From assembly GCA_026710905.1 (NCBI GenBank), contig JAPOQD010000068.1, positions 1 through 64,000 on the forward strand: a stretch of 64,000 nucleotides of DNA, read 5' to 3'. Each line of letters opens with the position of its first letter. The stretch's first letter is position 1. The notes beneath the pieces were generated by a model. The model saw only the letters and a program-made list of their open reading frames with translations, had not been told where the DNA came from and ran no database searches. A program made the position numbers and the translations under genes. Source of the DNA: Halieaceae bacterium (GTDB taxonomy: Bacteria > Pseudomonadota > Gammaproteobacteria > Pseudomonadales > Halieaceae). Below, one piece after another: positions 1 through 64,000 of the stretch.

Positions 1-37
1 CTCGACTCCCAATCTCAACAACGGTACTCTTGTTCAT
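1..37 (-). CDS. 5' end of a leftward gene cut by the window edge
   Basis: An ATG at 37-35 reads MNKSTVVEIGSR leftward off the edge. A good ribosome binding site (AGGAGA on the minus strand, about 9 bases upstream) precedes it, which is the main reason for calling it. Twelve residues are too few to assign a family. Confidence 0.5.
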   Translation of the reverse strand, partial: MNKSTVVEIGSR

Positions 38-144
38 GGTGGCGTATCTCCTGTGTTAACTTGTTGGTGTTGCAACTGCAAATTAACCGGATACGCCGCC
101 TTTCATCAACCCGCCCATACACCAGATTCGGTTATAACTCTCGA

Positions 145-255
145 AAACTGAGGGACACCGGCGACGCGGTCAGGATTCCCTCTCTGAACGTTTATGCAAT
201 CGCCAGATACGAAGATGTCTGCAGAGCACTCTCGGCCGCTGACACACTCATCAGC
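145..255 (+). pseudogene. Cytochrome P450 N-terminal fragment
   Basis: About 37 codons encode a stretch typical of the N-terminal part of bacterial class I P450s, with the core YAIARYEDVCRALSAADT. It aligns by eye with YGMARFDEVRASLSDHET in the intact CYP199-like P450 at 41456. Nothing else of the enzyme remains: no I-helix and no haem-binding loop. The reading frame runs directly into remnants of the next gene, so this is a deletion scar. The original P450 was probably related to the aromatic-acid-demethylating type, but the fragment is too short to be sure. Confidence 0.55.
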
Positions 256-260
256 CTGAT

Positions 261-574
261 CTCGCTCCTTTTGTGGAAAGGGCGAAGGAACGAATGGGCT
301 TTATCCCAAACTCCATGCTGACGATGAAAAAGCGGCCTTGACTTTCGCTTTCGCCGCTGGGCAACAACCAAGCGTCGTTGAGCGAAGCCACTATGACGAA
401 TTGACCAAGTATTTCACCAATGAGCAAGTCGTGGATATAACGGCTGTATGCGCAATACATGGCTTCCTAAATCGCTGGAACGACACGGTCGCAACTCAAC
501 TCGAGGACGATCCGAGGAGCTACACCGCCAACATCCTCAAAGAAAGTGATTGGGAAGTTGGTAAGCACAAGTAA
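261..574 (+). pseudogene. Carboxymuconolactone decarboxylase-like protein, disrupted
   Basis: One frame (261-341) gives LAPFVERAKERMGFIPNS, the usual start of AhpD/CMD-family proteins. The reading then continues in another frame (338-574), ending in NEQVVDITAVCAIHGFLNRW, a typical C-terminal helix of the same family. The middle, including the region expected to hold the CxxxxxxHxxxH redox/acid-base motif, is missing. The gene has therefore lost its core and been frameshifted. Family members are lactone decarboxylases or alkylhydroperoxidase-like enzymes; the original substrate cannot be told. Confidence 0.6.
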
Positions 575-611
575 TGTACTAGCAGCAACAGCAGGTGCGC
601 ACACTAAAGAC

Positions 612-850
612 CTAGCGGACCGACCTCATGTTGCCGGCCACGGACTCTGATGGATGCACCCCGTATCGCTCAGGAAACTCGCGGCCACTCAACCCTATTG
701 AAATTGAAGAATTAGTATACGGCAGCATTTCGACGTTCCACGATTCATAGCTGGCCTTGAGTTCATTGACAACTTCCGGTCGGCGAGATCTGAGGTTTGC
801 TCTTTCCAAGGGATCTGAAGCAATGTCGAACAAGAATTCGTGACCCGCGA
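612..850 (-). pseudogene. Sulfatase C-terminal fragment
   Basis: About 78 codons, opening with HEFLFDIASDPLERANLRSR, match the conserved C-terminal part of arylsulfatases, where 'LFDLxxDPxExxNL' is followed by a helix and a short tail. The catalytic CxPxR domain is absent. The fragment begins where the 622-base duplicated unit starts (about 843), so the duplication or a linked rearrangement cut it. Its C-terminal pattern differs from that of the intact sulfatase at 32898, so it is a remnant of a different sulfatase. Confidence 0.6.
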
Positions 851-978
851 AACCCATTATTCATTGGCGTAACCTCGGGTTCGATGTTTTAACAAAATCT
901 TTATTTTTCCGTTTTCAGAGTTCTCGCCGGCGCCTATCTACTCCTAGAAATCGGCGAGCTCAAGCGCCTAATACAACA

Positions 979-1443
979 TTAACACTCGGTCGACCCTGCC
1001 CACATTTCCGGCACGTCTTGTACGTCGCGGCCGCCAATCTGCCGATACCATGCCATATAGTCGGGAACATCCCAATGCTCGACGAACATACCGTCCTTCA
1101 TACGGTAAAGATCGAAGTTGGCGGCCGTAACCCGTCGACCACTCGTTGGGACGCCCATAAATTCAGGACCCGTGTGGGTTCCAGTCCAAACAGTGCGGAC
1201 CATGACCATGTCATCTTCAGCGATTATCTGGCGAATATCCCAGTGCATGTCGGGAAAGACCTCAAACAACCCGGTAAGACCCTGGCGCCAACCTTCTAAT
1301 CCCTTTGGAGTACCTGGAGGCGCCGGAAAATGCCAGTTATAGTCTTCCACAATGATTTCACTACCGTAGTCCAAATCCTTTTGATTCCAACAACGCTCAA
1401 AGTAAGAGCGTGCTACCTGCTTATTTATTTCTTGTTCAGTCAT
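979..1443 (-). CDS. SnoaL-like / ester cyclase family protein, copy 1
   Basis: A 154-residue protein of the SnoaL-like polyketide cyclase / NTF2 fold family, made of a small alpha+beta barrel. Typical signatures are the N-terminal helix YFERCWNQKDLDYG, the central DMHWDIRQIIAEDDMVMVR with the family's W/H/R pattern, and the C-terminal FVEHWDVPDY. Members act as aldol cyclases, hydrolases or dehydratases in aromatic and polyketide metabolism; no substrate can be assigned here. The start is the ATG matching copy 2. A longer in-frame start at 1479 lies inside the repeat junction and is unlikely. Its ribosome binding site is AAGGGGG, weaker than the AAGGAGG of copy 2. Confidence 0.8.
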   Translation of the reverse strand: MTEQEINKQVARSYFERCWNQKDLDYGSEIIVEDYNWHFPAPPGTPKGLEGWRQGLTGLFEVFPDMHWDIRQIIAEDDMVMVRTVWTGTHTGPEFMGVPTSGRRVTAANFDLYRMKDGMFVEHWDVPDYMAWYRQIGGRDVQDVPEMWAGSTEC

Positions 1444-1602
1444 TTCAACCCCCTTAGGTATTTTACCCGCGAAACCCATTATTCATTGGTGTAATCTCGG
1501 GTTCGCAGGTTTTGGCAAAATCCTTATTTTTTTCGTTTTCAGAGTTCTCGCCGGCGCCTATCTACTCCTAGACACCGGCGAGCTCAAGCGCCTAATACAA
1601 CA

Positions 1603-2067
1603 TTAACACTCGGTCGACCCTGCCCACATTTCCGGCACGTCTTGTACGTCGCGGCCGCCAAGCTGCCGATACCATGCCAAATAGTCGGGAACATCCCAAT
1701 GCTCGACGAACATACCGTCCTTCATACGGTAAAGATCGAAGTTGGCGGCCGTAACCCGTCGACCACTCGTTGGGATGCCCATAAATTCAGGACCCGTGTG
1801 GGTTCCAGTCCAAACAGTGCGGACCATGACCATGTCATCTTCAGCGATTATCTGGCGAATATCCCAGTGCATGTCGGGTAAGACCTCACGGAAAGCGGCA
1901 ACACCCTGGCGCCAACCTTCGTATCCCTTTGGAGTACCTGGAGGCACCGGCAAATGCCAGTTATAATCTACCGCAATGATTTTACGACCATAGTCCAGAT
2001 CGCCTTCATTCCAACAACGCTCAAAGTAAGAGCGTGCTACCTGCTTATTTATTTCTTGTTCAGTCAT
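1603..2067 (-). CDS. SnoaL-like / ester cyclase family protein, copy 2
   Basis: A 154-residue paralogue of the gene at 979, from the same tandem duplication. It is preceded by a strong AAGGAGG ribosome binding site. Residues from about 55 to the end are almost identical to copy 1, with only a few conservative changes, while residues 20-55 differ at many positions. The family is an NTF2-fold enzyme group found in aromatic degradation and polyketide gene clusters. The two genes probably share a transcript, copy 2 first. No specific function is claimed. Confidence 0.85.
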   Translation of the reverse strand: MTEQEINKQVARSYFERCWNEGDLDYGRKIIAVDYNWHLPVPPGTPKGYEGWRQGVAAFREVLPDMHWDIRQIIAEDDMVMVRTVWTGTHTGPEFMGIPTSGRRVTAANFDLYRMKDGMFVEHWDVPDYLAWYRQLGGRDVQDVPEMWAGSTEC

Positions 2068-2135
2068 TTCAACCTCCTTAGGTATTTTTTGACATTATTT
2101 TAATGAGTAGAATCCGCCACTATGGCAAGCCATAC

Positions 2136-2330
2136 TCATTGGTTTTCTGTTAAATACGCCCGAAAGCGCAAAAACAAAGGATCGGATGGGTTTAACACGT
2201 AGACGTCGGCCTCCGGCACTACCTTGTTCCACTGACCTGTCAGCCACGGCTGCACAAGGTCTGAGGTGCGCCCGGGCCGAGTGGAGCCAACAATTAGCAG
2301 AACATTTAATGGGTTTGGGGTGTCTGGCAT
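2136..2330 (-). pseudogene. NADPH-dependent FMN reductase, N-terminal fragment
   Basis: The 64-residue reading frame opens with LNVLLIVGSTRPGRTSDLV, the flavodoxin-like phosphate-binding start of NAD(P)H:FMN reductases (GSxRxxR type). It continues through a normal second segment and then stops. Intact family members have about 180-200 residues, so two thirds are missing. Such reductases often supply reduced flavin to two-component monooxygenases. The fragment is probably non-functional. Confidence 0.6.
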
Positions 2331-2567
2331 TTAGCTGTCGCCTCGTTTGACTGGGGGGGATATTACGGTTGTTCGTCCGTCACGGAGCAATGTCTAGAAA
2401 TATCTCGCGAGACCTTTATTTCTGGATTTCTGGTCAAATTCATATATGATTATAGTCACAATTTGTCGCCGGCCACTAATATAGCATCACTCGGCTCTAA
2501 TACAAGCCCGTGACAGAAAGGTATTTGGCAGTAAATTTATTAATAACAATTAGTGCGGAGAAATATT
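2331..2567 (+). promoter_or_regulatory. Upstream region of the first TonB receptor, with a palindrome
   Basis: This AT-rich spacer contains the perfect 10-base palindrome tctcgcgaga at 2403-2412 and a TATGAT-like element near 2444-2449 that could be a -10 box. The palindrome is a candidate operator for the receptor gene. No regulator is recognisable next to it. Confidence 0.35.
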
Positions 2568-4853
2568 ATGAATAGTCTAAAACCCAAAGGCTCATATGCC
2601 TATTCAGCTCTCGCCGTCGCAATTCTGGCGGCATCATCTGAGTTTGCAGTCGCGCAAGGCAGCGAATCGGCCCAGTCTGTACAGCTGGAGGAAGTACTCG
2701 TGACTGCCCAAAGGCGCAGCCAGAACTTGCAGGACGTTGCAGGCGCTATTTCTGCATTCTCGGGTAATTCGTTGGAGGAAAGGAGCATTCGAGACGCAAC
2801 GGATCTGCAGTTTATTGTGCCCAACATGGTGGCTGGTAAGGCGCAGGGAAATACAGCTTTTACGATTCGTGGTGTAGGTTTTAACTCAGTGGGCTCCCCC
2901 GCAGTCGCATTACACGTTGATGGTGTATACCAACCTCGTGCATCGATGGGTGACTTGTTTCAGATGGATGTGGAGCGCGTCGAGGTGCTGCGCGGACCTC
3001 AGGGTACGCTCTACGGCCGAAATGCTAACGCTGGGGTGGTAAATTATATCTCAAGGCGACCTACTGACGAATTTGAGGGATATGTCAGGGCGGCTTACTT
3101 GACTGATGACGAAACACGACTCGAGGGCGTTCTGAATCTACCCATTAGCGATTCGGTGGGAGCTCGCCTGCTGGTCGCGTCCACCGAGCGCGACGGGTTC
3201 ATTGAGAATACCGGCGCTGGCCCAGATTATTTTGGCGGCGGTCAGGACTCGGGCCGGTTAGCGGTTGACGCCGCCCTGGGCGATTCCGTACTGCTGCAGT
3301 TGACAGCTACCTATCTCGAGCGAGATGGCGCTGCATACCCAAGCATCGCACAAACAGAGCCTTTCACCTCTCCTGGGCCAAGAGCAGCTCCCTGGGGCGA
3401 TCTTTTTGAGTTCGGCGGCAACGTTTATGCCGCCCTGGGTGCCAACTGGACGGGCAAACCACTAAAAACCACAGCCAATGACCCATCTGACTCAGACACA
3501 ACGCTCGCAGCCCTGTCAGCCATAGTGTCATGGGACATTGGCGAGTTCACACTCAAATCCATTACCGGGTACCAGGACCTCCAGGACCATCACTGGTCGG
3601 ACTTTGACGGCACTGATCAATCCATTTTTCAAGGACAGGATCTGCGCGATTCCGAGACCTTGACACAGGAATTCAGTTTGACTGGAAGCGTGGGAGCTTT
3701 TGAAACAGTGGTTGGCCTGTTCTACATGGACGAGGACTACACCCGCGATCTTTCGATCACCCAACCCAACGGGAACGGGGCCTTCCAGCCGGGTGCTCAA
3801 TTGAGCTTTGTGACACCCGCGTACGACACCGAGACGATTGCAGTGTTTGCCGATGTGACCTGGAATGTTACTGACGACCTCCGACTGATTGCAGGCTTTC
3901 GACACTCCGAAGATGAGCAATCCGTCAGTCAGGATAACAACATCACCGCTGATATCGTGGTAGCGCCGGGAGTCATGATTTCGCTAGGAAATCAATGTAA
4001 TCCTGCCGACAACCCTCTCGATGACGTGGAGGATACGGCGACGACGCCTCGACTCGGTGCTCAATACGACATCAACGACAACAGCATGGTCTACGTTAAT
4101 TACACGGAGGGCTTCAAAGTTGGTGGCTATAACACCGGCGGCACGTGTAACGACGAGTACGATGGTGAGGACATTACAGCATGGGAGGCCGGTTGGAAGA
4201 ATGTGCTCATGGATGGCGCCATGTCGCTAAATGCTACCGCGTTCTATTACGATTACACCGACTTGCAGCTCCAGCAAATCATTGGCGTGGGCATTGATAT
4301 TGTCAATGCGCCGGAAGCCGAGGTTACAGGCCTTGAGCTAGAAAGCACCTGGAGGCTCACCGAAAGTGCTGCTGTGTTCGGCAGTGTGTCGTTTCTTGAC
4401 GCTGAATACACCAAATTCACGCTTCCTGATGGAGCCAACCCGGGAAGTGGTTCTCCGGAGCTTTGCTCGAGTGGTGAATCCTTCGCCCCCGACACCAATT
4501 GCGTCGACGTGTCGGGTAACAAGCTAACCAACGCTCCAGAGCTCTCTGTTAACGCCGGCTTTGATGTCGATATGGGGGCTGGAATTAGCGTGAGAGCTGA
4601 TTTGGCTTATCGTTCTGAAGTCTACCTGAGAGAAACGAATAGTCGGGAAGAACGCCAGGATGGAGTCACGATTCTCAATGCATCCATCAGTTGGCATAAT
4701 CCGGAAGATACCTTGCGCGTTCGCCTCTTCGGGACCAACCTGTTAGACGAAGAGTACGCGACCCAAATACTGTGGGCAGCGCCCACTAACTCACGCACGA
4801 TCTCCTACGCGGCGCCTATGCAGTACGGAGCTGAGGTGACCTTCGCCTTCTAA
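2568..4853 (+). CDS. TonB-dependent outer-membrane receptor
   Basis: A 761-residue outer-membrane receptor. A signal peptide (residues 1 to about 29) is followed by the TonB-box-like LEEVLVTAQRR. The plug domain holds the motifs FTIRGVGFN, VDGVYQPR and VEVLRGPQGTLYGRNA; the beta-barrel ends in the terminal aromatic VTFAF. The ATG at 2568 is preferred over an in-frame GTG at 2553 because GCGGAG lies just before it. It is the 'VTAQRR' receptor type abundant in marine Gammaproteobacteria and sphingomonads, where some members import aromatic acids. Its setting suggests uptake of an aromatic or sulfated aromatic, but the ligand is unknown. A hairpin terminator follows. Confidence 0.9.
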   Translation: MNSLKPKGSYAYSALAVAILAASSEFAVAQGSESAQSVQLEEVLVTAQRRSQNLQDVAGAISAFSGNSLEERSIRDATDLQFIVPNMVAGKAQGNTAFTIRGVGFNSVGSPAVALHVDGVYQPRASMGDLFQMDVERVEVLRGPQGTLYGRNANAGVVNYISRRPTDEFEGYVRAAYLTDDETRLEGVLNLPISDSVGARLLVASTERDGFIENTGAGPDYFGGGQDSGRLAVDAALGDSVLLQLTATYLERDGAAYPSIAQTEPFTSPGPRAAPWGDLFEFGGNVYAALGANWTGKPLKTTANDPSDSDTTLAALSAIVSWDIGEFTLKSITGYQDLQDHHWSDFDGTDQSIFQGQDLRDSETLTQEFSLTGSVGAFETVVGLFYMDEDYTRDLSITQPNGNGAFQPGAQLSFVTPAYDTETIAVFADVTWNVTDDLRLIAGFRHSEDEQSVSQDNNITADIVVAPGVMISLGNQCNPADNPLDDVEDTATTPRLGAQYDINDNSMVYVNYTEGFKVGGYNTGGTCNDEYDGEDITAWEAGWKNVLMDGAMSLNATAFYYDYTDLQLQQIIGVGIDIVNAPEAEVTGLELESTWRLTESAAVFGSVSFLDAEYTKFTLPDGANPGSGSPELCSSGESFAPDTNCVDVSGNKLTNAPELSVNAGFDVDMGAGISVRADLAYRSEVYLRETNSREERQDGVTILNASISWHNPEDTLRVRLFGTNLLDEEYATQILWAAPTNSRTISYAAPMQYGAEVTFAF

Positions 4854-4879
4854 GGGTCTATGGTAAAGGTGCTATGGCG

Positions 4880-4927
4880 CCGGGGGTACAGCTGCTGTTT
4901 AAAGCGGCGGTATCCTCGGTTTTTTTT
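4880..4927 (+). terminator. Rho-independent terminator after the TonB receptor
   Basis: Stem ccgggggtac (4880-4889) pairs with gtatcctcgg (4910-4919) using two G-U pairs. A second inner stem, gctgct with agcggc, follows one mismatch. Eight Ts follow at 4920-4927. It lies 27 bases past the receptor stop codon. The rest of the spacer to 5138 holds nothing I recognise. Confidence 0.85.
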
Positions 4928-5138
4928 GCGGTTTTGATCGGGATCGCTCGCCGAGAATAGCCTCACTGACACTAAGCTGTGCTGAAACTGATCCCGGTGT
5001 AATCGGACGACTGATTGAACAGCGAGTCCTTCCTAGCCGGCTCCCTCTCGATATTACAGCCTTAACAGATGGCTGCTTGCACAAGATTCGATGTCGACTC
5101 AACTCGGGCCAGCTTGGGCCTGCTCAAGGCGACCAACA

Positions 5139-5904
5139 CTAGTCAAACTTATTTGAATGAGAGCCATCCACCGGCAAAGCAACCCCATTAACAAAAGACC
5201 CTGCATCGCTGACCAGCAGAAGTAACGGGCCATTAAGCTCCTCAAGACGCCCGGTCCGGCCGGCGGGTGTGTTTTTTATATAGGCCTGACCGTGCTCCGA
5301 GGCAAAGTAATCGTGATTCATTTCCGTTACGAAAAACCCGGGGCACAAAGCATTGACACGAATATTCTTTGACGCCAGCTCCTGGGATAGCCCACGTGTT
5401 AAATGAATGACCGCTGCCTTAGATGCACCATATGCAGTTTGGCCAACGCCTATGCGTAAACCACCAATAGATCCGAGGTTCACAATAGAGCCGCCCAGGT
5501 CGCGATCTATAAGCATGCGAGCAAAAGCCCTGGCAACCCTGTAGACGCCGGTCACATTAGTATCCATGACCCGCGCCCAGGACTCTTCGTCCAAATTCAA
5601 AAAAACGTTTTATGTCAGCAACGCCCGCGTTGTTGATCAAGATCGTGGGGACTTCTCCTTGCTTAATCTCATCAAAAGCATTTTCGACACTCTTCGGGTC
5701 ACTCACATCCATAGCAATGGCTTTAGCATGCCCTCCCCCCGCGCGAATCTCTTCAAAGACAGTTTCAAGCTCGTCAGTACTTCGCGCAGTCACAATGACC
5801 GAGGCGCCGTACTGAGCAAGTACTTTGGAAAAATGCGCACCCAGACCGGTAGAAGCGCCAGTGACTAACGCACAACTACCCGCCATACAGTTTTTACTAA
5901 ACAT
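5139..5904 (-). pseudogene. Short-chain dehydrogenase/reductase with a single-base frameshift
   Basis: A classical SDR of about 255 residues in two frames. The N-terminal part has the NAD(P) motif TGASTGLG, the Asp of AMDVSD and NNAG. The C-terminal part has the catalytic Ser in NLGSIGG, YxxxK as YGASK, and the PG motif LCPGFF. The frame breaks in a run of seven A at 5599-5605 (seven T on the coding strand); removing one base restores continuity from ADIKRF into LNLDEESWARV. Everything else is intact, so this is either a very young pseudogene or a sequencing error. The start at 5904 has AAAGGG upstream. Confidence 0.8.
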
Positions 5905-5976
5905 ACCTATATTCCCTTTAGAACGAACCAAGTTGCCAGTTGCTTGCTTTAAGCCCCGTATCAAATAGGCGGAGCT

Positions 5977-8088
5977 CTAACCTACTTTCTCTACTTCAAC
6001 AGGATAAGCCCCGATCCAGCTCATATTGCTTAGAGGCTCTACCGTATCCATCGTATTCGGCACAAGTTTATTGGGGTTCGCACCAGGGTTCGCTTCCGCG
6101 ATACGCATGGCGCCTCGACCACCGCCGTAGCCGTGGGTCATCGCTACCGCCCCGGGACGCAGAGACTCGTCAAGGCGCACGCGCGTTTCGATAGAACCGT
6201 ATTGGTTAAACACCCGAACCTTATCGCCGTCAGCCACCTCACGCTGGGCGGCGTCGCCAGGATTCAGGTGCAGAGGATTGGTACTCTGGGCACCGCGACG
6301 GAACTTCTTCAGATTCGACATCCAGGAGTTGTGCATGTAAGCCGTGCGCATGGAAATCATTTTGAGCGCATTGTCCGGTTCCAAATCCAACTCCTGAAAA
6401 ATAGCTTCACTGCGCTCAAAAATGCCCGCCCCTACAAACTCCGGAGGAAAGCAATGCACTTTTCCATCTGCATGCTTGAGGCACTTTTTGAAAAGATCAT
6501 CATGGGGCGTGTTCTCAAAAATTTTGGTTTGATGTGGCATGGCTTTTAAATCATCAATGCTCAGCTCATCCATCGCCAGCATCTGGTTTACGATTCCCCA
6601 GCCGTCAGGGTCTTCACCCTGATAGGCGCCCATTTCCCGTGCTATGTCGGTGAGGATTCGCCAGTCATCACGACGCTCGTGAGCGGGTTGCACCACGGGA
6701 TCCGTGTACTGAACATAAGGGATGGGCTGCAAACCTTTTGCGACAAAGTTGATGTCTGCACGCTCGAGAAAGTCGGTAGCGGGTAACACATAATCTGACG
6801 CTTCCGCCGTGGCGTTACGCTGAATATCGACAGCAATCAACAATTCAAGCTTTGAGAAAGCCTCTCGCAATTGATCCTCTCCTGCGGCACTCAGCAAGGG
6901 ATTACCGGCAAGGCTTACAAGCGCTTTGATATCACCATTGTTGATGAGTTCGGCCAGTGCAATCGTGGGCAGGGGCGCCGGCCCGCCCATGGTGTACCGA
7001 AGCTCCCCCAGGGACGTATCAACACTGATTGAATCGATGGGCATCGGGGGATAAAAGTCGGCAAGGCCCGTTGGCTTGTACATGCCTCCGCGCTTGCCAA
7101 GATTGCCCGTAGCAAAGACTATCAGGTCAGCGAGCCAGGCCGCCAACAAGCCCTGTCGTCCCTGATTGACACCTACGGATACATAAATAGTCGCCGCTCC
7201 CGCTGCGCGAAAATCGGCAGCCACCGCCTTGATCTCGGACGCAGCGATACCTGTCACACCCTGAACACGTTCGGCCGGGTACTGCGAAGCAAAAGCCAAT
7301 GCCTCTTCCATACCCACGCCCCAGCGGGCGATGACCTCCTGATCCAAAGCGCCGGTAACATTCAACTCATGGAGTACTGCCGCGAGGAAGTAAACGTCGG
7401 CCCCGGGTTTAATCAACAGCGTTTCACCGGTTTCAGGCGTCGACGACTCCGTGACCCGGGGATTCACAAAACAAATTTTTCCGCCTCGTTGTTTTACAGC
7501 CTCCATAGTTCGTCCAGAGTCATTGGGGGTAGAAAACACCGTCCACTTCGACACACGCGGGTTTGAGCCCATGCAAATCAGGTAATCCGTATTGACTAAG
7601 TCCGGGGTCATTATCGAGAGGCTGCCGTAAAGTCCGGCCGCTGCCACCATGCGATTAGACATGTCCTGCGTGTTCGCAGAAAACATCATGCTCGTGCCCA
7701 ACATCTTGGAAAAAGCACCGCCATAAGTCATGCCCCGGGCGTTGTAGACGCCGGGGTTACCCGAGTAGATAGCAACCGCATTCGGGCCGTGCTCACTAAT
7801 GATCGCCCGTAAACGCTCAGCACATTCCCGGGTCGCCGTATCCCAGCTCACCTCCTCAAAAATTCCCGCAGCATCGCCTTTCGCATTTTCTCGACGTAGA
7901 GGCGCATTCAGTCGATCCTGATCACGATGCAAGTCGAGGTACGACAAACCCTTATGGCAGGCAATTCCTCCGACAGGGTGCTCCCGATCGGGCTCCAACT
8001 GGGTAATAGATCCTGAATCGTCTACGCTCGCGGTGAGCGGACAGGCCGGATCACAAATGCGACAAAACGTTTTTACCTGCTTGGTCAA
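5977..8088 (-). CDS. Molybdopterin-dependent oxidoreductase, catalytic subunit
   Basis: A protein of about 703 residues of the DMSO reductase/formate dehydrogenase superfamily. An N-terminal [4Fe-4S] site CRICDPACP, with a fourth Cys in GIACHKG, precedes the three molybdopterin guanine dinucleotide binding domains; the C-terminal domain includes GDKVRVFNQYG. There is no twin-arginine signal, so it should be cytoplasmic. I place the start at the TTG at 8088, 5 bases after AAAGGAGAG; an upstream in-frame ATG at 8139 would overlap the preceding gene. It is third in an operon with a ferredoxin and a ferredoxin reductase, which are plausible electron partners. The substrate is unknown. Confidence 0.8.
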   Translation of the reverse strand: MTKQVKTFCRICDPACPLTASVDDSGSITQLEPDREHPVGGIACHKGLSYLDLHRDQDRLNAPLRRENAKGDAAGIFEEVSWDTATRECAERLRAIISEHGPNAVAIYSGNPGVYNARGMTYGGAFSKMLGTSMMFSANTQDMSNRMVAAAGLYGSLSIMTPDLVNTDYLICMGSNPRVSKWTVFSTPNDSGRTMEAVKQRGGKICFVNPRVTESSTPETGETLLIKPGADVYFLAAVLHELNVTGALDQEVIARWGVGMEEALAFASQYPAERVQGVTGIAASEIKAVAADFRAAGAATIYVSVGVNQGRQGLLAAWLADLIVFATGNLGKRGGMYKPTGLADFYPPMPIDSISVDTSLGELRYTMGGPAPLPTIALAELINNGDIKALVSLAGNPLLSAAGEDQLREAFSKLELLIAVDIQRNATAEASDYVLPATDFLERADINFVAKGLQPIPYVQYTDPVVQPAHERRDDWRILTDIAREMGAYQGEDPDGWGIVNQMLAMDELSIDDLKAMPHQTKIFENTPHDDLFKKCLKHADGKVHCFPPEFVGAGIFERSEAIFQELDLEPDNALKMISMRTAYMHNSWMSNLKKFRRGAQSTNPLHLNPGDAAQREVADGDKVRVFNQYGSIETRVRLDESLRPGAVAMTHGYGGGRGAMRIAEANPGANPNKLVPNTMDTVEPLSNMSWIGAYPVEVEKVG

Positions 8089-8116
8089 AACTACTCTCCT
8101 TTCACGTGCTTGCGCC

Positions 8117-9496
8117 TCACTCAGGAACACCAGCGGCAAGTAGCAGCGATGCCCTGTCTGTGAACTTCACTCGAGGCCGAGATTGCGCGGTCCCCGCCAG
8201 GCGTTCAGCGCTGTCAATTCTGTGCCAGTCACTTTGCGTGACGAGCGCCTTGCAGCGCTGTCTAAGCTCCGCTTCCACAGCCACCGGACTCAGTACATCG
8301 CCTTTCAGGCGACCAGCTGCCAAGTCTTCCAGAAGGCAGCTGGTGGTCTCTCTGGCGCACTTCTTGTTGCTCCCGATAACCCCACTTGGACCACGTTTTA
8401 TCCAGCCCGTGACGTAGACCCCGGGCAGGATCTCGTTGTGCTGCAGTACCCTCCCCAGCGCGTTCGGGATGGTCCCGGTTGAATCATAGAAGGGCAGATC
8501 TGCAAGTGCATTACCCCGGTACCCGATGGAGCGGAAAACCAGCCCTGTGGCAACTTCAGTGGTTTCCCCGGTGCCTTCTATAGCTAAAGTGTCAGGGCTG
8601 TCGCCTACAAGCCGGTTGCTTTGCAGGGACACCCCGGCTACCCGCTCATCACCCAGAATGCGCTCTGGCGAGGTCAAGAACTGAAAAACAATGCGTTTCT
8701 CTGGGTTTTCGAGCTGGCGTTGTTGCAGCTTTTTGAGCGTCGCCACTTTTCGCCGATCAATCCAGTCCAGTTGCTGCTCCAGGCATTGCTGCTCAGGCGT
8801 CAGCGTCGCATTGCGCAGCTCTACCGCAACCGTCGACGACTCCCCCAACTCCTCAAGCTCGGGATTATTGAATGCGCCTTGCATATGGCTGCGACGTGCA
8901 AGAATAAGCACTTCCTTGATCTTGCTCCGTGAGAGCGTATCGAGCGCGTAATCGGCAATTTCTGTCTGTCGCAGCACCTCAAGATCGCAAGTCAGAATTC
9001 GCGCAACATCCAGCGCGACATTGCCGGTACCCACGATGACCGCACGCTCGGAAGAAAGGTCAAATTGGCGATCACTGAAATCAGGATGGCCGTTGTACCA
9101 GGCGACAAACTCTCGAGCGGCATAGCTACCCACAAGATCCTCGCCGGGAATACCCAGCTTGCGGTCGTCACTAGCGCCCACCGCATAGATGACAGCGTCA
9201 TACCACAGCGCCAGATCAGCTGGCACTACGCGATCACCCAGCTCCACATTGCCAAAGAAACGTACGCGGGGGTGATCGAGATAAAACTCGAACATATTAT
9301 CGATCACTCGCTTTTTTAGTGGGTGATCTGGCGCAACACCAGCGCGAACAAGGCCATGCGGCGTAGGCAGACGTTCCAGAACGTCCACGTCTACATCGAC
9401 GTCCACCTGGTCCAGAAGTTGACCCACCGCATACAGCCCAGCCGGTCCGGCGCCCACAACAGCCACCCGCAGTGCCGGGCGCTTTTGAGTAGTCAA
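8117..9496 (-). CDS. Ferredoxin-NADP reductase (adrenodoxin reductase / FprA type)
   Basis: A 459-residue flavoprotein of the adrenodoxin reductase family. It shows the FAD motif VAVVGAGPAGLYA, the family signature PHGLVRAGVAPDHP, the NADP motif VIVGTGNVALDVARIL, and a C-terminal YVTGWIKRGPSGVIG. It moves electrons between NADPH and a ferredoxin. Its start overlaps the stop of the ferredoxin gene by 4 bases, so the two are translationally coupled. A short Asp-Val repeat (DVDVDVDV, about residues 32-40) lies where other members have a plain beta strand; it comes from a microsatellite-like run in the DNA. Confidence 0.88.
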   Translation of the reverse strand: MTTQKRPALRVAVVGAGPAGLYAVGQLLDQVDVDVDVDVLERLPTPHGLVRAGVAPDHPLKKRVIDNMFEFYLDHPRVRFFGNVELGDRVVPADLALWYDAVIYAVGASDDRKLGIPGEDLVGSYAAREFVAWYNGHPDFSDRQFDLSSERAVIVGTGNVALDVARILTCDLEVLRQTEIADYALDTLSRSKIKEVLILARRSHMQGAFNNPELEELGESSTVAVELRNATLTPEQQCLEQQLDWIDRRKVATLKKLQQRQLENPEKRIVFQFLTSPERILGDERVAGVSLQSNRLVGDSPDTLAIEGTGETTEVATGLVFRSIGYRGNALADLPFYDSTGTIPNALGRVLQHNEILPGVYVTGWIKRGPSGVIGSNKKCARETTSCLLEDLAAGRLKGDVLSPVAVEAELRQRCKALVTQSDWHRIDSAERLAGTAQSRPRVKFTDRASLLLAAGVPE

Positions 9497-9786
9497 AGTG
9501 ACGTCTCCTGTACTACCGCTATGCGCTTCTCCGCGTTCCGAAAGTAATCGCGATTAACTTCGGCATAGTGAGTCCAACGTGGTGGAAGTAACTCTTGCTT
9601 GTAAATCGCGTTTACGGGGCAGGCGTCAACACAGGCAGCGCAGTCGATACATCGATCCGGATCGATGTATAGCTGCTCAGCGTGATCAAAGGCATCGTCA
9701 TCCGGATTCGGGCTAATGCAATCTACCGGACAAATCTCTAGACAAGAGTAATCGGCTACACACGGTGACGTGATCACATAGGGCAT
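9493..9786 (-). CDS. Ferredoxin with two iron-sulfur clusters
   Basis: A 97-residue ferredoxin. The first cluster site is CVADYSCLEICPVDC (C-x5-C-x3-C-P-x2-C), where many 7Fe ferredoxins have C-x7-C. The second is CIDCAACVDACP. The C-terminal third resembles that of FdxA-type proteins that feed P450s or other oxygenases. It is the first gene of the operon ferredoxin, ferredoxin reductase, molybdopterin oxidoreductase, which suggests an electron chain dedicated to that enzyme or to the P450 at 41456. Confidence 0.88.
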   Translation of the reverse strand: MPYVITSPCVADYSCLEICPVDCISPNPDDDAFDHAEQLYIDPDRCIDCAACVDACPVNAIYKQELLPPRWTHYAEVNRDYFRNAEKRIAVVQETSL

Positions 9787-9864
9787 AAGAAACGGTTACT
9801 CCTGCTTTTATCGGTTTTATTAGCGGCGGGGGCGACGCGCACCACGGCTAAGGACGTTCACTGA

Positions 9865-10998
9865 TCAATCAAGCTCAAGAATTTCCGTACTTCCCGTCGT
9901 AAGTCGTTCGGTTCCAGAAGCTGTAATCAGATAGGTATCGGCGCGCATGACCGCCGGATGTCCCGCAGCAAAAGGATGAAAAATAAACGTCATGCCCTCC
10001 TCCAGGATGAGCGGGGAGCCATCAATGTGATTATCTTCGAGCTCCAGACCAATGGCATGCCCAAACGAGGGGCCCGGCGCTTCGAAGCCATCTCTTTTCA
10101 ACTGCGCAAAAATCGCTTCGCCGACCTCCACCAGATCAGTGCCCGGCTTTGCAAGCTCTAAGCCTTTTTCACGTGCCGCGTTGACTGCATCGTACGCTGC
10201 GCGCATTTCGTCCGGGATGCTTCCGCCACGGACTACAGGCATGGTCTGCTGTGCAAAGTAGCCCGCATACCGGGGAGATACTTCCAGAAGATACGGCACA
10301 CCTTCAAGTATCGGGAGCGCTGAGTAAGGACTGCGATCCAGCGGTCGCTGGAGCATCGGAAGCGGCATGCACATGTTAAAAAAGTCCTCGCAGCCGTGAC
10401 TACGCAACACTTGCTCAACATCAGCCAGGACCTCGCAGCACTTGCGTCCCGGATGAAAGAACTCGGGCATCAGTTCCCAAGTCAAATCTGAAAGTCTCGC
10501 TGATTCGCGTATAAGAACCAGCTCTTCCTCACTCTTTACCAGTCGCAGCGCATGCATCTGCTCCCACACGTCGACAAAAACAATGCCGGGAATTGCCTCT
10601 TCGATGGTTGCCTTCCAGCCGTAAGGAAAAAGCTCCAAACCGGCAACGCCTACACGCTTGACTCCGCGCTTCAGAAACTGCTCGGCCATTTGACCCCCAA
10701 CAGTGGGTCGCCCTCCGGACACCGGTGACGGCGCCATTGGATGCCCCTCTGTCGCCCAGGAAATCGCCTTCGCAATGGCTATACCGCCGGGGTGTGCGAG
10801 AATCACCTCGCACTCAGAGGCGCTGAAGAGCATAGCCGCCACATGGTCGTAGGCGGATCGGAAGTTACTGATGTACCGTTGGAGTGAGGCTGCGTCACCA
10901 AAATCACTATGCGCGACGATCGCCCCCAAGTCCTCGGCGTCCATAATCGCGCTCATGGCATTCCAGCGACGGTCTCTTTCTGTTATTGACAGATCCAT
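9865..10998 (-). CDS. M24-fold (creatinase/aminopeptidase P-like) hydrolase, metal ligands replaced
   Basis: A 377-residue 'pita-bread' protein with a creatinase-type N-terminal domain and a C-terminal M24 domain (GHAIGLELED, LEEGMTFIFHP). In metal-dependent members five ligands (D, D, H, E, E) bind two metals. Here the positions read E in LLEVS, Q in AQQTM, H retained in GHAIG, H in FIFHP, and A or D in MRADTYLIT, so four of five appear changed. That fits a metal-independent amidinohydrolase/creatinase-type enzyme or ectoine-hydrolase-like relative rather than an aminopeptidase. It is a single leftward gene after a 590-base spacer. Confidence 0.75.
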   Translation of the reverse strand: MDLSITERDRRWNAMSAIMDAEDLGAIVAHSDFGDAASLQRYISNFRSAYDHVAAMLFSASECEVILAHPGGIAIAKAISWATEGHPMAPSPVSGGRPTVGGQMAEQFLKRGVKRVGVAGLELFPYGWKATIEEAIPGIVFVDVWEQMHALRLVKSEEELVLIRESARLSDLTWELMPEFFHPGRKCCEVLADVEQVLRSHGCEDFFNMCMPLPMLQRPLDRSPYSALPILEGVPYLLEVSPRYAGYFAQQTMPVVRGGSIPDEMRAAYDAVNAAREKGLELAKPGTDLVEVGEAIFAQLKRDGFEAPGPSFGHAIGLELEDNHIDGSPLILEEGMTFIFHPFAAGHPAVMRADTYLITASGTERLTTGSTEILELD

Positions 10999-11270
10999 AT
11001 CTGTGCTCCGTAAATAAGAATTTTTTTGGCTACCAAGGCGAAGGCTAATAGTTCAGGACTCTCTCAGTACCCTCTCGGTACCCGCGGAGAACCCTGCACT
11101 GGCAAATGCACGTGATTGCTCTTTGAAGCTGTGTTGGATAAATCACAACTTGAGCACGCCACTTATTGATCACCCTCAGTACTGATTATACTCAATAGAT
11201 ATCAAGAATAGCAGCTTCGGTTTGGAAAATACGTTTCAAGGTCTGAGTGCGCGGTCAGTGCTTAGGGGTA

Positions 11271-11292
11271 TTGCATATTGCGCGATATGCAA
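11271..11292. promoter_or_regulatory. Inverted repeat upstream of the M24-fold gene
   Basis: ttgcatat (11271-11278) and atatgcaa (11285-11292) form a perfect 8-base inverted repeat around tgcgcg. It lies in the spacer upstream of the M24-fold hydrolase and is a candidate operator. The spacer from 10999 to 11365 holds no gene I can recognise. Confidence 0.35.
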
Positions 11293-11365
11293 GATACTAC
11301 CCAATCGCTCAGATTAGATGTTCCAGCACGACTGCATGGATGCAGGAGGTAGAACAACGCAGGGA

Positions 11366-11476
11366 GCAGTTGCCGAGGGCAAGGCCCTACCCGAGTATGT
11401 ACACCGGGAATTCGAGGCCTACCTGATCCACAATGCCGGATTTTCGCTAGGAAGGATTCCAGCTCAACTACACTAA
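11366..11476 (+). pseudogene. Possible IS91-family transposase N-terminal fragment
   Basis: The frame reads AVAEGKALPEYVHREFEAYL, which resembles the start of IS91-family (Y2) transposases just before their zinc-finger region ('LPxYVxREFxAYLxCG'). After it the reading changes and stops within about 18 codons. No terminal sequences or catalytic tyrosines are present. The assignment rests on about 14 residues. Confidence 0.35.
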
Positions 11477-11588
11477 ATCAGCAAGGAAGCCACTGAGGAA
11501 TTTGTTGGTATAGAGTTGTTCGTGCTGGGTTTCAAAGGCGAGCGAAAAAGATCTACAAAACCAGCAATGCGAGTACTAACCGCCGGCA

Positions 11589-11942
11589 ATGCGGGAGCCT
11601 GCATCCACGATCTCAAGTTTCGCGACCATTTTCTGGTCAACCGGTTACCCTCGACAACCCATTAATACTTCTTGTACCTCAGCACAGTTTTTTCACCCGC
11701 CCGAAGATGTAATCAGCTTATGCAGACCTCAAACAAAGGGAAAAACGGTACTTGAAAATTTGCCAGACGACCCGGTTAAAGGTGTGCTTGCGTTGCTGAA
11801 AACCTACTTGAAAGTGTACGATTACATCATTTACGCGGAGATGCAGGAGTTTATTATTCAAATTAAGACCAACAGGCCACTGCATGACATCTCAGAGTGG
11901 TCTATCAAGTGGCAACGCGATCAGGTGAAGGTTGTGCTTGAT
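11589..11942 (+). pseudogene. Possible TetR-family regulator remnant
   Basis: The frame gives an incomplete, poorly matching helix-turn-helix part ending in FFHPPEDVI, which resembles 'YxYFxSKEDVL' of TetR proteins. A well-formed helical C-terminal part follows (DDPVKGVLALLKTYLKVYDY and PLHDISEWSIKWQRDQVK). The DNA-binding helices look shortened by a deletion. The end runs into the convergent Dabb gene. The TetR call is tentative; a helical protein of another family is possible. Confidence 0.35.
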
Positions 11943-12126
11943 ACAGCGAAAGCCTCATCGCTATCACATCCCAGCTGCGTCCCTCGTGCAGGATGTCACG
12001 CCCAATCTCAAGATATCGTATGCCACCAATCTGCGATTTGAGCGACAGCAGTCGCTGACAAAACGCCTTAATATGCTGTTCAGGCGTATCGACTGAGTAT
12101 TTGATGAGAATGAAGTGATTAAGCAT
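11905..12126 (-). CDS. Stress-responsive A/B barrel (Dabb) domain protein, shortened
   Basis: A 73-residue protein starting MLNHFILIKYS and carrying the family core IGGIRYLEIGRDILHEGRSW. Full Dabb proteins have about 95-105 residues; here the last strand-helix unit is shortened to LYQAQPSPDRVA, so an internal deletion is likely. Dabb proteins are small dimeric barrels, some acting as cyclases or isomerases beside flavin monooxygenases. The gene starts 12 bases after the stop of the monooxygenase at 12139 and was probably co-transcribed with it. It is likely inactive. Confidence 0.6.
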   Translation of the reverse strand: MLNHFILIKYSVDTPEQHIKAFCQRLLSLKSQIGGIRYLEIGRDILHEGRSWDVIAMRLSLYQAQPSPDRVAT

Positions 12127-12138
12127 TGGTCAGAGCGC

Positions 12139-13422
12139 TCACTTCCACACTTTGCTTCCCGGAGTTATTGTATGACCTGCCTCATTCAGACTCTGCATCG
12201 CAAAGCCGGCAGCACGTTTGTACCCCGCCATGAATTCATCAATCTCATCCTTGGAGATGACGGCATGGACATCGTCAAAGACGCCACCGCATCGCTGCTC
12301 TATCTCACTCAAAATACCAAAAGGACCTGAACCCCGGTTTCGCAAGACCACCTCAGAAATGTCCTTGCAAAGCTTGTCGTCGTAGGCTTCGAGCGCCGAC
12401 GGTCCCACGCCGTGCTGAATCAATGCAGCACCTAACTCGCGCGTGTCGACAATCGCTTGCGACGCGCCATTGGACCCGGTGGGATACATCACGTGCGCAG
12501 CATCACCAAGCAGCGCCACTCGCCCGTCAACCCAACTTGGCAGGAGATCGAGGTCTACCATGGGATACTCATATGCACTGTCAGCACCCTTCAATAACTC
12601 GGGCACATCAAGCCAGTCATAATCCCACTCCACGAAGTGATGGATGAAGTCTTCCACATCAACCCTTTTGTTCCAGTCGCCACTACCCCAGTCTTGTGAC
12701 TGGTCCACCACAATCTCGGCAATCCAGTTGATTGTTGCCAGACCGGTTTCTTCATTGGCTGCAGAGATTGGGTAGAACACCAGGCGATGTGCGTGGGTGC
12801 CGAGCCCAACAAACGACGCGCCTGTGCGTATCGGTTTGGCCTGGGTCACACCGCGCCACATCACGTGTCCGCCCCATTGTACCGGCGGCTGATCCGGCTA
12901 CATTTGCGCCCTGACCTGTGAATGCAGGCCATCCGCGCCAATCAACAACGTACCCATCAGTTCGGATCGATGTCCCTCTTTGGTTTCCAGATTCACAACA
13001 ACAGTTTCATCACGTTGCGCGAAGCCGGTCACCTTATGTCCAAGCAGCAAAGACCCAGGTCCGATTCGCTCGAGGAACAGCCGCAACAACAACATCTGCA
13101 ACTCGCCGCGGTGCAAAGAGTACTGCGGCCAGCTATATCCTGCCTGCAGTCCCCTCGGTTCAGAATAGATATCTTTGCCGTTCAGCCCAACCAACGCCCA
13201 TTCCTTTGTCTGAAGGCCGATGGCGTCGAGTTCAGCCGTGCTGATGCCCAACGCCATGAGTTCACGAACGGCGTTGGGTTGAAGGTTAATCCCGACGCCC
13301 AGCGGTTTCAGCTCAGCCACAGATTCAACAACCCGGCAGCTGACGCCAATCTGATGCAGCGTTAACGCCAGCGCAAGACCACCAATACCAGCACCGGCGA
13401 TAATGACGGGCGAGTTTTCCAT
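12139..13422 (-). pseudogene. FAD-dependent aromatic monooxygenase interrupted by one in-frame TAG
   Basis: A flavin monooxygenase of about 427 codons in the salicylate / 4-hydroxybenzoate hydroxylase fold. It shows the FAD motif IIAGAGIGGLALAL, the DG motif LLIGADGLHSQVR, and the second FAD motif GDAAHVMYPTGSNGASQA. A single TAG at 12898-12900 follows VRAQM, and the same frame continues PDQPPVQWGGHVMWRGVT to the normal end. Homologues usually have Tyr or another residue there, so one base change (TAT or TAC to TAG) explains it. No other damage is visible. The start is the ATG at 13422. Confidence 0.8.
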
Positions 13423-13486
13423 TAAATCGTGTTCCAAGTGACCAGAGGGGGCATACCGCCCTGAGAATAAGCCATATCCCACAAAT

Positions 13487-13658
13487 TTAGAAGTTTCTAG
13501 TTTTTCTATAGTTTTTTGTCTTCCCGGCGCAGACCCACGCGTAGCCGTGTCGTTCCTCTACCGGGTAGCTGCGAGTCGCCGCATATACGCCGACCCAGTG
13601 GGCCGTCGTTGATCTCGTCCGGTGTGCATGCCACGTACCAGGTGTTTTTCGGGAACAT
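13487..13658 (-). pseudogene. Rieske aromatic oxygenase (VanA-like) with its core deleted
   Basis: From an ATG at 13658, with a strong AGGAGA site upstream, the protein starts MFPKNTWYVACTPDEI and reaches PLGRRICGD, the N-terminus of vanillate O-demethylase-type oxygenases. The next recognisable piece, in another frame, is SYPVEERHGYAWVCAGK, which in such enzymes lies just after the Rieske domain. The two Cys-His pairs and the whole catalytic domain are gone. It sits 25 bases downstream of the amidohydrolase, as the last member of the ferulate-type operon. Confidence 0.7.
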
Positions 13659-13682
13659 AGTTTTCTCTCCTGTACTTAAGAT

Positions 13683-14561
13683 TTATTCGTTACCAGCCAG
13701 GCCCAGCAACTTTACCGCGTTATCCTTGACGATGGCCTTGAGCACCTCGTCCTTGAAACCGACCTTTTTTGCCGCCTCCATCCAGGCCTCAGGTCGAATT
13801 AGCGGAAAGTCCGAGCCGAATAACATCTTGTGACTTAACTGACTATTGGCGTAGCGGATGATCTGCTCGGGAAAATACCTGGGCGACCAGCCACTCAGGT
13901 CGATATAGACATTCGCTTTGTGCAGGGCCATGGACAGGCTTTCGTCAGTCCAGGGCCAACTGGGATGTGCCAGGATAAAATTGATGTCCGGGAAGTCGAC
14001 TGCGATCTCGTCAACCAGCATGGGCTGGCCGTACTTGAGCTTGACCCCGCCACCGCCTTTGAGACCTGTCCCCATCCCGGAGTGGCCGGTATGAAAAATG
14101 GCGGGCAACTTGTACTCAGCTATAACCTCATATAGCGGATAGGCTATTCTGTCTGACGGGTCACAATCTTGCAGGGGTGGGTGGAATTTGAAGCCCTTTA
14201 CGCCCCAGTTCTCAATCAGGTCCCGCGCTTCGCGGGCCCCCAGCTTGCCCTTGTGCGGATCGATGGATGCAAAGGGGATGACCACGTCAGAGTTGGCATT
14301 GGCCAGCTCGGCGATTTCCTCATTACGAATACGCTTCGCCCCAAGCCCCGCCTCACAGTCTACGGTAAACAGGCAGAAGGCCATATTTTGCTGACGATAG
14401 TAATCGATTGTCTCCGGTATGGTCGGGCGCTGCCGCGGGGCTTTGAAATAGCTACTGGCGGCATCAAAAAACTTGCCCATTACCGGGTCTTCCGGGTCAG
14501 TACACGACACTTCGGCGTGCACATGGACGTCTATTGCAACGACTTTTTCTGGATCGATCAT
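13683..14561 (-). CDS. Amidohydrolase-family (COG2159) hydrolase or decarboxylase
   Basis: A 292-residue TIM-barrel protein of the amidohydrolase_2 group. Its metal-site motifs are VHVHAE (HxH) near residue 12, VKGFKFHPP, AIFHTGHSG, FILAHPSWPW and FGSDFP near the C-terminus. Relatives include aromatic acid decarboxylases (5-carboxyvanillate, gamma-resorcylate) and hydrolases of ring-cleavage products. It lies between an acyl-CoA dehydrogenase and the VanA-like remnant, so a role in methoxylated or carboxylated phenol metabolism is plausible. The exact reaction cannot be read from the sequence. Confidence 0.75.
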   Translation of the reverse strand: MIDPEKVVAIDVHVHAEVSCTDPEDPVMGKFFDAASSYFKAPRQRPTIPETIDYYRQQNMAFCLFTVDCEAGLGAKRIRNEEIAELANANSDVVIPFASIDPHKGKLGAREARDLIENWGVKGFKFHPPLQDCDPSDRIAYPLYEVIAEYKLPAIFHTGHSGMGTGLKGGGGVKLKYGQPMLVDEIAVDFPDINFILAHPSWPWTDESLSMALHKANVYIDLSGWSPRYFPEQIIRYANSQLSHKMLFGSDFPLIRPEAWMEAAKKVGFKDEVLKAIVKDNAVKLLGLAGNE

Positions 14562-14582
14562 CTGGAATACCTCTGTATCTGT

Positions 14583-16196
14583 TCAGTTCACCGCGTTATC
14601 AATCTCTATGCGTATTTGAGATGACAGGCAGCTGATCTCGAGAGGCACACGTTTCAGCACTCGTTTCCCTACCCGGCCGTACATCTCTGGCGAAGACGAG
14701 CGATCGACACGATCCAGTATTCTCAGCCATAGTGCCAGGAACAACAACTTTCCAGTCAGCTGCATGAAATCCCCGGCTGCTGATATCGGGTACTGCGCCT
14801 CTGTGAGTCGCGCCTTGACATCGTCCCATTGAGTGAGCGCCACACCCAGTTTTTCATTCGCTGTAGCTTCGACGATGTCGGAGATCAGCTCGCGAAACAT
14901 CTCCGCGCCCTGCCCGCGAGACAGTTCGCGTTTCAACAATGTTTTTGCGTGAATACCGTTGGTGCCCTCATAGATTGCCGTAATTCGAGCATCGCGATAT
15001 ATCTGGTCGATGCCGTATTCCTGCAGATACCCGTATCCCCCCAGAACCTGCTGGCCAACATAAGCTGCCGAAGTTGCTGCCTCCGAGCAGAAAGCCTTGG
15101 CAACAGGTGTCAGAAAGTCGACCAGTTTGGCGTCACTTCCCGACTCTACATGTACCAGCACGGTGTGGGCAATGGCCCTACCGCCTATGGCCAATGCGGC
15201 CATATCGTCCAGCATTTGCCTGACATCTTCGTGCTGATCGATACTTACACTTCGGCCATCGTCATCCGTACCCTGGGTACGCTCAGCGGCATAGGCAGTG
15301 GCGATATCCAATGCCCGGGTAGCGTGGGCGACACCCTGCAAGGCAACGTCAGTACGGGCGTGATTCATCATCGCGAACATGCACTTCAAGCCCTCTCCCG
15401 GGAGCCCGATAATCTCCGCCTCCGCCCTCTCAAATTGCATCTGGCAGGTCGGGGAAGCATGCAGCCCCATCTTTTCCTCGATGCGGGCCACGCTGATCGA
15501 ATTGGGACTGCCGTTTTCGAGTATCGATCTGCACGCAAATAGCGACAGGCCGCGGATTCCTTCCTCGCCGGTACGGGCCAGCACGAGGTGCAAAATACCA
15601 TCACTGATATCCTGGCCGCCTCCGGAAATAAAAATCTTCTCGCCGGAGATTTCCCAATTGTCGCCCGCTGGCGTGGCCTTGCACCGGATTTTTGCCAGAT
15701 CGGACCCTGCACCGGATTCAGTCAGGCACATGGTTGCCAGGTAACTACCGGAAGCCAGCAGGGGAATCAGGGTTTGCCTCTGTTCATCGGTGCCGAACCT
15801 TGTCAGGACATTCGACGCTCCGGGAACCAGGTTTACCACCATTTGCAGGCTGTGATTGGCGCCGCTGAATATTTCGCTGACGATAAACTGAAGCAGGTTA
15901 GGTAGCCCCTGACCGCCGTGCTCGTCAGGCAGCGAAAGGCCCTGCCAGCCATCGGCCGCCAACCTTTGGTAGGCTTCCCGAAAGCCGTCGGGCATCCTGA
16001 CCGCGCCATTTTCAATACGACAACCTTGCAAGTCGCCTCTGCCGTTCAATGGGGCAATTTCGTTCTCGGCAAAGTTGGCGAAGGCACTGGCCACCTCCAG
16101 AGCGAGGTCCTCATCCCACTCTGGTATCCGCTGGGCACCGGCAATTTCCCGCAGGCTGAAAAAGATATCTTGCAATGGTGCTTTATAGGGGGTCAT
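14583..16196 (-). CDS. Acyl-CoA dehydrogenase
   Basis: A 537-residue flavoprotein of the large (AcdA/DmdC-like) acyl-CoA dehydrogenase group. Motifs include CLTESGAGSDL (FAD/substrate), WEISGEKIFISGG, and the C-terminal QVLGGYGYLQEYGIDQIYRD followed by IYEGTNGIHA, which contains the usual catalytic Glu. The C-terminal extension is shorter than the about 590 residues common in this group. Together with the neighbouring hydratase/lyase and ruined CoA ligase, it may oxidise dihydroferuloyl- or dihydrocoumaroyl-CoA to the 2-enoyl form; that role is inferred from context. Confidence 0.85.
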   Translation of the reverse strand: MTPYKAPLQDIFFSLREIAGAQRIPEWDEDLALEVASAFANFAENEIAPLNGRGDLQGCRIENGAVRMPDGFREAYQRLAADGWQGLSLPDEHGGQGLPNLLQFIVSEIFSGANHSLQMVVNLVPGASNVLTRFGTDEQRQTLIPLLASGSYLATMCLTESGAGSDLAKIRCKATPAGDNWEISGEKIFISGGGQDISDGILHLVLARTGEEGIRGLSLFACRSILENGSPNSISVARIEEKMGLHASPTCQMQFERAEAEIIGLPGEGLKCMFAMMNHARTDVALQGVAHATRALDIATAYAAERTQGTDDDGRSVSIDQHEDVRQMLDDMAALAIGGRAIAHTVLVHVESGSDAKLVDFLTPVAKAFCSEAATSAAYVGQQVLGGYGYLQEYGIDQIYRDARITAIYEGTNGIHAKTLLKRELSRGQGAEMFRELISDIVEATANEKLGVALTQWDDVKARLTEAQYPISAAGDFMQLTGKLLFLALWLRILDRVDRSSSPEMYGRVGKRVLKRVPLEISCLSSQIRIEIDNAVN

Positions 16197-16219
16197 CGTC
16201 GGTTCCGGTCAACGCTCAA

Positions 16220-16534
16220 TTACTGGCGTAACTTATTCTTTAATACCTTGCCCGCGCCGTTTCTCGGTATTGTTGAAACCGCCCGGACTTTCCTGGGTAT
16301 TTTATATTTTGCCAGCCTGGGCAATAGGAAGGCCTCAATATCCTCGATGGCGGGGCTTTCTCCGTCAGCCACGTAAAACAGGCAACCGACCTCTCCCCAC
16401 TTATCATCGGGCACAGGCCGCTACGAAGCGATCGAACTCTTCGTAGTTCCAACCCCGCCCGGAGCTAATGTCGGTAACCGCCAGGCTCCGAGGGTGGAGT
16501 TGGGCATGGAAGTGAATGTAGTCCACAAGGTCAA
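16220..16534 (-). pseudogene. Acyl-CoA synthetase (feruloyl-CoA synthetase-like), middle deleted
   Basis: On the minus strand 16534-16415 encodes LVDYIHFHAQLHPRSLAVTD and GWNYEEFDRFVAACA, the N-terminus of AMP-forming acyl-CoA ligases. It joins directly to PDDKWGEVGCLFYV and ends in IPRNGAGKVLKNKLRQ, which holds the catalytic Lys near the C-terminus. About 400 residues between them, including the AMP-binding core, are gone, and the two parts are in different frames. Position beside the hydratase/lyase makes feruloyl-CoA or coumaroyl-CoA synthetase the likely ancestor. Confidence 0.75.
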
Positions 16535-17374
16535 CTAGTCGTTCTGCCGGGAACGATCGTATGCACCCAGGCGGGGCTTATATGTCTTGTCGTCAATAAA
16601 CTGCTTGATACCCTCTTTACGGCCATCGTTGTCAAAAGAGTTGGCCGCTTCCTGGGCGCGGATCAGGTAATCCTCGGCATTGTCATATGTCATTTCCGCA
16701 ACCCGCTTGACAGCGTCCTTGGCGGCCTTAAGCGCAACCGGATTTTTCTGCAGCAGTACATTGGCAACCTCGATAACCCGGCCCCTGAGTGCGTCGGCGG
16801 ACACTGCCTCGTTCACCAGGCCCCATTCGGCAGCCATCTTGCCGTCGATGTTTTCGCCCATCATCGTGTGATACATGGCGTTGCGCATCGACAGCAGGTT
16901 GGTTGCCACCTTGGTAGCACCGCCACCGGGGAGAATTCCCCAGTTGATCTCGCTGAGGCGGAATTGCGCGTCCTCCGCCGCAAAGGCCAGGTCGCAGGCG
17001 TGTAGCGGACCGTAGGCGCCACCGAAACACCAGCCATTGACCATGGCGATTGTCGGTTTCTGGTACCAGCGCAGCCGGCGCCACCATCCGTACGCCTCAC
17101 TCTGGGCGCGGCGGGTTCGACCCAGGCCCAGTACTTCCGTTTCACGGAAGTATTCCTTGAGGTCCATGCCCGCGCTCCAGGCATCACCCTCGCCGGCAAG
17201 CACCAGCACACCCACAGAATCATCAAACTCCAGTGTGTCGAGCACCCGCATCTTCTGGCGGTTGAGCTTCGGGCTCATGCAGTTACGCTTTTCGGGGCGG
17301 TTGAAACTTACCCAGGCGATGCCATTTTCCACCGTGTAGGCTACCGTGTCTTCTTCTTTACGCTCTTGAGTCAT
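16535..17374 (-). CDS. ech: p-Hydroxycinnamoyl-CoA hydratase/lyase (feruloyl-CoA type)
   Basis: A 279-residue crotonase-fold enzyme very like HCHL/Ech, which converts feruloyl-CoA to vanillin plus acetyl-CoA. Diagnostic stretches are VSFNRPEKRNCMSP, GMDLKEYFRE, TIAMVNGWCFGG, LSEINWGILPGG (with the catalytic Glu of the family) and the C-terminal IKQFIDDKTYKPRLGAYDRS. One difference is GGAYGPL where characterised HCHLs have GGGFSPL, so the active-site Ser is Gly. AAGGAAA precedes the start. It is the first gene of the leftward operon that contains the ruined CoA ligase, the acyl-CoA dehydrogenase and the amidohydrolase. Confidence 0.88.
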   Translation of the reverse strand: MTQERKEEDTVAYTVENGIAWVSFNRPEKRNCMSPKLNRQKMRVLDTLEFDDSVGVLVLAGEGDAWSAGMDLKEYFRETEVLGLGRTRRAQSEAYGWWRRLRWYQKPTIAMVNGWCFGGAYGPLHACDLAFAAEDAQFRLSEINWGILPGGGATKVATNLLSMRNAMYHTMMGENIDGKMAAEWGLVNEAVSADALRGRVIEVANVLLQKNPVALKAAKDAVKRVAEMTYDNAEDYLIRAQEAANSFDNDGRKEGIKQFIDDKTYKPRLGAYDRSRQND

Positions 17375-17679
17375 GGTATTTTCCTTGGTTGCTGTATTCT
17401 CTCCTAGAAGTGTTCGAGGCCGCGCGAGACTTATTCACGCCCGATGTCACTTAACAGTTTTACGTGAGCACTCTGGGAACAGGCTACAAAATTAGATGTG
17501 CGTCCACGTGGCGTTACGAGAACTATAGAAGAAGCCGCAGGTCTGCAGAATAGCGCTTGGTGACAGAATACTATGCTTTTAGTACGCGAATTTTTTTAAT
17601 GCATGCTTGTGGATTGCCTGCCGCAAATACGGGCATTCCGTTGTAGTGCAGGCAGCCGCCGAGTGAGGGTCAGGGCAAT
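17375..17679. other. Spacer between the hydratase/lyase and the AraC regulator
   Basis: About 300 bases without a gene. It must contain the promoter of the ech operon. A loose hairpin (tgcctgc/gcaggca on the minus strand) followed by an A/T run near 17589-17597 could end the AraC transcript but is not convincing. Confidence 0.4.
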
Positions 17680-18675
17680 TCAGTCCGTCACAGAACGGTA
17701 GTGGCTCGGTGACATACCCGTCCAGTTTTTAAAGGAGCGCGCAAATACGGCCGGATCGGAAAACCCCACCTCCTCCGCCACTTTACTGACCGGCATCTGA
17801 TGGGTCTTGAGCAGGTACACCGCGCGGTCTCGCCTCACCAGATCCTTGAGTTCCTGGTAAGAAGTGCCCTCCTCCTTCAGTTTCCGCATCATCGTCCGCT
17901 TCGTCATATGCAGACTTTCGGCGGCTTCCCTCAGGCGCGGAAAGCCCTCGGCAACCTGCTTGCGCAAAACCCGCTTCAGATCACCTGACACAGTGAAATC
18001 CTGTTTGGGCTGGTGAAAGAGTTCCACTGGACAGCTTTGGATAAAAGCCCCCAGCGACTCTCTTGTCTGGCAGATTTCGCGATCAAGAAACCCTTTACTG
18101 AGCGAAAAACCCAGAAAATCAGCGTCAAAAATATGCTGTCCCGGGAAGAGATAGACATATTCCTTCACATGGCTCGGTGCGGGATAATCGAAGTACACAT
18201 CATGCAGGATAATATGCTCAGCGATGAGCCAGGACGCCATCCGATGCCATGCCAGAGAAGTGATTTCAGCGAAGAGATAGTGCCTCTCCTGCTGTGGATA
18301 CTGCATCTCGAATCTCAAGGTGGCGTGTTCCTCACCCTCTTCGAGTGATACACGATAAGCATCTGTCACCATGCCATAGAATTTAATACCTGCGGCCAGT
18401 GCCTTGCGCAGGGTGAGCTCCCCAACGGCCAGCTTTCCCATCATATGAAAAGCGCCCCTGGGGATAGGGGATCCAGAAAGCCCCATGGCCTCGTCGCCAA
18501 GCTGATCCCATATGTTTATAACGACACTGGCCAGCTTTTCGCTGGGCGCGCGGCTGTTGGATGAATCGATCAAGGCCTTGTCTATCCCGGCGTTCCGGAG
18601 CAGATCGTCTGCATCAAGACCCTTCTCTTTCGCGAGTCCATAGAAATCGGTGATGAAACTCTTTGAAGCAGTCAT
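17680..18675 (-). CDS. AraC-family transcriptional regulator (AraC-binding-domain 2 type)
   Basis: A 331-residue regulator with an N-terminal ligand-binding domain (residues 1 to about 200, ARAC-binding_2/OruR-like: GAFHMMGKLAVGELTLRKAL) and a C-terminal pair of helix-turn-helix motifs. The second HTH reads KVAEEVGFSDPAVFARSFKN and the protein ends WTGMSPSHYRSV. It lies downstream of the MFS transporter with a 3-base gap, so it is probably expressed with the transporter, and it likely controls this peripheral aromatic module. Confidence 0.85.
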   Translation of the reverse strand: MTASKSFITDFYGLAKEKGLDADDLLRNAGIDKALIDSSNSRAPSEKLASVVINIWDQLGDEAMGLSGSPIPRGAFHMMGKLAVGELTLRKALAAGIKFYGMVTDAYRVSLEEGEEHATLRFEMQYPQQERHYLFAEITSLAWHRMASWLIAEHIILHDVYFDYPAPSHVKEYVYLFPGQHIFDADFLGFSLSKGFLDREICQTRESLGAFIQSCPVELFHQPKQDFTVSGDLKRVLRKQVAEGFPRLREAAESLHMTKRTMMRKLKEEGTSYQELKDLVRRDRAVYLLKTHQMPVSKVAEEVGFSDPAVFARSFKNWTGMSPSHYRSVTD

Positions 18676-18678
18676 GCC

Positions 18679-20007
18679 CTATATTTCAGCGGCTATACGG
18701 TGGCTCTCAAGCACCCGGCGCAGAAAAAACACTGCGACGGCTGCGAGTAAAGCACCGAGCCCCATCACTACCGAAGTTGCCAACAAGCCGGCGCCAGAGG
18801 CAAACAGGAATCCGGCCAGCACCGGTCCCAGGACGGCGCCACCACGACCGATGCCAATAACAAATCCAGTGCCACCGGCCCGAACATCCGCCGGGAAAGT
18901 ACTAGCTATCAGTGCGTAGAAACCGACCACCCCGGCATTGGTGAAGAAACCTATCACCGCAGAGATTACGGACAGGGACTTCATTGATGACTGACCTAAT
19001 GCAAAGCAACTGACCATCACAAAACCCAGCACCAACAAGACCATTAGCAATCTGCGCAGGCCGAACCTGCTGGACGCCAGTCCCAGAAACAAGGCGCCAC
19101 AGGCTCCCCCGAGATTCGCCCATACCAGCACTGAACCTGCCGTGGAGGGTTCATACCCCATGTCCACCACAATTTTCGGGATCCATTTGAGAATATAGTA
19201 GAAAGTCATGATATGGAAAGAGTAGCCGATACAGAGCAGCACGGTGAGCGCACGGAACCTGTCGGAAAACAGTGCGCTGTAGTTAAGCTTTTCCTCAGCA
19301 GCCGGCAGTGTTGGCAACTCCTGAATTTCCTCATGACCCATTCTGGAGAGCGTGTTGTTAATTCGCTCAAGTGAATCAGGCCCGCGCTGCGTACACAGGT
19401 ACTGAATCGACTCTGGCAACCAGAACCATACAATGACGATAAATGCGGCTGTGCAAATAGCACCAAACTCGAATACAGCACGCCAGTCTGCATGCTCCAG
19501 CAACAGCGAAGCTACCGAACCGCCCACCGTCGCCCCCAGCGGATAGCCGGTCGCCATCAAAATTACCGCAAGGTTACGATGCTTGGCATTGGAGTACTCC
19601 GCGACCATCGCACTGATTGAGGCCAGCATGCCGCCTATCCCCAGCCCCGTTACAAACCTGACGACAAGCAGTTGGGTTACCGACTGCGACAGGGCCGCCA
19701 GATACATACCTACCGCCATGGTGACCAGGCACCACAAGATAGTCGGACGTCGACCTATGCGATCCGCGATGCCACCCAGAGCGATGGAGCCGATGGCCAT
19801 TCCGACCAGTTCCATCGCCAGCACAATTCCCAGCCCGGCCCTGTTAATGGCCCACTCATCGGCTATGCCTGGCGATGCGAAACTGATGGCCAGTACATCG
19901 AACCCATCCAGGGCATTGAGGAGAATGCAAATAACCACCGCCATGATCTGGAAGCCATTCATGGCGGTGTTATCGAGTATTTCCCTGGGGTCAGCTGCCT
20001 TGGTCAT
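18679..20007 (-). CDS. Aromatic acid:H+ symporter (MFS, AAHS family)
   Basis: A 442-residue, 12-helix major facilitator. The AAHS signature in helix 1 is GFDVLAISFASPGIADEW, with the acidic residue that characterised PcaK/VanK proteins need. The loop 2-3 motif is GGIADRIGRRPTI and the helix 5 motif GYPLGATVGG. Such proteins import protocatechuate, vanillate, 4-hydroxybenzoate or similar acids across the inner membrane. It sits between the aldehyde dehydrogenase and AraC genes. The ATG at 20007 is preferred over an in-frame GTG four codons upstream; neither has a strong ribosome binding site. Confidence 0.88.
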   Translation of the reverse strand: MTKAADPREILDNTAMNGFQIMAVVICILLNALDGFDVLAISFASPGIADEWAINRAGLGIVLAMELVGMAIGSIALGGIADRIGRRPTILWCLVTMAVGMYLAALSQSVTQLLVVRFVTGLGIGGMLASISAMVAEYSNAKHRNLAVILMATGYPLGATVGGSVASLLLEHADWRAVFEFGAICTAAFIVIVWFWLPESIQYLCTQRGPDSLERINNTLSRMGHEEIQELPTLPAAEEKLNYSALFSDRFRALTVLLCIGYSFHIMTFYYILKWIPKIVVDMGYEPSTAGSVLVWANLGGACGALFLGLASSRFGLRRLLMVLLVLGFVMVSCFALGQSSMKSLSVISAVIGFFTNAGVVGFYALIASTFPADVRAGGTGFVIGIGRGGAVLGPVLAGFLFASGAGLLATSVVMGLGALLAAVAVFFLRRVLESHRIAAEI

Positions 20008-20065
20008 AGTGTTTCGCACTTATCAGTATTATGTATTTATGCCGCTCATGATTTACCAGTGGTAT

Positions 20066-21463
20066 TTATATCGGGTAGTGCCCGGGTTCAGATGCCACGG
20101 TAATCCAGCGCAACTCGGTGAAGCTATCGATCCCGACCTTGCCACCAAAGCGACCATAGCCGGAAGAACCGACACCACCAAAGGGCATTTGTGCCTCATC
20201 CGCCACAGTAGGACCATTGACGTGACAGATACCAGACTTGATTTGCCGTGCCACTTGCAGACCTCGGGCAGAATCGCGGGTAAATACCGCGGCGCTCAGG
20301 CCGTATTCACTGTCGTTGGCAACACGGATTGCATCGGCCTCGTCCTTCACCCGGATCATGGCTACCACAGGGCCAAAACTTTCATCCCGGTAGAGTTTCA
20401 TCGCTTCGGTAATGCCATCGAGGAAGGTTGCGGGCATCAATACAGAGTCTGCCTTGCCACCGCAGTGCTACTTAGCGCCCTTGCCGAGCGCATCATCGAT
20501 CAGCATGTTAACGCGCTCCACTGTACCCATATCTACCACAGCTCCCAACGGGGTTTTACCGTCCCTGGGGTCTCCGGACCCCATTGTCTGCACTTTCGCC
20601 GCCAGCCTGGTGGCGAACTCATCAGCCACCGCGCCCACAACAACTAGGCGCTCGGTAGACATGCAGATCTGCCCCTGGTTCATGAAGGCGCCAAAGGAGG
20701 CGGCCTTTACCGATTCATCCAGGTCCGCATCTTCCAGTACGACCATCGGCGCCTTGCCCCCAAGTTCCAGCAGGCACGGCTTGAGGTGCTCCGCCGCCCG
20801 TTTCGAGATAACGCGACCGACAGCTGTTGAACCGGTGAAGTTGATCCGCTTGACCGCGGGGTGATCGATCAGGGCGCCCACGATCTCGGGCGCGTCTTCG
20901 GGCGCGTTGGTCACGACATTCACCGTACCTTCAGGAAAACCAGCCGCAGCCAGCGCCTCGATGATCAGCCCGTGGGTCCGGGGACAGAGTTCAGAAGCCT
21001 TGAGAATAACCGCATTGCCACAGGCGAGGGCCGTAGCCACAGCCCGGACACCCAGGATGATCGGCGCGTTCCAGGGCGCGATGCCGAGAATGACGCCCAC
21101 GGGCTCGCGCACCGCCATGGCCAGCAACCCGGGCTTGTCCGATGGGATCACCTCGCCAGAAATCTGGGTGGTGACACTGGCCGCCTCGCGCAGCATGGAG
21201 GCTGCCAGCCCCAGGTTGAACATCGCCCAGCCTTCAGTGGCGCCAGTTTCATTCATCATCGCTTCGACAAACTCGGACTGCTTGCTCTGCAGCGCATCCG
21301 CGCCTGCCAGGAGAACCGTACGCCGGTCGTTCGGCCCCTGTTGGGACCATGCCTCAAAACCCTTTTGTGCGGATTCGACGATCGGCGGTATATCAGCCAC
21401 CTGCATGGCAGTGGCTGTACTGGCGACCTCACCAGTCAGTGGATTGTTGCGCTCAAAATTCAT
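20066..21463 (-). pseudogene. Aldehyde dehydrogenase (vanillin dehydrogenase-like) with one in-frame TAG
   Basis: A 465-codon NAD(P)-dependent aldehyde dehydrogenase. Visible are IAPWNAPIILG, the FTGSTAVGR cofactor turn, the catalytic Glu in LLELGGKAP and Cys in NQGQICMSTERL, plus ESFGPVVAM and the C-terminal PFGGVGSSGYGRFGG. A TAG at 20468-20470 follows GKGAK, and the same frame continues HCGGKADSVLMPATF. Homologues often have Leu or Val there, so a TTG-to-TAG change is likely. Start at 21463, with AGGAGAAG upstream. Placement beside ligB and the transporter suggests oxidation of vanillin or 4-hydroxybenzaldehyde. Confidence 0.8.
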
Positions 21464-21516
21464 GTCAGCTTCTCCTCGCGACGCGGTGTATCTATATTTA
21501 ACGTGTATTCGGTGAT

Positions 21517-22359
21517 TCAAGCGCCACCTTCCAGCAGTAGTACACCGGCGCCAGTATTGGATATCGGCGCGTGATAATGCTTGTGCAGACAGTTCACCTT
21601 CTCGCCCAGCGCGCCTCTCATCACCATCCACATAATGGTTTCAATACCCTCGGTGCCCGCCTGTTCCATGATGTGGTCGGTACTCTGGTCAGCGAACCAG
21701 TCCGGGTCATTGATGATGCTTTCAATACACTCAAGATCGTAATCGACATTGATCATGCCGGCGCGTTCTCCCTGCAACTGGTGTGACATGCCGCCGGTTC
21801 CAGCTATGACTACCTTCATGTCTTCCGGGTAAGAGTCGATCGCCACCTTCAGCGCCTGCCCCAACTTGTAACAGCGCCTGGCGCTGGGCAGTGGGTGCTG
21901 TACGGTGTTTACTGCGAGCGGTATGGCTTTGATCGGCCACACCTCATGATCGCCAAACAGCACGCGCATGGGGTTGACGAAACCGTGATCCACCAGCATC
22001 TCCTGGCAGGTACACATATCGAATTCCTGATTAATCAGGGATTCGGCCACGTGCCAGGAAAACTCCGCGTCACCGTCAAAGGGCGCGGTGGGCTTGAGCC
22101 CCCATCCCTCGTCTGCGTTCTGGTAGGCATCGGCGCAGCCAATAGCGAACGTGGGCACTTTATCCAGGAAAAAATTCAGCCCGTGGTCGTTGTACACCAC
22201 GATAATCAGGTCCGGCTTTTTCTCTTCCAGCCATTGGTGGACAGGCTGATAGCCATCGAAGAAGCGCTTCCAGTAATGCTCCTGGGTCAGCCCGTCGGAG
22301 ATGGCGTTGCCCACCGCCGGTATGTGTGATGTGGTTATGCCACCAATAATTTCAGCCAT
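21517..22359 (-). CDS. ligB: Protocatechuate 4,5-dioxygenase beta (catalytic) subunit
   Basis: A 280-residue class III extradiol dioxygenase subunit. It cleaves protocatechuate between C4 and C5 to 4-carboxy-2-hydroxymuconate 6-semialdehyde. The iron-binding region is recognisable in GGITTSHIPAVGNAI (first His) and VVYNDHGLNFFLDKVPTFAI (second His). The ATG at 22359 overlaps the stop codon of ligA, which fits coupled translation of the two subunits. Length is slightly below the about 302 residues of the Sphingobium SYK-6 enzyme. Confidence 0.92.
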   Translation of the reverse strand: MAEIIGGITTSHIPAVGNAISDGLTQEHYWKRFFDGYQPVHQWLEEKKPDLIIVVYNDHGLNFFLDKVPTFAIGCADAYQNADEGWGLKPTAPFDGDAEFSWHVAESLINQEFDMCTCQEMLVDHGFVNPMRVLFGDHEVWPIKAIPLAVNTVQHPLPSARRCYKLGQALKVAIDSYPEDMKVVIAGTGGMSHQLQGERAGMINVDYDLECIESIINDPDWFADQSTDHIMEQAGTEGIETIMWMVMRGALGEKVNCLHKHYHAPISNTGAGVLLLEGGA

Positions 22360-22753
22360 TCCAGTATCCGCCCTCTTTTTTAAGTCTCTCTTCCAATCCT
22401 TCCCGCTTCTCAAGTAACTTCTCACGGAACTCGTCACCCGTTATGCCCTGAAACGCCGCGCCGGCATCCTGGACACTCACACCCCGGGGAATGGCAAACT
22501 TGGCCATGTAGTAGATATTTGCGCCGGAGCGCAGGACACCGAGAAAGTCCTGTTTCACCACCAGTGCTTTTTGCTCGTCAGTCAGGCCAAACTTATCGCA
22601 ATAGGCCGCCGGATCTGCATTGAATTCTTCCCGGCAGCTTTCATCGTTGAATGAATAGAACAGCTTGTTCATAGCGTATGCACTGTGCGCAATCTTGCCG
22701 TCAAATACGTAGCTTCCCGGGATATCCTCATAATCGTGCTTCTTCCAAACCAT
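22352..22753 (-). CDS. ligA: Protocatechuate 4,5-dioxygenase alpha subunit
   Basis: A 133-residue helical subunit that caps the LigB active site. Characteristic pieces are IPGSYVFDGKIAHSAYAMNK, the middle EEFNADPAAYCDKFGLT, and GVLRSGANIYYMAKFA. Known LigA has about 139 residues. It ends inside the start of ligB and follows the aldo-keto reductase gene by 3 bases. Confidence 0.93.
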   Translation of the reverse strand: MVWKKHDYEDIPGSYVFDGKIAHSAYAMNKLFYSFNDESCREEFNADPAAYCDKFGLTDEQKALVVKQDFLGVLRSGANIYYMAKFAIPRGVSVQDAGAAFQGITGDEFREKLLEKREGLEERLKKEGGYWNG

Positions 22754-22756
22754 CTG

Positions 22757-23746
22757 TCAAAACTCCTCTGTATCTATCTCCGCCTGGGTCGCGGGGGGGT
22801 AACGCTCGCCTGCCACTGAATTCTGGTTAATGAGTTCACCTGCCCTGGCGAGTATCGTTGGATCGATATTGATTTCAGCTGCCTTTACGTTTTCTTCCAG
22901 GTGACCCACTGATCGGGTACCCGGAATCGGGAGAATGTTGTCACCCTGTGCCAGTAGCCAGTTAAGCGCCAGTTGCCCGGGGGTACAGTCGGCCTCAGCG
23001 GCCAGCTGCCTGAATGAGCCGAAAAGGGCCTGGTTCGCAGAGTAATTCGGTTCCTGGAAGCGGGGCATACCGCGCCGGATGTCTTTCTCGGCCATGGCAT
23101 CAATACCCGCGACGCCCTCGCTCAGAAACCCCCTGGCGAGCGGACCAAAAGCCACAAAGGCTGTGCCTAACTCGCCACAAGCCTGCAGCAGGGCTATTTC
23201 GGGATTGCGAGTCCACAGTGAATACTCGGTTTGCACGGCGGCTACCGGGTGCACGGCATGCGCTCTTCTAAGCGTACCGGCAGATACTTCCGAGAGGCCC
23301 ACCGCCCCTACCTTGCCCTGTCGCACCATCTCCGACATGGCGCCCATGCTCTCCTCGATGGGCACCGTCTTGTCCCAGCGGTGCAGGTAATAGAGATCGA
23401 TATGATCAGTCCGCAAATTCTGCAGCGACTCATCGATGGTCCTCATCAGCGCTTCGGGACGGCCATCGATAACGCGCACGCCATCGACACCGGTCATACC
23501 GCACTTGCTGGCCAGGTAGATATCATTCCGCCGGTCCCGTAGCGCCTCACCAACCAGTTTTTCATTGCTGCCAAAACCGTACAATGCGGCCGTGTCGAAG
23601 TGCCGTACGCCTATGTCGTAGGCCCTGTGCAACAGGCGCACCGCCTCTTCCCTGGCGGGAGGGTGACCGTAGGCATGGCTCAGGTTCATACAGCCAAGGC
23701 CGACTGCCCCCACTTGCCGTTCGCCAATTTTGCGCTGGTGCATCAT
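22757..23746 (-). CDS. Aldo/keto reductase
   Basis: A 329-residue NADPH-dependent TIM-barrel reductase. The family features are GLGCMNLSHAYG, DTAALYG (catalytic Asp and Tyr region), the Lys in LASKCGM, and the His in LYYLHRWDKT, with a C-terminal PIPGTRSVGHLEEN NADP site. It lies inside the lig operon between ligC and ligA. It is not a standard member of the pathway; reduction of an aromatic aldehyde or a ring-cleavage aldehyde is possible but unproven. Two adjacent ATGs (23746 and 23743) could be the start. Confidence 0.85.
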   Translation of the reverse strand: MMHQRKIGERQVGAVGLGCMNLSHAYGHPPAREEAVRLLHRAYDIGVRHFDTAALYGFGSNEKLVGEALRDRRNDIYLASKCGMTGVDGVRVIDGRPEALMRTIDESLQNLRTDHIDLYYLHRWDKTVPIEESMGAMSEMVRQGKVGAVGLSEVSAGTLRRAHAVHPVAAVQTEYSLWTRNPEIALLQACGELGTAFVAFGPLARGFLSEGVAGIDAMAEKDIRRGMPRFQEPNYSANQALFGSFRQLAAEADCTPGQLALNWLLAQGDNILPIPGTRSVGHLEENVKAAEINIDPTILARAGELINQNSVAGERYPPATQAEIDTEEF

Positions 23747-23754
23747 TGCGTCTT

Positions 23755-24699
23755 TCAGCTGGCCAGTTGTTGTTCCAGGTCATGCAGTACCTTGTAGCAA
23801 GGCAGCACTTTGCTGACACTGGAGTTGGGCTCGCGACCTTCCTTGATAGCAGCGAAAAACTCCCTGTCCTGCAGTTCGATGCCGTTCATGGAGACGTCGA
23901 CCTGCGAAACATCAATAGCCTCTTCCCGGCCATCCACCAGGTCGTCATAGCGGGCGATATAGGTGCCGTTATCACAGATATAGCGGAAGAAAGTGCCCAG
24001 CGGACCGTCGTTGTTAAATGACAGTGACAGCGTACAAATCGCGCCGTTTTCCGCTCGCATCTGAATCGACATATCCAGGGCAATGCCGAGCTCCGGATGG
24101 ATCGGCCCCTGAATGGCGTTGGCCCTGACGATGGGAGATCCTGCCTGGTAGGCAAACAGGTCGACGGTATGCGCGGCATGGTGCCACAGCAGGTGATCGG
24201 TCCAGCTGCGCGGTTCACCCTTGGCGTTGATGTTCTTGCGGCGGAAAAAATAGGTCTGCACGTCCATTTGCTGGATATTGAGCTCGCCAGCAGTGATACG
24301 ATTGTGAACCCATTGGTGTGAGGGGTTAAAGCGGCGGGTATGGCCCACCATGCAGGTAAGCCCGGTTTCCTGCTGGGTACGCATGACTTCCTCGGCATCC
24401 GCCCAGCTGTCAGCCAGTGGGATCTCTACCTGTACATGCTTACCCGCCTGCATGCACTTGATGGATTCAGAAGCGTGCAGTTGTGTCGGGGTGCACAGAA
24501 TCACCGCCTCGGCCTCTGTTTCTGTCAGTGCCTGTTCCAGGTCAACAGCCACATGACCGATGCCGTATTCAGCAGCCACTTCCCGGGTTTTTTCCAGGTC
24601 GCGACCCACCAGGGATACGACTTTGACACCGTCGATATTTTTGATTCCGTCGAGATGCTTGATACCAAAGGCACCCGGGCCAGCAAGCAATACTTTCAT
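23755..24699 (-). CDS. ligC: 4-Carboxy-2-hydroxymuconate-6-semialdehyde dehydrogenase
   Basis: A 314-residue Gfo/Idh/MocA-type dehydrogenase, matching the 315 residues of SYK-6 LigC. It has the Rossmann start VLLAGPGAFGIKHLDGI and AVILCTPTQLHA, followed by GKHVQVEIPLADS, where classical family members have EKP. It oxidises the LigAB product as its hemiacetal to 2-pyrone-4,6-dicarboxylate with NADP. Its place between the ligI and ligAB genes supports the call. Confidence 0.9.
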   Translation of the reverse strand: MKVLLAGPGAFGIKHLDGIKNIDGVKVVSLVGRDLEKTREVAAEYGIGHVAVDLEQALTETEAEAVILCTPTQLHASESIKCMQAGKHVQVEIPLADSWADAEEVMRTQQETGLTCMVGHTRRFNPSHQWVHNRITAGELNIQQMDVQTYFFRRKNINAKGEPRSWTDHLLWHHAAHTVDLFAYQAGSPIVRANAIQGPIHPELGIALDMSIQMRAENGAICTLSLSFNNDGPLGTFFRYICDNGTYIARYDDLVDGREEAIDVSQVDVSMNGIELQDREFFAAIKEGREPNSSVSKVLPCYKVLHDLEQQLAS

Positions 24700-24731
24700 A
24701 CTATGTCTCCTGATTAATCTCTAAACTGATG

Positions 24732-25634
24732 TCAGATTGCCGATTCTTCGGGCCAGTAGAGTCGCATGGGGTTATCTACCAGCAGTTTTTGCTGCAATTC
24801 AGCCGTACTGGCGATGCGCGGGATGTAGTCCACCAACATGCCCTCGTCCGGCGTATGTGAGCGCATGTTCGGATGCGGCCAGTCCGTACCCCAGAGCACC
24901 CTGTCAGGGAAGGTTTCGACAACCTTACGGGCGAAGGGAACCACATCGTCGTAGCGGTAATCCTTTTGCTGTGTCAGCCGTTCGGGGCAACTGACCTTGC
25001 ACCAGAAGTTCTGGTTCTCCTGCAACAGTTTGAGGAACAGGCCGAATTCCTCGCCATCGACAGGCTTGCTGACGTCCGGCCGGCCCATATGGTCTACCAC
25101 CACGTCGGTGGGCAGCGCGGTGAAAAAGTTATAAAGCTCTGGTAATTCCGGCGCCTCGAAGTAGATGACCACGTGCCAGCCCAGCGGTGATATCTTCGCC
25201 GAGATCTCCTCCAGGGAATCGAAGGGCAATTTATCCACCAGACGTTTGACAAAGTTGAAACGTACTCCGCGCACGCCTGCCGCGTGCAGGGCCTGCAGTT
25301 CGTCTATGGAGATGTCGCGCTTGACCGTGGCTACACCGCGCGCCAGACCATGGGAATCCTGAAGCGCGTCTAGCAACGCCCGATTATCGGCGCCGTGGCA
25401 GGTGGCCTGAACAATCACATTGCGGCTCAAACCCAGGTGGTCCCGCAGTGCCCACAGCTTTTCCTTGGGGCCGTCGCAAGGCGTGTACTTGCGCTCCGCT
25501 GCATAGGGGAAAATGTCACCGGGACCGAATACGTGGCAATGGGCATCCACTGCTCCCGGTGGGGCGACAAAAGTGGGTTTGGTCGGATTCGGGTGATAGA
25601 CCCGCCAACCGAAATCCATGGTGAATTCACTCAC
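24732..25634 (-). CDS. ligI: 2-Pyrone-4,6-dicarboxylate hydrolase
   Basis: An amidohydrolase-superfamily enzyme of about 300 residues that opens the pyrone ring to 4-oxalomesaconate. The HxH motif is in GAVDAHCHVFGPGD, with GVRGVRFNFVKRL, VVVDHMGRPDV and WGTDWPHPN (the conserved Asp) following. Either the GTG at 25634 or the ATG at 25619 could start it. It follows ligJ by 3 bases. Confidence 0.92.
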   Translation of the reverse strand: MSEFTMDFGWRVYHPNPTKPTFVAPPGAVDAHCHVFGPGDIFPYAAERKYTPCDGPKEKLWALRDHLGLSRNVIVQATCHGADNRALLDALQDSHGLARGVATVKRDISIDELQALHAAGVRGVRFNFVKRLVDKLPFDSLEEISAKISPLGWHVVIYFEAPELPELYNFFTALPTDVVVDHMGRPDVSKPVDGEEFGLFLKLLQENQNFWCKVSCPERLTQQKDYRYDDVVPFARKVVETFPDRVLWGTDWPHPNMRSHTPDEGMLVDYIPRIASTAELQQKLLVDNPMRLYWPEESAI

Positions 25635-25637
25635 GGT

Positions 25638-26657
25638 TCACTTACCTCTCGCTTCCAGGGCTGTATTCAGACGTGGATAGACTCGCCTGGCATTGCCCTC
25701 GTAGACCTTGTAGTGGTCTTCCGGGGAAAGATCCAGTGCATCGACATAGCGCTTGGTATCGTCGAAATACTGTCCGGTCTCGGGATCAATACCCCGCACG
25801 GCGCCAACCATCTCCGAGCCAAACAGTATATTGTCGATGTCGATCACCCGGAACAACAGGTCTATACCTGGCTGGTGATAGACGCAGGTGTCGAAGAACA
25901 CGTTTTTCATGACATGCTCGGCCAGGGGCGGCTGATTGAGCATATCCGCCAGGCCCCGGTAGCGCCCCCAGTGATAGGGCACCGCGCCACCACCATGGGG
26001 AATGATAAAGCGCAGCTCAGGGAAGTCCCTGAACAGGTCGCCCTGGATAAGCTGCATAAAGGCCGTGGTATCGGCATTAATGTAGTGCGCGCCGGTAGCA
26101 TGGAAATTGTGGTTGCAGGAACCGGACACGTGAATCATGGCAGGCACATCCAGCTCTACCATTTTTTCGAAAAACGGGTACCAGCTGCGGTCCGTCAGGG
26201 GGGCTGATGTCCAGTGGCCACCGGAGGGATCCGGGTTGAGGTTGCAGCCGACAAAGCCCAGCTCATTCACCGTGCGTTCCAACTCGCTGATGGAGTGTTC
26301 GATGAAAACACCGGGCGACTGGGGCAACTGACAGACGCCGATAAAGTAATCCGGAAACAGGTCTACGACACGCTTGATCAGGTTATTGCAGGCCATGGTC
26401 CATTGTTCTGACACTGCCCGGTCGCCCAGGTGATGCGCCATGGCGGAGGCACGTGGGGAAAAAATCGTCATGTCGGCGCCGCGCTCCCGCAGCAATCGCA
26501 ACTGGTTGCTCTCCACGCTCTCGCGTATCTGGTCATCGCTGATCTGGGGTAGCTCTGGAAGGGGATTGCCCGAGGCATGGGCTTCCAGTTGCGCTTCCCG
26601 GAACAACTGGTGGGGTTCGGGCGCGGTGGTGTAATGGCCGTGACAATCGATAATCAT
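25638..26657 (-). CDS. ligJ: 4-Oxalomesaconate hydratase
   Basis: A 339-residue amidohydrolase-like hydratase that adds water to 4-oxalomesaconate to give 4-carboxy-4-hydroxy-2-oxoadipate. Motifs: IIDCHGHYTTAP (HxH) at the start, IIPHGGGAVPYHWGR, FFDTCVYHQPGIDLL and ILFGSEMVGAVRG. Length equals that of known LigJ (341). Its start overlaps the stop of the upstream dehydrogenase gene. Confidence 0.92.
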   Translation of the reverse strand: MIIDCHGHYTTAPEPHQLFREAQLEAHASGNPLPELPQISDDQIRESVESNQLRLLRERGADMTIFSPRASAMAHHLGDRAVSEQWTMACNNLIKRVVDLFPDYFIGVCQLPQSPGVFIEHSISELERTVNELGFVGCNLNPDPSGGHWTSAPLTDRSWYPFFEKMVELDVPAMIHVSGSCNHNFHATGAHYINADTTAFMQLIQGDLFRDFPELRFIIPHGGGAVPYHWGRYRGLADMLNQPPLAEHVMKNVFFDTCVYHQPGIDLLFRVIDIDNILFGSEMVGAVRGIDPETGQYFDDTKRYVDALDLSPEDHYKVYEGNARRVYPRLNTALEARGK

Positions 26658-27562
26658 TGTGGTTTCTCAGCTTGTTTGGTCGTTGATTGTGTGCGGATGG
26701 AATCCAGCATTGCATCCAGGGACTCTTCTTCCAGTGCCGCTGCAAACTGCGGCGCCCAGGCCTGGCGCTGTACGCAGCCCTCACTCATCCAGGGCGTGTA
26801 TCCGGCCTCTTCTACCGTCCTGGCGACCTCGCGCATCTCCGCGGCCCGGCGCTCGCCATGCTGGAGTGAGCGCGAAATCAGGTAGCGGGCCTGCTCTGTC
26901 CAATCCTGCCCCGGGAACAGATTTTCCAGTGACGCCAGCACAGTCGCTTCGACACCATAGTGACGAGCGCTCAGCAGAGACTCGGCGACCAGCGCCTCCA
27001 TGCCCTTGATAATCACACTGCGGCACATCTTGGTGGCAGCAGCCACGCCGGGAGAGTCAGAGGCCACCTGCACATTGCTGAAGCATAGCTGACTGCTGAG
27101 ATCGGCGAATCCCGCCGCACGGCGACCGGACACCAGAACGGGCGAGGCTGAACGCCGCGGCATGATCGGGGACATAACCGCCGCCTCAACAAAGCAGCCC
27201 CCGGCGCTTTCAATCACTTCACAGATGCTGTGCTTGGTTCCCGGCGACACCGAGTTGAGGTCCACATAAATGGTATCCTGCGCCAGGCCCGGAAGAATCG
27301 ATTCAGCCGCACTGCTGGCCTCATCGGCAGTGACAGCAGACAGCATTACCTGGCAGCCCTGGGCGGCTTGTGCTGCACTCGACGCGACGCCGATCCGCGA
27401 ACCCGTCCCCAGTTCGGCAAGATTGTGCGCAGCCACGCTGGCATCGTTATCGAACTGGTAATCCCAGACGCGCACGCCCAGCGTGGTCTGCTCAAGCAGG
27501 TCCTCCACCAGGATACGGCCCACTTCGCCGAGCCCTATAATGCCAACGCAATCCATCTTCAC
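26654..27562 (-). CDS. NAD(P)-binding dehydrogenase with DUF1932 C-terminal domain
   Basis: A 302-residue protein with a 6-phosphogluconate-dehydrogenase-like N-terminus (VGIIGLGEVGRILVEDLLEQ), the substrate-side AAVMSPIMPRRSASPVLVSG, and a helical C-terminal DUF1932-like domain with the conserved CRSVIIKGMEALVAESL. It overlaps both neighbours by 4 bases, so it is a true operon member. No defined step of the 4,5-cleavage pathway needs it. It could oxidise or reduce a side product. Confidence 0.8.
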   Translation of the reverse strand: MKMDCVGIIGLGEVGRILVEDLLEQTTLGVRVWDYQFDNDASVAAHNLAELGTGSRIGVASSAAQAAQGCQVMLSAVTADEASSAAESILPGLAQDTIYVDLNSVSPGTKHSICEVIESAGGCFVEAAVMSPIMPRRSASPVLVSGRRAAGFADLSSQLCFSNVQVASDSPGVAAATKMCRSVIIKGMEALVAESLLSARHYGVEATVLASLENLFPGQDWTEQARYLISRSLQHGERRAAEMREVARTVEEAGYTPWMSEGCVQRQAWAPQFAAALEEESLDAMLDSIRTQSTTKQAEKPQ

Positions 27563-28656
27563 GCCGGGCCACCGTTGTCGCGCGGCACCAGCACCTCGCC
27601 GCGCATCAGCAGCCTCGCCGTGCGCAGCAGCGCTGCCCGCTTTACCTGCAAGCCCGCCGTACCCGGGGCACTGTCAACTTCCATCTCCACGGTGAAGAAT
27701 CCGGTGGGATGCTCTACCTCCAGGGTCAGTCGTCCACTGCCGGGTTGCTCTCCAGCCACCTGCCAGGCAATGGACCCGGGCATCACGCAGGCGGTTGCCA
27801 CGCTGACAGACCCCAGAACGCCGATCGCCTCGTGCACTCGATGGGGAATAAAAGTGCGGGTATTGATGTCTCCTCCTGCAACCGGGGCTGAGACCAGGCA
27901 CATTTTGGGGACTGTTTTTTTGCTGACATCACCCAGTCCCATCATCGGGCCGGCCGCCATGCGGATATCCTCCACCCGGCCTTTGAGGTCATTGTTTGCT
28001 TCCAGTTCGGCGGGTGTTTCAGTACCACTCAATCCAAAATCTTGTGCCTTCAGCAGCACCACGGGCATACCATTGTCTATGCAGGTCACCTGTACGCCGT
28101 TGATTGTGTCACTCACCTTGCCAGTAGGCAGCAACGCACCGCAGCTGGAGCCGGCGATATCGAGGAAGTCAATTGGCACCGGAGCCGCAGTGCCGGGAAC
28201 CCCGTCAATGCGTGCATCGCCCTGGTAGCTAACTTTACCTTGCGGCGTCTGCACCCGGGCCACAGCGCGGGCGCCGGTATTGACCATGCGGATTCGTACA
28301 TCGGTTATATCATCCTGCGCCGCCACCAGGCCCCGTTCAACGGCAAAGGGGCCGACTCCCGCAAGAATATTGCCGCAATTCTGCGCATCGGATACCTCGG
28401 CGCGATCCACGAAGACCTGCAGGAACAGGTAGTCCACATCACTGTCCGGGTCCTCAGAAGCACTGATAACCGCTACCTTGCTGGTCAGCGGGTGGGCACC
28501 GCCCATGCCGTCGACCTGCCTGGTATCCGGTGACCCCATCGCTGCCAGCAGGACTCGATTACGTTCCTCCTCCGCCACCGGGAGGTCAGAGGCGAGGAAG
28601 TACAGTCCCTTGGACGTACCTCCTCGCATGACCATACAGGGGATCGCAGCTTGCAT
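27559..28656 (-). CDS. ligU: 4-Oxalomesaconate tautomerase (PrpF/LigU family)
   Basis: A 365-residue diaminopimelate-epimerase-fold isomerase of the PrpF group. It starts AIPCMVMRGGTSKGLYFLAS and has the conserved QVDGMGGAHPLTSKVA and CGNILAGVGPFAVE. In this operon it should interconvert the keto and enol forms of 4-oxalomesaconate, as GalD or LigU do. It lies 3 bases from ligK and overlaps the DUF1932 gene. Confidence 0.87.
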   Translation of the reverse strand: MQAAIPCMVMRGGTSKGLYFLASDLPVAEEERNRVLLAAMGSPDTRQVDGMGGAHPLTSKVAVISASEDPDSDVDYLFLQVFVDRAEVSDAQNCGNILAGVGPFAVERGLVAAQDDITDVRIRMVNTGARAVARVQTPQGKVSYQGDARIDGVPGTAAPVPIDFLDIAGSSCGALLPTGKVSDTINGVQVTCIDNGMPVVLLKAQDFGLSGTETPAELEANNDLKGRVEDIRMAAGPMMGLGDVSKKTVPKMCLVSAPVAGGDINTRTFIPHRVHEAIGVLGSVSVATACVMPGSIAWQVAGEQPGSGRLTLEVEHPTGFFTVEMEVDSAPGTAGLQVKRAALLRTARLLMRGEVLVPRDNGGPA

Positions 28657-28659
28657 GGA

Positions 28660-29349
28660 TCAGATGTCCTGTAACGTCTTCACGTAGCGCAGGCCCTTTT
28701 CTGCCAATCGCTCGCGCATATTGTAGATATCGAGGCCGAGTTCGCCGCTGGCAAGACGCTCCCGCTTTGCTTCTTCGTTGGCGAGCCGCTGGGCCATTTT
28801 GACCTGGACGTCTTCTGCCTCTTCTCTGCGTACCACCACAACGCCGTCGTCATCAGCGACGATCAGGTCTCCCGGGTTTACCAGAGCACCGGCACAGACG
28901 ATGGGCACATTGACATTACAGACCGTTTCCTTAACGCAGCCCTGGCCGTGCACAGCCCTGGACCAGACCGGAAACTTCATCTCGGTGAGGGTGGCGATGT
29001 CGCGCACACCGGCATCAATGACCAGGCCCAGCACACCGCGGGCCTTGAGCGATGTGGCCAGCAGGTCGCCGAAGAAACCGTCGGTGCAGGGGCTGGTAGG
29101 GGTGACCACGAGAATATCACCGGGACGGCACTGCTCTACCGCAACATGCAGCATCCAGTTGTCGTTGGGTGCCACTTCGCAGGTGACCGCCGTTCCGGCG
29201 ATAGCAGCCGGACGGTAGATCGGCCGCATATGGCTGGCCAGCAGCCCCTTGCGGCCTTGGGCCTCGTGAACGGTGGCAGATTCAGCACCTTCGTACAGGG
29301 CAACGGTTTCTTCCGCTGCACGTTCAATGTCTGTCACACAAACAGGCAT
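28660..29349 (-). CDS. ligK: 4-Carboxy-4-hydroxy-2-oxoadipate aldolase
   Basis: A 229-residue RraA-like class II aldolase giving pyruvate and oxaloacetate, the last step of the pathway. It has [20 protein letters not shown] near the N-terminus, [20 protein letters not shown] and [11 protein letters not shown]. The ATG at 29349 (GAGAG upstream) matches the start of known LigK; an in-frame GTG at 29382 would add 11 residues. It is the promoter-proximal gene of the lig operon. Confidence 0.9.
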
Positions 29350-29474
29350 GGTCAAGCTCTCACTGGATTGCACAGGTTTCACAGCATACTAGCCGCACCC
29401 CGGTTTGGGATGTTCAATTGTTGCCATGAGGTATTAATTTTTACTATAGTGGAAAACACCAGCGAGGTATCAAC
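29350..29474. promoter_or_regulatory. Divergent promoter region, lig operon and LysR gene
   Basis: A 125-base spacer between ligK (leftward) and the tandem-HTH LysR gene (rightward). It contains the palindrome actatagt at 29443-29450 flanked by ttttt and ggaaaa, a plausible LysR-type operator overlapping both promoters. Confidence 0.5.
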
Positions 29475-30662
29475 ATGGCCCCACTACTCAACTTACGCCA
29501 CCTCAGCGCCGCCCTGGAAGTGCGCCAGCTTGGGTCCATCAGCCGCGCTACAGACACCATTTACCTGTCACAATCCGCTATTACCCAAGGCCTGAGCAAG
29601 CTTGAGCGAGAGCTCGGCTTCGATATTTTCACCCGATCCCACGATGGCCTGATGCCCACACAGGCAGGCGAAATCTTTCTCAACCGGACACAGACAGCCA
29701 TTAGTTTTCTGTGTCAGATGGATAGCGTTCTGGGACAGAAAGACAACAAAAGCACCCCTCTGTATCGCTCCCTCACCGCCAGCCAGTTACGCGCACTTAT
29801 GACTGTTGTCGAACAGGGCAGCTACACGCTCGCCGCCCGCCACCTGAAGCTGGCCCAACCCACCGTGCATCGCGCCGTGCAGGATACCGAGAACGTCTGC
29901 GGTTATAGGTTGTTCTCAAAATCCCCATCGGGACTGGAACCCAGCTGGCACGCCAGACAGTTGGCACGCTACATTGCCCTGTTTTTCGCCGAGCTGTCCC
30001 AGGGTATTGAAGAAGTACAGGAGTATCACGGGCGGATGACAGGGCGCCTGCGGATCGGCAGCCTTCCGCTGGCCAGAACCCGCATGGTGCCACGGGCAGT
30101 GGTGAACCTACTCGGGGACTACCCGGAGGCCCGGATCAGCATTATCGATGGCCCCTATGACGAACAACTCCACGCCCTACTCCACGGCCGGCTGGATATT
30201 ATTGTCGGGGCACTGCGGGATCCGCCTCCCAGCCCTGATATCGAACAGAGAGAGCTGTTCCGGGATTCCCTGAGCATCGTGGTAAGCCCCGGACACCCGC
30301 TGGAAAAGCGCGGCAGCGTCAGCGCCAGCGAACTACACCAGCTGGACTGGATCGCTCCCCGGGAGGATACCCCCGGGAGGGAGGCATTCACCCAGTTCTT
30401 TGAGAACAACGGACTGTCTCCCCCGGAGCACGTAATTGAGTGCAGCTCCCTGGTCGCCATACGGGGTATTCTGATGGAAAGTGGCCGGGCCGCCCTGCTT
30501 TCAGCGCGCCAGGTGGAAGTGGACGTGAGCTTTGGCCTGCTGAGCGTCAGTTCCAGGCACCTCCAGGACACCGGTCGCAAAATCGGCGTTGCTCACCGCA
30601 AAGGCTGGAAGCCGACTTTGGTGCAACAGCGTTTTCTCGAAAGGCTGGAGCAAGAAATTTAA
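29475..30662 (+). CDS. LysR-type regulator with two N-terminal helix-turn-helix domains
   Basis: A 395-residue protein, about 95 longer than an ordinary LysR regulator. Residues 6-70 form one winged HTH (GSISRATDTIYLSQSAITQG, then LERELGFDIFTRS). Residues 99-165 form a second (GSYTLAARHLKLAQPTVHRA, then YRLFSKSPSGL). The substrate-binding domain starts near residue 188 (TGRLRIGSLPLARTRMVPRA). It is divergent from ligK and so is the likely activator of the 4,5-cleavage operon, responding to protocatechuate or a pathway intermediate. GAGG precedes the start. Confidence 0.88.
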   Translation: MAPLLNLRHLSAALEVRQLGSISRATDTIYLSQSAITQGLSKLERELGFDIFTRSHDGLMPTQAGEIFLNRTQTAISFLCQMDSVLGQKDNKSTPLYRSLTASQLRALMTVVEQGSYTLAARHLKLAQPTVHRAVQDTENVCGYRLFSKSPSGLEPSWHARQLARYIALFFAELSQGIEEVQEYHGRMTGRLRIGSLPLARTRMVPRAVVNLLGDYPEARISIIDGPYDEQLHALLHGRLDIIVGALRDPPPSPDIEQRELFRDSLSIVVSPGHPLEKRGSVSASELHQLDWIAPREDTPGREAFTQFFENNGLSPPEHVIECSSLVAIRGILMESGRAALLSARQVEVDVSFGLLSVSSRHLQDTGRKIGVAHRKGWKPTLVQQRFLERLEQEI

Positions 30663-30670
30663 CCCGCATA

Positions 30671-32897
<2,227 letters not shown>

Positions 32898-32917
<20 letters not shown>

Positions 32918-34667
32918 AAGGCGGCCTCAGTGTCACCTGATTAGCTGCAGCGTAACGATCCCAGGCAGCAATGAGCTTCTCAAGCACTTGCGGATGTTTG
33001 TCGGCGAGGTCATGTTGCTCGCCGGCATCATCAGCGAGATTGTAAAGGCGCCATTTTACACCCGCTGCGCCCGTGCCTGGGTCGCTGCGAAAGCGGGGGC
33101 TCATACTCGCATAAACCGCTTTCCAGTCACCAATGCGCACGCCCCGTCGAAAGAACAGCTCCCAGGCCAGAATACGCTGGGCAACATTCACAGTATCTGC
33201 GTGCTCACCGATCAAATCAGCCCAGGAGATACCGGCCGTTTCATCATCTGCCTGGGTATCCCCACCAGCATCAACACCGGTCAGCTCCAGCAGGGTCGGC
33301 AGCACGTCGCGGGCAGAGAGCGGCTGACGCTCTACCAAACCCGCGGCAATGCCAGGCCCGGAGATAATGGCCGGTGCGCGCACACCACCTTCATACGTGG
33401 AGCTTTTGAAGCGGCTAAAGGCGCCAGCACCAGCCTGGGCCCAGGCCGGCCCATAAGTATAAAAGCTACCTGCTCTGCCGAGCGTGTCGGGATTGTTATT
33501 GAGACGAGGGAAGGCATCGCGCGCGTCATCAGGTACACCCATCGCCTTGATCAGGTACGCGAGGCTTTGTTTAGTCTGCCCCTCAGCACCATTATCTGAC
33601 ATGAAAAGAACAATGGTGTTATCCAGTTCACCGCGATCCTCCAGTGCCTGAAGAATACGCCCAACGTTCTGATCCAGGTTATCCACCATAGCCGCGTAGA
33701 CTTCCATCCCCCGGGAGGCAACAGCCCGCGCGTTCTCATCAAGAGACTCCCATTCGGCGGCATCAGGTGAAGGGGCCGTTAGCGCATCCTCGATGACAAT
33801 ACCATGCGTCTGCATCGCCTTGAGGCGCGAACGGTGCAAAGCCGCGGGGCCATCAGAATAACGCCCCTTGTATTTATCAATCACATCATCCGGGGCCTGC
33901 ATGGGCCAGTGCGGTGCAGTGAAGGCGAGGTAGGCGAAAAACGGGCGCCCGCCACGCTCCTCGGCGTTCAGATACTCAAGCATCCTCGAGGTATAGAAAT
34001 CGCTGCTGTATTTTCCGACCGGGAAGCGTGCCGGTGCGCCATCTTCACGATAGGAGGCCGCTGGTCGGCCCTTCTGACCTGGCTCCGCCTGGTAAGCCCC
34101 AAAATGGTCTGCACCTCCCTGCAGCAATACAAAGGAGCGCTCGAACCCGCGGGCGCTGGGGTCGTGTTCAGGACGCATTCCCAGATGCCACTTTCCCGTC
34201 ATGGCGGTCATATAGCCCGCCCCCGCAAAAAGCTCTGCCAGCGTCTTGACGCCGGGATCGAGATGGCCCGTGTAACCCGGAGCCTTGCGCATGAACGGAG
34301 ATGCGTGGAGCGCTTCGGCCATGGTGCCCAGTCCAACCGCGTGAGGATCACGACCAGTCAGCAGCATGGCCCGTGTCGGAGAACAAGTAGGCGCCGTGTA
34401 GAAGCTGGTCAGCTTCACCCCCTTCTGCGCAAGCCGGTCCAGGTTCGGAGTTTCAATCTCGCCGCCGTAAGCCCCGAGGTCGGTGTGAGCGAGATCATCC
34501 GCCAGGATCAGGAGAACATTAGGACGTTTTTTGCACTCGGTGGCCCAACTAGCGCCCGGCTGCAACAAAGCCAGCACCAGTAGCATGGCGAGAATCGCGA
34601 AGGAATTCGCTGGCACGCTGTGGCCGGTAGCGAATAGCGGTAAACCTCTGAGTACACTCAAATCCAT
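32898..34667 (-). CDS. Exported arylsulfatase
   Basis: A 589-residue type I sulfatase. The signal peptide ends near GASWA, then the metal-binding LILADDLAHTDLGAYGG and the formylglycine motif CSPTR in TCSPTRAMLLTGRDPHAVG, with GKWHLG and the later LFMSDNGAEG. The active-site Cys must be converted by a formylglycine-generating enzyme or anaerobic maturase, not seen here. The start at 34667 has AAAGGAGGC upstream. It ends the seven-gene leftward operon. It should release sulfate from an aryl sulfate ester in the periplasm. Confidence 0.9.
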
Positions 34668-34752
34668 AGCTGCCTCCTTTAAACGCGACATGTGGGCCTG
34701 GGAATGCGGCTAATATTGACCCACTCTGGTCGCCAATTCTTACGATTTGCGT

Positions 34753-35544
34753 CTATCCCGGTAGCGCCTTCATATGAGGCCATGCCACTGAGCCTGATTC
34801 GTTCATCAACTGGATGTAAGACGGGTTGCTCCAATCGCGTACGCCTACCGTGTAAGCCTGACTGGCTCGCAGCTGGGCCAGCCACTGGTTCAGCTGCGGA
34901 TATGCCTCCCACCAACCGGATAGCTGCAACTGCTCCAGGCGCTCGATATAGGGTAGCATCGCAAAGTCCGCCAGGCTGATCTTTCCGCCTACCAGCCACT
35001 CGCTATCTGCCAGCGCTGCAGCCATATCGCTAATGAGTTTTTTATAAGCCAGGGCCGCCAAACGGAGCCGCGGTGACTCCAGACCGTTTGTCACAATATC
35101 CTCCATGACGGCGCGACGGGAAGGGTCGGAAATCTGGGAAAAAAAACCTTGCAACGATTCGCTCGTGGTATGGCGTTGCAACAGTTGATGGCGAAATGCC
35201 ACGCAAAAACTGATAACAGCCAACTGCTCATGCAAGCCGGCGTCGAGTCGGATTAACCAACCCCGGGTCTGCGCTCGCTCCACCGCATCCAGGGACAGCA
35301 GAGGCGAGTCGGGAAAGACCTCGTCCAGGTACTGGACGATCGCATTCGATTCGAGAATGACTTCATCATCATGAACCAGGACAGGAACCAGGCCCTTGGG
35401 GCTGATTCTCAGGAAATCCGGGGAAAATTGCTCCGCCGCTCGCAAGTTCAGGTTGCTCCCTTCCCAATCCAGCTCTTTGTGTGCCAATACCATGCGTACT
35501 TTCTGGGCACAGACTGACATGTCGTTATGGTACAGATACAACAT
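34753..35544 (-). CDS. Glutathione S-transferase family protein
   Basis: A 263-residue protein: thioredoxin-like N-terminal domain (YLYHNDMSVCAQKVRMVLA, SPKGLVPVLVHDDEVI, LESNAIVQYLDEVFP) and helical C-terminal domain (ISLADFAMLPYIERL). The SVCAQK turn is where Ser- or Cys-type GSTs bind glutathione. It may be a glutathione-dependent isomerase or ether-cleaving enzyme for a pathway intermediate, judging from its place between the sulfatase and the monooxygenase; beta-etherases of lignin degraders are one related group. Confidence 0.82.
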   Translation of the reverse strand: MLYLYHNDMSVCAQKVRMVLAHKELDWEGSNLNLRAAEQFSPDFLRISPKGLVPVLVHDDEVILESNAIVQYLDEVFPDSPLLSLDAVERAQTRGWLIRLDAGLHEQLAVISFCVAFRHQLLQRHTTSESLQGFFSQISDPSRRAVMEDIVTNGLESPRLRLAALAYKKLISDMAAALADSEWLVGGKISLADFAMLPYIERLEQLQLSGWWEAYPQLNQWLAQLRASQAYTVGVRDWSNPSYIQLMNESGSVAWPHMKALPG

Positions 35545-35600
35545 AATTTTAGCCTGCTGCTGTGGACCCGGAATCGACCGCCAGGCGGGCCAGCCTGTGA

Positions 35601-36731
35601 TTAAATGGGCTGAGCCAGGGCCTGCATTGACTCTCGCATAATATTGGCGTGTTCCTGTTTATCACCGCCTTCAATTTCGATCTGGCCAAGGCGGCCTGAG
35701 TTCTCTACGACCATGCGGCAACGCTCCCAGCGACGCTGTTGAAAAGCATCCAGGGCGCCCTCAAGCGTATCGCGGTCCGCCAACTCTTCCGCCAGCACGA
35801 TGGCATCCTCAATGCCAATACATGCGCCAGACGCCAGATGAGGTGTGGTGGCATGTACCGTGTCGCCGATCAGCACGACACGACCACGAAACCAGGGCAG
35901 AGGTACAAGTAATCCTTCCAACGGCCTGAGCAGGACCTGTGACGTTTCATCCAGTTGGTCGCGCAATACCTGCACAAGCGGTGCGGGAAACGTGCTCAAC
36001 AAGTCTTTAAGCCGGGGAACCAACTCTTCCTCCGGAACACGCTCTTTCACCTTCTTGTCTTCCGTCAGGAACAAATACACCTGGTCCTTCGACATCGGGT
36101 TAATGCCTGCTTTAAGGTGTGGCCCCACCCACATCATGGTGTTTTCTGCCTCTGGTGGGCGCGGCAATACGGCTCGCCAAACCCCCTGCCCGCTATATCC
36201 CGGCTTGGGTGCATCGGGCAGCAGCCATTCTCGTGTTTTCGAGTAGAGCCCGTCAGCACCAATCACCAGGTCAAAGCGATCGCTGCTACCATCTTCGAAG
36301 GTAACGGTTACACCGTCGTCGTCCTGATCAATACTGCTATAGGAATAGCCCAGCCTTACCTTCGCACCCGCCTCTACCACTTTCAGGGACAGGATCCTGG
36401 CAAGAACGGGCCGCATGATAGCACCACCACCGGGCACATCAGCGCCAGCGACGGGCGGATTGGGTATCGTCTGGAGTAGTTGCCCGGTAGGAGCGATAAT
36501 CTCAAGCGCTTCTTGAACGCTGCCCTGATCAAGGAACTCTTCCAGTACACCCAGGTTGGCGAAGGCACGTAAGGTTGCGCCGCCGACACTAATACCAGCG
36601 CCATCGGCCCGCCAGTCGGGGTTAATCTCCAGCAAGTGCGTTTCAACGCCCTGCTCGCAAAGCTTGATGGCTGCGGACATACCCGAAAAACCACCGCCGA
36701 TAATCAAAACTTTTTTAACTGAAGCACTCAT
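35601..36731 (-). CDS. FAD-dependent aromatic ring monooxygenase
   Basis: A 376-residue salicylate-hydroxylase-like flavoprotein with VLIIGGGFSGMSAAIKL, the DG motif LVIGADGLYSKTREWL and GDTVHATTPHLASGACIGIE. It should hydroxylate a phenolic ring using NAD(P)H and oxygen. In GDTVHA, Thr and Val replace the commoner Ala-Ala. The start at 36731 follows a G-rich ribosome binding site. It is co-transcribed with a Rieske ferredoxin and an extradiol dioxygenase, which fits a hydroxylation step before ring cleavage. Confidence 0.87.
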   Translation of the reverse strand: MSASVKKVLIIGGGFSGMSAAIKLCEQGVETHLLEINPDWRADGAGISVGGATLRAFANLGVLEEFLDQGSVQEALEIIAPTGQLLQTIPNPPVAGADVPGGGAIMRPVLARILSLKVVEAGAKVRLGYSYSSIDQDDDGVTVTFEDGSSDRFDLVIGADGLYSKTREWLLPDAPKPGYSGQGVWRAVLPRPPEAENTMMWVGPHLKAGINPMSKDQVYLFLTEDKKVKERVPEEELVPRLKDLLSTFPAPLVQVLRDQLDETSQVLLRPLEGLLVPLPWFRGRVVLIGDTVHATTPHLASGACIGIEDAIVLAEELADRDTLEGALDAFQQRRWERCRMVVENSGRLGQIEIEGGDKQEHANIMRESMQALAQPI

Positions 36732-36752
36732 GGGCTTCCCCCCCAATCAGAG

Positions 36753-37082
36753 TTATGAATCGAGTTCTGCCGTCACATAACCATCGTTACTGACATGAAG
36801 CGTCACTGCCGTTAGCGACTGTCCCAGACATGGCCCGGAGATGCACTTTCTGGACTCGATATCGAAACGTGCACCATGTGCCGCACATACGATGACTTCA
36901 CCGGCCCTATCCAGGTACTCGTCTTTTTTCCAGGGCAATTGGGTATTACCGTAATGCGGACACAGGTCCCTGTATGCATACAAAGCAGAGTCTTTTTTCA
37001 CTACAAATACGCTGGGCCGCCCATTCCCTAATGGATCAAACCCGGTCGCACGCCGTTCCGAAAGCTCGTCAAGGTGACACAT
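36753..37082 (-). CDS. Rieske [2Fe-2S] ferredoxin
   Basis: A 109-residue single-domain Rieske protein. The cluster ligands are in DLCPHYGN and VCAAHGARFD (CxH and CxxH). The start at 37082 is chosen because GTGAGG lies 5 bases upstream; a longer frame would overlap the dioxygenase gene. Such proteins normally feed ring-hydroxylating dioxygenases, but no oxygenase alpha subunit is next to it. It could serve the P450 at 41456, reactivate the extradiol enzyme as XylT-type ferredoxins do, or belong to an oxygenase elsewhere. Confidence 0.85.
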   Translation of the reverse strand: MCHLDELSERRATGFDPLGNGRPSVFVVKKDSALYAYRDLCPHYGNTQLPWKKDEYLDRAGEVIVCAAHGARFDIESRKCISGPCLGQSLTAVTLHVSNDGYVTAELDS

Positions 37083-37150
37083 TTTGACCTCACTTTGAGA
37101 CTCTATAGGCGGGATAACATCACTCCCTGGAACATCATTGTCCAAAACAA

Positions 37151-38080
37151 TCAGTTCTTCCCGGGAGGCGGCCCCATGGGGGCCCACTTTTCTCGATACT
37201 CCATCAGGAACACCTGCGAATTATCAGCCGCCATACCCGCTTCTCGAGCAGTCCAGCTATCGTCGTGCAGATCCATATCCGCGTCGTATTCCATATTGCA
37301 GCCCAGCGGGCTCTTGAAATACCAGAACCAGTTTGATCCAAAAATGTGACGGCCAGGCCCCCAGAAACTCTGGTAGCCCTTATTCACCATATTGGTTCCG
37401 GCCTGCATAACGTCGCTGGGGCCGGTCATGTGAAAAGTAAAATGCTCGCAGCCTTGCATATGGGGTGGTGTTTGGATCATGAACATTGTGTGATGATCCT
37501 GTGTACCGGCTGGACGCATAAAGGGACCGACATTGGTGAAGCGATCTGTCGTTACAAATCCCAGACGCTCTGTGTAGAAAGCCTCTCCTTTAGCGAAGTC
37601 AGGCACAAAATAAACCACGTGGGAAAGACTAACCGGCTTGGGCTGTGCTTCTGTATTGACGGCTACATCGTTTATCGGCCGCCGATCCGATGACCCCGGA
37701 AGGTTAGTCTTTAGCGCGGGCAGCGACAGCTCTTTCCTTACGGTAACCTGGAAACCCAGCACAAAGCCCAGGTCATCCACTGTCTCCAGGGAACCGTCAT
37801 CGAGCTTGCTGACTTCACGGTCTTTGTTCAATTCTTCCGCAATCGCATCGAGCGCTTCCTGATCAGCAACACCATAGACCGTCTTCCGCAACATGCTGCC
37901 GGTTTCCAGTGCGGGAGGCAGGGATCGATCATCCCTCTCGGCAATCATGACCGCTGTACCATCCAAAGCTTCAAAGCGACCATTACCCGCGTCATCCAGT
38001 CCATAGTCCAGAAGGAATTGCTTACAGGCTTCAACATCGTCTACACCAAAAATCAGCGCATCGGGTCCAACAATATTCAT
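37151..38080 (-). CDS. Type I extradiol (VOC-family) ring-cleavage dioxygenase
   Basis: A 309-residue two-domain vicinal-oxygen-chelate protein. The C-terminal domain has the three expected iron ligands: His in LSHVVYFV, His in CEHFTFHM and Glu in GCNMEYDAD. The N-terminal domain is the degenerate half usual for the family. The second of two close ATGs is taken (38080) because GAGGAG is then 6 bases upstream. With the hydrolase before it and the monooxygenase after it, it likely meta-cleaves a dihydroxy-aromatic made by this operon; the substrate is not predictable by eye. Confidence 0.82.
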   Translation of the reverse strand: MNIVGPDALIFGVDDVEACKQFLLDYGLDDAGNGRFEALDGTAVMIAERDDRSLPPALETGSMLRKTVYGVADQEALDAIAEELNKDREVSKLDDGSLETVDDLGFVLGFQVTVRKELSLPALKTNLPGSSDRRPINDVAVNTEAQPKPVSLSHVVYFVPDFAKGEAFYTERLGFVTTDRFTNVGPFMRPAGTQDHHTMFMIQTPPHMQGCEHFTFHMTGPSDVMQAGTNMVNKGYQSFWGPGRHIFGSNWFWYFKSPLGCNMEYDADMDLHDDSWTAREAGMAADNSQVFLMEYREKWAPMGPPPGKN

Positions 38081-38090
38081 GTTCATCTCC

Positions 38091-39254
38091 TCAAGATTGT
38101 GCGAGTCGGCCGCCCAGGGTTTCTGCAACCCAATCGGCAATGTAGTGTCCAGCGTTAATGCTGTTATCAAAGCTTGAATGCTGCACTCCGCCTTCACGCT
38201 CGGTAAATATCTTTAATTCCCGTTTGGGGCTATTGACCAGTTGCTCATACGTACGCTCTGCCCACTTGAGCGGAATTTGTGAGTCTTTTTCGCCATGCGT
38301 AACCAAAAATGGCACCTTGATTTTCTCGACCACACCATCGAGATGCACGTCCTCAGCAATCTTCATGAAGTCATCAATATCTTTGGCACCCCAGACCCAG
38401 CAAACATGCGCCCAATAGTGGGGCACGGGGAAGTCACCCTCATTTTCCAGGCGACGTTTTTGCACATCGCGCCAATCATGATTAGCGCCCCAGCAAACAC
38501 CGCAGGCAAAACGCGTTTCAAAGGCCACAGCGCGCGGGCAAAAATAGCCGCCCAGAGACACGCCTTCCATGCCAATGCGTTTGCCATCGACATCGTCGCG
38601 TGTCTCCAGCCAATCAACCACAGGGCTTGCCCAGTGCTCCGAGTCGTAGCGCGCGGTCAAACCTTGCAGTCGCAGGGCCTCACCAGTACCGGGTTGATCA
38701 ATAATAAGTGACGACACGCCCCGTTTAGCCAGCCATGCAGGCAGGCCAACGCGATACTTCATTTCCTTGGTTGAATCCAGGCCATTCACTTGCACTAACA
38801 GTGGCGCAGGCCCAGTAACATTCTCAGCCTGCACCAACAAGCCGGAAATATGCTTTCCTCCATAAGGAATCTCTACTCGTTCACAGTTTTCACCTGCGAG
38901 GCGCGTGCCCTTTTCGAACAAGTCCAACATACGTTTATACAGATCCAGTCGGTTGGGCGCATTGTGAGCCTGGAGACGCTCGCAGGTAAGCAGATAGGAA
39001 GCGGCACGACCGTACTTTTCGCCTGCTGAGAGCAAACGTCCCCTGGCTTCATCTTCTTTCGCCAACTCGCACAACTGATCGGCCATCTTTTCCCATGTAT
39101 CACGAAAGGCCTGGGTTCCCTCCGCATCGGGCTTTTTGGCGACCTCCTGAAGCGGTGCGCATATGGCTTCAATTTCGCCAATTCGCGCGCCCATCTCGAT
39201 AGCCAGGTCGACTGACAGGTTCCATACATAATTTGTTGGAAAGTATTTAAACAT
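38091..39254 (-). CDS. Alpha/beta hydrolase (dihydroxypseudooxynicotine hydrolase-like)
   Basis: A 387-residue hydrolase with an N-terminal helical cap (residues 1 to about 130) and an alpha/beta core: VNGLDSTKEM, nucleophile elbow GVSLGGYF, the Asp region THGEKDSQIP and the catalytic His in GGVQHSSFD. It resembles C-C bond hydrolases of the 2,6-dihydroxypseudooxynicotine hydrolase / FrsA group, which cut a carbon side chain from a ring. Beside an extradiol dioxygenase it probably cleaves the ring-fission product or a preceding aryl ketone. Confidence 0.83.
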   Translation of the reverse strand: MFKYFPTNYVWNLSVDLAIEMGARIGEIEAICAPLQEVAKKPDAEGTQAFRDTWEKMADQLCELAKEDEARGRLLSAGEKYGRAASYLLTCERLQAHNAPNRLDLYKRMLDLFEKGTRLAGENCERVEIPYGGKHISGLLVQAENVTGPAPLLVQVNGLDSTKEMKYRVGLPAWLAKRGVSSLIIDQPGTGEALRLQGLTARYDSEHWASPVVDWLETRDDVDGKRIGMEGVSLGGYFCPRAVAFETRFACGVCWGANHDWRDVQKRRLENEGDFPVPHYWAHVCWVWGAKDIDDFMKIAEDVHLDGVVEKIKVPFLVTHGEKDSQIPLKWAERTYEQLVNSPKRELKIFTEREGGVQHSSFDNSINAGHYIADWVAETLGGRLAQS

Positions 39255-39283
39255 TCAAATTCTCCAGACTGACAACTGCTTGA

Positions 39284-40255
39284 TTAAAATCGATCCAGAT
39301 CGCTGGCGATGAAAAAATCACCGTCAAACTTGGACCGAACGCGCTTCGTGTAGTAGTCGACTTCTGAAGATTCCAGCATGGCCGGGGCCAGGTGTGTAGC
39401 GACCAGCTTTTTCACTTTGGCACGCGTCGCCATCTCGCCCACTTGCTCGGGAGTGACGTGGTGTGCAGTCAGGTGAGACCTCATATTCGCAAGTGCTTTC
39501 TCGGGCATATTCGGATTTGCGCGGCTCACCGCTTCCACCGTCTTATCAATATCCATCATCTCGCTCACCAGGAGATCAGCGTTTTGCGCCAGTTTCTCAA
39601 CGGCACCACTGGGACCGGTATCACCTGTGTAAACGATCGAACTGTTCGGCAACTCGAATTTGAAGGCAAACGATTGGAACTTTTTCCACTCGTCACTGCC
39701 CTCAGGCCAGCTGTAGTGCGTATTCCTCACAGCGGTTAGCGTGAAGTCGCCTGTATCTATTGTTGATCCGTCCTCCAGTTCTACCACCTCAACCTGGTAG
39801 TTTGCGGGCTTGGGGGTTTGACCAGGAACGCCGTAGGCCCCTAAAGCCCCGTACTCCATGAAGGCGAATATGCCTTCTACCGTGTCGCGAGTTCCGGGCG
39901 GACCGTATATCGTGATCGGCTCACGGGCTGATGTTTGCCAGCGCAGAGCCAGAATGGCGGGAATACCCCCAGTGTGATCAAAGTGCAGGTGACTGATAAA
40001 GATTGCGCGTACAGCTTTATGGGAATACCCAGCCGAGGCAAGACGACCAGCCGTACCGTCGCCAGCATCAGCAAGGTAAACGTTACCATTAACAACAAGC
40101 GCGTTCGCGGGCTGGGAGCGCACGGCATCTGGAATCGGCCCCGCACTGGTGCCCAGTGTAATCCATTCATTGGCTGGGCTCAGGTTTTCCGCATTCAAAG
40201 GATATGAGGCGGCCATCATTATCATGACCAGTCCCAATAGACGCAAAAACTTCAT
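39284..40255 (-). CDS. Exported metallo-beta-lactamase-fold hydrolase
   Basis: A 323-residue MBL-fold protein with a signal peptide (hydrophobic to about residue 23, cleaved near LNAEN). Metal motifs are SHLHFDHTGG (HxHxDH), NTHYSWP, VYTGDTGPSG, and LVATHLAP. It resembles the ribonuclease-Z/arylsulfatase-like MBL group, so a periplasmic lactonase, esterase or alkyl/aryl sulfatase role is possible. The start is the second ATG (40255), 9 bases after AAAAGGAG. It is the first gene of the leftward operon divergent from the LysR gene. Confidence 0.82.
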   Translation of the reverse strand: MKFLRLLGLVMIMMAASYPLNAENLSPANEWITLGTSAGPIPDAVRSQPANALVVNGNVYLADAGDGTAGRLASAGYSHKAVRAIFISHLHFDHTGGIPAILALRWQTSAREPITIYGPPGTRDTVEGIFAFMEYGALGAYGVPGQTPKPANYQVEVVELEDGSTIDTGDFTLTAVRNTHYSWPEGSDEWKKFQSFAFKFELPNSSIVYTGDTGPSGAVEKLAQNADLLVSEMMDIDKTVEAVSRANPNMPEKALANMRSHLTAHHVTPEQVGEMATRAKVKKLVATHLAPAMLESSEVDYYTKRVRSKFDGDFFIASDLDRF

Positions 40256-40350
40256 AACCATCTCCTTTTATGTCTCTCGTTGCCAATCAACAGCGTACGT
40301 TAAAGCCATCCGAGGTTCGTTATTAGATCGAGTAGATCATGTCACTTGAC

Positions 40351-40409
40351 TATAAATAAGAAAAATTGTTTATATTGATTCGATTTCATATGATTTATTT
40401 ATAGGAATT
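40351..40409. promoter_or_regulatory. AT-rich operator region between the MBL gene and the LysR gene
   Basis: tataaata (40351-40358) and tatttata (40396-40403) form an inverted repeat. The right half lies within tcatatgatttatttatagg (40386-40405), which reappears almost unchanged downstream of the LysR gene at 41325. It is the likely binding region of the LysR regulator for itself and the divergent operon. Confidence 0.55.
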
Positions 40410-40412
40410 GCC

Positions 40413-41312
40413 ATGCGATTTAAGACTCTGGACCTGAATCTGCTGGTGGCGCTGGACGCCCTGCTGGATGAGCAAAGCGTCACTCGCGCCGCTGAACGTG
40501 TCAACGTCAGCCAGCCTGCGATGAGTGCCGCGCTGTCTCGCCTGCGTGAGCACCTCAACGAACCCCTGTTCATACAGCACGGCAAAAGCATGGTTCCAAC
40601 AGCAGCAGCCCTTAGAATGAAAGAGCCGCTCAAGGCACTATTGCAGGGCATTGACATCCTGGTGACCGAGGGAAGCCATTTCGACCCAACCACCTCCCAA
40701 CGGCGTTTTCGGATCGCGACCTCGGACTACCTGCTGGCAGTGTTATTTCCCGCTTTAACTCACCGGCTGGGCCGGGACGCACCCGGTGTCACCATGGACT
40801 GTGTTCAGCCCTCTGAGCTAACGCAGCCATTACTGGACCAGGGCGAACTGGACCTGTTTATCGGCCCGGAGGGACATATCTCCCCTGATCATCCGACTGA
40901 ACTTCTTTTTGAAGAAAAGTATGTCGTAGTGGGATGGGCAAAGAACCCTGTTTTGAAACATCGGAGCATCAGCGAGGAGGATTTCTACAAGGCCGGGCAT
41001 GTGGTGGTGGAAATCGGCCGACAATCTCGTACTTCTTTTGCGGAGGCCCATCTTCTGCAGTCCAAACGGAAGCGGCAGATCGATATGCGCTTCTCCTCTT
41101 TTCTCATTGCCCCTGAGATGGTGGTCAATACGATGAAGCTAACAGTGATGCACGAGCGACTCGCAAAAATGTATGCGAAACGGCTGGATATAGCAATCTC
41201 GCCGCTACCCTTCGAGTTTCCAGTAATGCGTGAGTTGGTCCAATACCAGCACTCTCGCCAGAACGACGATGGCCTGCGTTGGTTCATAGAGCAGCTGAAG
41301 CAGTCGGGTTGA
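40413..41312 (+). CDS. LysR-type transcriptional regulator (NodD/NahR-like)
   Basis: A 299-residue regulator: winged HTH at residues 6-65 (SVTRAAERVNVSQPAMSAAL, LNEPLFIQHG) and a substrate-binding domain. It is closest by eye to the NodD/NahR/SyrM branch, which responds to aromatic effectors. It lies between two divergently placed catabolic gene sets, with a shared AT-rich element before itself and before the P450 gene, so it probably controls both. Confidence 0.87.
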   Translation: MRFKTLDLNLLVALDALLDEQSVTRAAERVNVSQPAMSAALSRLREHLNEPLFIQHGKSMVPTAAALRMKEPLKALLQGIDILVTEGSHFDPTTSQRRFRIATSDYLLAVLFPALTHRLGRDAPGVTMDCVQPSELTQPLLDQGELDLFIGPEGHISPDHPTELLFEEKYVVVGWAKNPVLKHRSISEEDFYKAGHVVVEIGRQSRTSFAEAHLLQSKRKRQIDMRFSSFLIAPEMVVNTMKLTVMHERLAKMYAKRLDIAISPLPFEFPVMRELVQYQHSRQNDDGLRWFIEQLKQSG

Positions 41313-41324
41313 GAGCCGGCCAAA

Positions 41325-41389
41325 TCATATCATTTATCTATAGAATTCTATAAATATAATCACTTTTTAAAATAGATAAATTAAATCTA
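41325..41389 (+). promoter_or_regulatory. AT-rich operator/promoter before the P450 operon
   Basis: tcatatcatttatctataga (41325-41344) repeats the element before the LysR gene with only two substitutions and one indel over 24 bases. It overlaps the perfect palindrome tatagaattctata (41339-41352). A further inverted repeat, tagat/atcta (41373-41389), follows. This is a probable LysR-controlled promoter. Confidence 0.55.
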
Positions 41390-41455
41390 TAGTTCGTACT
41401 CTAATCTGATTTTCCCGAAGGAAACCGCCTTTGCTTCACATCGGAGTTCGAGTTC

Positions 41456-42649
41456 ATGAATAAAACTGTCATCCCAAGTTTAGACATTGATCCATTCAGC
41501 GACGCGGTATTACAAGACCCCTATGCCTACCATGAGCAGTTGCGGGAGGCGGGAGCCGCGTTTTGGCTGGAGTCGCTAGGCGTCTACGGTATGGCGCGCT
41601 TTGATGAAGTAAGGGCATCTCTGAGCGACCACGAGACTTTTGTCTCCAGCCGCGGCGTAGGCGTGGCTGATTTTGCCAAGGAGGAGCCCTGGCGCCCACC
41701 CTCATTGTTACTGGAGGCAGATCCTCCTTTGCACGACCGCACCCGCGGCATTATGAGTACAATTCTTGCACCGGCACGACTCAGAGAGCGCGAACCCCTG
41801 TGGCGCGAGCGCGCACATGAATTGGTTGATGAACTTACAAAAATCGAAACTTTTGACGCTATGACAGATCTCGCCGAGGTCTTTCCAATGCGTATTTTCC
41901 CCGACGCGGTAGGCCTGATGGATGAAGGTCGGGAACACCTGCTGACCTATGCCGCAGCAGTGTTCAACGCTTTTGGTCCCCGTAACCATATTTTCGAGGA
42001 AGGTAACGCTTCCTCGGTCGAGGCATCTGCGTGGGTGGCTGAGGCCTGTAAACGGGAAAATCTTAAACCTGGCGGGTGGGGCCTGGACATATTTGCTGCG
42101 GCGGATCGCGGCGAGTGCACACCGAATGAGGCTGAAAAACTCGTTCGCTCCCTTCTGTCAGCGGGGGTTGATACAACGGTAAACGGTATTGGCCATCTCG
42201 TGCTCGCTTTCACTGAACACCCTCATGAGTGGGACAAGCTGCGGGCAGAACCCCGCCTCATCAGGCGGGCGGTCGACGAAAGCATTCGCTGGGACTCTAC
42301 TGTTCAAACGTTTTTCCGCACGGCGTCCCGAGACGCTGAAGTGGCAGGCCACCTGATTCCCAAAGATTCCAAAGTGCTTCTATTTCTGGCATCGGCTAAT
42401 CGGGACCCAAGAAAATGGGACAAGCCGGAACTGTTCGATTTGTCACGAACCACCAGTGGCCACGTGGGGTTCGGCGCAGGCATTCACCAGTGCCTTGGCC
42501 AGGTGATCGCGAGAATGGAAGCCCAGATGATCGTCGGGGCCCTCGCCGAACGCTGCGTATCAATTCGTCGCACCGCAGAGCCGGTACGACGCCTGAACAA
42601 CACCTTGCATGCGCTGGCGTCGCTGCCTGTAAGCGCACAACTCGCATAG
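41456..42649 (+). CDS. Cytochrome P450 (CYP199-like, aromatic acid oxidase/demethylase type)
   Basis: A 397-residue soluble P450. The oxygen-activating I-helix reads LLSAGVDTTVNGIG, the ExxR helix RAVDESIRWD, and the haem loop GFGAGIHQCLGQVIARMEAQ with the axial Cys. The C-terminal LNNTLHALASLPV resembles CYP199A, which O-demethylates para-methoxybenzoates. It therefore probably demethylates or hydroxylates a para-substituted aromatic acid. Electrons would come from a ferredoxin; candidates are at 9493 and, less usually, the Rieske protein at 36753. Confidence 0.88.
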   Translation: MNKTVIPSLDIDPFSDAVLQDPYAYHEQLREAGAAFWLESLGVYGMARFDEVRASLSDHETFVSSRGVGVADFAKEEPWRPPSLLLEADPPLHDRTRGIMSTILAPARLREREPLWRERAHELVDELTKIETFDAMTDLAEVFPMRIFPDAVGLMDEGREHLLTYAAAVFNAFGPRNHIFEEGNASSVEASAWVAEACKRENLKPGGWGLDIFAAADRGECTPNEAEKLVRSLLSAGVDTTVNGIGHLVLAFTEHPHEWDKLRAEPRLIRRAVDESIRWDSTVQTFFRTASRDAEVAGHLIPKDSKVLLFLASANRDPRKWDKPELFDLSRTTSGHVGFGAGIHQCLGQVIARMEAQMIVGALAERCVSIRRTAEPVRRLNNTLHALASLPVSAQLA

Positions 42650-42658
42650 GAAACGCAC

Positions 42659-43438
42659 ATGCCTCGCACATTTATCGACCTGTCTATTTACCTCGAAAAC
42701 GATGTCATCACAGATCCGCCTTTTATGCGCCCCAAGATCACCTACCAGAACCATGCGGAAACGGTAGCAGAGGCAAATCACTTCTTCCCGGGCGTGAGCG
42801 CCGAGCAGTTCCCCGGTAGTGAGGGTTTCGCGGCAGCAGAAACGGTTGAGCTGACGACCCACAACGGTACCCATCTCGATGCTCCCTGGCACTTTCACCC
42901 GACAATGGACGGCGGCGAGCGCGCTATCACCATTGATGAGGTACCGCTGGACTGGTGCTTCCGACCCGGGGTAAAACTCGATTTTCGTCACTTCGACAAC
43001 GGTTATGTGGTCACCGCGGCTGATGTTGAAGCAGAGTTGGAGCGCATCGGCTACACCCTGCAACCAATGGATATCGTACTGGTAAACACCGCCGCCGGCA
43101 TGGCTGTGGGCAATCCTGATTTTGTCAATATTGGCTGTGGTATGGGTTACGAAGCCACGATGTACCTGCTCGATCGCGGCGTCCGCGTCACCGGCACGGA
43201 TGCCTGGTCATGGGATGCCCCCTTCAGCTATACCGCCAAGCGGGTTGAAGAAAGTGGTGATACCTCGCTGATCTGGGAAGGTCACAAGGCGGGTCGTGAT
43301 ACCGGCTACTGCCACCTGGAGAAGTTACACAACCTCGAGGCACTACCCCCCTTCGGCTATACCGTTGCCTGCTTTCCGCACAAGGTGAAAGGTGGATCCG
43401 CCGGCTGGACCCGCGCGGTGGCGATAATCGAGGAATGA
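42659..43438 (+). CDS. Cyclase-family (kynurenine formamidase / isatin hydrolase-like) hydrolase
   Basis: A 259-residue protein with the metal motif THNGTHLDAPWHFHPT typical of the family (HxGTHxDxPxH) and IGCGMGYEATMYLL, TGTDAWSWDAP later. Family members hydrolyse N-formylkynurenine, isatin or cyclic imides/lactones. It starts 9 bases after the P450 stop, in the same operon, followed by a ruined epimerase and an FAA hydrolase. The actual substrate is unknown; an activated lactone or amide is plausible. Confidence 0.85.
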   Translation: MPRTFIDLSIYLENDVITDPPFMRPKITYQNHAETVAEANHFFPGVSAEQFPGSEGFAAAETVELTTHNGTHLDAPWHFHPTMDGGERAITIDEVPLDWCFRPGVKLDFRHFDNGYVVTAADVEAELERIGYTLQPMDIVLVNTAAGMAVGNPDFVNIGCGMGYEATMYLLDRGVRVTGTDAWSWDAPFSYTAKRVEESGDTSLIWEGHKAGRDTGYCHLEKLHNLEALPPFGYTVACFPHKVKGGSAGWTRAVAIIEE

Positions 43439-43445
43439 CATCGAC

Positions 43446-43905
43446 GTGAGGGTCATTGTCACCGGCGCAAACGGCTTTATTGGCCGCGCTTTCGTGGAGG
43501 CCCTGCTGGCAGCGAATGAGCATGAGGTTGTCGCAGTGGATACGGTGGCCCCGTCCTCACCCGGACCGGATGGCGCCAGGTGGGTCTGCGCTGACATCTG
43601 CGATCCCGGCGCAAAAACTCATGGCAGAGAACTGGATTGCAGCTCTGACACCGGGTACTTACGAGTTGCCCGCTTCCTTAGCAGTCGCCCTGCCCGGGTT
43701 GCGCGTCTCCATGCAGGATCTTGCCAGGGCGATTGTTCACCATGCCGACTGTCCGGAGAACTTCGTCCGCTATGCGCCGGATGCAAACCTGGAGGCGGCA
43801 TTCGGAAATCTGCGAGATCACCAGTTCCGCTGCGCTACGCGTCTGGGATTTTGCGACGATGGCGACCTTGATCGGCTGGTCGCCAGCGGATTTTCAACCC
43901 TATAA
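43446..43905 (+). pseudogene. NAD-dependent epimerase/dehydratase with its middle deleted
   Basis: The first 48 codons are a normal Rossmann start (MRVIVTGANGFIGRAFVEAL, with WVCADICDPG). The remaining sequence continues in another frame as ALPGLRVSMQDLARAIVHHA and ends TRLGFCDDGDLDRLVASGF, the C-terminus expected for D-erythronate-dehydrogenase-like members of the family. About 190 residues, including the YxxxK active site, are missing. This is the same end-plus-end scar seen in the CoA ligase and Rieske oxygenase. Confidence 0.72.
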
Positions 43906-43925
43906 AGATATCTGGAGTATTACGG

Positions 43926-44894
43926 ATGAAACTAGCATCAATTGACGATGGAAGCAGGGACGGTAGCCTGGTCGTTGTTTCCCAGCAGGGCCACTATATT
44001 TCCGCCAGCGACATTGCACCGAGCATGCAGGCGGCTCTCGAAAATTGGTCGGAGTTTGCGCCTTCGATGACCAGGCGTTCAAAGCAACTGGAACAGGGTG
44101 GCGGAATGAACAGCGAGGGTGTGACCTTCCTCGCTCCCCTGCCCCGTGCCTGGCAGTGGCTGGACGGCTCGGCTTTCAAAAGCCACGGTGACCTCATGGA
44201 AAAAGTCTTCGGTATCGACCCGGTCCCAATGGATAAACCGCTGATGTACCAGGGCATGTCACACCATTTTCTTTCCGCCACAGAAGATGTGGAATTTCTT
44301 CGTGCGGAGGATGACATCGATTTCGAGGGCGAATTTGGCATAGTCACCGACGATGTACCCATGGGCATCAGCGCTGCAGCGGCAATGAATCACATCAAGC
44401 TGATTGTGCAAATCAATGACTGGTCTTTGAGAAGACTGGCGCCGGCCGAAATGAAAACCGGATTTGGCTGGATCCAAGCCAAACCGACGTGCTCAATGGC
44501 GCCTTTTGCCGTCACCCCTGACGAGCTGGGCGATGCCTGGCAGAACGGTCGTGTCCATCTGCCACTGACGGTAGATTGGAACGGTGAGCGCTTCGGCAAC
44601 GCACACGCGGGGGTCATGGACGTAGGATTTCACGAACTGATTGCTCATGCCGCAGCCACTCGCGATCTCTGCGCGGGCACGGTGATCGGTTCAGGCACTG
44701 TGTCGAACGACAATTTTCGTGAAATCGGCTCTTCCTGCATCGCCGAGCGGCGCGGCATCGAAATTGTCGATGAAGGCGCACCGACAACCCGCTTTATGCA
44801 ATTCGGGGATCGCGTGCGGATGGAGGCGATCTGCGAGGATGGCAGCTCCCCATTTGGTGCCATCGATCAGCGTGTCACCAAAAGAGAGACATAA
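43926..44894 (+). CDS. Fumarylacetoacetate hydrolase family protein
   Basis: A 322-residue FAH-fold hydrolase. Metal ligands are in DFEGEFGIV (ExE) and QINDWSLRR (Asp). The conserved GSGTVSND appears near residue 260. The family hydrolyses 1,3-diketo acids such as fumarylpyruvate, or decarboxylates/tautomerises muconate derivatives. With a GST that could be a maleylpyruvate-type isomerase and a cupin remnant, the set resembles a gentisate-like or related cleavage branch, but this is only an inference. Confidence 0.86.
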   Translation: MKLASIDDGSRDGSLVVVSQQGHYISASDIAPSMQAALENWSEFAPSMTRRSKQLEQGGGMNSEGVTFLAPLPRAWQWLDGSAFKSHGDLMEKVFGIDPVPMDKPLMYQGMSHHFLSATEDVEFLRAEDDIDFEGEFGIVTDDVPMGISAAAAMNHIKLIVQINDWSLRRLAPAEMKTGFGWIQAKPTCSMAPFAVTPDELGDAWQNGRVHLPLTVDWNGERFGNAHAGVMDVGFHELIAHAAATRDLCAGTVIGSGTVSNDNFREIGSSCIAERRGIEIVDEGAPTTRFMQFGDRVRMEAICEDGSSPFGAIDQRVTKRET

Positions 44895-44895
44895 C

Positions 44896-45018
44896 ATGGC
44901 TGATCCGGTTCGGCGGGTAGTTACTGGTCACGACGACAACGCGCGTGCGGTCTTCCACTCGGACGAGGCCTTCGCACCACAAAACAACGGCAATGAACTA
45001 CCGGAGGTTCAACCATGA
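44896..45018 (+). pseudogene. Cupin-family protein, N-terminal fragment
   Basis: Forty codons begin MADPVRRVVTGHDDNARAVF, the start common to a group of small cupin proteins found in aromatic gene clusters ('DPVRRVVTGHD'). The barrel itself is missing, and the frame stops inside the start codon of the next GST (ATGA overlap at 45015). The truncation kept the ribosome binding site of the downstream gene (CCGGAGG). Confidence 0.55.
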
Positions 45019-45728
45019 CGGACATTACGCTTTACGCCGCTCCGGGCTCCTGCTCGCGAGTACCGTGCATCGCACTGGAAGAAATCGGCTTACCCTTCGA
45101 ATACCGACCCATCGTGTTTATGAAGGGCGAGCACAAGGGCCCGGATTACAAGAAGCTCAACCCCAAGGGAAAAGTCCCCTGCCTGGTGATAGACGGCGAG
45201 CCGCTGACCGAGAATGTCGCCATTCTAAGCTACCTCAACTCGCGATTTCCAGAAGCAGGCCTGCTGCCAGCCGCAGCGAACGAACTGGAGCGCATGCGCC
45301 AGATAGCCGATCTTTGTTTTTGTTCCGCGACGCTGCATCCGATAGTCACCCGTATTCGCATGCCCCAGTTCTTCGCCGCACCGGACGCGGCTCGGGGTGT
45401 ATTTGACGCGGGCTGCGAAGCCATGCACGAGTATTTCCAGCTTGTCGAAGACCGCCTTGCTCACGACCTATGGTGGTATGGCGATACCTGGAGTGCGATG
45501 GATGGCTATCTCAACTGGATTTTCTGGCGGGTGGGAGGCGCGAATTTCCCCACTGCCGACTACCCCCGTTTTAACGACCATGCCGTGCGTGTCGAACAGC
45601 GACCGGCTGTGCAGCGTGCGCTGGCACGGGAACAGGCGGCCCAGGCTGAACTGGAAGCAAAAGGACTGGCATTCAAACCGCCACCTCTGCCAGATGCCCA
45701 GGCTGTGACTAAAAGTAAATTATCGTAG
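45015..45728 (+). CDS. Glutathione S-transferase family protein
   Basis: A 237-residue GST. The N-terminal thioredoxin-like domain has YAAPGSCSRVPCIALEEIGL (Ser-type active site), NPKGKVPCLVIDGEPLTENV and ILSYLNSRFPEAG; the C-terminal domain is helical with a charged tail. It is closer to bacterial beta/theta GSTs and pathway isomerases than to stress GSTs. CCGGAGG lies upstream. It follows the FAA hydrolase and cupin remnant, so a cis-trans isomerase role in ring-cleavage product metabolism is plausible. Confidence 0.84.
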   Translation: MTDITLYAAPGSCSRVPCIALEEIGLPFEYRPIVFMKGEHKGPDYKKLNPKGKVPCLVIDGEPLTENVAILSYLNSRFPEAGLLPAAANELERMRQIADLCFCSATLHPIVTRIRMPQFFAAPDAARGVFDAGCEAMHEYFQLVEDRLAHDLWWYGDTWSAMDGYLNWIFWRVGGANFPTADYPRFNDHAVRVEQRPAVQRALAREQAAQAELEAKGLAFKPPPLPDAQAVTKSKLS

Positions 45729-45803
45729 ATAACGATCGTAACAACTCAGGGTGATGAACGTGGTTCCGAAAAACCCGATAAAAAGCATACATTGGTGAGA
45801 AAA

Positions 45804-46991
45804 ATGAACGGTAATGTTTCTGATCAGCTGAATACAAACGCAGCGTCTACAACGCAGGGCGTCGTACTTATGCTTGCCGCGGTGTTGCCGGTAATGGCGG
45901 TGGTGTCTTTGGTCCCGGTATTACCTCTGCTGTTACAGGAGTTCGCCGACGTTGAAGGCAGTGAATTTCTTGTCCCTATTGCGATAACGGTTCCCGCACT
46001 TTGTGTGGCTATTTTTTCGCCGCTGGCAGGATGGATATCGGATAGAGTCGGGCGTAAGAATCTGTTGCTCGGTGCGTTCATTGCTTACGCAGCGATAGGC
46101 GTACTGCCCTATTTCCTCGCGGATCTCAGACACATCATTGCTTCAAGAGTTTTTTTGGGCGTGGCAGAGGCGACTATCATGACGGTTGCTACCGCCCTGA
46201 TTGGAGACTATTTCGATGGCGAACGCCGCGAAAAGTGGGTGGCAATACAAGTCGGCGTTGCCAGTATTTCGGCTATTATATTGATAGCTATTGGCGGCAT
46301 TCTGGGCGAAACCCTGGGTTCCCGAGGGCCTTTCCTGCTCTACCTCCTGGCACTGCCCATCATGCTGGTGAGTGCCATCGTTTTGTTTGAGCCCGCTGTA
46401 CACGAGGACACTGAATTCGCACATCTTGAGGGCTTCCCGTTCAGGCAGGTATTGCCTCTGATCGCTATTACGCTCGGGGTATCGCTGCTTTTCTACACCA
46501 TCATCGTCAAATTGGGTCCCATCCTGATGCTGACGACTGTTGTGACGCCGGCCCTCATTGGCGCTGCTGGTGCGGCGGCAAACATGGGCCATGTCGGCGG
46601 TGCGATTCTATTTGGCCGGTTCAAGAGCGCTTCAGGACCTACGCTGTTGACGGCCGGTCTTGCACTCGCTGCTTCGGGATATTTCGGCCTGAGCCTCAGC
46701 GGAAGTCTCTACGTCAGTATCGCCAGTGTTGTATGTGCAAGTTTAGGGGTGGGCATCATGTTGCCCACACTATTGGCCTGGACGATGGGAATTTTGCCTC
46801 CGGTTTTTCGCGGACGGGGTACCGGTATATGGACAGGCACCTTCTTCCTTGGCCAGTTTTTCGCGCCGATTATAGCCGTCCCTTTGGAAGGCGCATTCGG
46901 TGGACTGGATAGTCTGTTGGCGGTCTATGGTGGACTTGCGCTGATCGGCGCTGTGCTTGCTTTCATAGTAGCGAGAAAGCAAGGGCACTGA
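45804..46991 (+). CDS. Major facilitator superfamily transporter
   Basis: A 395-residue, 12-helix inner-membrane carrier. It shows the loop motif LAGWISDRVGRKNLL after helix 2 and GVASISAIILIAIGG in helix 5. It is not of the AAHS signature type seen at 18679. Its operon position suggests import of the aromatic substrate delivered by the downstream TonB receptor, or export of a product. The ATG at 45804 follows GGTGAG; TTG and GTG codons upstream are less likely. Confidence 0.85.
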   Translation: MNGNVSDQLNTNAASTTQGVVLMLAAVLPVMAVVSLVPVLPLLLQEFADVEGSEFLVPIAITVPALCVAIFSPLAGWISDRVGRKNLLLGAFIAYAAIGVLPYFLADLRHIIASRVFLGVAEATIMTVATALIGDYFDGERREKWVAIQVGVASISAIILIAIGGILGETLGSRGPFLLYLLALPIMLVSAIVLFEPAVHEDTEFAHLEGFPFRQVLPLIAITLGVSLLFYTIIVKLGPILMLTTVVTPALIGAAGAAANMGHVGGAILFGRFKSASGPTLLTAGLALAASGYFGLSLSGSLYVSIASVVCASLGVGIMLPTLLAWTMGILPPVFRGRGTGIWTGTFFLGQFFAPIIAVPLEGAFGGLDSLLAVYGGLALIGAVLAFIVARKQGH

Positions 46992-47303
46992 GAAAACACT
47001 TCAAATTGCAGCGCCAATGGCCCAGGGGTTATCTGTATATTTCGAGTTACTGGAAAATTGGCAGCACCGGAGATCAACACAAAATTGAGAAACGAGATGA
47101 CGCTCAGGCAGCGCAGCAGCAGGCCAATACCCGGAAGCAATGACACCATGGCACACCAATATCTCCTGCGACGGCACAGTCTAATCATACATTTTTATTA
47201 TGATAATTGATAAAAAAAATCAATTTTACCAATACGACGATAGGCGCTAAAGTGCACCCAACAATCAGCGTATATGCCACACATAAATATAAGGAGATTC
47301 TCC
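46992..47303. promoter_or_regulatory. Spacer before the second TonB receptor, with an inverted repeat
   Basis: A 312-base spacer. aattgat (47205-47211) and atcaatt (47219-47225) surround seven As, a possible operator or promoter-proximal element. A minus-strand frame (47149-46979) begins with a hydrophobic signal-like stretch, but I do not trust it as a gene. Confidence 0.35.
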
Positions 47304-49784
47304 ATGGTCAAGTCAGCCCTAACCGCATCCAGCGTAACTGCTCTCACACTGGCTCTCGGCTTGCCGACTGCCGCGGCTCAACAGGCCGATGATCCAACAG
47401 CAAGTGGTAACACGGGTCTTGAAGAGGTGCTGGTCACGGCACAGCGCCGGGAACAATCACTGCAAGACGCGGCGGTGCCTGTTCAGACATTTAGTCAGGA
47501 TCAGCTGACCCAGGCGGGGATGGAATCTGCTCAGGACCTCGGTTTGATCTCCCCTGCGCTGGGCATTAATGCCAGCGGTGGTCCATTGACGAGCCTCTTT
47601 GTTCGGGGAGTTGGTGCTTTAACGGTTAACCCGTTGACAGACGCGGCCGTCGCTCAGAACGTCGATGGTATCTACTTGGGTCGTTCAAGTGGCGCTGCTG
47701 GACAGGCCATGTATGACCTGGAGCGGGTCGAATTGCTGAAGGGCCCCCAGGGGACTCTGTACGGTCGGAATGCGACAGGCGGTGTGGTCAATTATATTCC
47801 GAACAAACCGATCCTGGGCGAGAACTCTGGCTTTATACAAGGTGAGGTCGGCAACTACGATAAAATCGGTTTGCAGGGTGCAGCAAACCTGGCTATTTCA
47901 GACGATCTTGCGATTCGGGTTGCAGGAAATAAGCTCGAACGCGATGGATATTCGGACGATGGAACGAATGACCAGGATACGTACAGTCTGCGTGCTCAGC
48001 TATTGTTCGCGCCGAACGACAGCCTGTCTATCCGGGTGGCTGCCGATTATTCCAAACAAGAGGGTATAGGCCCGGGTGGCGACCTGATCGGAACCTATGC
48101 TAATCCACCCATGGAATCGATTACTGATTTCACACCATCAGGATTGTCGATTGATAGTGGGCCAACGGACCCGGGCGCCAATGCTATTCGTGAGGGCGTG
48201 CTGCATACGCCTTCGTTTGCCCCGTTTCAACCGATTGATCGGCGTGAGCTATTTCAGGATAACAGTTGGACCGGCTTCATGGCTGAGATTACCTATCAGA
48301 TAGATCTGGGTACGCTGACCTTCCTGCCGGCTTACCGGGAGTCAGATCAGGACTATCAGTTTTCTGGTCCGGGTTTTGCTCCCGCAAAAACCGAGGAGGA
48401 GAATGAACAAACCTCTTATGAACTCCGTTTTGCGACCGATTTTGATGGTCCCCTGAACGGCATCCTGGGCGCGTATTACATCGACGAAGAAATCAGCACG
48501 AGCGGTGTATTTGCGCAAAACTACGCGTCTCCTATACAGAATTACGATAACGGCGGCGATAGCTGGGCGATCTTCGGGCAGGGCACATTTGAGCTTACCG
48601 AGACTTTCCGCCTGAATGCCGGGATTCGCTATACGGAAGACAGCAAGTACGCAGAAGGCATCAGTGATACCTTCATTACGTTCTGCGGCGGTGCACCTTT
48701 CACAGGTAACTTCCTCACGCCGCCACTGAGCTTTGCCAATGGTTGCGCCTCGGGCGCCATGCCTGCGCACCCGATCGAGAACGATCGGGATGCATTTATT
48801 CAGTATTTTGTTGATGAAGGGCTGATTGCGCCAGATTCTGAAGCGACTATCCCAGGCATGGGGCCGCCTCCATTTTACGATTTAACGATACCCGGCGGCA
48901 TTTCTCCCGTCCTGGGGTCCATTGTGAATGTCGGCGACGGTCAGCTAGAGTCTGACCTTGACTACGACGAGGCGACCTACAGACTCGGCGTGGAATGGGA
49001 CTGGGCCGACGACAATCTCTTATATGCCACCTTTGAAACCGGTTATCGCGCTGGGGGTGTTGATCTCAGCACCGCGTCGCCGACCTATGATCCGGAATAT
49101 ATTGATGCATATACGATCGGCTCAAAAAACCGTTTCTTCGACAATACCCTGCAAGTTAACGCCGAATTGTTCCGGTGGGAATATGATGGTCAGCAGGTAA
49201 CGTACTTTACGACCCTGGAAGGAGCGTCGTCCTTCCCGATTGCGAATGCCGACGCGACAATTGAGGGTCTGGATATTGACATGATTTGGGCAGCGACTGC
49301 CAATACAACCGTCGGTTTAAGCATGCAGTTTTTGGATGCGTCTTATGACAAGCTGGAGCTGGTTTCTGATCCCGGTGCAGGACGATTTGGGTGTTCGTCT
49401 CAAGGAGTGAGTGACGGCGTTGAAAGCTATAGTTGTGCAGGAAACGACATGCTGTACTCTCCTGAATTTGGCGCCGACCTGAACCTGAACCACGTATTCA
49501 ATATCGGCAGTTTCGATCTGTCGCTGACAGCCGCCGTATCTTACCGGGACGAGCAGGAAACCAACTTCCTTTTCCTGGATGAGACGGCATCGGATTCCTA
49601 CACGACGCTTAACTTTGATGCGACGCTGTTCGCGAATGACGGAGGCTGGTCGGTTTCGGCTTACGTCAGAAATGCCGACGACGAGCGTTTCCTCATGAAC
49701 ACGAACGTATCCAACCGTGGACTAACCTACGGTATTTATTCGCCGCCGAGAACCTATGGACTTCGTTTGATGGCTGAGTTCTAG
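47304..49784 (+). CDS. TonB-dependent outer-membrane receptor
   Basis: An 826-residue receptor with a signal peptide ending near AAAQQA, the TonB-box region GLEEVLVTAQRREQSLQDA, plug motifs LFVRGVGALT, QNVDGIYLGR and VELLKGPQGTLYGRNATGGV, and a beta-barrel ending in LMAEF. The ATG at 47304 has AAGGAGA 7 bases upstream. It ends the rightward gene set behind the P450 and the MFS carrier, and is followed by a terminator. It likely imports the aromatic substrate of that set; the ligand is unknown. Confidence 0.92.
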   Translation: MVKSALTASSVTALTLALGLPTAAAQQADDPTASGNTGLEEVLVTAQRREQSLQDAAVPVQTFSQDQLTQAGMESAQDLGLISPALGINASGGPLTSLFVRGVGALTVNPLTDAAVAQNVDGIYLGRSSGAAGQAMYDLERVELLKGPQGTLYGRNATGGVVNYIPNKPILGENSGFIQGEVGNYDKIGLQGAANLAISDDLAIRVAGNKLERDGYSDDGTNDQDTYSLRAQLLFAPNDSLSIRVAADYSKQEGIGPGGDLIGTYANPPMESITDFTPSGLSIDSGPTDPGANAIREGVLHTPSFAPFQPIDRRELFQDNSWTGFMAEITYQIDLGTLTFLPAYRESDQDYQFSGPGFAPAKTEEENEQTSYELRFATDFDGPLNGILGAYYIDEEISTSGVFAQNYASPIQNYDNGGDSWAIFGQGTFELTETFRLNAGIRYTEDSKYAEGISDTFITFCGGAPFTGNFLTPPLSFANGCASGAMPAHPIENDRDAFIQYFVDEGLIAPDSEATIPGMGPPPFYDLTIPGGISPVLGSIVNVGDGQLESDLDYDEATYRLGVEWDWADDNLLYATFETGYRAGGVDLSTASPTYDPEYIDAYTIGSKNRFFDNTLQVNAELFRWEYDGQQVTYFTTLEGASSFPIANADATIEGLDIDMIWAATANTTVGLSMQFLDASYDKLELVSDPGAGRFGCSSQGVSDGVESYSCAGNDMLYSPEFGADLNLNHVFNIGSFDLSLTAAVSYRDEQETNFLFLDETASDSYTTLNFDATLFANDGGWSVSAYVRNADDERFLMNTNVSNRGLTYGIYSPPRTYGLRLMAEF

Positions 49785-49808
49785 CCTCCTAAGCCATAAA
49801 GACCGTAT

Positions 49809-49847
49809 GGGCCTTGCTTTGAAATATTGAGTAAGGCCCTTTTTTTT
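49809..49847 (+). terminator. Rho-independent terminator after the second TonB receptor
   Basis: gggccttgct (49809-49818) pairs with agtaaggccc (49830-49839) with one G-U pair, followed by eight Ts (49840-49847). It lies 25 bases past the receptor stop codon. Confidence 0.9.
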
Positions 49848-49863
49848 GAGCGGTTATGGCAAC

Positions 49864-50482
49864 TTAACTTCTCGAGGCCTGAGTCATTGAGCCCCAGGTC
49901 TCAGGCAACTGCCGTAGTTGGCGCCGAACTTGAAACACCTTAGCGATTGGCTTCGCGGCTGACTGTAATACCTCGCTCAGCAAGCAGATCCTCAATATCG
50001 CGATCCAGTCTCCGAGAAAACACCGAGCCCAATTTGTTGCCAAATCTGAAGCTAACAGATCCCCCGAAAAATAAAGTGATGCGACACCAAGACCTGCACC
50101 AATAGTCGAACTGATTGTTGCTCCAACCGTACCTAACTTGAGAGCCTTTGACGATATCGAAAGCTTTTTCCATGGGCCAGGAGCACGTAGTGCAATGGCG
50201 GCAGTGATCGCGCCCAGAGCCAAACTGAGTAGGGAGTGAGATATCTACAGTTTGGAGCGGGTCGCCAAGGCCAACGGATTCTTCGTGCATGCCGGTGTGA
50301 GTTGCGAAGGCCATCAAAAAGATAAACGCGAGAGGCTGTGCCGCTATATATCCCGCCCGCTTCAAGGGGAGCCCGACCGTATAAACGCCGGGGCACGAGG
50401 TCAGATGTACTGCTTCTTTGCATTTCCCCGGCCTGTTCCTGGCGACTTTCCCCGTCAATTCTTGACCTAGCGCAAGTGACAA
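49864..50482 (-). pseudogene. Degenerate membrane-protein-like gene, family not recognised
   Basis: Two overlapping minus-strand frames seem to be parts of one protein. The upstream part is hydrophobic (GYIAAQPLAFIFLMAFATH). It shifts near 50240 into a frame with Gly/Ala-rich segments (TVGATISSTIGAGLGVASLY and NWARCFLGDWIAIL). At least one frameshift is needed to join them. The pattern is loosely like a multi-helix sensor domain, but I do not assign a family. It lies between the catabolic genes and the integrase, a typical place for decayed mobile-element cargo. Confidence 0.35.
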
Positions 50483-50511
50483 TGACCTTTTCGCGACCTC
50501 GCGCCGCCTGA

Positions 50512-51468
50512 ATGCGAAAAATCATTATGCGACTCACCGGCATTGAATATATTCAGCCCAGGTTGCCGATATATTTCAGCCCCGTGGTAAGACGTGCAGT
50601 AACGGTACTAACCACATACCCGGGGCGGCTCACTGGTTCCTCCAAGTGTTTTGCCATGACGGACTGGTATAGATTGGAAATTTTACCCACCAAATCAGCT
50701 AGTACTCAGAAACAACGAAAATACAGCCTACCACGACTGATGACAGCTTTCGGCGATCTTATACCTCACGAGCTAACCCCTTCCATGATCTACAAGTACA
50801 TGGACCGTGTGAAGAAAATAAAATCTGAAAAGTGGGCCAATACCGATTTGGAATGCCTGTCCCATGCACTCTCTTGCGCAGTCAGATGGGGCACTATTGA
50901 CCGAAACCCGGTCATTGGCCAGGTTCGTAAATTCAGCACCAAGGGCCGCAAGCATAAGGTCAGAGATGAAGATCTCTTCTCGTTTGCAGAGTTAATTCCT
51001 CGAAAGTGGCAGCTCTATATCTCCTTAAAGCTCTGCACACGGGGAAGGAGAAAGGGAGAACTACTTCGTATCAAGTTGACTGACTGCACGGACGACGGCA
51101 TCGAGTTCCGCAATAACAAAAATCCTGACGACATCTACCTCATTGAGTGGACACAAAACCTTAAATTGATCGTAAATGAAATACGGTCATTGCCACCCAG
51201 AAGAATTGGCAGCGCATATTTATTTTTGAATCGGCATGGGAAGCCCTATATCAACGAGAGCACAGGCGAGACAAGCGGCTTTGATTCCATGTGGCAGAGA
51301 TGGATGAAGAAGGCCGAGGAAAAAGGTGTCCGGCGATTCACCGAAAACGACCTCAGAAAGAAAGCCATCGAAGGTGAAAGTCTACAGCGCGCGCAGGAAT
51401 TACTGAGACACACCACAGCGCAAACCACTAAGAAGCACTACTCAATTCGGGACAGAATAAGCACCTGA
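50512..51468 (+). CDS. Tyrosine site-specific recombinase (integrase)
   Basis: A 318-residue reading frame; ATGs at 50512 and 50656 are both possible starts, and the first 48 residues look unlike a normal integrase. A SAM-like core-binding domain (SLPRLMTAFGDLIPHELTP) is followed by the catalytic domain. The first catalytic Arg is in RRKGELLRIKLTD, ENDLRKKA replaces the usual HxLR box (Asn for His), and LLRHTTAQTTKKHY carries the nucleophile Tyr. It ends 84 bases from the 3' end of tRNA-Lys, the usual place for an island integrase. Confidence 0.85.
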   Translation: MRKIIMRLTGIEYIQPRLPIYFSPVVRRAVTVLTTYPGRLTGSSKCFAMTDWYRLEILPTKSASTQKQRKYSLPRLMTAFGDLIPHELTPSMIYKYMDRVKKIKSEKWANTDLECLSHALSCAVRWGTIDRNPVIGQVRKFSTKGRKHKVRDEDLFSFAELIPRKWQLYISLKLCTRGRRKGELLRIKLTDCTDDGIEFRNNKNPDDIYLIEWTQNLKLIVNEIRSLPPRRIGSAYLFLNRHGKPYINESTGETSGFDSMWQRWMKKAEEKGVRRFTENDLRKKAIEGESLQRAQELLRHTTAQTTKKHYSIRDRIST

Positions 51469-51552
51469 TGAGCAACAAAACGCTAATCTCTAGGGAAAAC
51501 AACCGTTTGTGGGGAAAACGATAGCAGACACTACCGCTGAAACTATCGAATA

Positions 51553-51628
51553 TGGTGGGCCGTGCTGGATTCGAACCAGCGACCAATTGGTTAAAAGCCA
51601 ACTGCTCTACCAACTGAGCTAACGGCCC
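51553..51628 (-). tRNA. tRNA-Lys (anticodon TTT)
   Basis: A full cloverleaf of 76 bases with encoded CCA. The acceptor stem is GGGCCGT/ACGGCCC, the D arm AGCTCAGTTGGTAGAGC, the anticodon loop CTTTTAA (anticodon TTT) and the T arm GCTGGTTCGAATCCAGC. Its 3' end faces the integrase gene. Confidence 0.97.
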
Positions 51629-51734
51629 CGAAAAGAGCGGCGTATGGTACGGAATCCGCTGCAACAATCAAGCACTGATCGCTACCGGCAGGGGTACACC
51701 AAGTCTTGAGGAACTGCCATGGACAAGGATGCGA

Positions 51735-52622
51735 TCAGTAATTCTCTGCAACGAAATCCCGCGCCAGTTTTACCGCGGAATTGTCGCTGTCATATTCCTT
51801 GATCACCCGGTCGAAATGTTGCCGGGCCACCTCGGGATTGCCTTTGTCAAAATAGACCTTGCCGAGTTTGAAGCGGGCATCCGCTTCCTTGTTGTTTCCG
51901 GGGTACTGTTCCAGCAACAAGGTGAATGCCTGCCGCGAGGATTCCAGGTCACGCGGGGTTATCACCAGGTAGAGTTCACCCAGCCAGTACCAGGCGTTGG
52001 GGGCAAAGCGCCCGCTGGGGTAGTCCCGCAGAAACTGTTTGAACCCGGTAACGGCCTCATCAAATTTCTGGCCAACCAACAAACCGTAAGCAGCGCGATA
52101 GGCTTCCTCTTCTCCGGGCAACACGGGCGCCACGGCACCGGACACTCCATCAGCAGCCGCGCCGGACGTATCGCCGGCGCCGTCGGCGCTACTAAGACGG
52201 CGGTCCATATCCACATAACGTTCCAGGCTCTGTTGCTTGAGTTGGCGCAATTGGTGAGCCTGCTCTTCCATCTGCCCGCGCAGTTGCCGCACTTCCTCTT
52301 GCAGCAGTTGTAACTGGTAGAACAACTCGCCGAGATTGCCGGTATTCGTTGTACCGGAGTTGGAAGTCTGGGGGACGCCGGGGGCCAGGTTGCTGCCGCC
52401 TGCGGGCGCAGGGAGCGTGTTGGTTGCGGGAGCTTGGCCTGCGCCAACGCTCGGCGTTTGGTTCGTAGCTGTTCCGGGGGTCTGGTTGCTGCCGGCAGCA
52501 TCTACCCTTGCAGCTTGTTGAGCCCGCTCGGCCTCCAGGTCGATAAAGTCCTGCCCAAAAACCGCAACGGGGCTGACACAGAATGCCAACCCCGCCAGAA
52601 TAACAAAACCTCTATGCATCAA
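51735..52622 (-). CDS. cpoB: Tol-Pal system periplasmic protein CpoB (YbgF)
   Basis: A 295-residue periplasmic protein: signal peptide (FVILAGLAFCVSPVAVFG), a low-complexity linker rich in Pro, Asn and Thr, a coiled coil (QLQLLQEEVRQLRGQMEEQ) and three C-terminal TPR repeats (for example FKLGKVYFDKGNPEVARQHF). It coordinates cell-wall synthesis with outer-membrane constriction. It is the last gene of the tol-pal operon, 2 bases after pal. Confidence 0.95.
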   Translation of the reverse strand: MMHRGFVILAGLAFCVSPVAVFGQDFIDLEAERAQQAARVDAAGSNQTPGTATNQTPSVGAGQAPATNTLPAPAGGSNLAPGVPQTSNSGTTNTGNLGELFYQLQLLQEEVRQLRGQMEEQAHQLRQLKQQSLERYVDMDRRLSSADGAGDTSGAAADGVSGAVAPVLPGEEEAYRAAYGLLVGQKFDEAVTGFKQFLRDYPSGRFAPNAWYWLGELYLVITPRDLESSRQAFTLLLEQYPGNNKEADARFKLGKVYFDKGNPEVARQHFDRVIKEYDSDNSAVKLARDFVAENY

Positions 52623-52624
52623 TA

Positions 52625-53161
52625 TTATTGAATCTCGACGCGGCGGTTCTGCGACCAGTTTTCCTCCCCGGAACCATAGGCTACCGGACGTTCTTCACCA
52701 AAACTGATCGTTTCCATCCGATAGCTGGCCACGCCATTGAGCGCCATATAGTCCATTACCGCCTTGGCCCGGCGTTCACCCAGGGCAATATTGTATTCGC
52801 GGGTGCCGCGCTCATCTGCATGACCTTCCAGACGGAACGAGCCCTCGCCGGTCTTGGCCAATGCGATATGCGCATCGAGGATATCGCGGGATGCGGCGGT
52901 CAGGGTAGAGCTGTCAAAATCGAAATACACCACGTTGCCCACCGCGGCCGCTGCATCTTCCAGCGCCTGCTGAGCAGCCATGGCTGCTTCCTGCGCAGCC
53001 TGTGCCGCAGCAGCTTCCTCAGCAGCAGCTTGCTCGGCGGCGCGGCGAGCTTCCGCTTCCGCGGCGTCATCGACTGTGCTCTTGCTGCCAGCACACCCCG
53101 CCATCCAGATGACAGCAAACAGTATTGATAATGCCTTTCCGGCGCCGGATACTTTTTTCAT
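52625..53161 (-). CDS. pal: Peptidoglycan-associated lipoprotein Pal
   Basis: A 178-residue outer-membrane lipoprotein with the lipobox WMAGC, an Ala/Glu-rich helical linker of about 45 residues that is longer than in E. coli Pal, and the OmpA-like peptidoglycan-binding domain (NVVYFDFDSSTL, LEGHADERGTREYNIALGER, SQNRRVEI). It anchors the outer membrane to the wall and binds TolB. Confidence 0.96.
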   Translation of the reverse strand: MKKVSGAGKALSILFAVIWMAGCAGSKSTVDDAAEAEARRAAEQAAAEEAAAAQAAQEAAMAAQQALEDAAAAVGNVVYFDFDSSTLTAASRDILDAHIALAKTGEGSFRLEGHADERGTREYNIALGERRAKAVMDYMALNGVASYRMETISFGEERPVAYGSGEENWSQNRRVEIQ

Positions 53162-53193
53162 AACTTGCCTCTTCCTTTTCCTGTTTCAGAGTT

Positions 53194-54495
53194 TCATGGG
53201 TTATCGAGATATGGCGACCATGCCGGCTCTCGAACATCTCCCGCACGCGACGGCAGTCTGAACTTCACTTTACCATCAACTGATACCGCGGCCAATATTC
53301 CCCGACCGTCATATTTGGTTGCATACAATAACATAGAGCCGTTGGGTGCGATACTGGGAGATTCATCCAATTCCGTGGTTGTCAGTATATGCAACCTGCC
53401 CCTTTTCAGGTCCTGAACCGCAATGTGAAAACGATCATCCTCCTGGTTTACCAATGCCATGGTGCGTCCGTCAGCCGCCACGGTAGCCCGCGCATTCCAA
53501 CTCCCTTCGTATGTCACCCGCTCGGTCTTCCCGCTTGACAGGTCCACCTGATAGATCTGCGGCTTTCCACCCCGGTCGGAGGTAAATAACAGGGTCCGGC
53601 CATCGGGCATCCAGGTGGGTTCGGTTTCAATAGCGTAATGGTGAGTCATGCGGCGCAATCTGCGGCTGGCAAGGTCGAGAACATAGATATCCGGGTTGCC
53701 GTCCTTGGACAGCACCAGGGCCAGGCTGTTGCCATCCGGCGACCAGGCCGGCGCACCGTTGATGCCCCGGTAGGCAGTCAGTTGCTCACGCTGTCCATTC
53801 TCCAGGTCATGCCGATAGATGGCGGGTTTACCCGTTTCGAAAGACACATAGGCAATTTGCCGTCCATCCGGCGCCCAGGCCGGACTGAGAATGGGTTCAT
53901 TGGTCTCCAGCACCAGTTTCGCCCGGGCGCCGTCGGAGTCCGCCTGCATGAGGCGAAACGTATCCTTGGCGGCTAGCCGTTGCGTAACGGCAACATAGAG
54001 AATCCTGGTTGCAAAGGCGCCGCGTATGCCGGTGAGTTGATGGTAGACGGCATCGCCGACTCGATGGGCCAGCATACGCAATTCATCGGGGGAGCCGGAT
54101 TCACTGCCGCTGAGAATGCGCTGCTGCTTGTACACATCAAACAGTTCGTATTCGACAGTGGTGGCGGCAGAGTCTTCAGACAACCTGCCGATCAACAGGT
54201 ATTCCACATTGGATGCACGCCAATCACGGTAGTACACCTCTGACTCACTACTGGGCATACCCAGCATATCCGCCCTTCCCAATGGCGCGAATTGCCCACT
54301 GCGTTGCAGATCCTGCTCGACTATCTGGGCCACGTCCTGTGGCGCCGCGCCCCAGCCCGACCAGGAAAAAGGCGCCACGGCAATAGCTGTGGGATCGTCC
54401 CGGCCCGCGGTGATTTCGATCACCAACTCAGCCTGCGCGAATGTGGGCGCCAGCCAAAGCAAGAAAAATAATAGCTGTTTCGGGTATTTCATCAA
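53194..54495 (-). CDS. tolB: Tol-Pal system beta-propeller protein TolB
   Basis: A 433-residue periplasmic protein: signal peptide ([15 protein letters not shown]), an N-terminal alpha/beta domain ([20 protein letters not shown]), and a six-bladed propeller with repeats such as [16 protein letters not shown] and [16 protein letters not shown]. It links Pal to TolA. Its ATG overlaps the tolA stop (ATGA). Confidence 0.96.
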
Positions 54496-55214
54496 AAACG
54501 TAAATCCTCCGGTTTGAACAACAGACGGAAGCGGCGAAAGCTGCGCTCAAAAACCCGCGGGGGCAGTTGTTGCAGTTCCGGAAAGCGCGCTGCCTTCTGT
54601 ACGGCGTTTACCGCCGAACGGTCAAAAGCCAACAAACCACTGCTACGAGCCACGGTCACACTGACCACTTCCCCGGAGGGAATCAATTGAATGACAAGTT
54701 CCACCACCATCCCATTGCGTGCGCTGGGCGGCCGACTCCAGTGATTTTGCACTGTGTTGCTGATCAAGGCGATATACCTGTTCGCCATCGCTTCATCACT
54801 GGACTGCTCCAGGCGGTCCGCCTCCCCTGCCACGGCGAGGGCCAGTTCCCGGCGGGCCAGAGCCGTTTGTTCCTCTGTGCTCAAAGTCTGCGGTTCCGGC
54901 CTCGGGGTGACCTCCGGCGCCGGCTTGGGCTTGGGCTTGGGCCTTTGCGGCTGGGCCGGTTTTACACTTGGTTTCGGGGTCACCGGCGCGGGTTCGGGCC
55001 TGGCCACTACGGGTTGCCGTCTTGGCGCCGGCGCCGGGCGGGGGGCAGCTACCAACTTCGCGACAATGTGTTTGGGCTGCATCACGGGTTGCACGGAATC
55101 CTTTTGGCGAAACGACCAATTCAACGTCACCGCAGACAGTAGCAGCAGATGCAGCAACACACTGGCTGCCGCCGGCCACCAATAAAACGCCCGTCCGGCA
55201 ATGATCGTGCTCAT
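54492..55214 (-). CDS. tolA: Cell-envelope integrity protein TolA
   Basis: A 240-residue inner-membrane protein: a single N-terminal membrane helix (residues about 12-30), a Pro/Lys-rich central region ([32 protein letters not shown]) that is short and partly non-helical compared with E. coli TolA, and a TonB/TolA-like C-terminal domain ([20 protein letters not shown]). It carries force from TolQR to TolB and Pal. Confidence 0.94.
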
Positions 55215-55636
55215 TGGGGATCTTCCGTGACCAGGCCGACGCCGGGAGCCCCGGCTTCCTGCAGCGCCGCCATCAAGCTCACCACCTGGCCGTAGGGCAC
55301 GGCCTGGTCGCCCCAGACCAGCACAGGTTTGTCCGGGCTGCGCCGCATGACCACGGAAACTCTTTGCTTGACGGTGGCGAGACTCAACACCTGCCCTTGG
55401 CCGGCGCCCAGGTTGAGAAACAACTCACCGCCCGCATTAATGGAAACAATCAATGGCTCGGGGTCCTGATTGTCCACCGGGTCGGTGGCGGCTTCAGGTA
55501 AATCGACTTTGACGCCCTGCATCAGTAGTGGTGCGGTTACCATGAAAATAATCAGCAGTACCAGCATCACGTCGATGTAGGGAACCACATTGATTTCGGA
55601 CATGGGCCGGTGTTTTTTCCGAGGCTGGGCCATCAT
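55211..55636 (-). CDS. tolR: Tol-Pal system protein TolR
   Basis: A 141-residue ExbD/TolR protein. The N-terminal membrane helix contains the proton-path Asp (INVVPYIDVMLVLLIIFMV), followed by a periplasmic domain that ends VGLVTEDPQ. It forms the proton-driven motor with TolQ. It follows tolQ directly and overlaps tolA by 4 bases. Confidence 0.95.
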   Translation of the reverse strand: MMAQPRKKHRPMSEINVVPYIDVMLVLLIIFMVTAPLLMQGVKVDLPEAATDPVDNQDPEPLIVSINAGGELFLNLGAGQGQVLSLATVKQRVSVVMRRSPDKPVLVWGDQAVPYGQVVSLMAALQEAGAPGVGLVTEDPQ

Positions 55637-56341
55637 TCAGTCCTGCTGGTTGCGGGCTGCCATGGTGAAGGCCTGCCGGTGCAGAATGCTGGAAAACTCA
55701 TCGGCAAAGGTCTCGTACCGGTTGAGGCTGACATCCACCCGCGAGGCAAAGCGATTGAAGGCGATCACTGCGGGTATGGCCGCAAACAACCCCATGGCCG
55801 TCGCCACCAGCGCCTCCGAGATCCCCGGGGCCACTGTGGCCAGGGTAGCCTGGGTGGCATTCGCCAGGCCGCGAAAGGAATTCATGATGCCCCAGACCGT
55901 CCCGAACAGACCCACGTAAGGGCTGGTGGAACCCACGGTGGCCAGGAAGGGCAAGTGTTGTTCCAATTCTTCTTCTTCCCGCGCCTTGGCCACCCGCATG
56001 GCGCGCTGGGCGCCATCCATGATTGCCTCCGAATCCAGTCCAGGCTGTTGCGCCAGCCGGGAGAATTCCTTGAAACCAGCCCGGAAAATAGCCTCCATAC
56101 CCAAAGTATGGCCCGCGTTTGCTCTTTCAATACCCTCCCTGTAGAGCTCAGACAGATCAATACCCGACCAGAATCGATCCTCAAATTCCTCGCTTTCACG
56201 ATGCACGCTGGAAAAATAGATCAAACGTTGCACGATCATGTACCAGGAGGTTACCGAAGCCAGCAACAGAATGAGCATCACCACCTGTACGGTGATACTG
56301 GCGTTGAGCACCAGGTCGACAAGACTCAATGGTTCGTTCAA
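55637..56341 (-). CDS. tolQ: Tol-Pal system protein TolQ
   Basis: A 234-residue MotA/TolQ/ExbB channel protein with three membrane helices: one near residues 12-35, and two around FLATVGSTSPYVGLFGTVWG and LVATAMGLFAAIPAVIAFNR. It is the first gene of the operon here; the ybgC thioesterase gene usually found before it is absent, and a 236-base spacer with repeats separates it from ruvB. Confidence 0.95.
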   Translation of the reverse strand: MNEPLSLVDLVLNASITVQVVMLILLLASVTSWYMIVQRLIYFSSVHRESEEFEDRFWSGIDLSELYREGIERANAGHTLGMEAIFRAGFKEFSRLAQQPGLDSEAIMDGAQRAMRVAKAREEEELEQHLPFLATVGSTSPYVGLFGTVWGIMNSFRGLANATQATLATVAPGISEALVATAMGLFAAIPAVIAFNRFASRVDVSLNRYETFADEFSSILHRQAFTMAARNQQD

Positions 56342-56449
56342 GGAATTCCTCCCATACCTGTTAGCCGCAGCACCCGGTCCAATATCCCCCCGGGGCAGAC
56401 GCAGTATCTTTCAGTAGGCGATATCAACACCAATCGTATCTTCCATGAA

Positions 56450-56546
56450 GGTAACCGTTCGGGCAAGACGTGGTGGATGGCCCGTCTGTCTTTGTGGATG
56501 GCCCGTCTGTCTTTACCAGACATCGCGCCAATACCGAACGGTTACC
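56450..56546. repeat. Inverted-repeat element containing a 21-bp tandem repeat
   Basis: ggtaaccgttcgg (56450-56462) and ccgaacggttacc (56534-56546) are perfect inverted repeats of 13 bases about 97 bases apart. Inside are two perfect copies of a 21-base unit (56473-56493 and 56494-56514, gtggatggcccgtctgtctt plus t), then a short tgtct/agaca hairpin. Its right part, 56502-56545, recurs in opposite orientation at 62137-62180 with about 40 of 44 bases identical. It lies between ruvB and tolQ. Confidence 0.8.
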
Positions 56547-56577
56547 CGTGAAGACTCTCAATGGCAGGGGAGATGCC

Positions 56578-57633
56578 TTATTCGCCACCACTGTTTTCCA
56601 GGTCCAGATCAAGATTGGGGTTGGCCGAGGTATATTTCAAGCCGAAATGCAGGTAGGCATTACGGGTTGCCATACGGCCCCGCGGAGTGCGGGTAATATA
56701 TCCCTGTTGTATCAGGAACGGCTCCAGTACATCCTCAATGGTGCCCCGTTCTTCCGAAATGGCCGCTGCAAGGCTCTCCACTCCCACCGGGCCACCGTCA
56801 AATTTTTCTATCAGGCTGAGTAGCAGGCGGCGGTCCATGTGGTCAAAACCCTGTTGATCCACCTTGAGCATGTCCAGAGCCCGGTGCGCCACCGCCTCGG
56901 TAATTTCGCCATCGGCGCGAACTTCCGCATAATCGCGCACCCGCCGCAACAGGCGGTTGGCAATGCGCGGGGTACCGCGGGCGCGGCGGGCAATCTCCCT
57001 GGCGCCGGCCTGTTTGACTACAATCTCCAGAATACCAGCGGCGCGTTCCACGATGTGCGCCAACTCTGGTACATCGTAAAATTCGAGCCTCTGTACTATG
57101 CCGAAGCGGTCCCGCAGCGGTGAAGTCAGCAAACCCGCCCTGGTGGTGGCCGCCACCAGGGTAAAAGTCGGTAATGATACTTTGATGGATTGCGCCGCCG
57201 GGCCGTCTCCAATCATGATATCGAGCTGATTTTCTTCCATCGCCGGGTACAGGATCTCTTCCACATGCGGGCTGAGCCGATGAACTTCATCAATAAACAG
57301 CACTGCACCCTCGCTCAGCTTGGTTAGCAGGGCAGCGAGTTCTCTCGGCTTTTCAATGACCGGACCCGAGGTGGTTTTGATCTCTACGCCCATCTCGTGG
57401 GCGATGATGTGCGCCAAGGTTGTTTTCCCCAACCCGGGTGGACCAAAGATCAGGGTGTGATCCAGCGGCTCCTTGCGCCGGCGCGCCGCCTCCACAAACA
57501 GCGTCATTTGCTCTTTCACCGGAACCTGCCCAATGTAATCCGCAAGACTGCGGGGTCGCAGGGCGCGGTCGGAGAGTTCCTCGGGCCCGCTGCTATCCGC
57601 CACCGGGTCCAACAGCCGATCAGTTTCAATCAT
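56578..57633 (-). CDS. ruvB: Holliday junction branch migration ATPase RuvB
   Basis: A 351-residue AAA+ motor. Walker A is [10 protein letters not shown], Walker [10 protein letters not shown], sensor 1 LVAATTRAG, and the C-terminal winged helix ends [15 protein letters not shown]. It drives branch migration with RuvA. Its ATG overlaps the ruvA stop by one base. Confidence 0.97.
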
Positions 57634-58241
57634 TATTTGCTCACCGTGGATTGCAGGGCCAGCCGAATCAATTCTTCCGCACTGTCAACACTTTCCAGGT
57701 CCAACGCCGAGAGTACTTTGCTGGCCTCGACGGGTTTATACCCCAGCGCGATCAGGGCGCTTTCCGCCTCCGCCAACACCCGCCGGCGGTTTGCGGCCGG
57801 CGTCCCGGCGCCAGTATCGTCCGCCGATTGCGGCGCCCAGTCCTTGACCCGGTCACGCATTTCCACCAACAACCGTGCGGCGGTCTTCTTGCCGACTCCC
57901 GGTAATTGCACCAACTGACTGGCGTCCTCCAATTGAACACTGCGCACAAAGGCATCCGTATCCATACCCGAGAGAATGGCCAGGCCCATTTTCGGCCCCA
58001 CACCGGAGACCTTGATCAGGTCCCGGAACAGGCTGCGATCCTGTTCCCGTAAAAACCCATACAGCAGTTGAGAATCTTCGCGCACCACGAAATGGGTCAG
58101 CAACGTTACCTGGCTACCAACTTCCGGCAGTTCAAACAGGGTAGTCATGGGCACCTGGACTTCGTAGCCCAGACCGCCTACGTCCAGGAGAATATGGGGA
58201 GCCTGCTTTTCCAACAGAGTGCCGGTGACGCGTCCAATCAT
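57633..58241 (-). CDS. ruvA: Holliday junction DNA-binding protein RuvA
   Basis: A 202-residue protein: an N-terminal OB fold ([20 protein letters not shown]), two helix-hairpin-helix motifs ([38 protein letters not shown]) and the C-terminal RuvB-binding domain. It overlaps ruvC by 4 bases. Confidence 0.97.
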
Positions 58242-58777
58242 TTGTAGACTGTTTTCTCCTGGCGGGCGCTGTCGGGACCGGTTTTGTTTGCGCTAGCCGG
58301 GCCAATCATACTCTGTTGTGTATAGGCGTGACACAGTGCCGCCGCCAAAGCGTCAGCAGCATCCTCGCCAGGTGTGTCGGGCAGCTTCAGCAAGGTCTTT
58401 ACCATGTATTGAACCTGTTCCTTTTTGGCATTGCCGGTTCCCACCACGGCCTGCTTGATGGACTTCGCAGCATACTCGTAGACCGGAATGGACTGGTTTG
58501 CGCAGGCCAGGATTGCCGCGCCGCGGGCCTGGCCAAGCTTCAGCGCCGCTCTCGCGTCCCTTGCCAGGAAGACATCCTCAATCGCCAATTCCTCAGGGCC
58601 GTATTCCTCAATGATTTGGGTCACACCGTCGTAGATGATCTTGAGCCGCTCGGGAAAACCCACCCGGGGAAGGCGGATAATGCCGCTGGCAACATAGCCA
58701 CTGACACCGCCCTGATGTTTGATAATGCCAAAGCCGGTTTTCAGGGAGCCTGGATCAATCCCCAGAATAAGCGCCAT
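58238..58777 (-). CDS. ruvC: Crossover junction endodeoxyribonuclease RuvC
   Basis: A 179-residue resolvase. [16 protein letters not shown] carries the first catalytic Asp, [20 protein letters not shown] the Glu, and [14 protein letters not shown] the C-terminal Asp pair. The ATG at 58777 is chosen because RuvC proteins begin at this motif; upstream sequence in the same frame is non-homologous. Confidence 0.96.
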
Positions 58778-58802
58778 GGCAACACTCTGCTTGTGTAAAG
58801 GG

Positions 58803-59549
58803 TCAGTCTGAACTTTGCAGCAGCTCATCGGGAATGTCCACGTTGGTGTAGACATTCTGCACATCATCCAGCTCCTCCAGGGCCTCCACCAGCCGCATGG
58901 TGGTGTCCACACCTGCTGCTTCCGCAGCAACCTTGCTTGAGGGAAGCATGGTGATATCAGCCCATTCCGGTTCCAGCCCGGCCTCTTGCAGGGTCTTTTT
59001 GGCCGTAGCGAAATCCTGCCATGGCGTTAGCACATCGAAAGAGCCATCCGCATTGCTCTCGATATCTTCGGCGCCGGCCTCCAGGGCCGCGCTGAACAGG
59101 GTCTCCTCATCCACATCGGAGCTGTAACCAAGAACTCCACAGCGTGTGAACAGGTAGGCGACCGAACCATCGGCGCCCAGGTTTCCACCATATTTGCTGA
59201 ATGCGTGACGCACTTCCGCCACCGTACGATTACGATTGTCAGTCATGGCTTCCACCAAAACTGCGATCCCGCCGGGAGCATAACCCTCGTAAGTCAACTC
59301 TTCCATGTCATCGGCAGAACTGGCGCCCGCTCCCCTGGCGATGGCGCGGTCAATTGTGTCCCTGGTCATGTTGGCGCCCAGGGCCTTGTCCACCGCCGCC
59401 CGCAGCCGCGGATTATCATCCGGGCTGGGTCCACCCTGTTTGGCGGCCACCACCAGTTCGCGAATCAGCCTGGTGAAGACCTTGCCCCGGCGGGCGTCTT
59501 GCGCCGCTTTACGGTGCTTGATATTTGCCCATTTACTATGACCTGCCAT
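58803..59549 (-). CDS. yebC: YebC/PmpR-family protein
   Basis: A 248-residue protein with the family start [33 protein letters not shown] and [20 protein letters not shown]. The family includes transcriptional regulators and factors that help ribosomes at polyproline stretches. It lies between aspS and ruvC, the usual gammaproteobacterial position. Confidence 0.95.
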
Positions 59550-59585
59550 AAACCAGCTACTCCTTCCATCCTGTCCGGTAACACC

Positions 59586-61358
59586 TCAGCCCGCCGGGTT
59601 CTCATGGCGTAGCCGGAGATTCAGTTCCTGTAACTGTTGCAGGTTGACGGCATCCGGCGCCTCGGTCATGGCGCAAGCCGCACTCTGGGTTTTCGGAAAG
59701 GCAATCACTTCACGGATGGAAGTCGCGCCAGTCATCAGCATCACCAGCCGGTCCAGGCCAAAAGCAATACCACCGTGGGGTGGCGCACCGTATTTCAAGG
59801 CATCCAGCAAAAAGCCGAACTTCTGTTGCGCCTCTTCGGCGCCGATACCAAGAATTTCAAATACCGTGAACTGTACTTCCCGCTGATGGTTGCGAATTGA
59901 GCCGCCACCCAACTCGGCGCCGTTGAGCACCATGTCATAAGCACGTGATAGCGCAGTGGCCGGGCTGGCCCTGAGTTCTTCAACACTGCAGGAAGGTGCG
60001 GTGAAAGGATGATGTTGAGAGGTCCAGCCACCGCCATCAAGCGCTTCGAACATGGGAAAATCAACCACCCAGAGGGGTTTCCAGCCCGTTGCCAGGAGAC
60101 CCAGATCTTCACCCAACTTGACCCGCAAGGCGCCAAGTGATTCGTTGACGACACTGGCCTTGCCGGCGCCGAAAAAGATGATATCCCCATCCGCCGCCTG
60201 CAGCCGCCGCATCAACTCAAGCACAATTTCATCGGGGATGAATTTCAGAATAGGCGACTGCAATCCGGGTGTACCGGCTGCCAGGTCGTTCACCTTGATC
60301 CAGGCCAGACCGCGGGCCCCAAAAATGGAAACGTAGCGGGTGTAGTCATCAATTTCCTTGCGGCTGATGGAAGCGCCACCGCTAACCTTGAGTGCGGCCA
60401 CCCGGCCAGCCGGGTCCGACGCGGGACCCCTGAATACCTTGAAATCCACTTGCTCCATCAATTCGCCGATGCTGATCAACTCCAGTGGTATCCGCAGGTC
60501 GGGTTTGTCGGAGCCAAAACGCTGCATGGCTTCGGCATGAGTCATGCGCGGAAAATCGGGTAACTCCACCCCCAGCACATCCTCGAACACACTGCGTACC
60601 ATGCGTTCGGCGATATCCATTATCTGCCCTTCATCCAGAAAGCTGGTCTCGACATCAATCTGGGTGAACTCGGGCTGGCGGTCAGCGCGCAAATCTTCAT
60701 CCCGAAAACATCGGGCGATTTGGTAGTACCGGTCAAAACCGGAAATCATGAACAACTGCTTGAACAACTGGGGAGACTGCGGCAAGGCATAGAACTTGCC
60801 CGCATGAATGCGGCTGGGCACAAGGTAGTCCCGTGCCCCTTCCGGGGTCGCCCGAGTCAGGATGGGCGTTTCGATATCGAGAAAACCCTCCCGTTCAAGA
60901 AACTGCCGTACCGCGCCGGTAATACGCGAGCGTTGCATGATGCGCTGCTGTATCTCGGGACGGCGCAAATCCATATAGCGGTAATGCAGGCGCACATCTT
61001 CGCCGGCCGCGGTGTATTCATCCAATTGGAATGGTGGAGTAGCCGCGCTATTGAGAATCTCCAACTGCTTTCCCAGCACCTCGATTCCACCAGTGGGCAT
61101 ATTGGGGTTGACTGCGTCTTCGGTGCGGGCTCTTACCCGTCCTGTCACCTGCAGCACATATTCTCCGCGCACCCGGTCCGCACGTTCGAAGTATTGTTCG
61201 GTGTCAGGATCGAACACCACTTGCACAATGCCCTCACGGTCACGCAAATCCAGAAAAATCACTCCCCCGTGATCACGGCGCCGGTCCACCCAGCCACACA
61301 GGGTGACCTGCAGGCCAATATGGTCAGGAGTCAGGGAGCCACAATAATGACTGCGCAT
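59586..61358 (-). CDS. aspS: Aspartyl-tRNA synthetase
   Basis: A 590-residue class II synthetase of the bacterial type: an N-terminal anticodon-binding OB fold ([20 protein letters not shown]), the catalytic core with [20 protein letters not shown] (motif 2), an inserted GAD domain, and motif 3 [15 protein letters not shown]. It charges tRNA-Asp. Start codon ATG at 61358. Confidence 0.97.
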
Positions 61359-61390
61359 GAATAAAGCCTGTTTGAGGCGCCGTAGCCGGA

Positions 61391-61738
61391 TCAGCCGGTA
61401 GCGGCGCTAGTGCCAGGGCTATCGCTGCTTGAAGCTGAAGAGTTGACAACGGGCGCCTCTTTTGCCGTGGAAGCGCCGTTGCTGGAGGTGTCGCTACTTG
61501 AGGCGCCACTGTCTCCATTGGTGGAAGCTTGTTCCCCGGCAATGTTTTTCTTGTTTCCGGTCTTGAAATCGGTCTCATACCAGCCGCCACCCTTGAGGCG
61601 AAATGCCACTGGCGATACTTTTTTTCTCAGCCTTGCCTTACCACAGGCAGGACATTGCCGCAGCGGGTCATCACTGATTTTCTGCAGCGCCTCCAGTTGG
61701 TGTTCACAGGACCGGCACTGGTACTCGTATATCGGCAT
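61391..61738 (-). CDS. FmdB-type zinc-ribbon protein
   Basis: A 115-residue protein opening [20 protein letters not shown], with a second Cys pair in [15 protein letters not shown]: a four-Cys zinc ribbon. FKTGNKKNI follows, then a Ser/Ala-rich tail of about 45 residues of low complexity. FmdB-type regulators usually precede aspS as here. Its function is not well defined; the tail is likely disordered. Confidence 0.88.
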
Positions 61739-61881
61739 AGCTCATTTCCAAGACGCCAGAATCGGCGCGGATTCTACCGTAAATCCCTGGGTACAGGTAG
61801 CCCGAACCCGCCTTTGGATTCTTTGCTATTGACCCACAGGGGGGGCGATCATTACCATAGCCGCCCTTGGACGCTTGCCAT

Positions 61882-61957
61882 TCCGCCTTAGCTCAGTTGG
61901 TAGAGCAAATGACTGTTAATCATTGGGTCGCTGGTTCGAGCCCAGCAGGCGGAGCCA
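61882..61957 (+). tRNA. tRNA-Asn (anticodon GTT)
   Basis: A 76-base cloverleaf with encoded CCA: acceptor stem TCCGCCT/AGGCGGA, D arm AGCTCAGTTGGTAGAGC, anticodon loop CTGTTAA (anticodon GTT) and T arm GCTGGTTCGAGCCCAGC. Confidence 0.96.
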
Positions 61958-61966
61958 AATACAGGA

Positions 61967-61990
61967 ATAACCCCGCCAAAGCGGGGTTAT
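61967..61990 (+). terminator. Hairpin after tRNA-Asn
   Basis: ataaccccgc (61967-61976) and gcggggttat (61981-61990) form a perfect 10-base stem with loop caaa. There is no long T run after it, but its place 10 bases behind the tRNA makes it a likely terminator or processing hairpin. Confidence 0.65.
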
Positions 61991-62011
61991 ATCCATTTCA
62001 AAGGTGTCTGG

Positions 62012-62128
62012 ATGGACTCCGTAATCGCATTTCTCCTTCCCGTGCTGGCAGTGATTCTCACCATAGCGATTTTTCTGGCGGCGAGAAAACTGATCAAGAA
62101 CATCGACAAGGATGAAAAGGGCCAGTAA
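62012..62128 (+). CDS. Small single-pass membrane protein
   Basis: A 38-residue reading frame (MDSVIAFLLPVLAVILTIAI, then FLAARKLIKNIDKDEKGQ) with AAAGGTG about 9 bases upstream. It has one hydrophobic helix of about 22 residues followed by a charged tail, the layout of many small inner-membrane proteins. I do not recognise the family, and short size means that chance cannot be excluded. It overlaps no other gene. Confidence 0.5.
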   Translation: MDSVIAFLLPVLAVILTIAIFLAARKLIKNIDKDEKGQ

Positions 62129-62136
62129 GCCTTCTC

Positions 62137-62212
62137 GTAACTGTTCGGTATTGGCGTGATGTCTGTTCAAGACAGACGGGTTGGCACTGTAGGGGCCGCA
62201 CATGTGCGGCCC
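62137..62212. repeat. Dispersed repeat copy with a 20-base palindrome
   Basis: 62137-62180 repeats, in inverted orientation, the element at 56502-56545 (gtaac, ttcggtattggcg, gatgtctg, gacagacggg shared). It contains the hairpin gtctgt/acagac (62161-62177). Twelve bases further the perfect palindrome gggccgcacatgtgcggccc occupies 62193-62212. The pair looks like a REP-type intergenic repeat; the palindrome could also act as a terminator-like hairpin for the convergent genes. Confidence 0.75.
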
Positions 62213-62258
62213 GCAGACCACCAGCGCCCGAATGACCGGTGGCGGGCCGCGGCTGGAC

Positions 62259-63218
62259 TCAGGCATACCATGTGCTGAACCGGTCAATGAACTGATCCAG
62301 CATGGCGGCGGGGAGATCATTAATACCGGCGGCAGCTTTACGGCCGCCTCCGCTGGGGAACTGCATGCAGAATTCATCGGCGCCGGTTCTGTTCTCCAGC
62401 GGAGCCCGCACACTGACCAGGTAGTTTCCGTTCGCCTTTATCGTCAACACCGCATGACCGCGTGCGGGGCTGGCATTGGCGAGGTCATTGCTGTACACCC
62501 CGCTGACCCGGCGCGCCCAGGCTGCATCCGGCAGGATAAACACTGCGCTACTGGCGTTGGCCCGTTGCGGTTGCAGCGACCGGGCCGCGCTCATATCCTC
62601 CAGATACCCCTGTTGCAGCTTCTCGTAGTCAGCCCTGCCCTCCTGGATAAAGGCAAAAGGATCGGGGTAGGGCCTCATGCGCTGATACAGGACAGCCGGC
62701 TCAAAGTGTAAATCTTCCAGGTTCGACCCGTAACCGTTGTAGTTGATATATGTACCAAGGTTCTTGAGTTGCTCCATGGCTGCAGCACTCAGGTGCATCG
62801 GTTTGGCGAGAGCCGCGGCACTGTTCAACAGGTTGTCGCCAAACGCACCCACCACTGCCCAGCCGGCGAATGCGCCCTTCAGATGATCATTGACCAGCAT
62901 ACTGGTGCACATCTCCGGCTGCGTGTTGATCAGCGCCAGCAGGTTGTGGCGTCTGGGGATATCACCGGCGAAATGGTGGTCCGCGTAGAACACCCTGGCC
63001 CCGGCAGCCAATACTTCCAGCAGGGCAGTCCTGTTCTTGTCCATGGAAACATCCAGCACCGTAACCCGGTCACCCTGTTGGGCCGGCACCCGTTCCAGCA
63101 ACTTGATGTCGCGCTTTACACCAGTTACCAGGGTGGCGTCACGAGGCTCTGCACTACGCAGTTGCAGCAGGGCGCAAAGCCCATCCGCATCTCCGTTAAA
63201 TACATCGTAATCGGTCAT
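62259..63218 (-). CDS. DHH-family phosphoesterase
   Basis: A 319-residue protein with the first metal motif YDVFNGDADGLCAL, the DHH motif FYADHHFAGDIP and a C-terminal DHHA1 domain ending GGGRKAAAGI. The superfamily contains RecJ-like exonucleases, nano-RNases and cyclic dinucleotide phosphodiesterases; this short form lacks extra domains. The substrate is unclear. It lies next to a nucleotide-sugar gene at the window edge. Confidence 0.83.
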   Translation of the reverse strand: MTDYDVFNGDADGLCALLQLRSAEPRDATLVTGVKRDIKLLERVPAQQGDRVTVLDVSMDKNRTALLEVLAAGARVFYADHHFAGDIPRRHNLLALINTQPEMCTSMLVNDHLKGAFAGWAVVGAFGDNLLNSAAALAKPMHLSAAAMEQLKNLGTYINYNGYGSNLEDLHFEPAVLYQRMRPYPDPFAFIQEGRADYEKLQQGYLEDMSAARSLQPQRANASSAVFILPDAAWARRVSGVYSNDLANASPARGHAVLTIKANGNYLVSVRAPLENRTGADEFCMQFPSGGGRKAAAGINDLPAAMLDQFIDRFSTWYA

Positions 63219-63328
63219 TGCAACCGTGGCAAAGTTGAACTAACAGGAATAACTCATTGATAGACATGAACTTTCACAATAACCTCAAGTGATCTGGCGC
63301 CATGTGCCCGTAGCGTGCAATATGCGGG

Positions 63329-64000
63329 CTAGGATGCGCCAGGAAACAGCACCTGCACATTGGAAGGGGTTTGTTCCGCCAGCGCCTGCTGTTTGTTCCA
63401 GAGTTGGTCGTGCATGCCTTCATGCCCGTCAAATCCGCTCACGGCTTGCAACAATATGGTTTTAATACCGTCGCAATCCATTTGCTCGCAGTGCTCATGC
63501 AAGTCCTTCAACCAGGTATTGATATCGTCCGGACACGGACATTCTTCCTTGGCGCGCATGATCATCGGGTGATCAGTGCCGCCTTCATGACCACCCAGCA
63601 GCAATTCCTCGTGCAACTTTTCCCCCGGCCGCAGACCGATGAACTGAATCTCCACTTCCCCATCCGGGTGGTCGCTATCCTTGATGCTATAGCCACTGAG
63701 CCTCACCATGCGCTTTGCCAACTCTGCGATCTTGACCGGCTTGCCCATGTCCAACACCAGCACATCACCACCCAGGCTCATTGCGCTGGCTTGCAATACC
63801 AACTGCGCTGCTTCCGGTATGGTCATGAAATAACGGCTGACTTCGGCATGGGTTACCGTCAACGGCCCACCCGCATGAATCTGTTCGCGGAACAAGGGCA
63901 CCACGGAACCGGAAGAACCCAGCACATTGCCAAACCGCACTATGCAGAAACGAGTATGCTCCTGCCTGGGGGCCAGTCCCTGACAAATAATTTCCGCAAA
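63329..64000 (-). CDS. Polysaccharide biosynthesis nucleotide-sugar dehydratase/epimerase (CapD/WbpM-like), C-terminal part
   Basis: The frame is open to the right edge, so the gene starts outside. It carries FCIVRFGNVLGSSGSVVPLF, PLTVTHAEVSRYFMTIPEAA and IQFIGLRPGEKLHEELLLG, all conserved in CapD/FlaA1/WbpM-type NDP-sugar 4,6-dehydratases, followed by a helical tail of about 70 residues. Such membrane-anchored enzymes start O-antigen or capsule sugar synthesis, so a surface-polysaccharide locus probably continues to the right. Confidence 0.88.
   Translation of the reverse strand, partial: FAEIICQGLAPRQEHTRFCIVRFGNVLGSSGSVVPLFREQIHAGGPLTVTHAEVSRYFMTIPEAAQLVLQASAMSLGGDVLVLDMGKPVKIAELAKRMVRLSGYSIKDSDHPDGEVEIQFIGLRPGEKLHEELLLGGHEGGTDHPMIMRAKEECPCPDDINTWLKDLHEHCEQMDCDGIKTILLQAVSGFDGHEGMHDQLWNKQQALAEQTPSNVQVLFPGAS

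Follow-up and report, generated by a model that had tools for sequence, protein, structure and literature searches.

The closest described counterpart of the locus analyzed here is the fde operon of Herbaspirillum seropedicae SmR1, in which FdeC corresponds to Hsero_1005 and FdeE to Hsero_1007 (PMC10755750). FdeED has been characterized within the fde flavonoid pathway (PMC8552027), and FdeE activity correlates with the hydroxyl groups at positions 5 and 7 (PMC11303751). Both 8-hydroxylation by FdeE and ring cleavage by FdeC have already been demonstrated by others in relatives. The ifc isoflavone cluster of Variovorax sp. V35, in the available part of its description (PMC11069340), has in common with our locus an FMO 8-hydroxylase, a VOC dioxygenase, a DHPON-like hydrolase and a cupin; the same part reports that IfcA rejects 7-O-blocked isoflavones and that daidzein loss continued when the FdeB orthologue was deleted. 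The hcdABC operon for 7-hydroxycoumarin of Pseudomonas mandelii 7HK4 follows the same order of chemistry, with an FMO, an extradiol dioxygenase and a hydrolase, according to the portion of PMC6222606 available.

We analyzed a stretch of 64,000 nucleotides from a Halieaceae bacterium (contig JAPOQD010000068.1), hereafter the window, the relevant features of which are listed in Table 1. A preliminary description had proposed seven leftward genes in a divergent arrangement, and this was borne out: all seven ORFs are real, with gaps of only about 4-68 nt between them, and a LysR gene diverges from them. Pfam and NCBIfam agree with the gene families then assigned, and the catalytic residues are intact. 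The first gene had been described as a periplasmic MBL hydrolase; the fold and the apparent export hold, but the generic hydrolase label has to give way to that of an arylsulfatase relative. The seven genes would be co-transcribed, as judged from their arrangement. A consensus search that included the divergent intergenic region did not find a convincing sigma-70 promoter.

Table 1. Coordinates of the fde-type locus and of neighboring genes in the window.
Feature	Position	Strand	Remarks
LigB	21517-22437	-	
LigA	22412-22741	-	
LigC-like	23755-24699	-	
Amidohydrolases	24732-26657	-	
4-Oxalomesaconate tautomerase	27559-28656	-	
LigK	28660-29382	-	
Protocatechuate 4,5-cleavage cluster, whole	21517..29382	-	
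4-Hydroxybenzoate 3-monooxygenase PobA	30671..31879	-	TIGR02360 above cut-off
Terminator-like hairpin with T run, just 3' of sulfatase gene	32865..32881	-	Consensus match only
Formylglycine arylsulfatase, S1_4 (AtsA) type, apparently exported; last operon gene	32898..34691	-	PDB 1hdh
Glutathione S-transferase, zeta/maiA-like	34753..35544	-	Pfam/NCBIfam
FdeE orthologue, group A FAD monooxygenase, flavonoid C8-hydroxylase type	35601..36731	-	Listed start 36746
FdeD orthologue, Rieske electron carrier	36753..37082	-	Alternative GTG start 37187; Pfam Rieske
FdeC orthologue, VOC extradiol dioxygenase	37151..38086	-	Listed start 38197
FdeB orthologue, alpha/beta C-C hydrolase, DHPON hydrolase/Ayg1 type	38091..39254	-	
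MBL-fold arylsulfatase, apparently exported; operon gene 1	39284..40261	-	Probably SulfAtlas S4; 8gyg match
Divergent intergenic region, MBL arylsulfatase gene/LysR gene	40262..40412	.	
LysR regulator, FdeR-like	40413..41312	+	35% to LysR divergent from Herbaspirillum fde operon; Pfam/NCBIfam
Cytochrome P450	41456..42649	+	Pfam/NCBIfam; 84-92% in NOR5-3 and Halioglobus islands
FdeG orthologue, cyclase family	42659..43438	+	71% to Herbaspirillum FdeG
fdeJ remnant (epimerase), internal deletion and frame change	43446..43905	+	NOR5-3 residues 1-52 and 215-304 only
FdeI orthologue, fumarylacetoacetate hydrolase family	43926..44894	+	51% to Herbaspirillum FdeI; PF01557
fdeH (cupin) remnant, N-terminus only	44896..45018	+	About 25 aa recognizable against NOR5-3 cupin
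Second glutathione S-transferase	45015..45728	+	
MFS transporter	45792..46991	+	Next to S4 also in NOR5-3, Haliea and G438
TonB-dependent receptor, candidate for outer-membrane import	47274..49784	+	80-83% in NOR5-3 and Haliea islands

The Herbaspirillum operon was compared through the loci of H. huttiense and H. aquaticum (L112 and L113), where the order R|A-B-C-D-E-F-G-H-I-J agrees with the published fde genes. The window contains contiguous orthologues of FdeB, FdeC, FdeD and FdeE in the Herbaspirillum order, with identities of 83, 67, 44 and 57%, respectively, and also shares with that operon the orthologous FdeG and FdeI, the divergent LysR and the FMO-Rieske-VOC-hydrolase core. A search for the conserved gene set across genomes, suggested in the preliminary description, showed that the four core genes co-occur in 75-80 of 80 named loci, far above chance, the window hydrolase being 82-93% identical to its counterparts there. 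In the FMO tree, the monooxygenase sits in an FdeE-like clade of 25 rows (SH-aLRT 96). The metal ligands H167, H210 and E277 of the VOC protein (VOC query numbering), a 2-His-1-carboxylate site as expected of a type I extradiol dioxygenase, are invariant in 84 of 84 homologues, and the Rieske motifs C76-x-H78 and C101-xx-H104 are conserved in 81 of 81. Sequence comparison thus strongly supports identifying the core with the fde module that cleaves the flavonoid A ring in Herbaspirillum, with predicted activity on naringenin or other flavonoids.

The preliminary description had regarded the operon as an undescribed system, and had named a match of its dioxygenase and hydrolase to a known pathway as what would speak against this. 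Since both of them, together with the Rieske protein and the monooxygenase, match the known fde naringenin/flavonoid operon, that claim falls. The exact seven-gene set was indeed not found described in our literature search, but a wholly undescribed ring-cleavage pathway is scarcely credible given such clear fde orthologues. The proposed order of desulfation in the periplasm, ring hydroxylation, meta-cleavage and C-C hydrolysis fits the evidence.

Other known pathways were considered for the core. The hydrolase retains its triad S233/D324/H359, intact and conserved, and its structural model (mean pLDDT 70) matches 2,6-dihydroxypseudooxynicotine (DHPON) hydrolase (2jbw, E=8.9e-15) and Wdyg1p/Ayg1p in Foldseek. 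The model is consistent with the cap-domain alpha/beta fold and Ser-Asp-His triad of DHPON/Ayg1-type C-C hydrolases; 2jbw, Ayg1, Wdyg1 and AntI, which share the cap-helix fold and the triad, hydrolyze C-C bonds of beta-dicarbonyls. However, identity to these enzymes is only about 20-24% and they serve a different pathway. We rejected the nicotine/DHPON pathway itself: the fold is common to both at about 23% identity, the neighbors are fde and protocatechuate genes, and no nicotine genes were identified near the operon. An isoflavone role of the ifc kind was discarded because the FMO class differs, the window FMO being FdeE-like and IfcA, which is isoflavone-specific, being set apart by its published 36% identity to FdeE; the available part of that report mentions no sulfatases for the Variovorax cluster (PMC11069340). 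The hcdABC system was set aside on its own description, which, in the part available, presents an operon of three genes, one of them for a semialdehyde hydrolase, and no Rieske protein, cyclase or sulfatases (PMC6222606). For the orcinol/olivetol pathway, the fde match is far closer, and olivetol yielded no hits in a literature search.

That the substrate is a different 1,3-dihydroxyaromatic compound and not a flavonoid (e.g., an alkylresorcinol, a 7-hydroxycoumarin product or an algal phloroglucinol derivative) has, in our view, very little probability. DHPON/Ayg1-type hydrolases, to judge from the fold match, act on various beta-dicarbonyls, and Pseudomonas combines the same hydrolase and VOC protein with another FMO class, which may mean that the module can handle other cores. 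Nevertheless, the window FMO stands apart from the Pseudomonas type in the tree, the window shares conserved FdeG and FdeI with Herbaspirillum, and the description of hcdABC, in the portion available, lists just an FMO, an extradiol dioxygenase and a semialdehyde hydrolase (PMC6222606).

What sets the locus apart is found around the core. The complete A-J set is a feature of the whole Herbaspirillum operon and not of the B-E module; in the window, B, C, D, E, G and I are present, H and J persist as remnants, and fdeA gave no match at the locus. As fdeH and fdeJ have decayed, the lower pathway may differ. Unlike in Herbaspirillum, the genes form two divergent operons, a different MFS transporter stands in for F, and S4 and S1_4 arylsulfatases, two GSTs, a P450 (possibly for O-demethylation or hydroxylation) and a TonB receptor are added. 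The GST following FdeE is kept in Halieaceae and in G438, a gammaproteobacterium of another family (80% in G176, 73% in NOR5-3 and 66% in G438). The fdeG and fdeI orthologues had been overlooked in the preliminary description, as had the adjoining PobA and protocatechuate 4,5-cleavage genes, which could take the B ring.

The two arylsulfatases are of unrelated fold. The MBL protein is 59% identical over 296 aa to PDB 8gyg, annotated 'Arysulfatase' (E=8e-124); a literature search did not find a paper describing that entry. Its metal motif HLHFDH is intact (FISHLHFDH), in accordance with the HxHxDH of family S4, and its N-terminus is hydrophobic, which suggests export. Members of S4 are defined as sharing 30% identity or more with the founder, Pseudoalteromonas carrageenovora AtsA (P28607), for which 8gyg served as stand-in; the MBL protein probably belongs to this SulfAtlas family, with which it shares fold, motif and the RNase Z-like similarity seen in its matches, while differing from it in its linkage to flavonoid catabolism. 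A role as RNase Z or beta-lactamase was rejected because the 8gyg match (416 bits) far exceeds that to RNase Z (69 bits). The more distant MBL genes in the fde loci of Roseateles and Ramlibacter (33-35%) were left out of the S4 count, since they reach only 30-32% identity to 8gyg and the surroundings of their metal motif differ.

The second arylsulfatase is homologous over its full length to Pseudomonas aeruginosa AtsA (S1_4; PDB 1hdh, E=1.7e-137), with the formylglycine site and active-site motifs CSPTR, ADD, GKWHLG, PHWP and SDNG aligned. It differs from AtsA in a hydrophobic, export-type N-terminus ahead of the aligned part, so that it too looks exported, and in its location within an aromatic catabolic operon. 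The genome encodes PF03781 proteins, of the formylglycine-generating enzyme (FGE) family, which is broader than true FGE. The nearest relatives of the sulfatase are without exception located in islands for aromatic ring cleavage: the window sequence forms one clade (SH-aLRT 98) with those of Halioglobus G176, NOR5-3, where the copy is broken, and G063.

Linkage of sulfatases to fde genes recurs. S4 genes lie beside fde cores in Haliea, in NOR5-3 and, in two copies, in G438. Among 139 other genomes of the family, fdeB (at least 83%) occurs in four, S4 (above 200 bits) in three and both in two; in each of these two, the genes lie no more than about 15 kb apart on the same contig (hypergeometric P about 0.002, with small counts, related genomes and a test chosen once the pattern was known). 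An even draw of 368 other genomes of the class yielded one with fdeB and two with S4; the sole fdeB genome, G438, carries its two S4 genes inside the fde cluster (P about 0.005, subject to the same small counts, relatedness and post hoc testing).

It appears distinctly improbable that the sulfatases serve to scavenge sulfur or are bystanders placed by chance at the operon ends. S1_4-like sulfatases are admittedly common (66 of 118 relatives at E<=1e-60), and one fde core (G037) had no sulfatase match at the cut-offs used, so the sulfatases are not essential to the core. Against this, S4 is rare (about 1-4% of genomes) and yet found repeatedly in fde islands, another family included, the S1 subclade is confined to aromatic islands, and sulfate is abundant in seawater (PMC5066984), which makes scavenging a weak need. 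We also consider it unlikely that the core degrades unsulfated flavonoids while both sulfatases act on different sulfated phenolics (e.g., zosteric acid, the sulfate of p-coumarate), whose products would enter the neighboring 4-hydroxybenzoate/protocatechuate pathway. Zosteric acid does occur in Zostera (PMC4844259), the Halioglobus G176 S1 sulfatase directly follows LigABC-PobA outside the fde operon, and G028 has PobA and LigC-like genes on the same 28 kb contig as a sulfatase gene. However, S4 genes lie directly upstream of fdeI-fdeG-fdeB-fdeC-fdeD-fdeE in Haliea G072 and in G438, and in the window the fde operon begins and ends with a sulfatase gene.

The reading we favor, with moderate confidence, is that of a marine fde variant extended for sulfated substrates. 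It draws on gene identities, orthology, intact catalytic residues and the recurrent sulfatase linkage observed here; the sulfated flavonoid as substrate is suggested by gene context alone, and the FdeB step and transport are likewise predicted. Against it count the G037 core that gave no sulfatase match at the cut-offs used, the broken S1 copy of NOR5-3, the decay of fdeH and fdeJ, and the Variovorax deletion of the FdeB orthologue that left daidzein loss in place; moreover, S4 and S1_4 relatives are found next to MhpA-like clusters (G045 and G063), which suggests that they may act on aryl sulfates in general. A flavonoid O-sulfate, e.g., a seagrass flavone 7-sulfate, would cross the outer membrane, probably via the TonB receptor, and lose its sulfate to the two arylsulfatases in the periplasm. 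Once the aglycone has entered the cell, FdeE and FdeD would hydroxylate C8 of the A ring, for which a free 7-OH should be needed, FdeC would then cleave the ring next to the hydroxyl just introduced, and FdeB would split a C-C bond of the resulting beta-dicarbonyl by retro-Claisen hydrolysis. The fragments would be handled by FdeG, FdeI and the GSTs, and the B-ring piece would pass through 4-hydroxybenzoate/protocatechuate to the adjacent PobA and 4,5-cleavage genes.

The A-ring core is thus known, and what is unusual is its surroundings, with two unrelated arylsulfatases built in; because of these, the operon probably lets sea bacteria use sulfated flavonoids of seagrasses. In seagrass leaves, nearly all of the flavonoids can be 7-sulfates, and in Zostera noltii one single 7-sulfate makes up 71-93% of flavonoids (PMC4844259). 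FdeE-type 8-hydroxylases appear to require the very hydroxyl that would be masked by a 7-O-sulfate, so coupled desulfation would explain sulfatases in marine fde operons. Our literature search found no bacterial gene set removing seagrass flavonoid sulfates. We see as evenly balanced the fuller proposal that the operon mineralizes sulfated flavonoids (flavone 7-sulfates or similar), that the natural role of S4, at least in these marine bacteria, is flavonoid desulfation before fde-type A-ring cleavage, and that the formylglycine sulfatase covers other positions. The linkage between S4 and fde genes would provide a testable physiological substrate for a family whose in vivo function has been described as difficult to predict (PMC5066984).

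The seven leftward genes named in the preliminary description, including the families assigned to them, are all present in the window. They are separated by gaps of about 4–68 nt, and the metal ligands and catalytic triads of the encoded enzymes are intact. On the opposite strand, 151 nt upstream of the set, lies the start of a LysR gene, and a terminator-like hairpin directly follows the last gene, a sulfatase. No good match to a sigma-70 promoter for the putative operon was found in the window.

The alpha/beta hydrolase (FdeB) is strikingly conserved, with 82–93% identity across 80 named loci from Halieaceae, Pseudomonas, Bradyrhizobium and Burkholderiales; VOC, Rieske and FMO genes stand beside it in 75–80 of these. 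The Herbaspirillum huttiense locus (L112) comprises ten genes, A to J (Phenol_MetA_deg, hydrolase, VOC, Rieske, FMO, MFS, cyclase, cupin, FAH, epimerase), plus a divergent LysR regulator. Judged from gene order, families and genus rather than from the SmR1 sequence, it is taken as the fde operon, the Herbaspirillum flavonoid operon. FdeE works with FdeD as its Rieske partner (PMC8552027). Against L112 the window proteins show identities of 83% (B), 67% (C), 44% (D), 57% (E), 71% (G) and 51% (I). In a quick tree, some branches of which are long, the window FMO groups with the Herbaspirillum enzyme, the Pseudomonas type being separate. On this orthology and grouping the core is a known pathway, and we are highly confident that the operon is of fde type; a match of the dioxygenase and the hydrolase to a known pathway would, by the preliminary description, refute its proposal, and both are fde orthologues. 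Many Pseudomonas species (L038–L111) carry FdeB (about 84%) and FdeC (about 60%) orthologues with an FMO of a distinct class (37–42%), in a widespread cluster.

The best solved relative of the MBL protein is arylsulfatase 8gyg (59% identity over 296 residues), a better match than RNase Z, which was thereby ruled out as the closest one. The protein fits SulfAtlas family S4, for which PMC5066984 calls the in vivo function difficult to predict. The last gene encodes a formylglycine sulfatase similar to P. aeruginosa AtsA (S1_4). Both N-termini read as hydrophobic and export-like.

Within the family, fdeB (at least 83%) occurs in 5 and S4-like genes (E ≤ 1e-40) in 6 of 140 genomes. S4 matches above 200 bits are found in three of the 139 other genomes, two of them among the four with fdeB. 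Of 368 other genomes drawn evenly from the class, two have S4 and only one has fdeB: G438, a gammaproteobacterium from a different family, which has two S4 genes in its fde cluster. The corresponding P values, about 0.002 (hypergeometric) and 0.005, presuppose that the genomes are independent and were calculated once the pattern had been noticed; they are guides only. The G438 cluster also carries MFS and TonB receptor genes; fdeA had no match there. An S4 gene lies directly upstream of fdeI-G-B-C-D-E in Haliea; in NOR5-3 about 12 kb separate it from the hydrolase gene, with P450, cyclase, FAH, GST, TonB receptor, broken S1 sulfatase and MFS genes between. Genome G037 has the fde core, and neither sulfatase matched at the cut-offs used.

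The S1 sulfatases of the window, Halioglobus, NOR5-3 (fragment) and genome G063 form one clade (support 98). The gene follows LigABC-PobA in Halioglobus, with the fde core on the same 31 kb contig, and in G063 lies near an MhpA-like FMO, a hydrolase and a VOC gene. Judged by gene context, the S1 sulfatase shares the S4 habit of linkage. Close relatives of S1_4 (54%; L132, G063:C130) and S4 (42%; L141, G045:C1) adjoin genes for MhpA-like monooxygenases and VOC dioxygenases, a hint of further clusters for aryl-sulfate catabolism.

Loss of fdeH and fdeJ in the window is probably real and shared, not an assembly error, because Halioglobus also retains only a scrap of fdeH and NOR5-3 has kept both genes.

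Further features of the window and of related loci
Feature	Position	Observation
VanA-like Rieske oxygenase, apparent remnant	window 13572–13664	71% identity (31 aa) to N-terminus of Halioglobus enzyme
Aldehyde dehydrogenase ORF	window 20468–21631	last quarter of family profile missing (matches 7–333 of 461); possibly truncated
fdeJ	window 43446–43905	about 160 internal residues lost
fdeH	window 44896–45018	N-terminal scrap
Second cluster, same genome (L131)	G000:C164:21001–31932	FdeE-like FMO (55%), FAH, cupin fragment, TonB receptor, GST, VOC (34%); suggests paralogous aromatic pathway
fde cluster of G438 (L173)	G438:C9:50001–70000	two S4 arylsulfatases (57%, 49%) about 3 kb apart; fdeH, fdeJ intact; two VanA-like Rieske oxygenases
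Ramlibacter albus fde operon (L105)	6900–8738; 11915–12847	different S1 sulfatase (CGPSR motif) and distant MBL (34%); sulfatase perhaps recruited independently

The activity of FdeE is correlated with the presence of free 5-OH and 7-OH groups (PMC11303751). IfcA, which acts on isoflavones, does not accept substrates that are 7-O-methylated or 7-O-glycosylated (PMC11069340). By analogy, a 7-sulfate should block hydroxylation, and desulfation would therefore have to precede it. Since a single flavone 7-sulfate makes up 71–93% of the flavonoids of Zostera noltii (PMC4844259), flavone 7-sulfates are a natural substrate candidate. After 8-hydroxylation, ring opening of a 5-hydroxyflavone would give a beta-dicarbonyl suited, we infer, to FdeB, whose predicted fold is that of a DHPON/Ayg1-type hydrolase (modest model confidence, mean pLDDT 70). 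In Variovorax, daidzein degradation, which passes through a pyranone intermediate, persists after deletion of the FdeB orthologue (PMC11069340). PobA and protocatechuate 4,5-cleavage, encoded next to the operon, could process the B-ring fragment. Of the undescribed system originally proposed, the core proves to be the known fde pathway and the combination with sulfatases is new. We consider it moderately probable that these sulfatases feed flavonoid sulfates into an fde-type operon.
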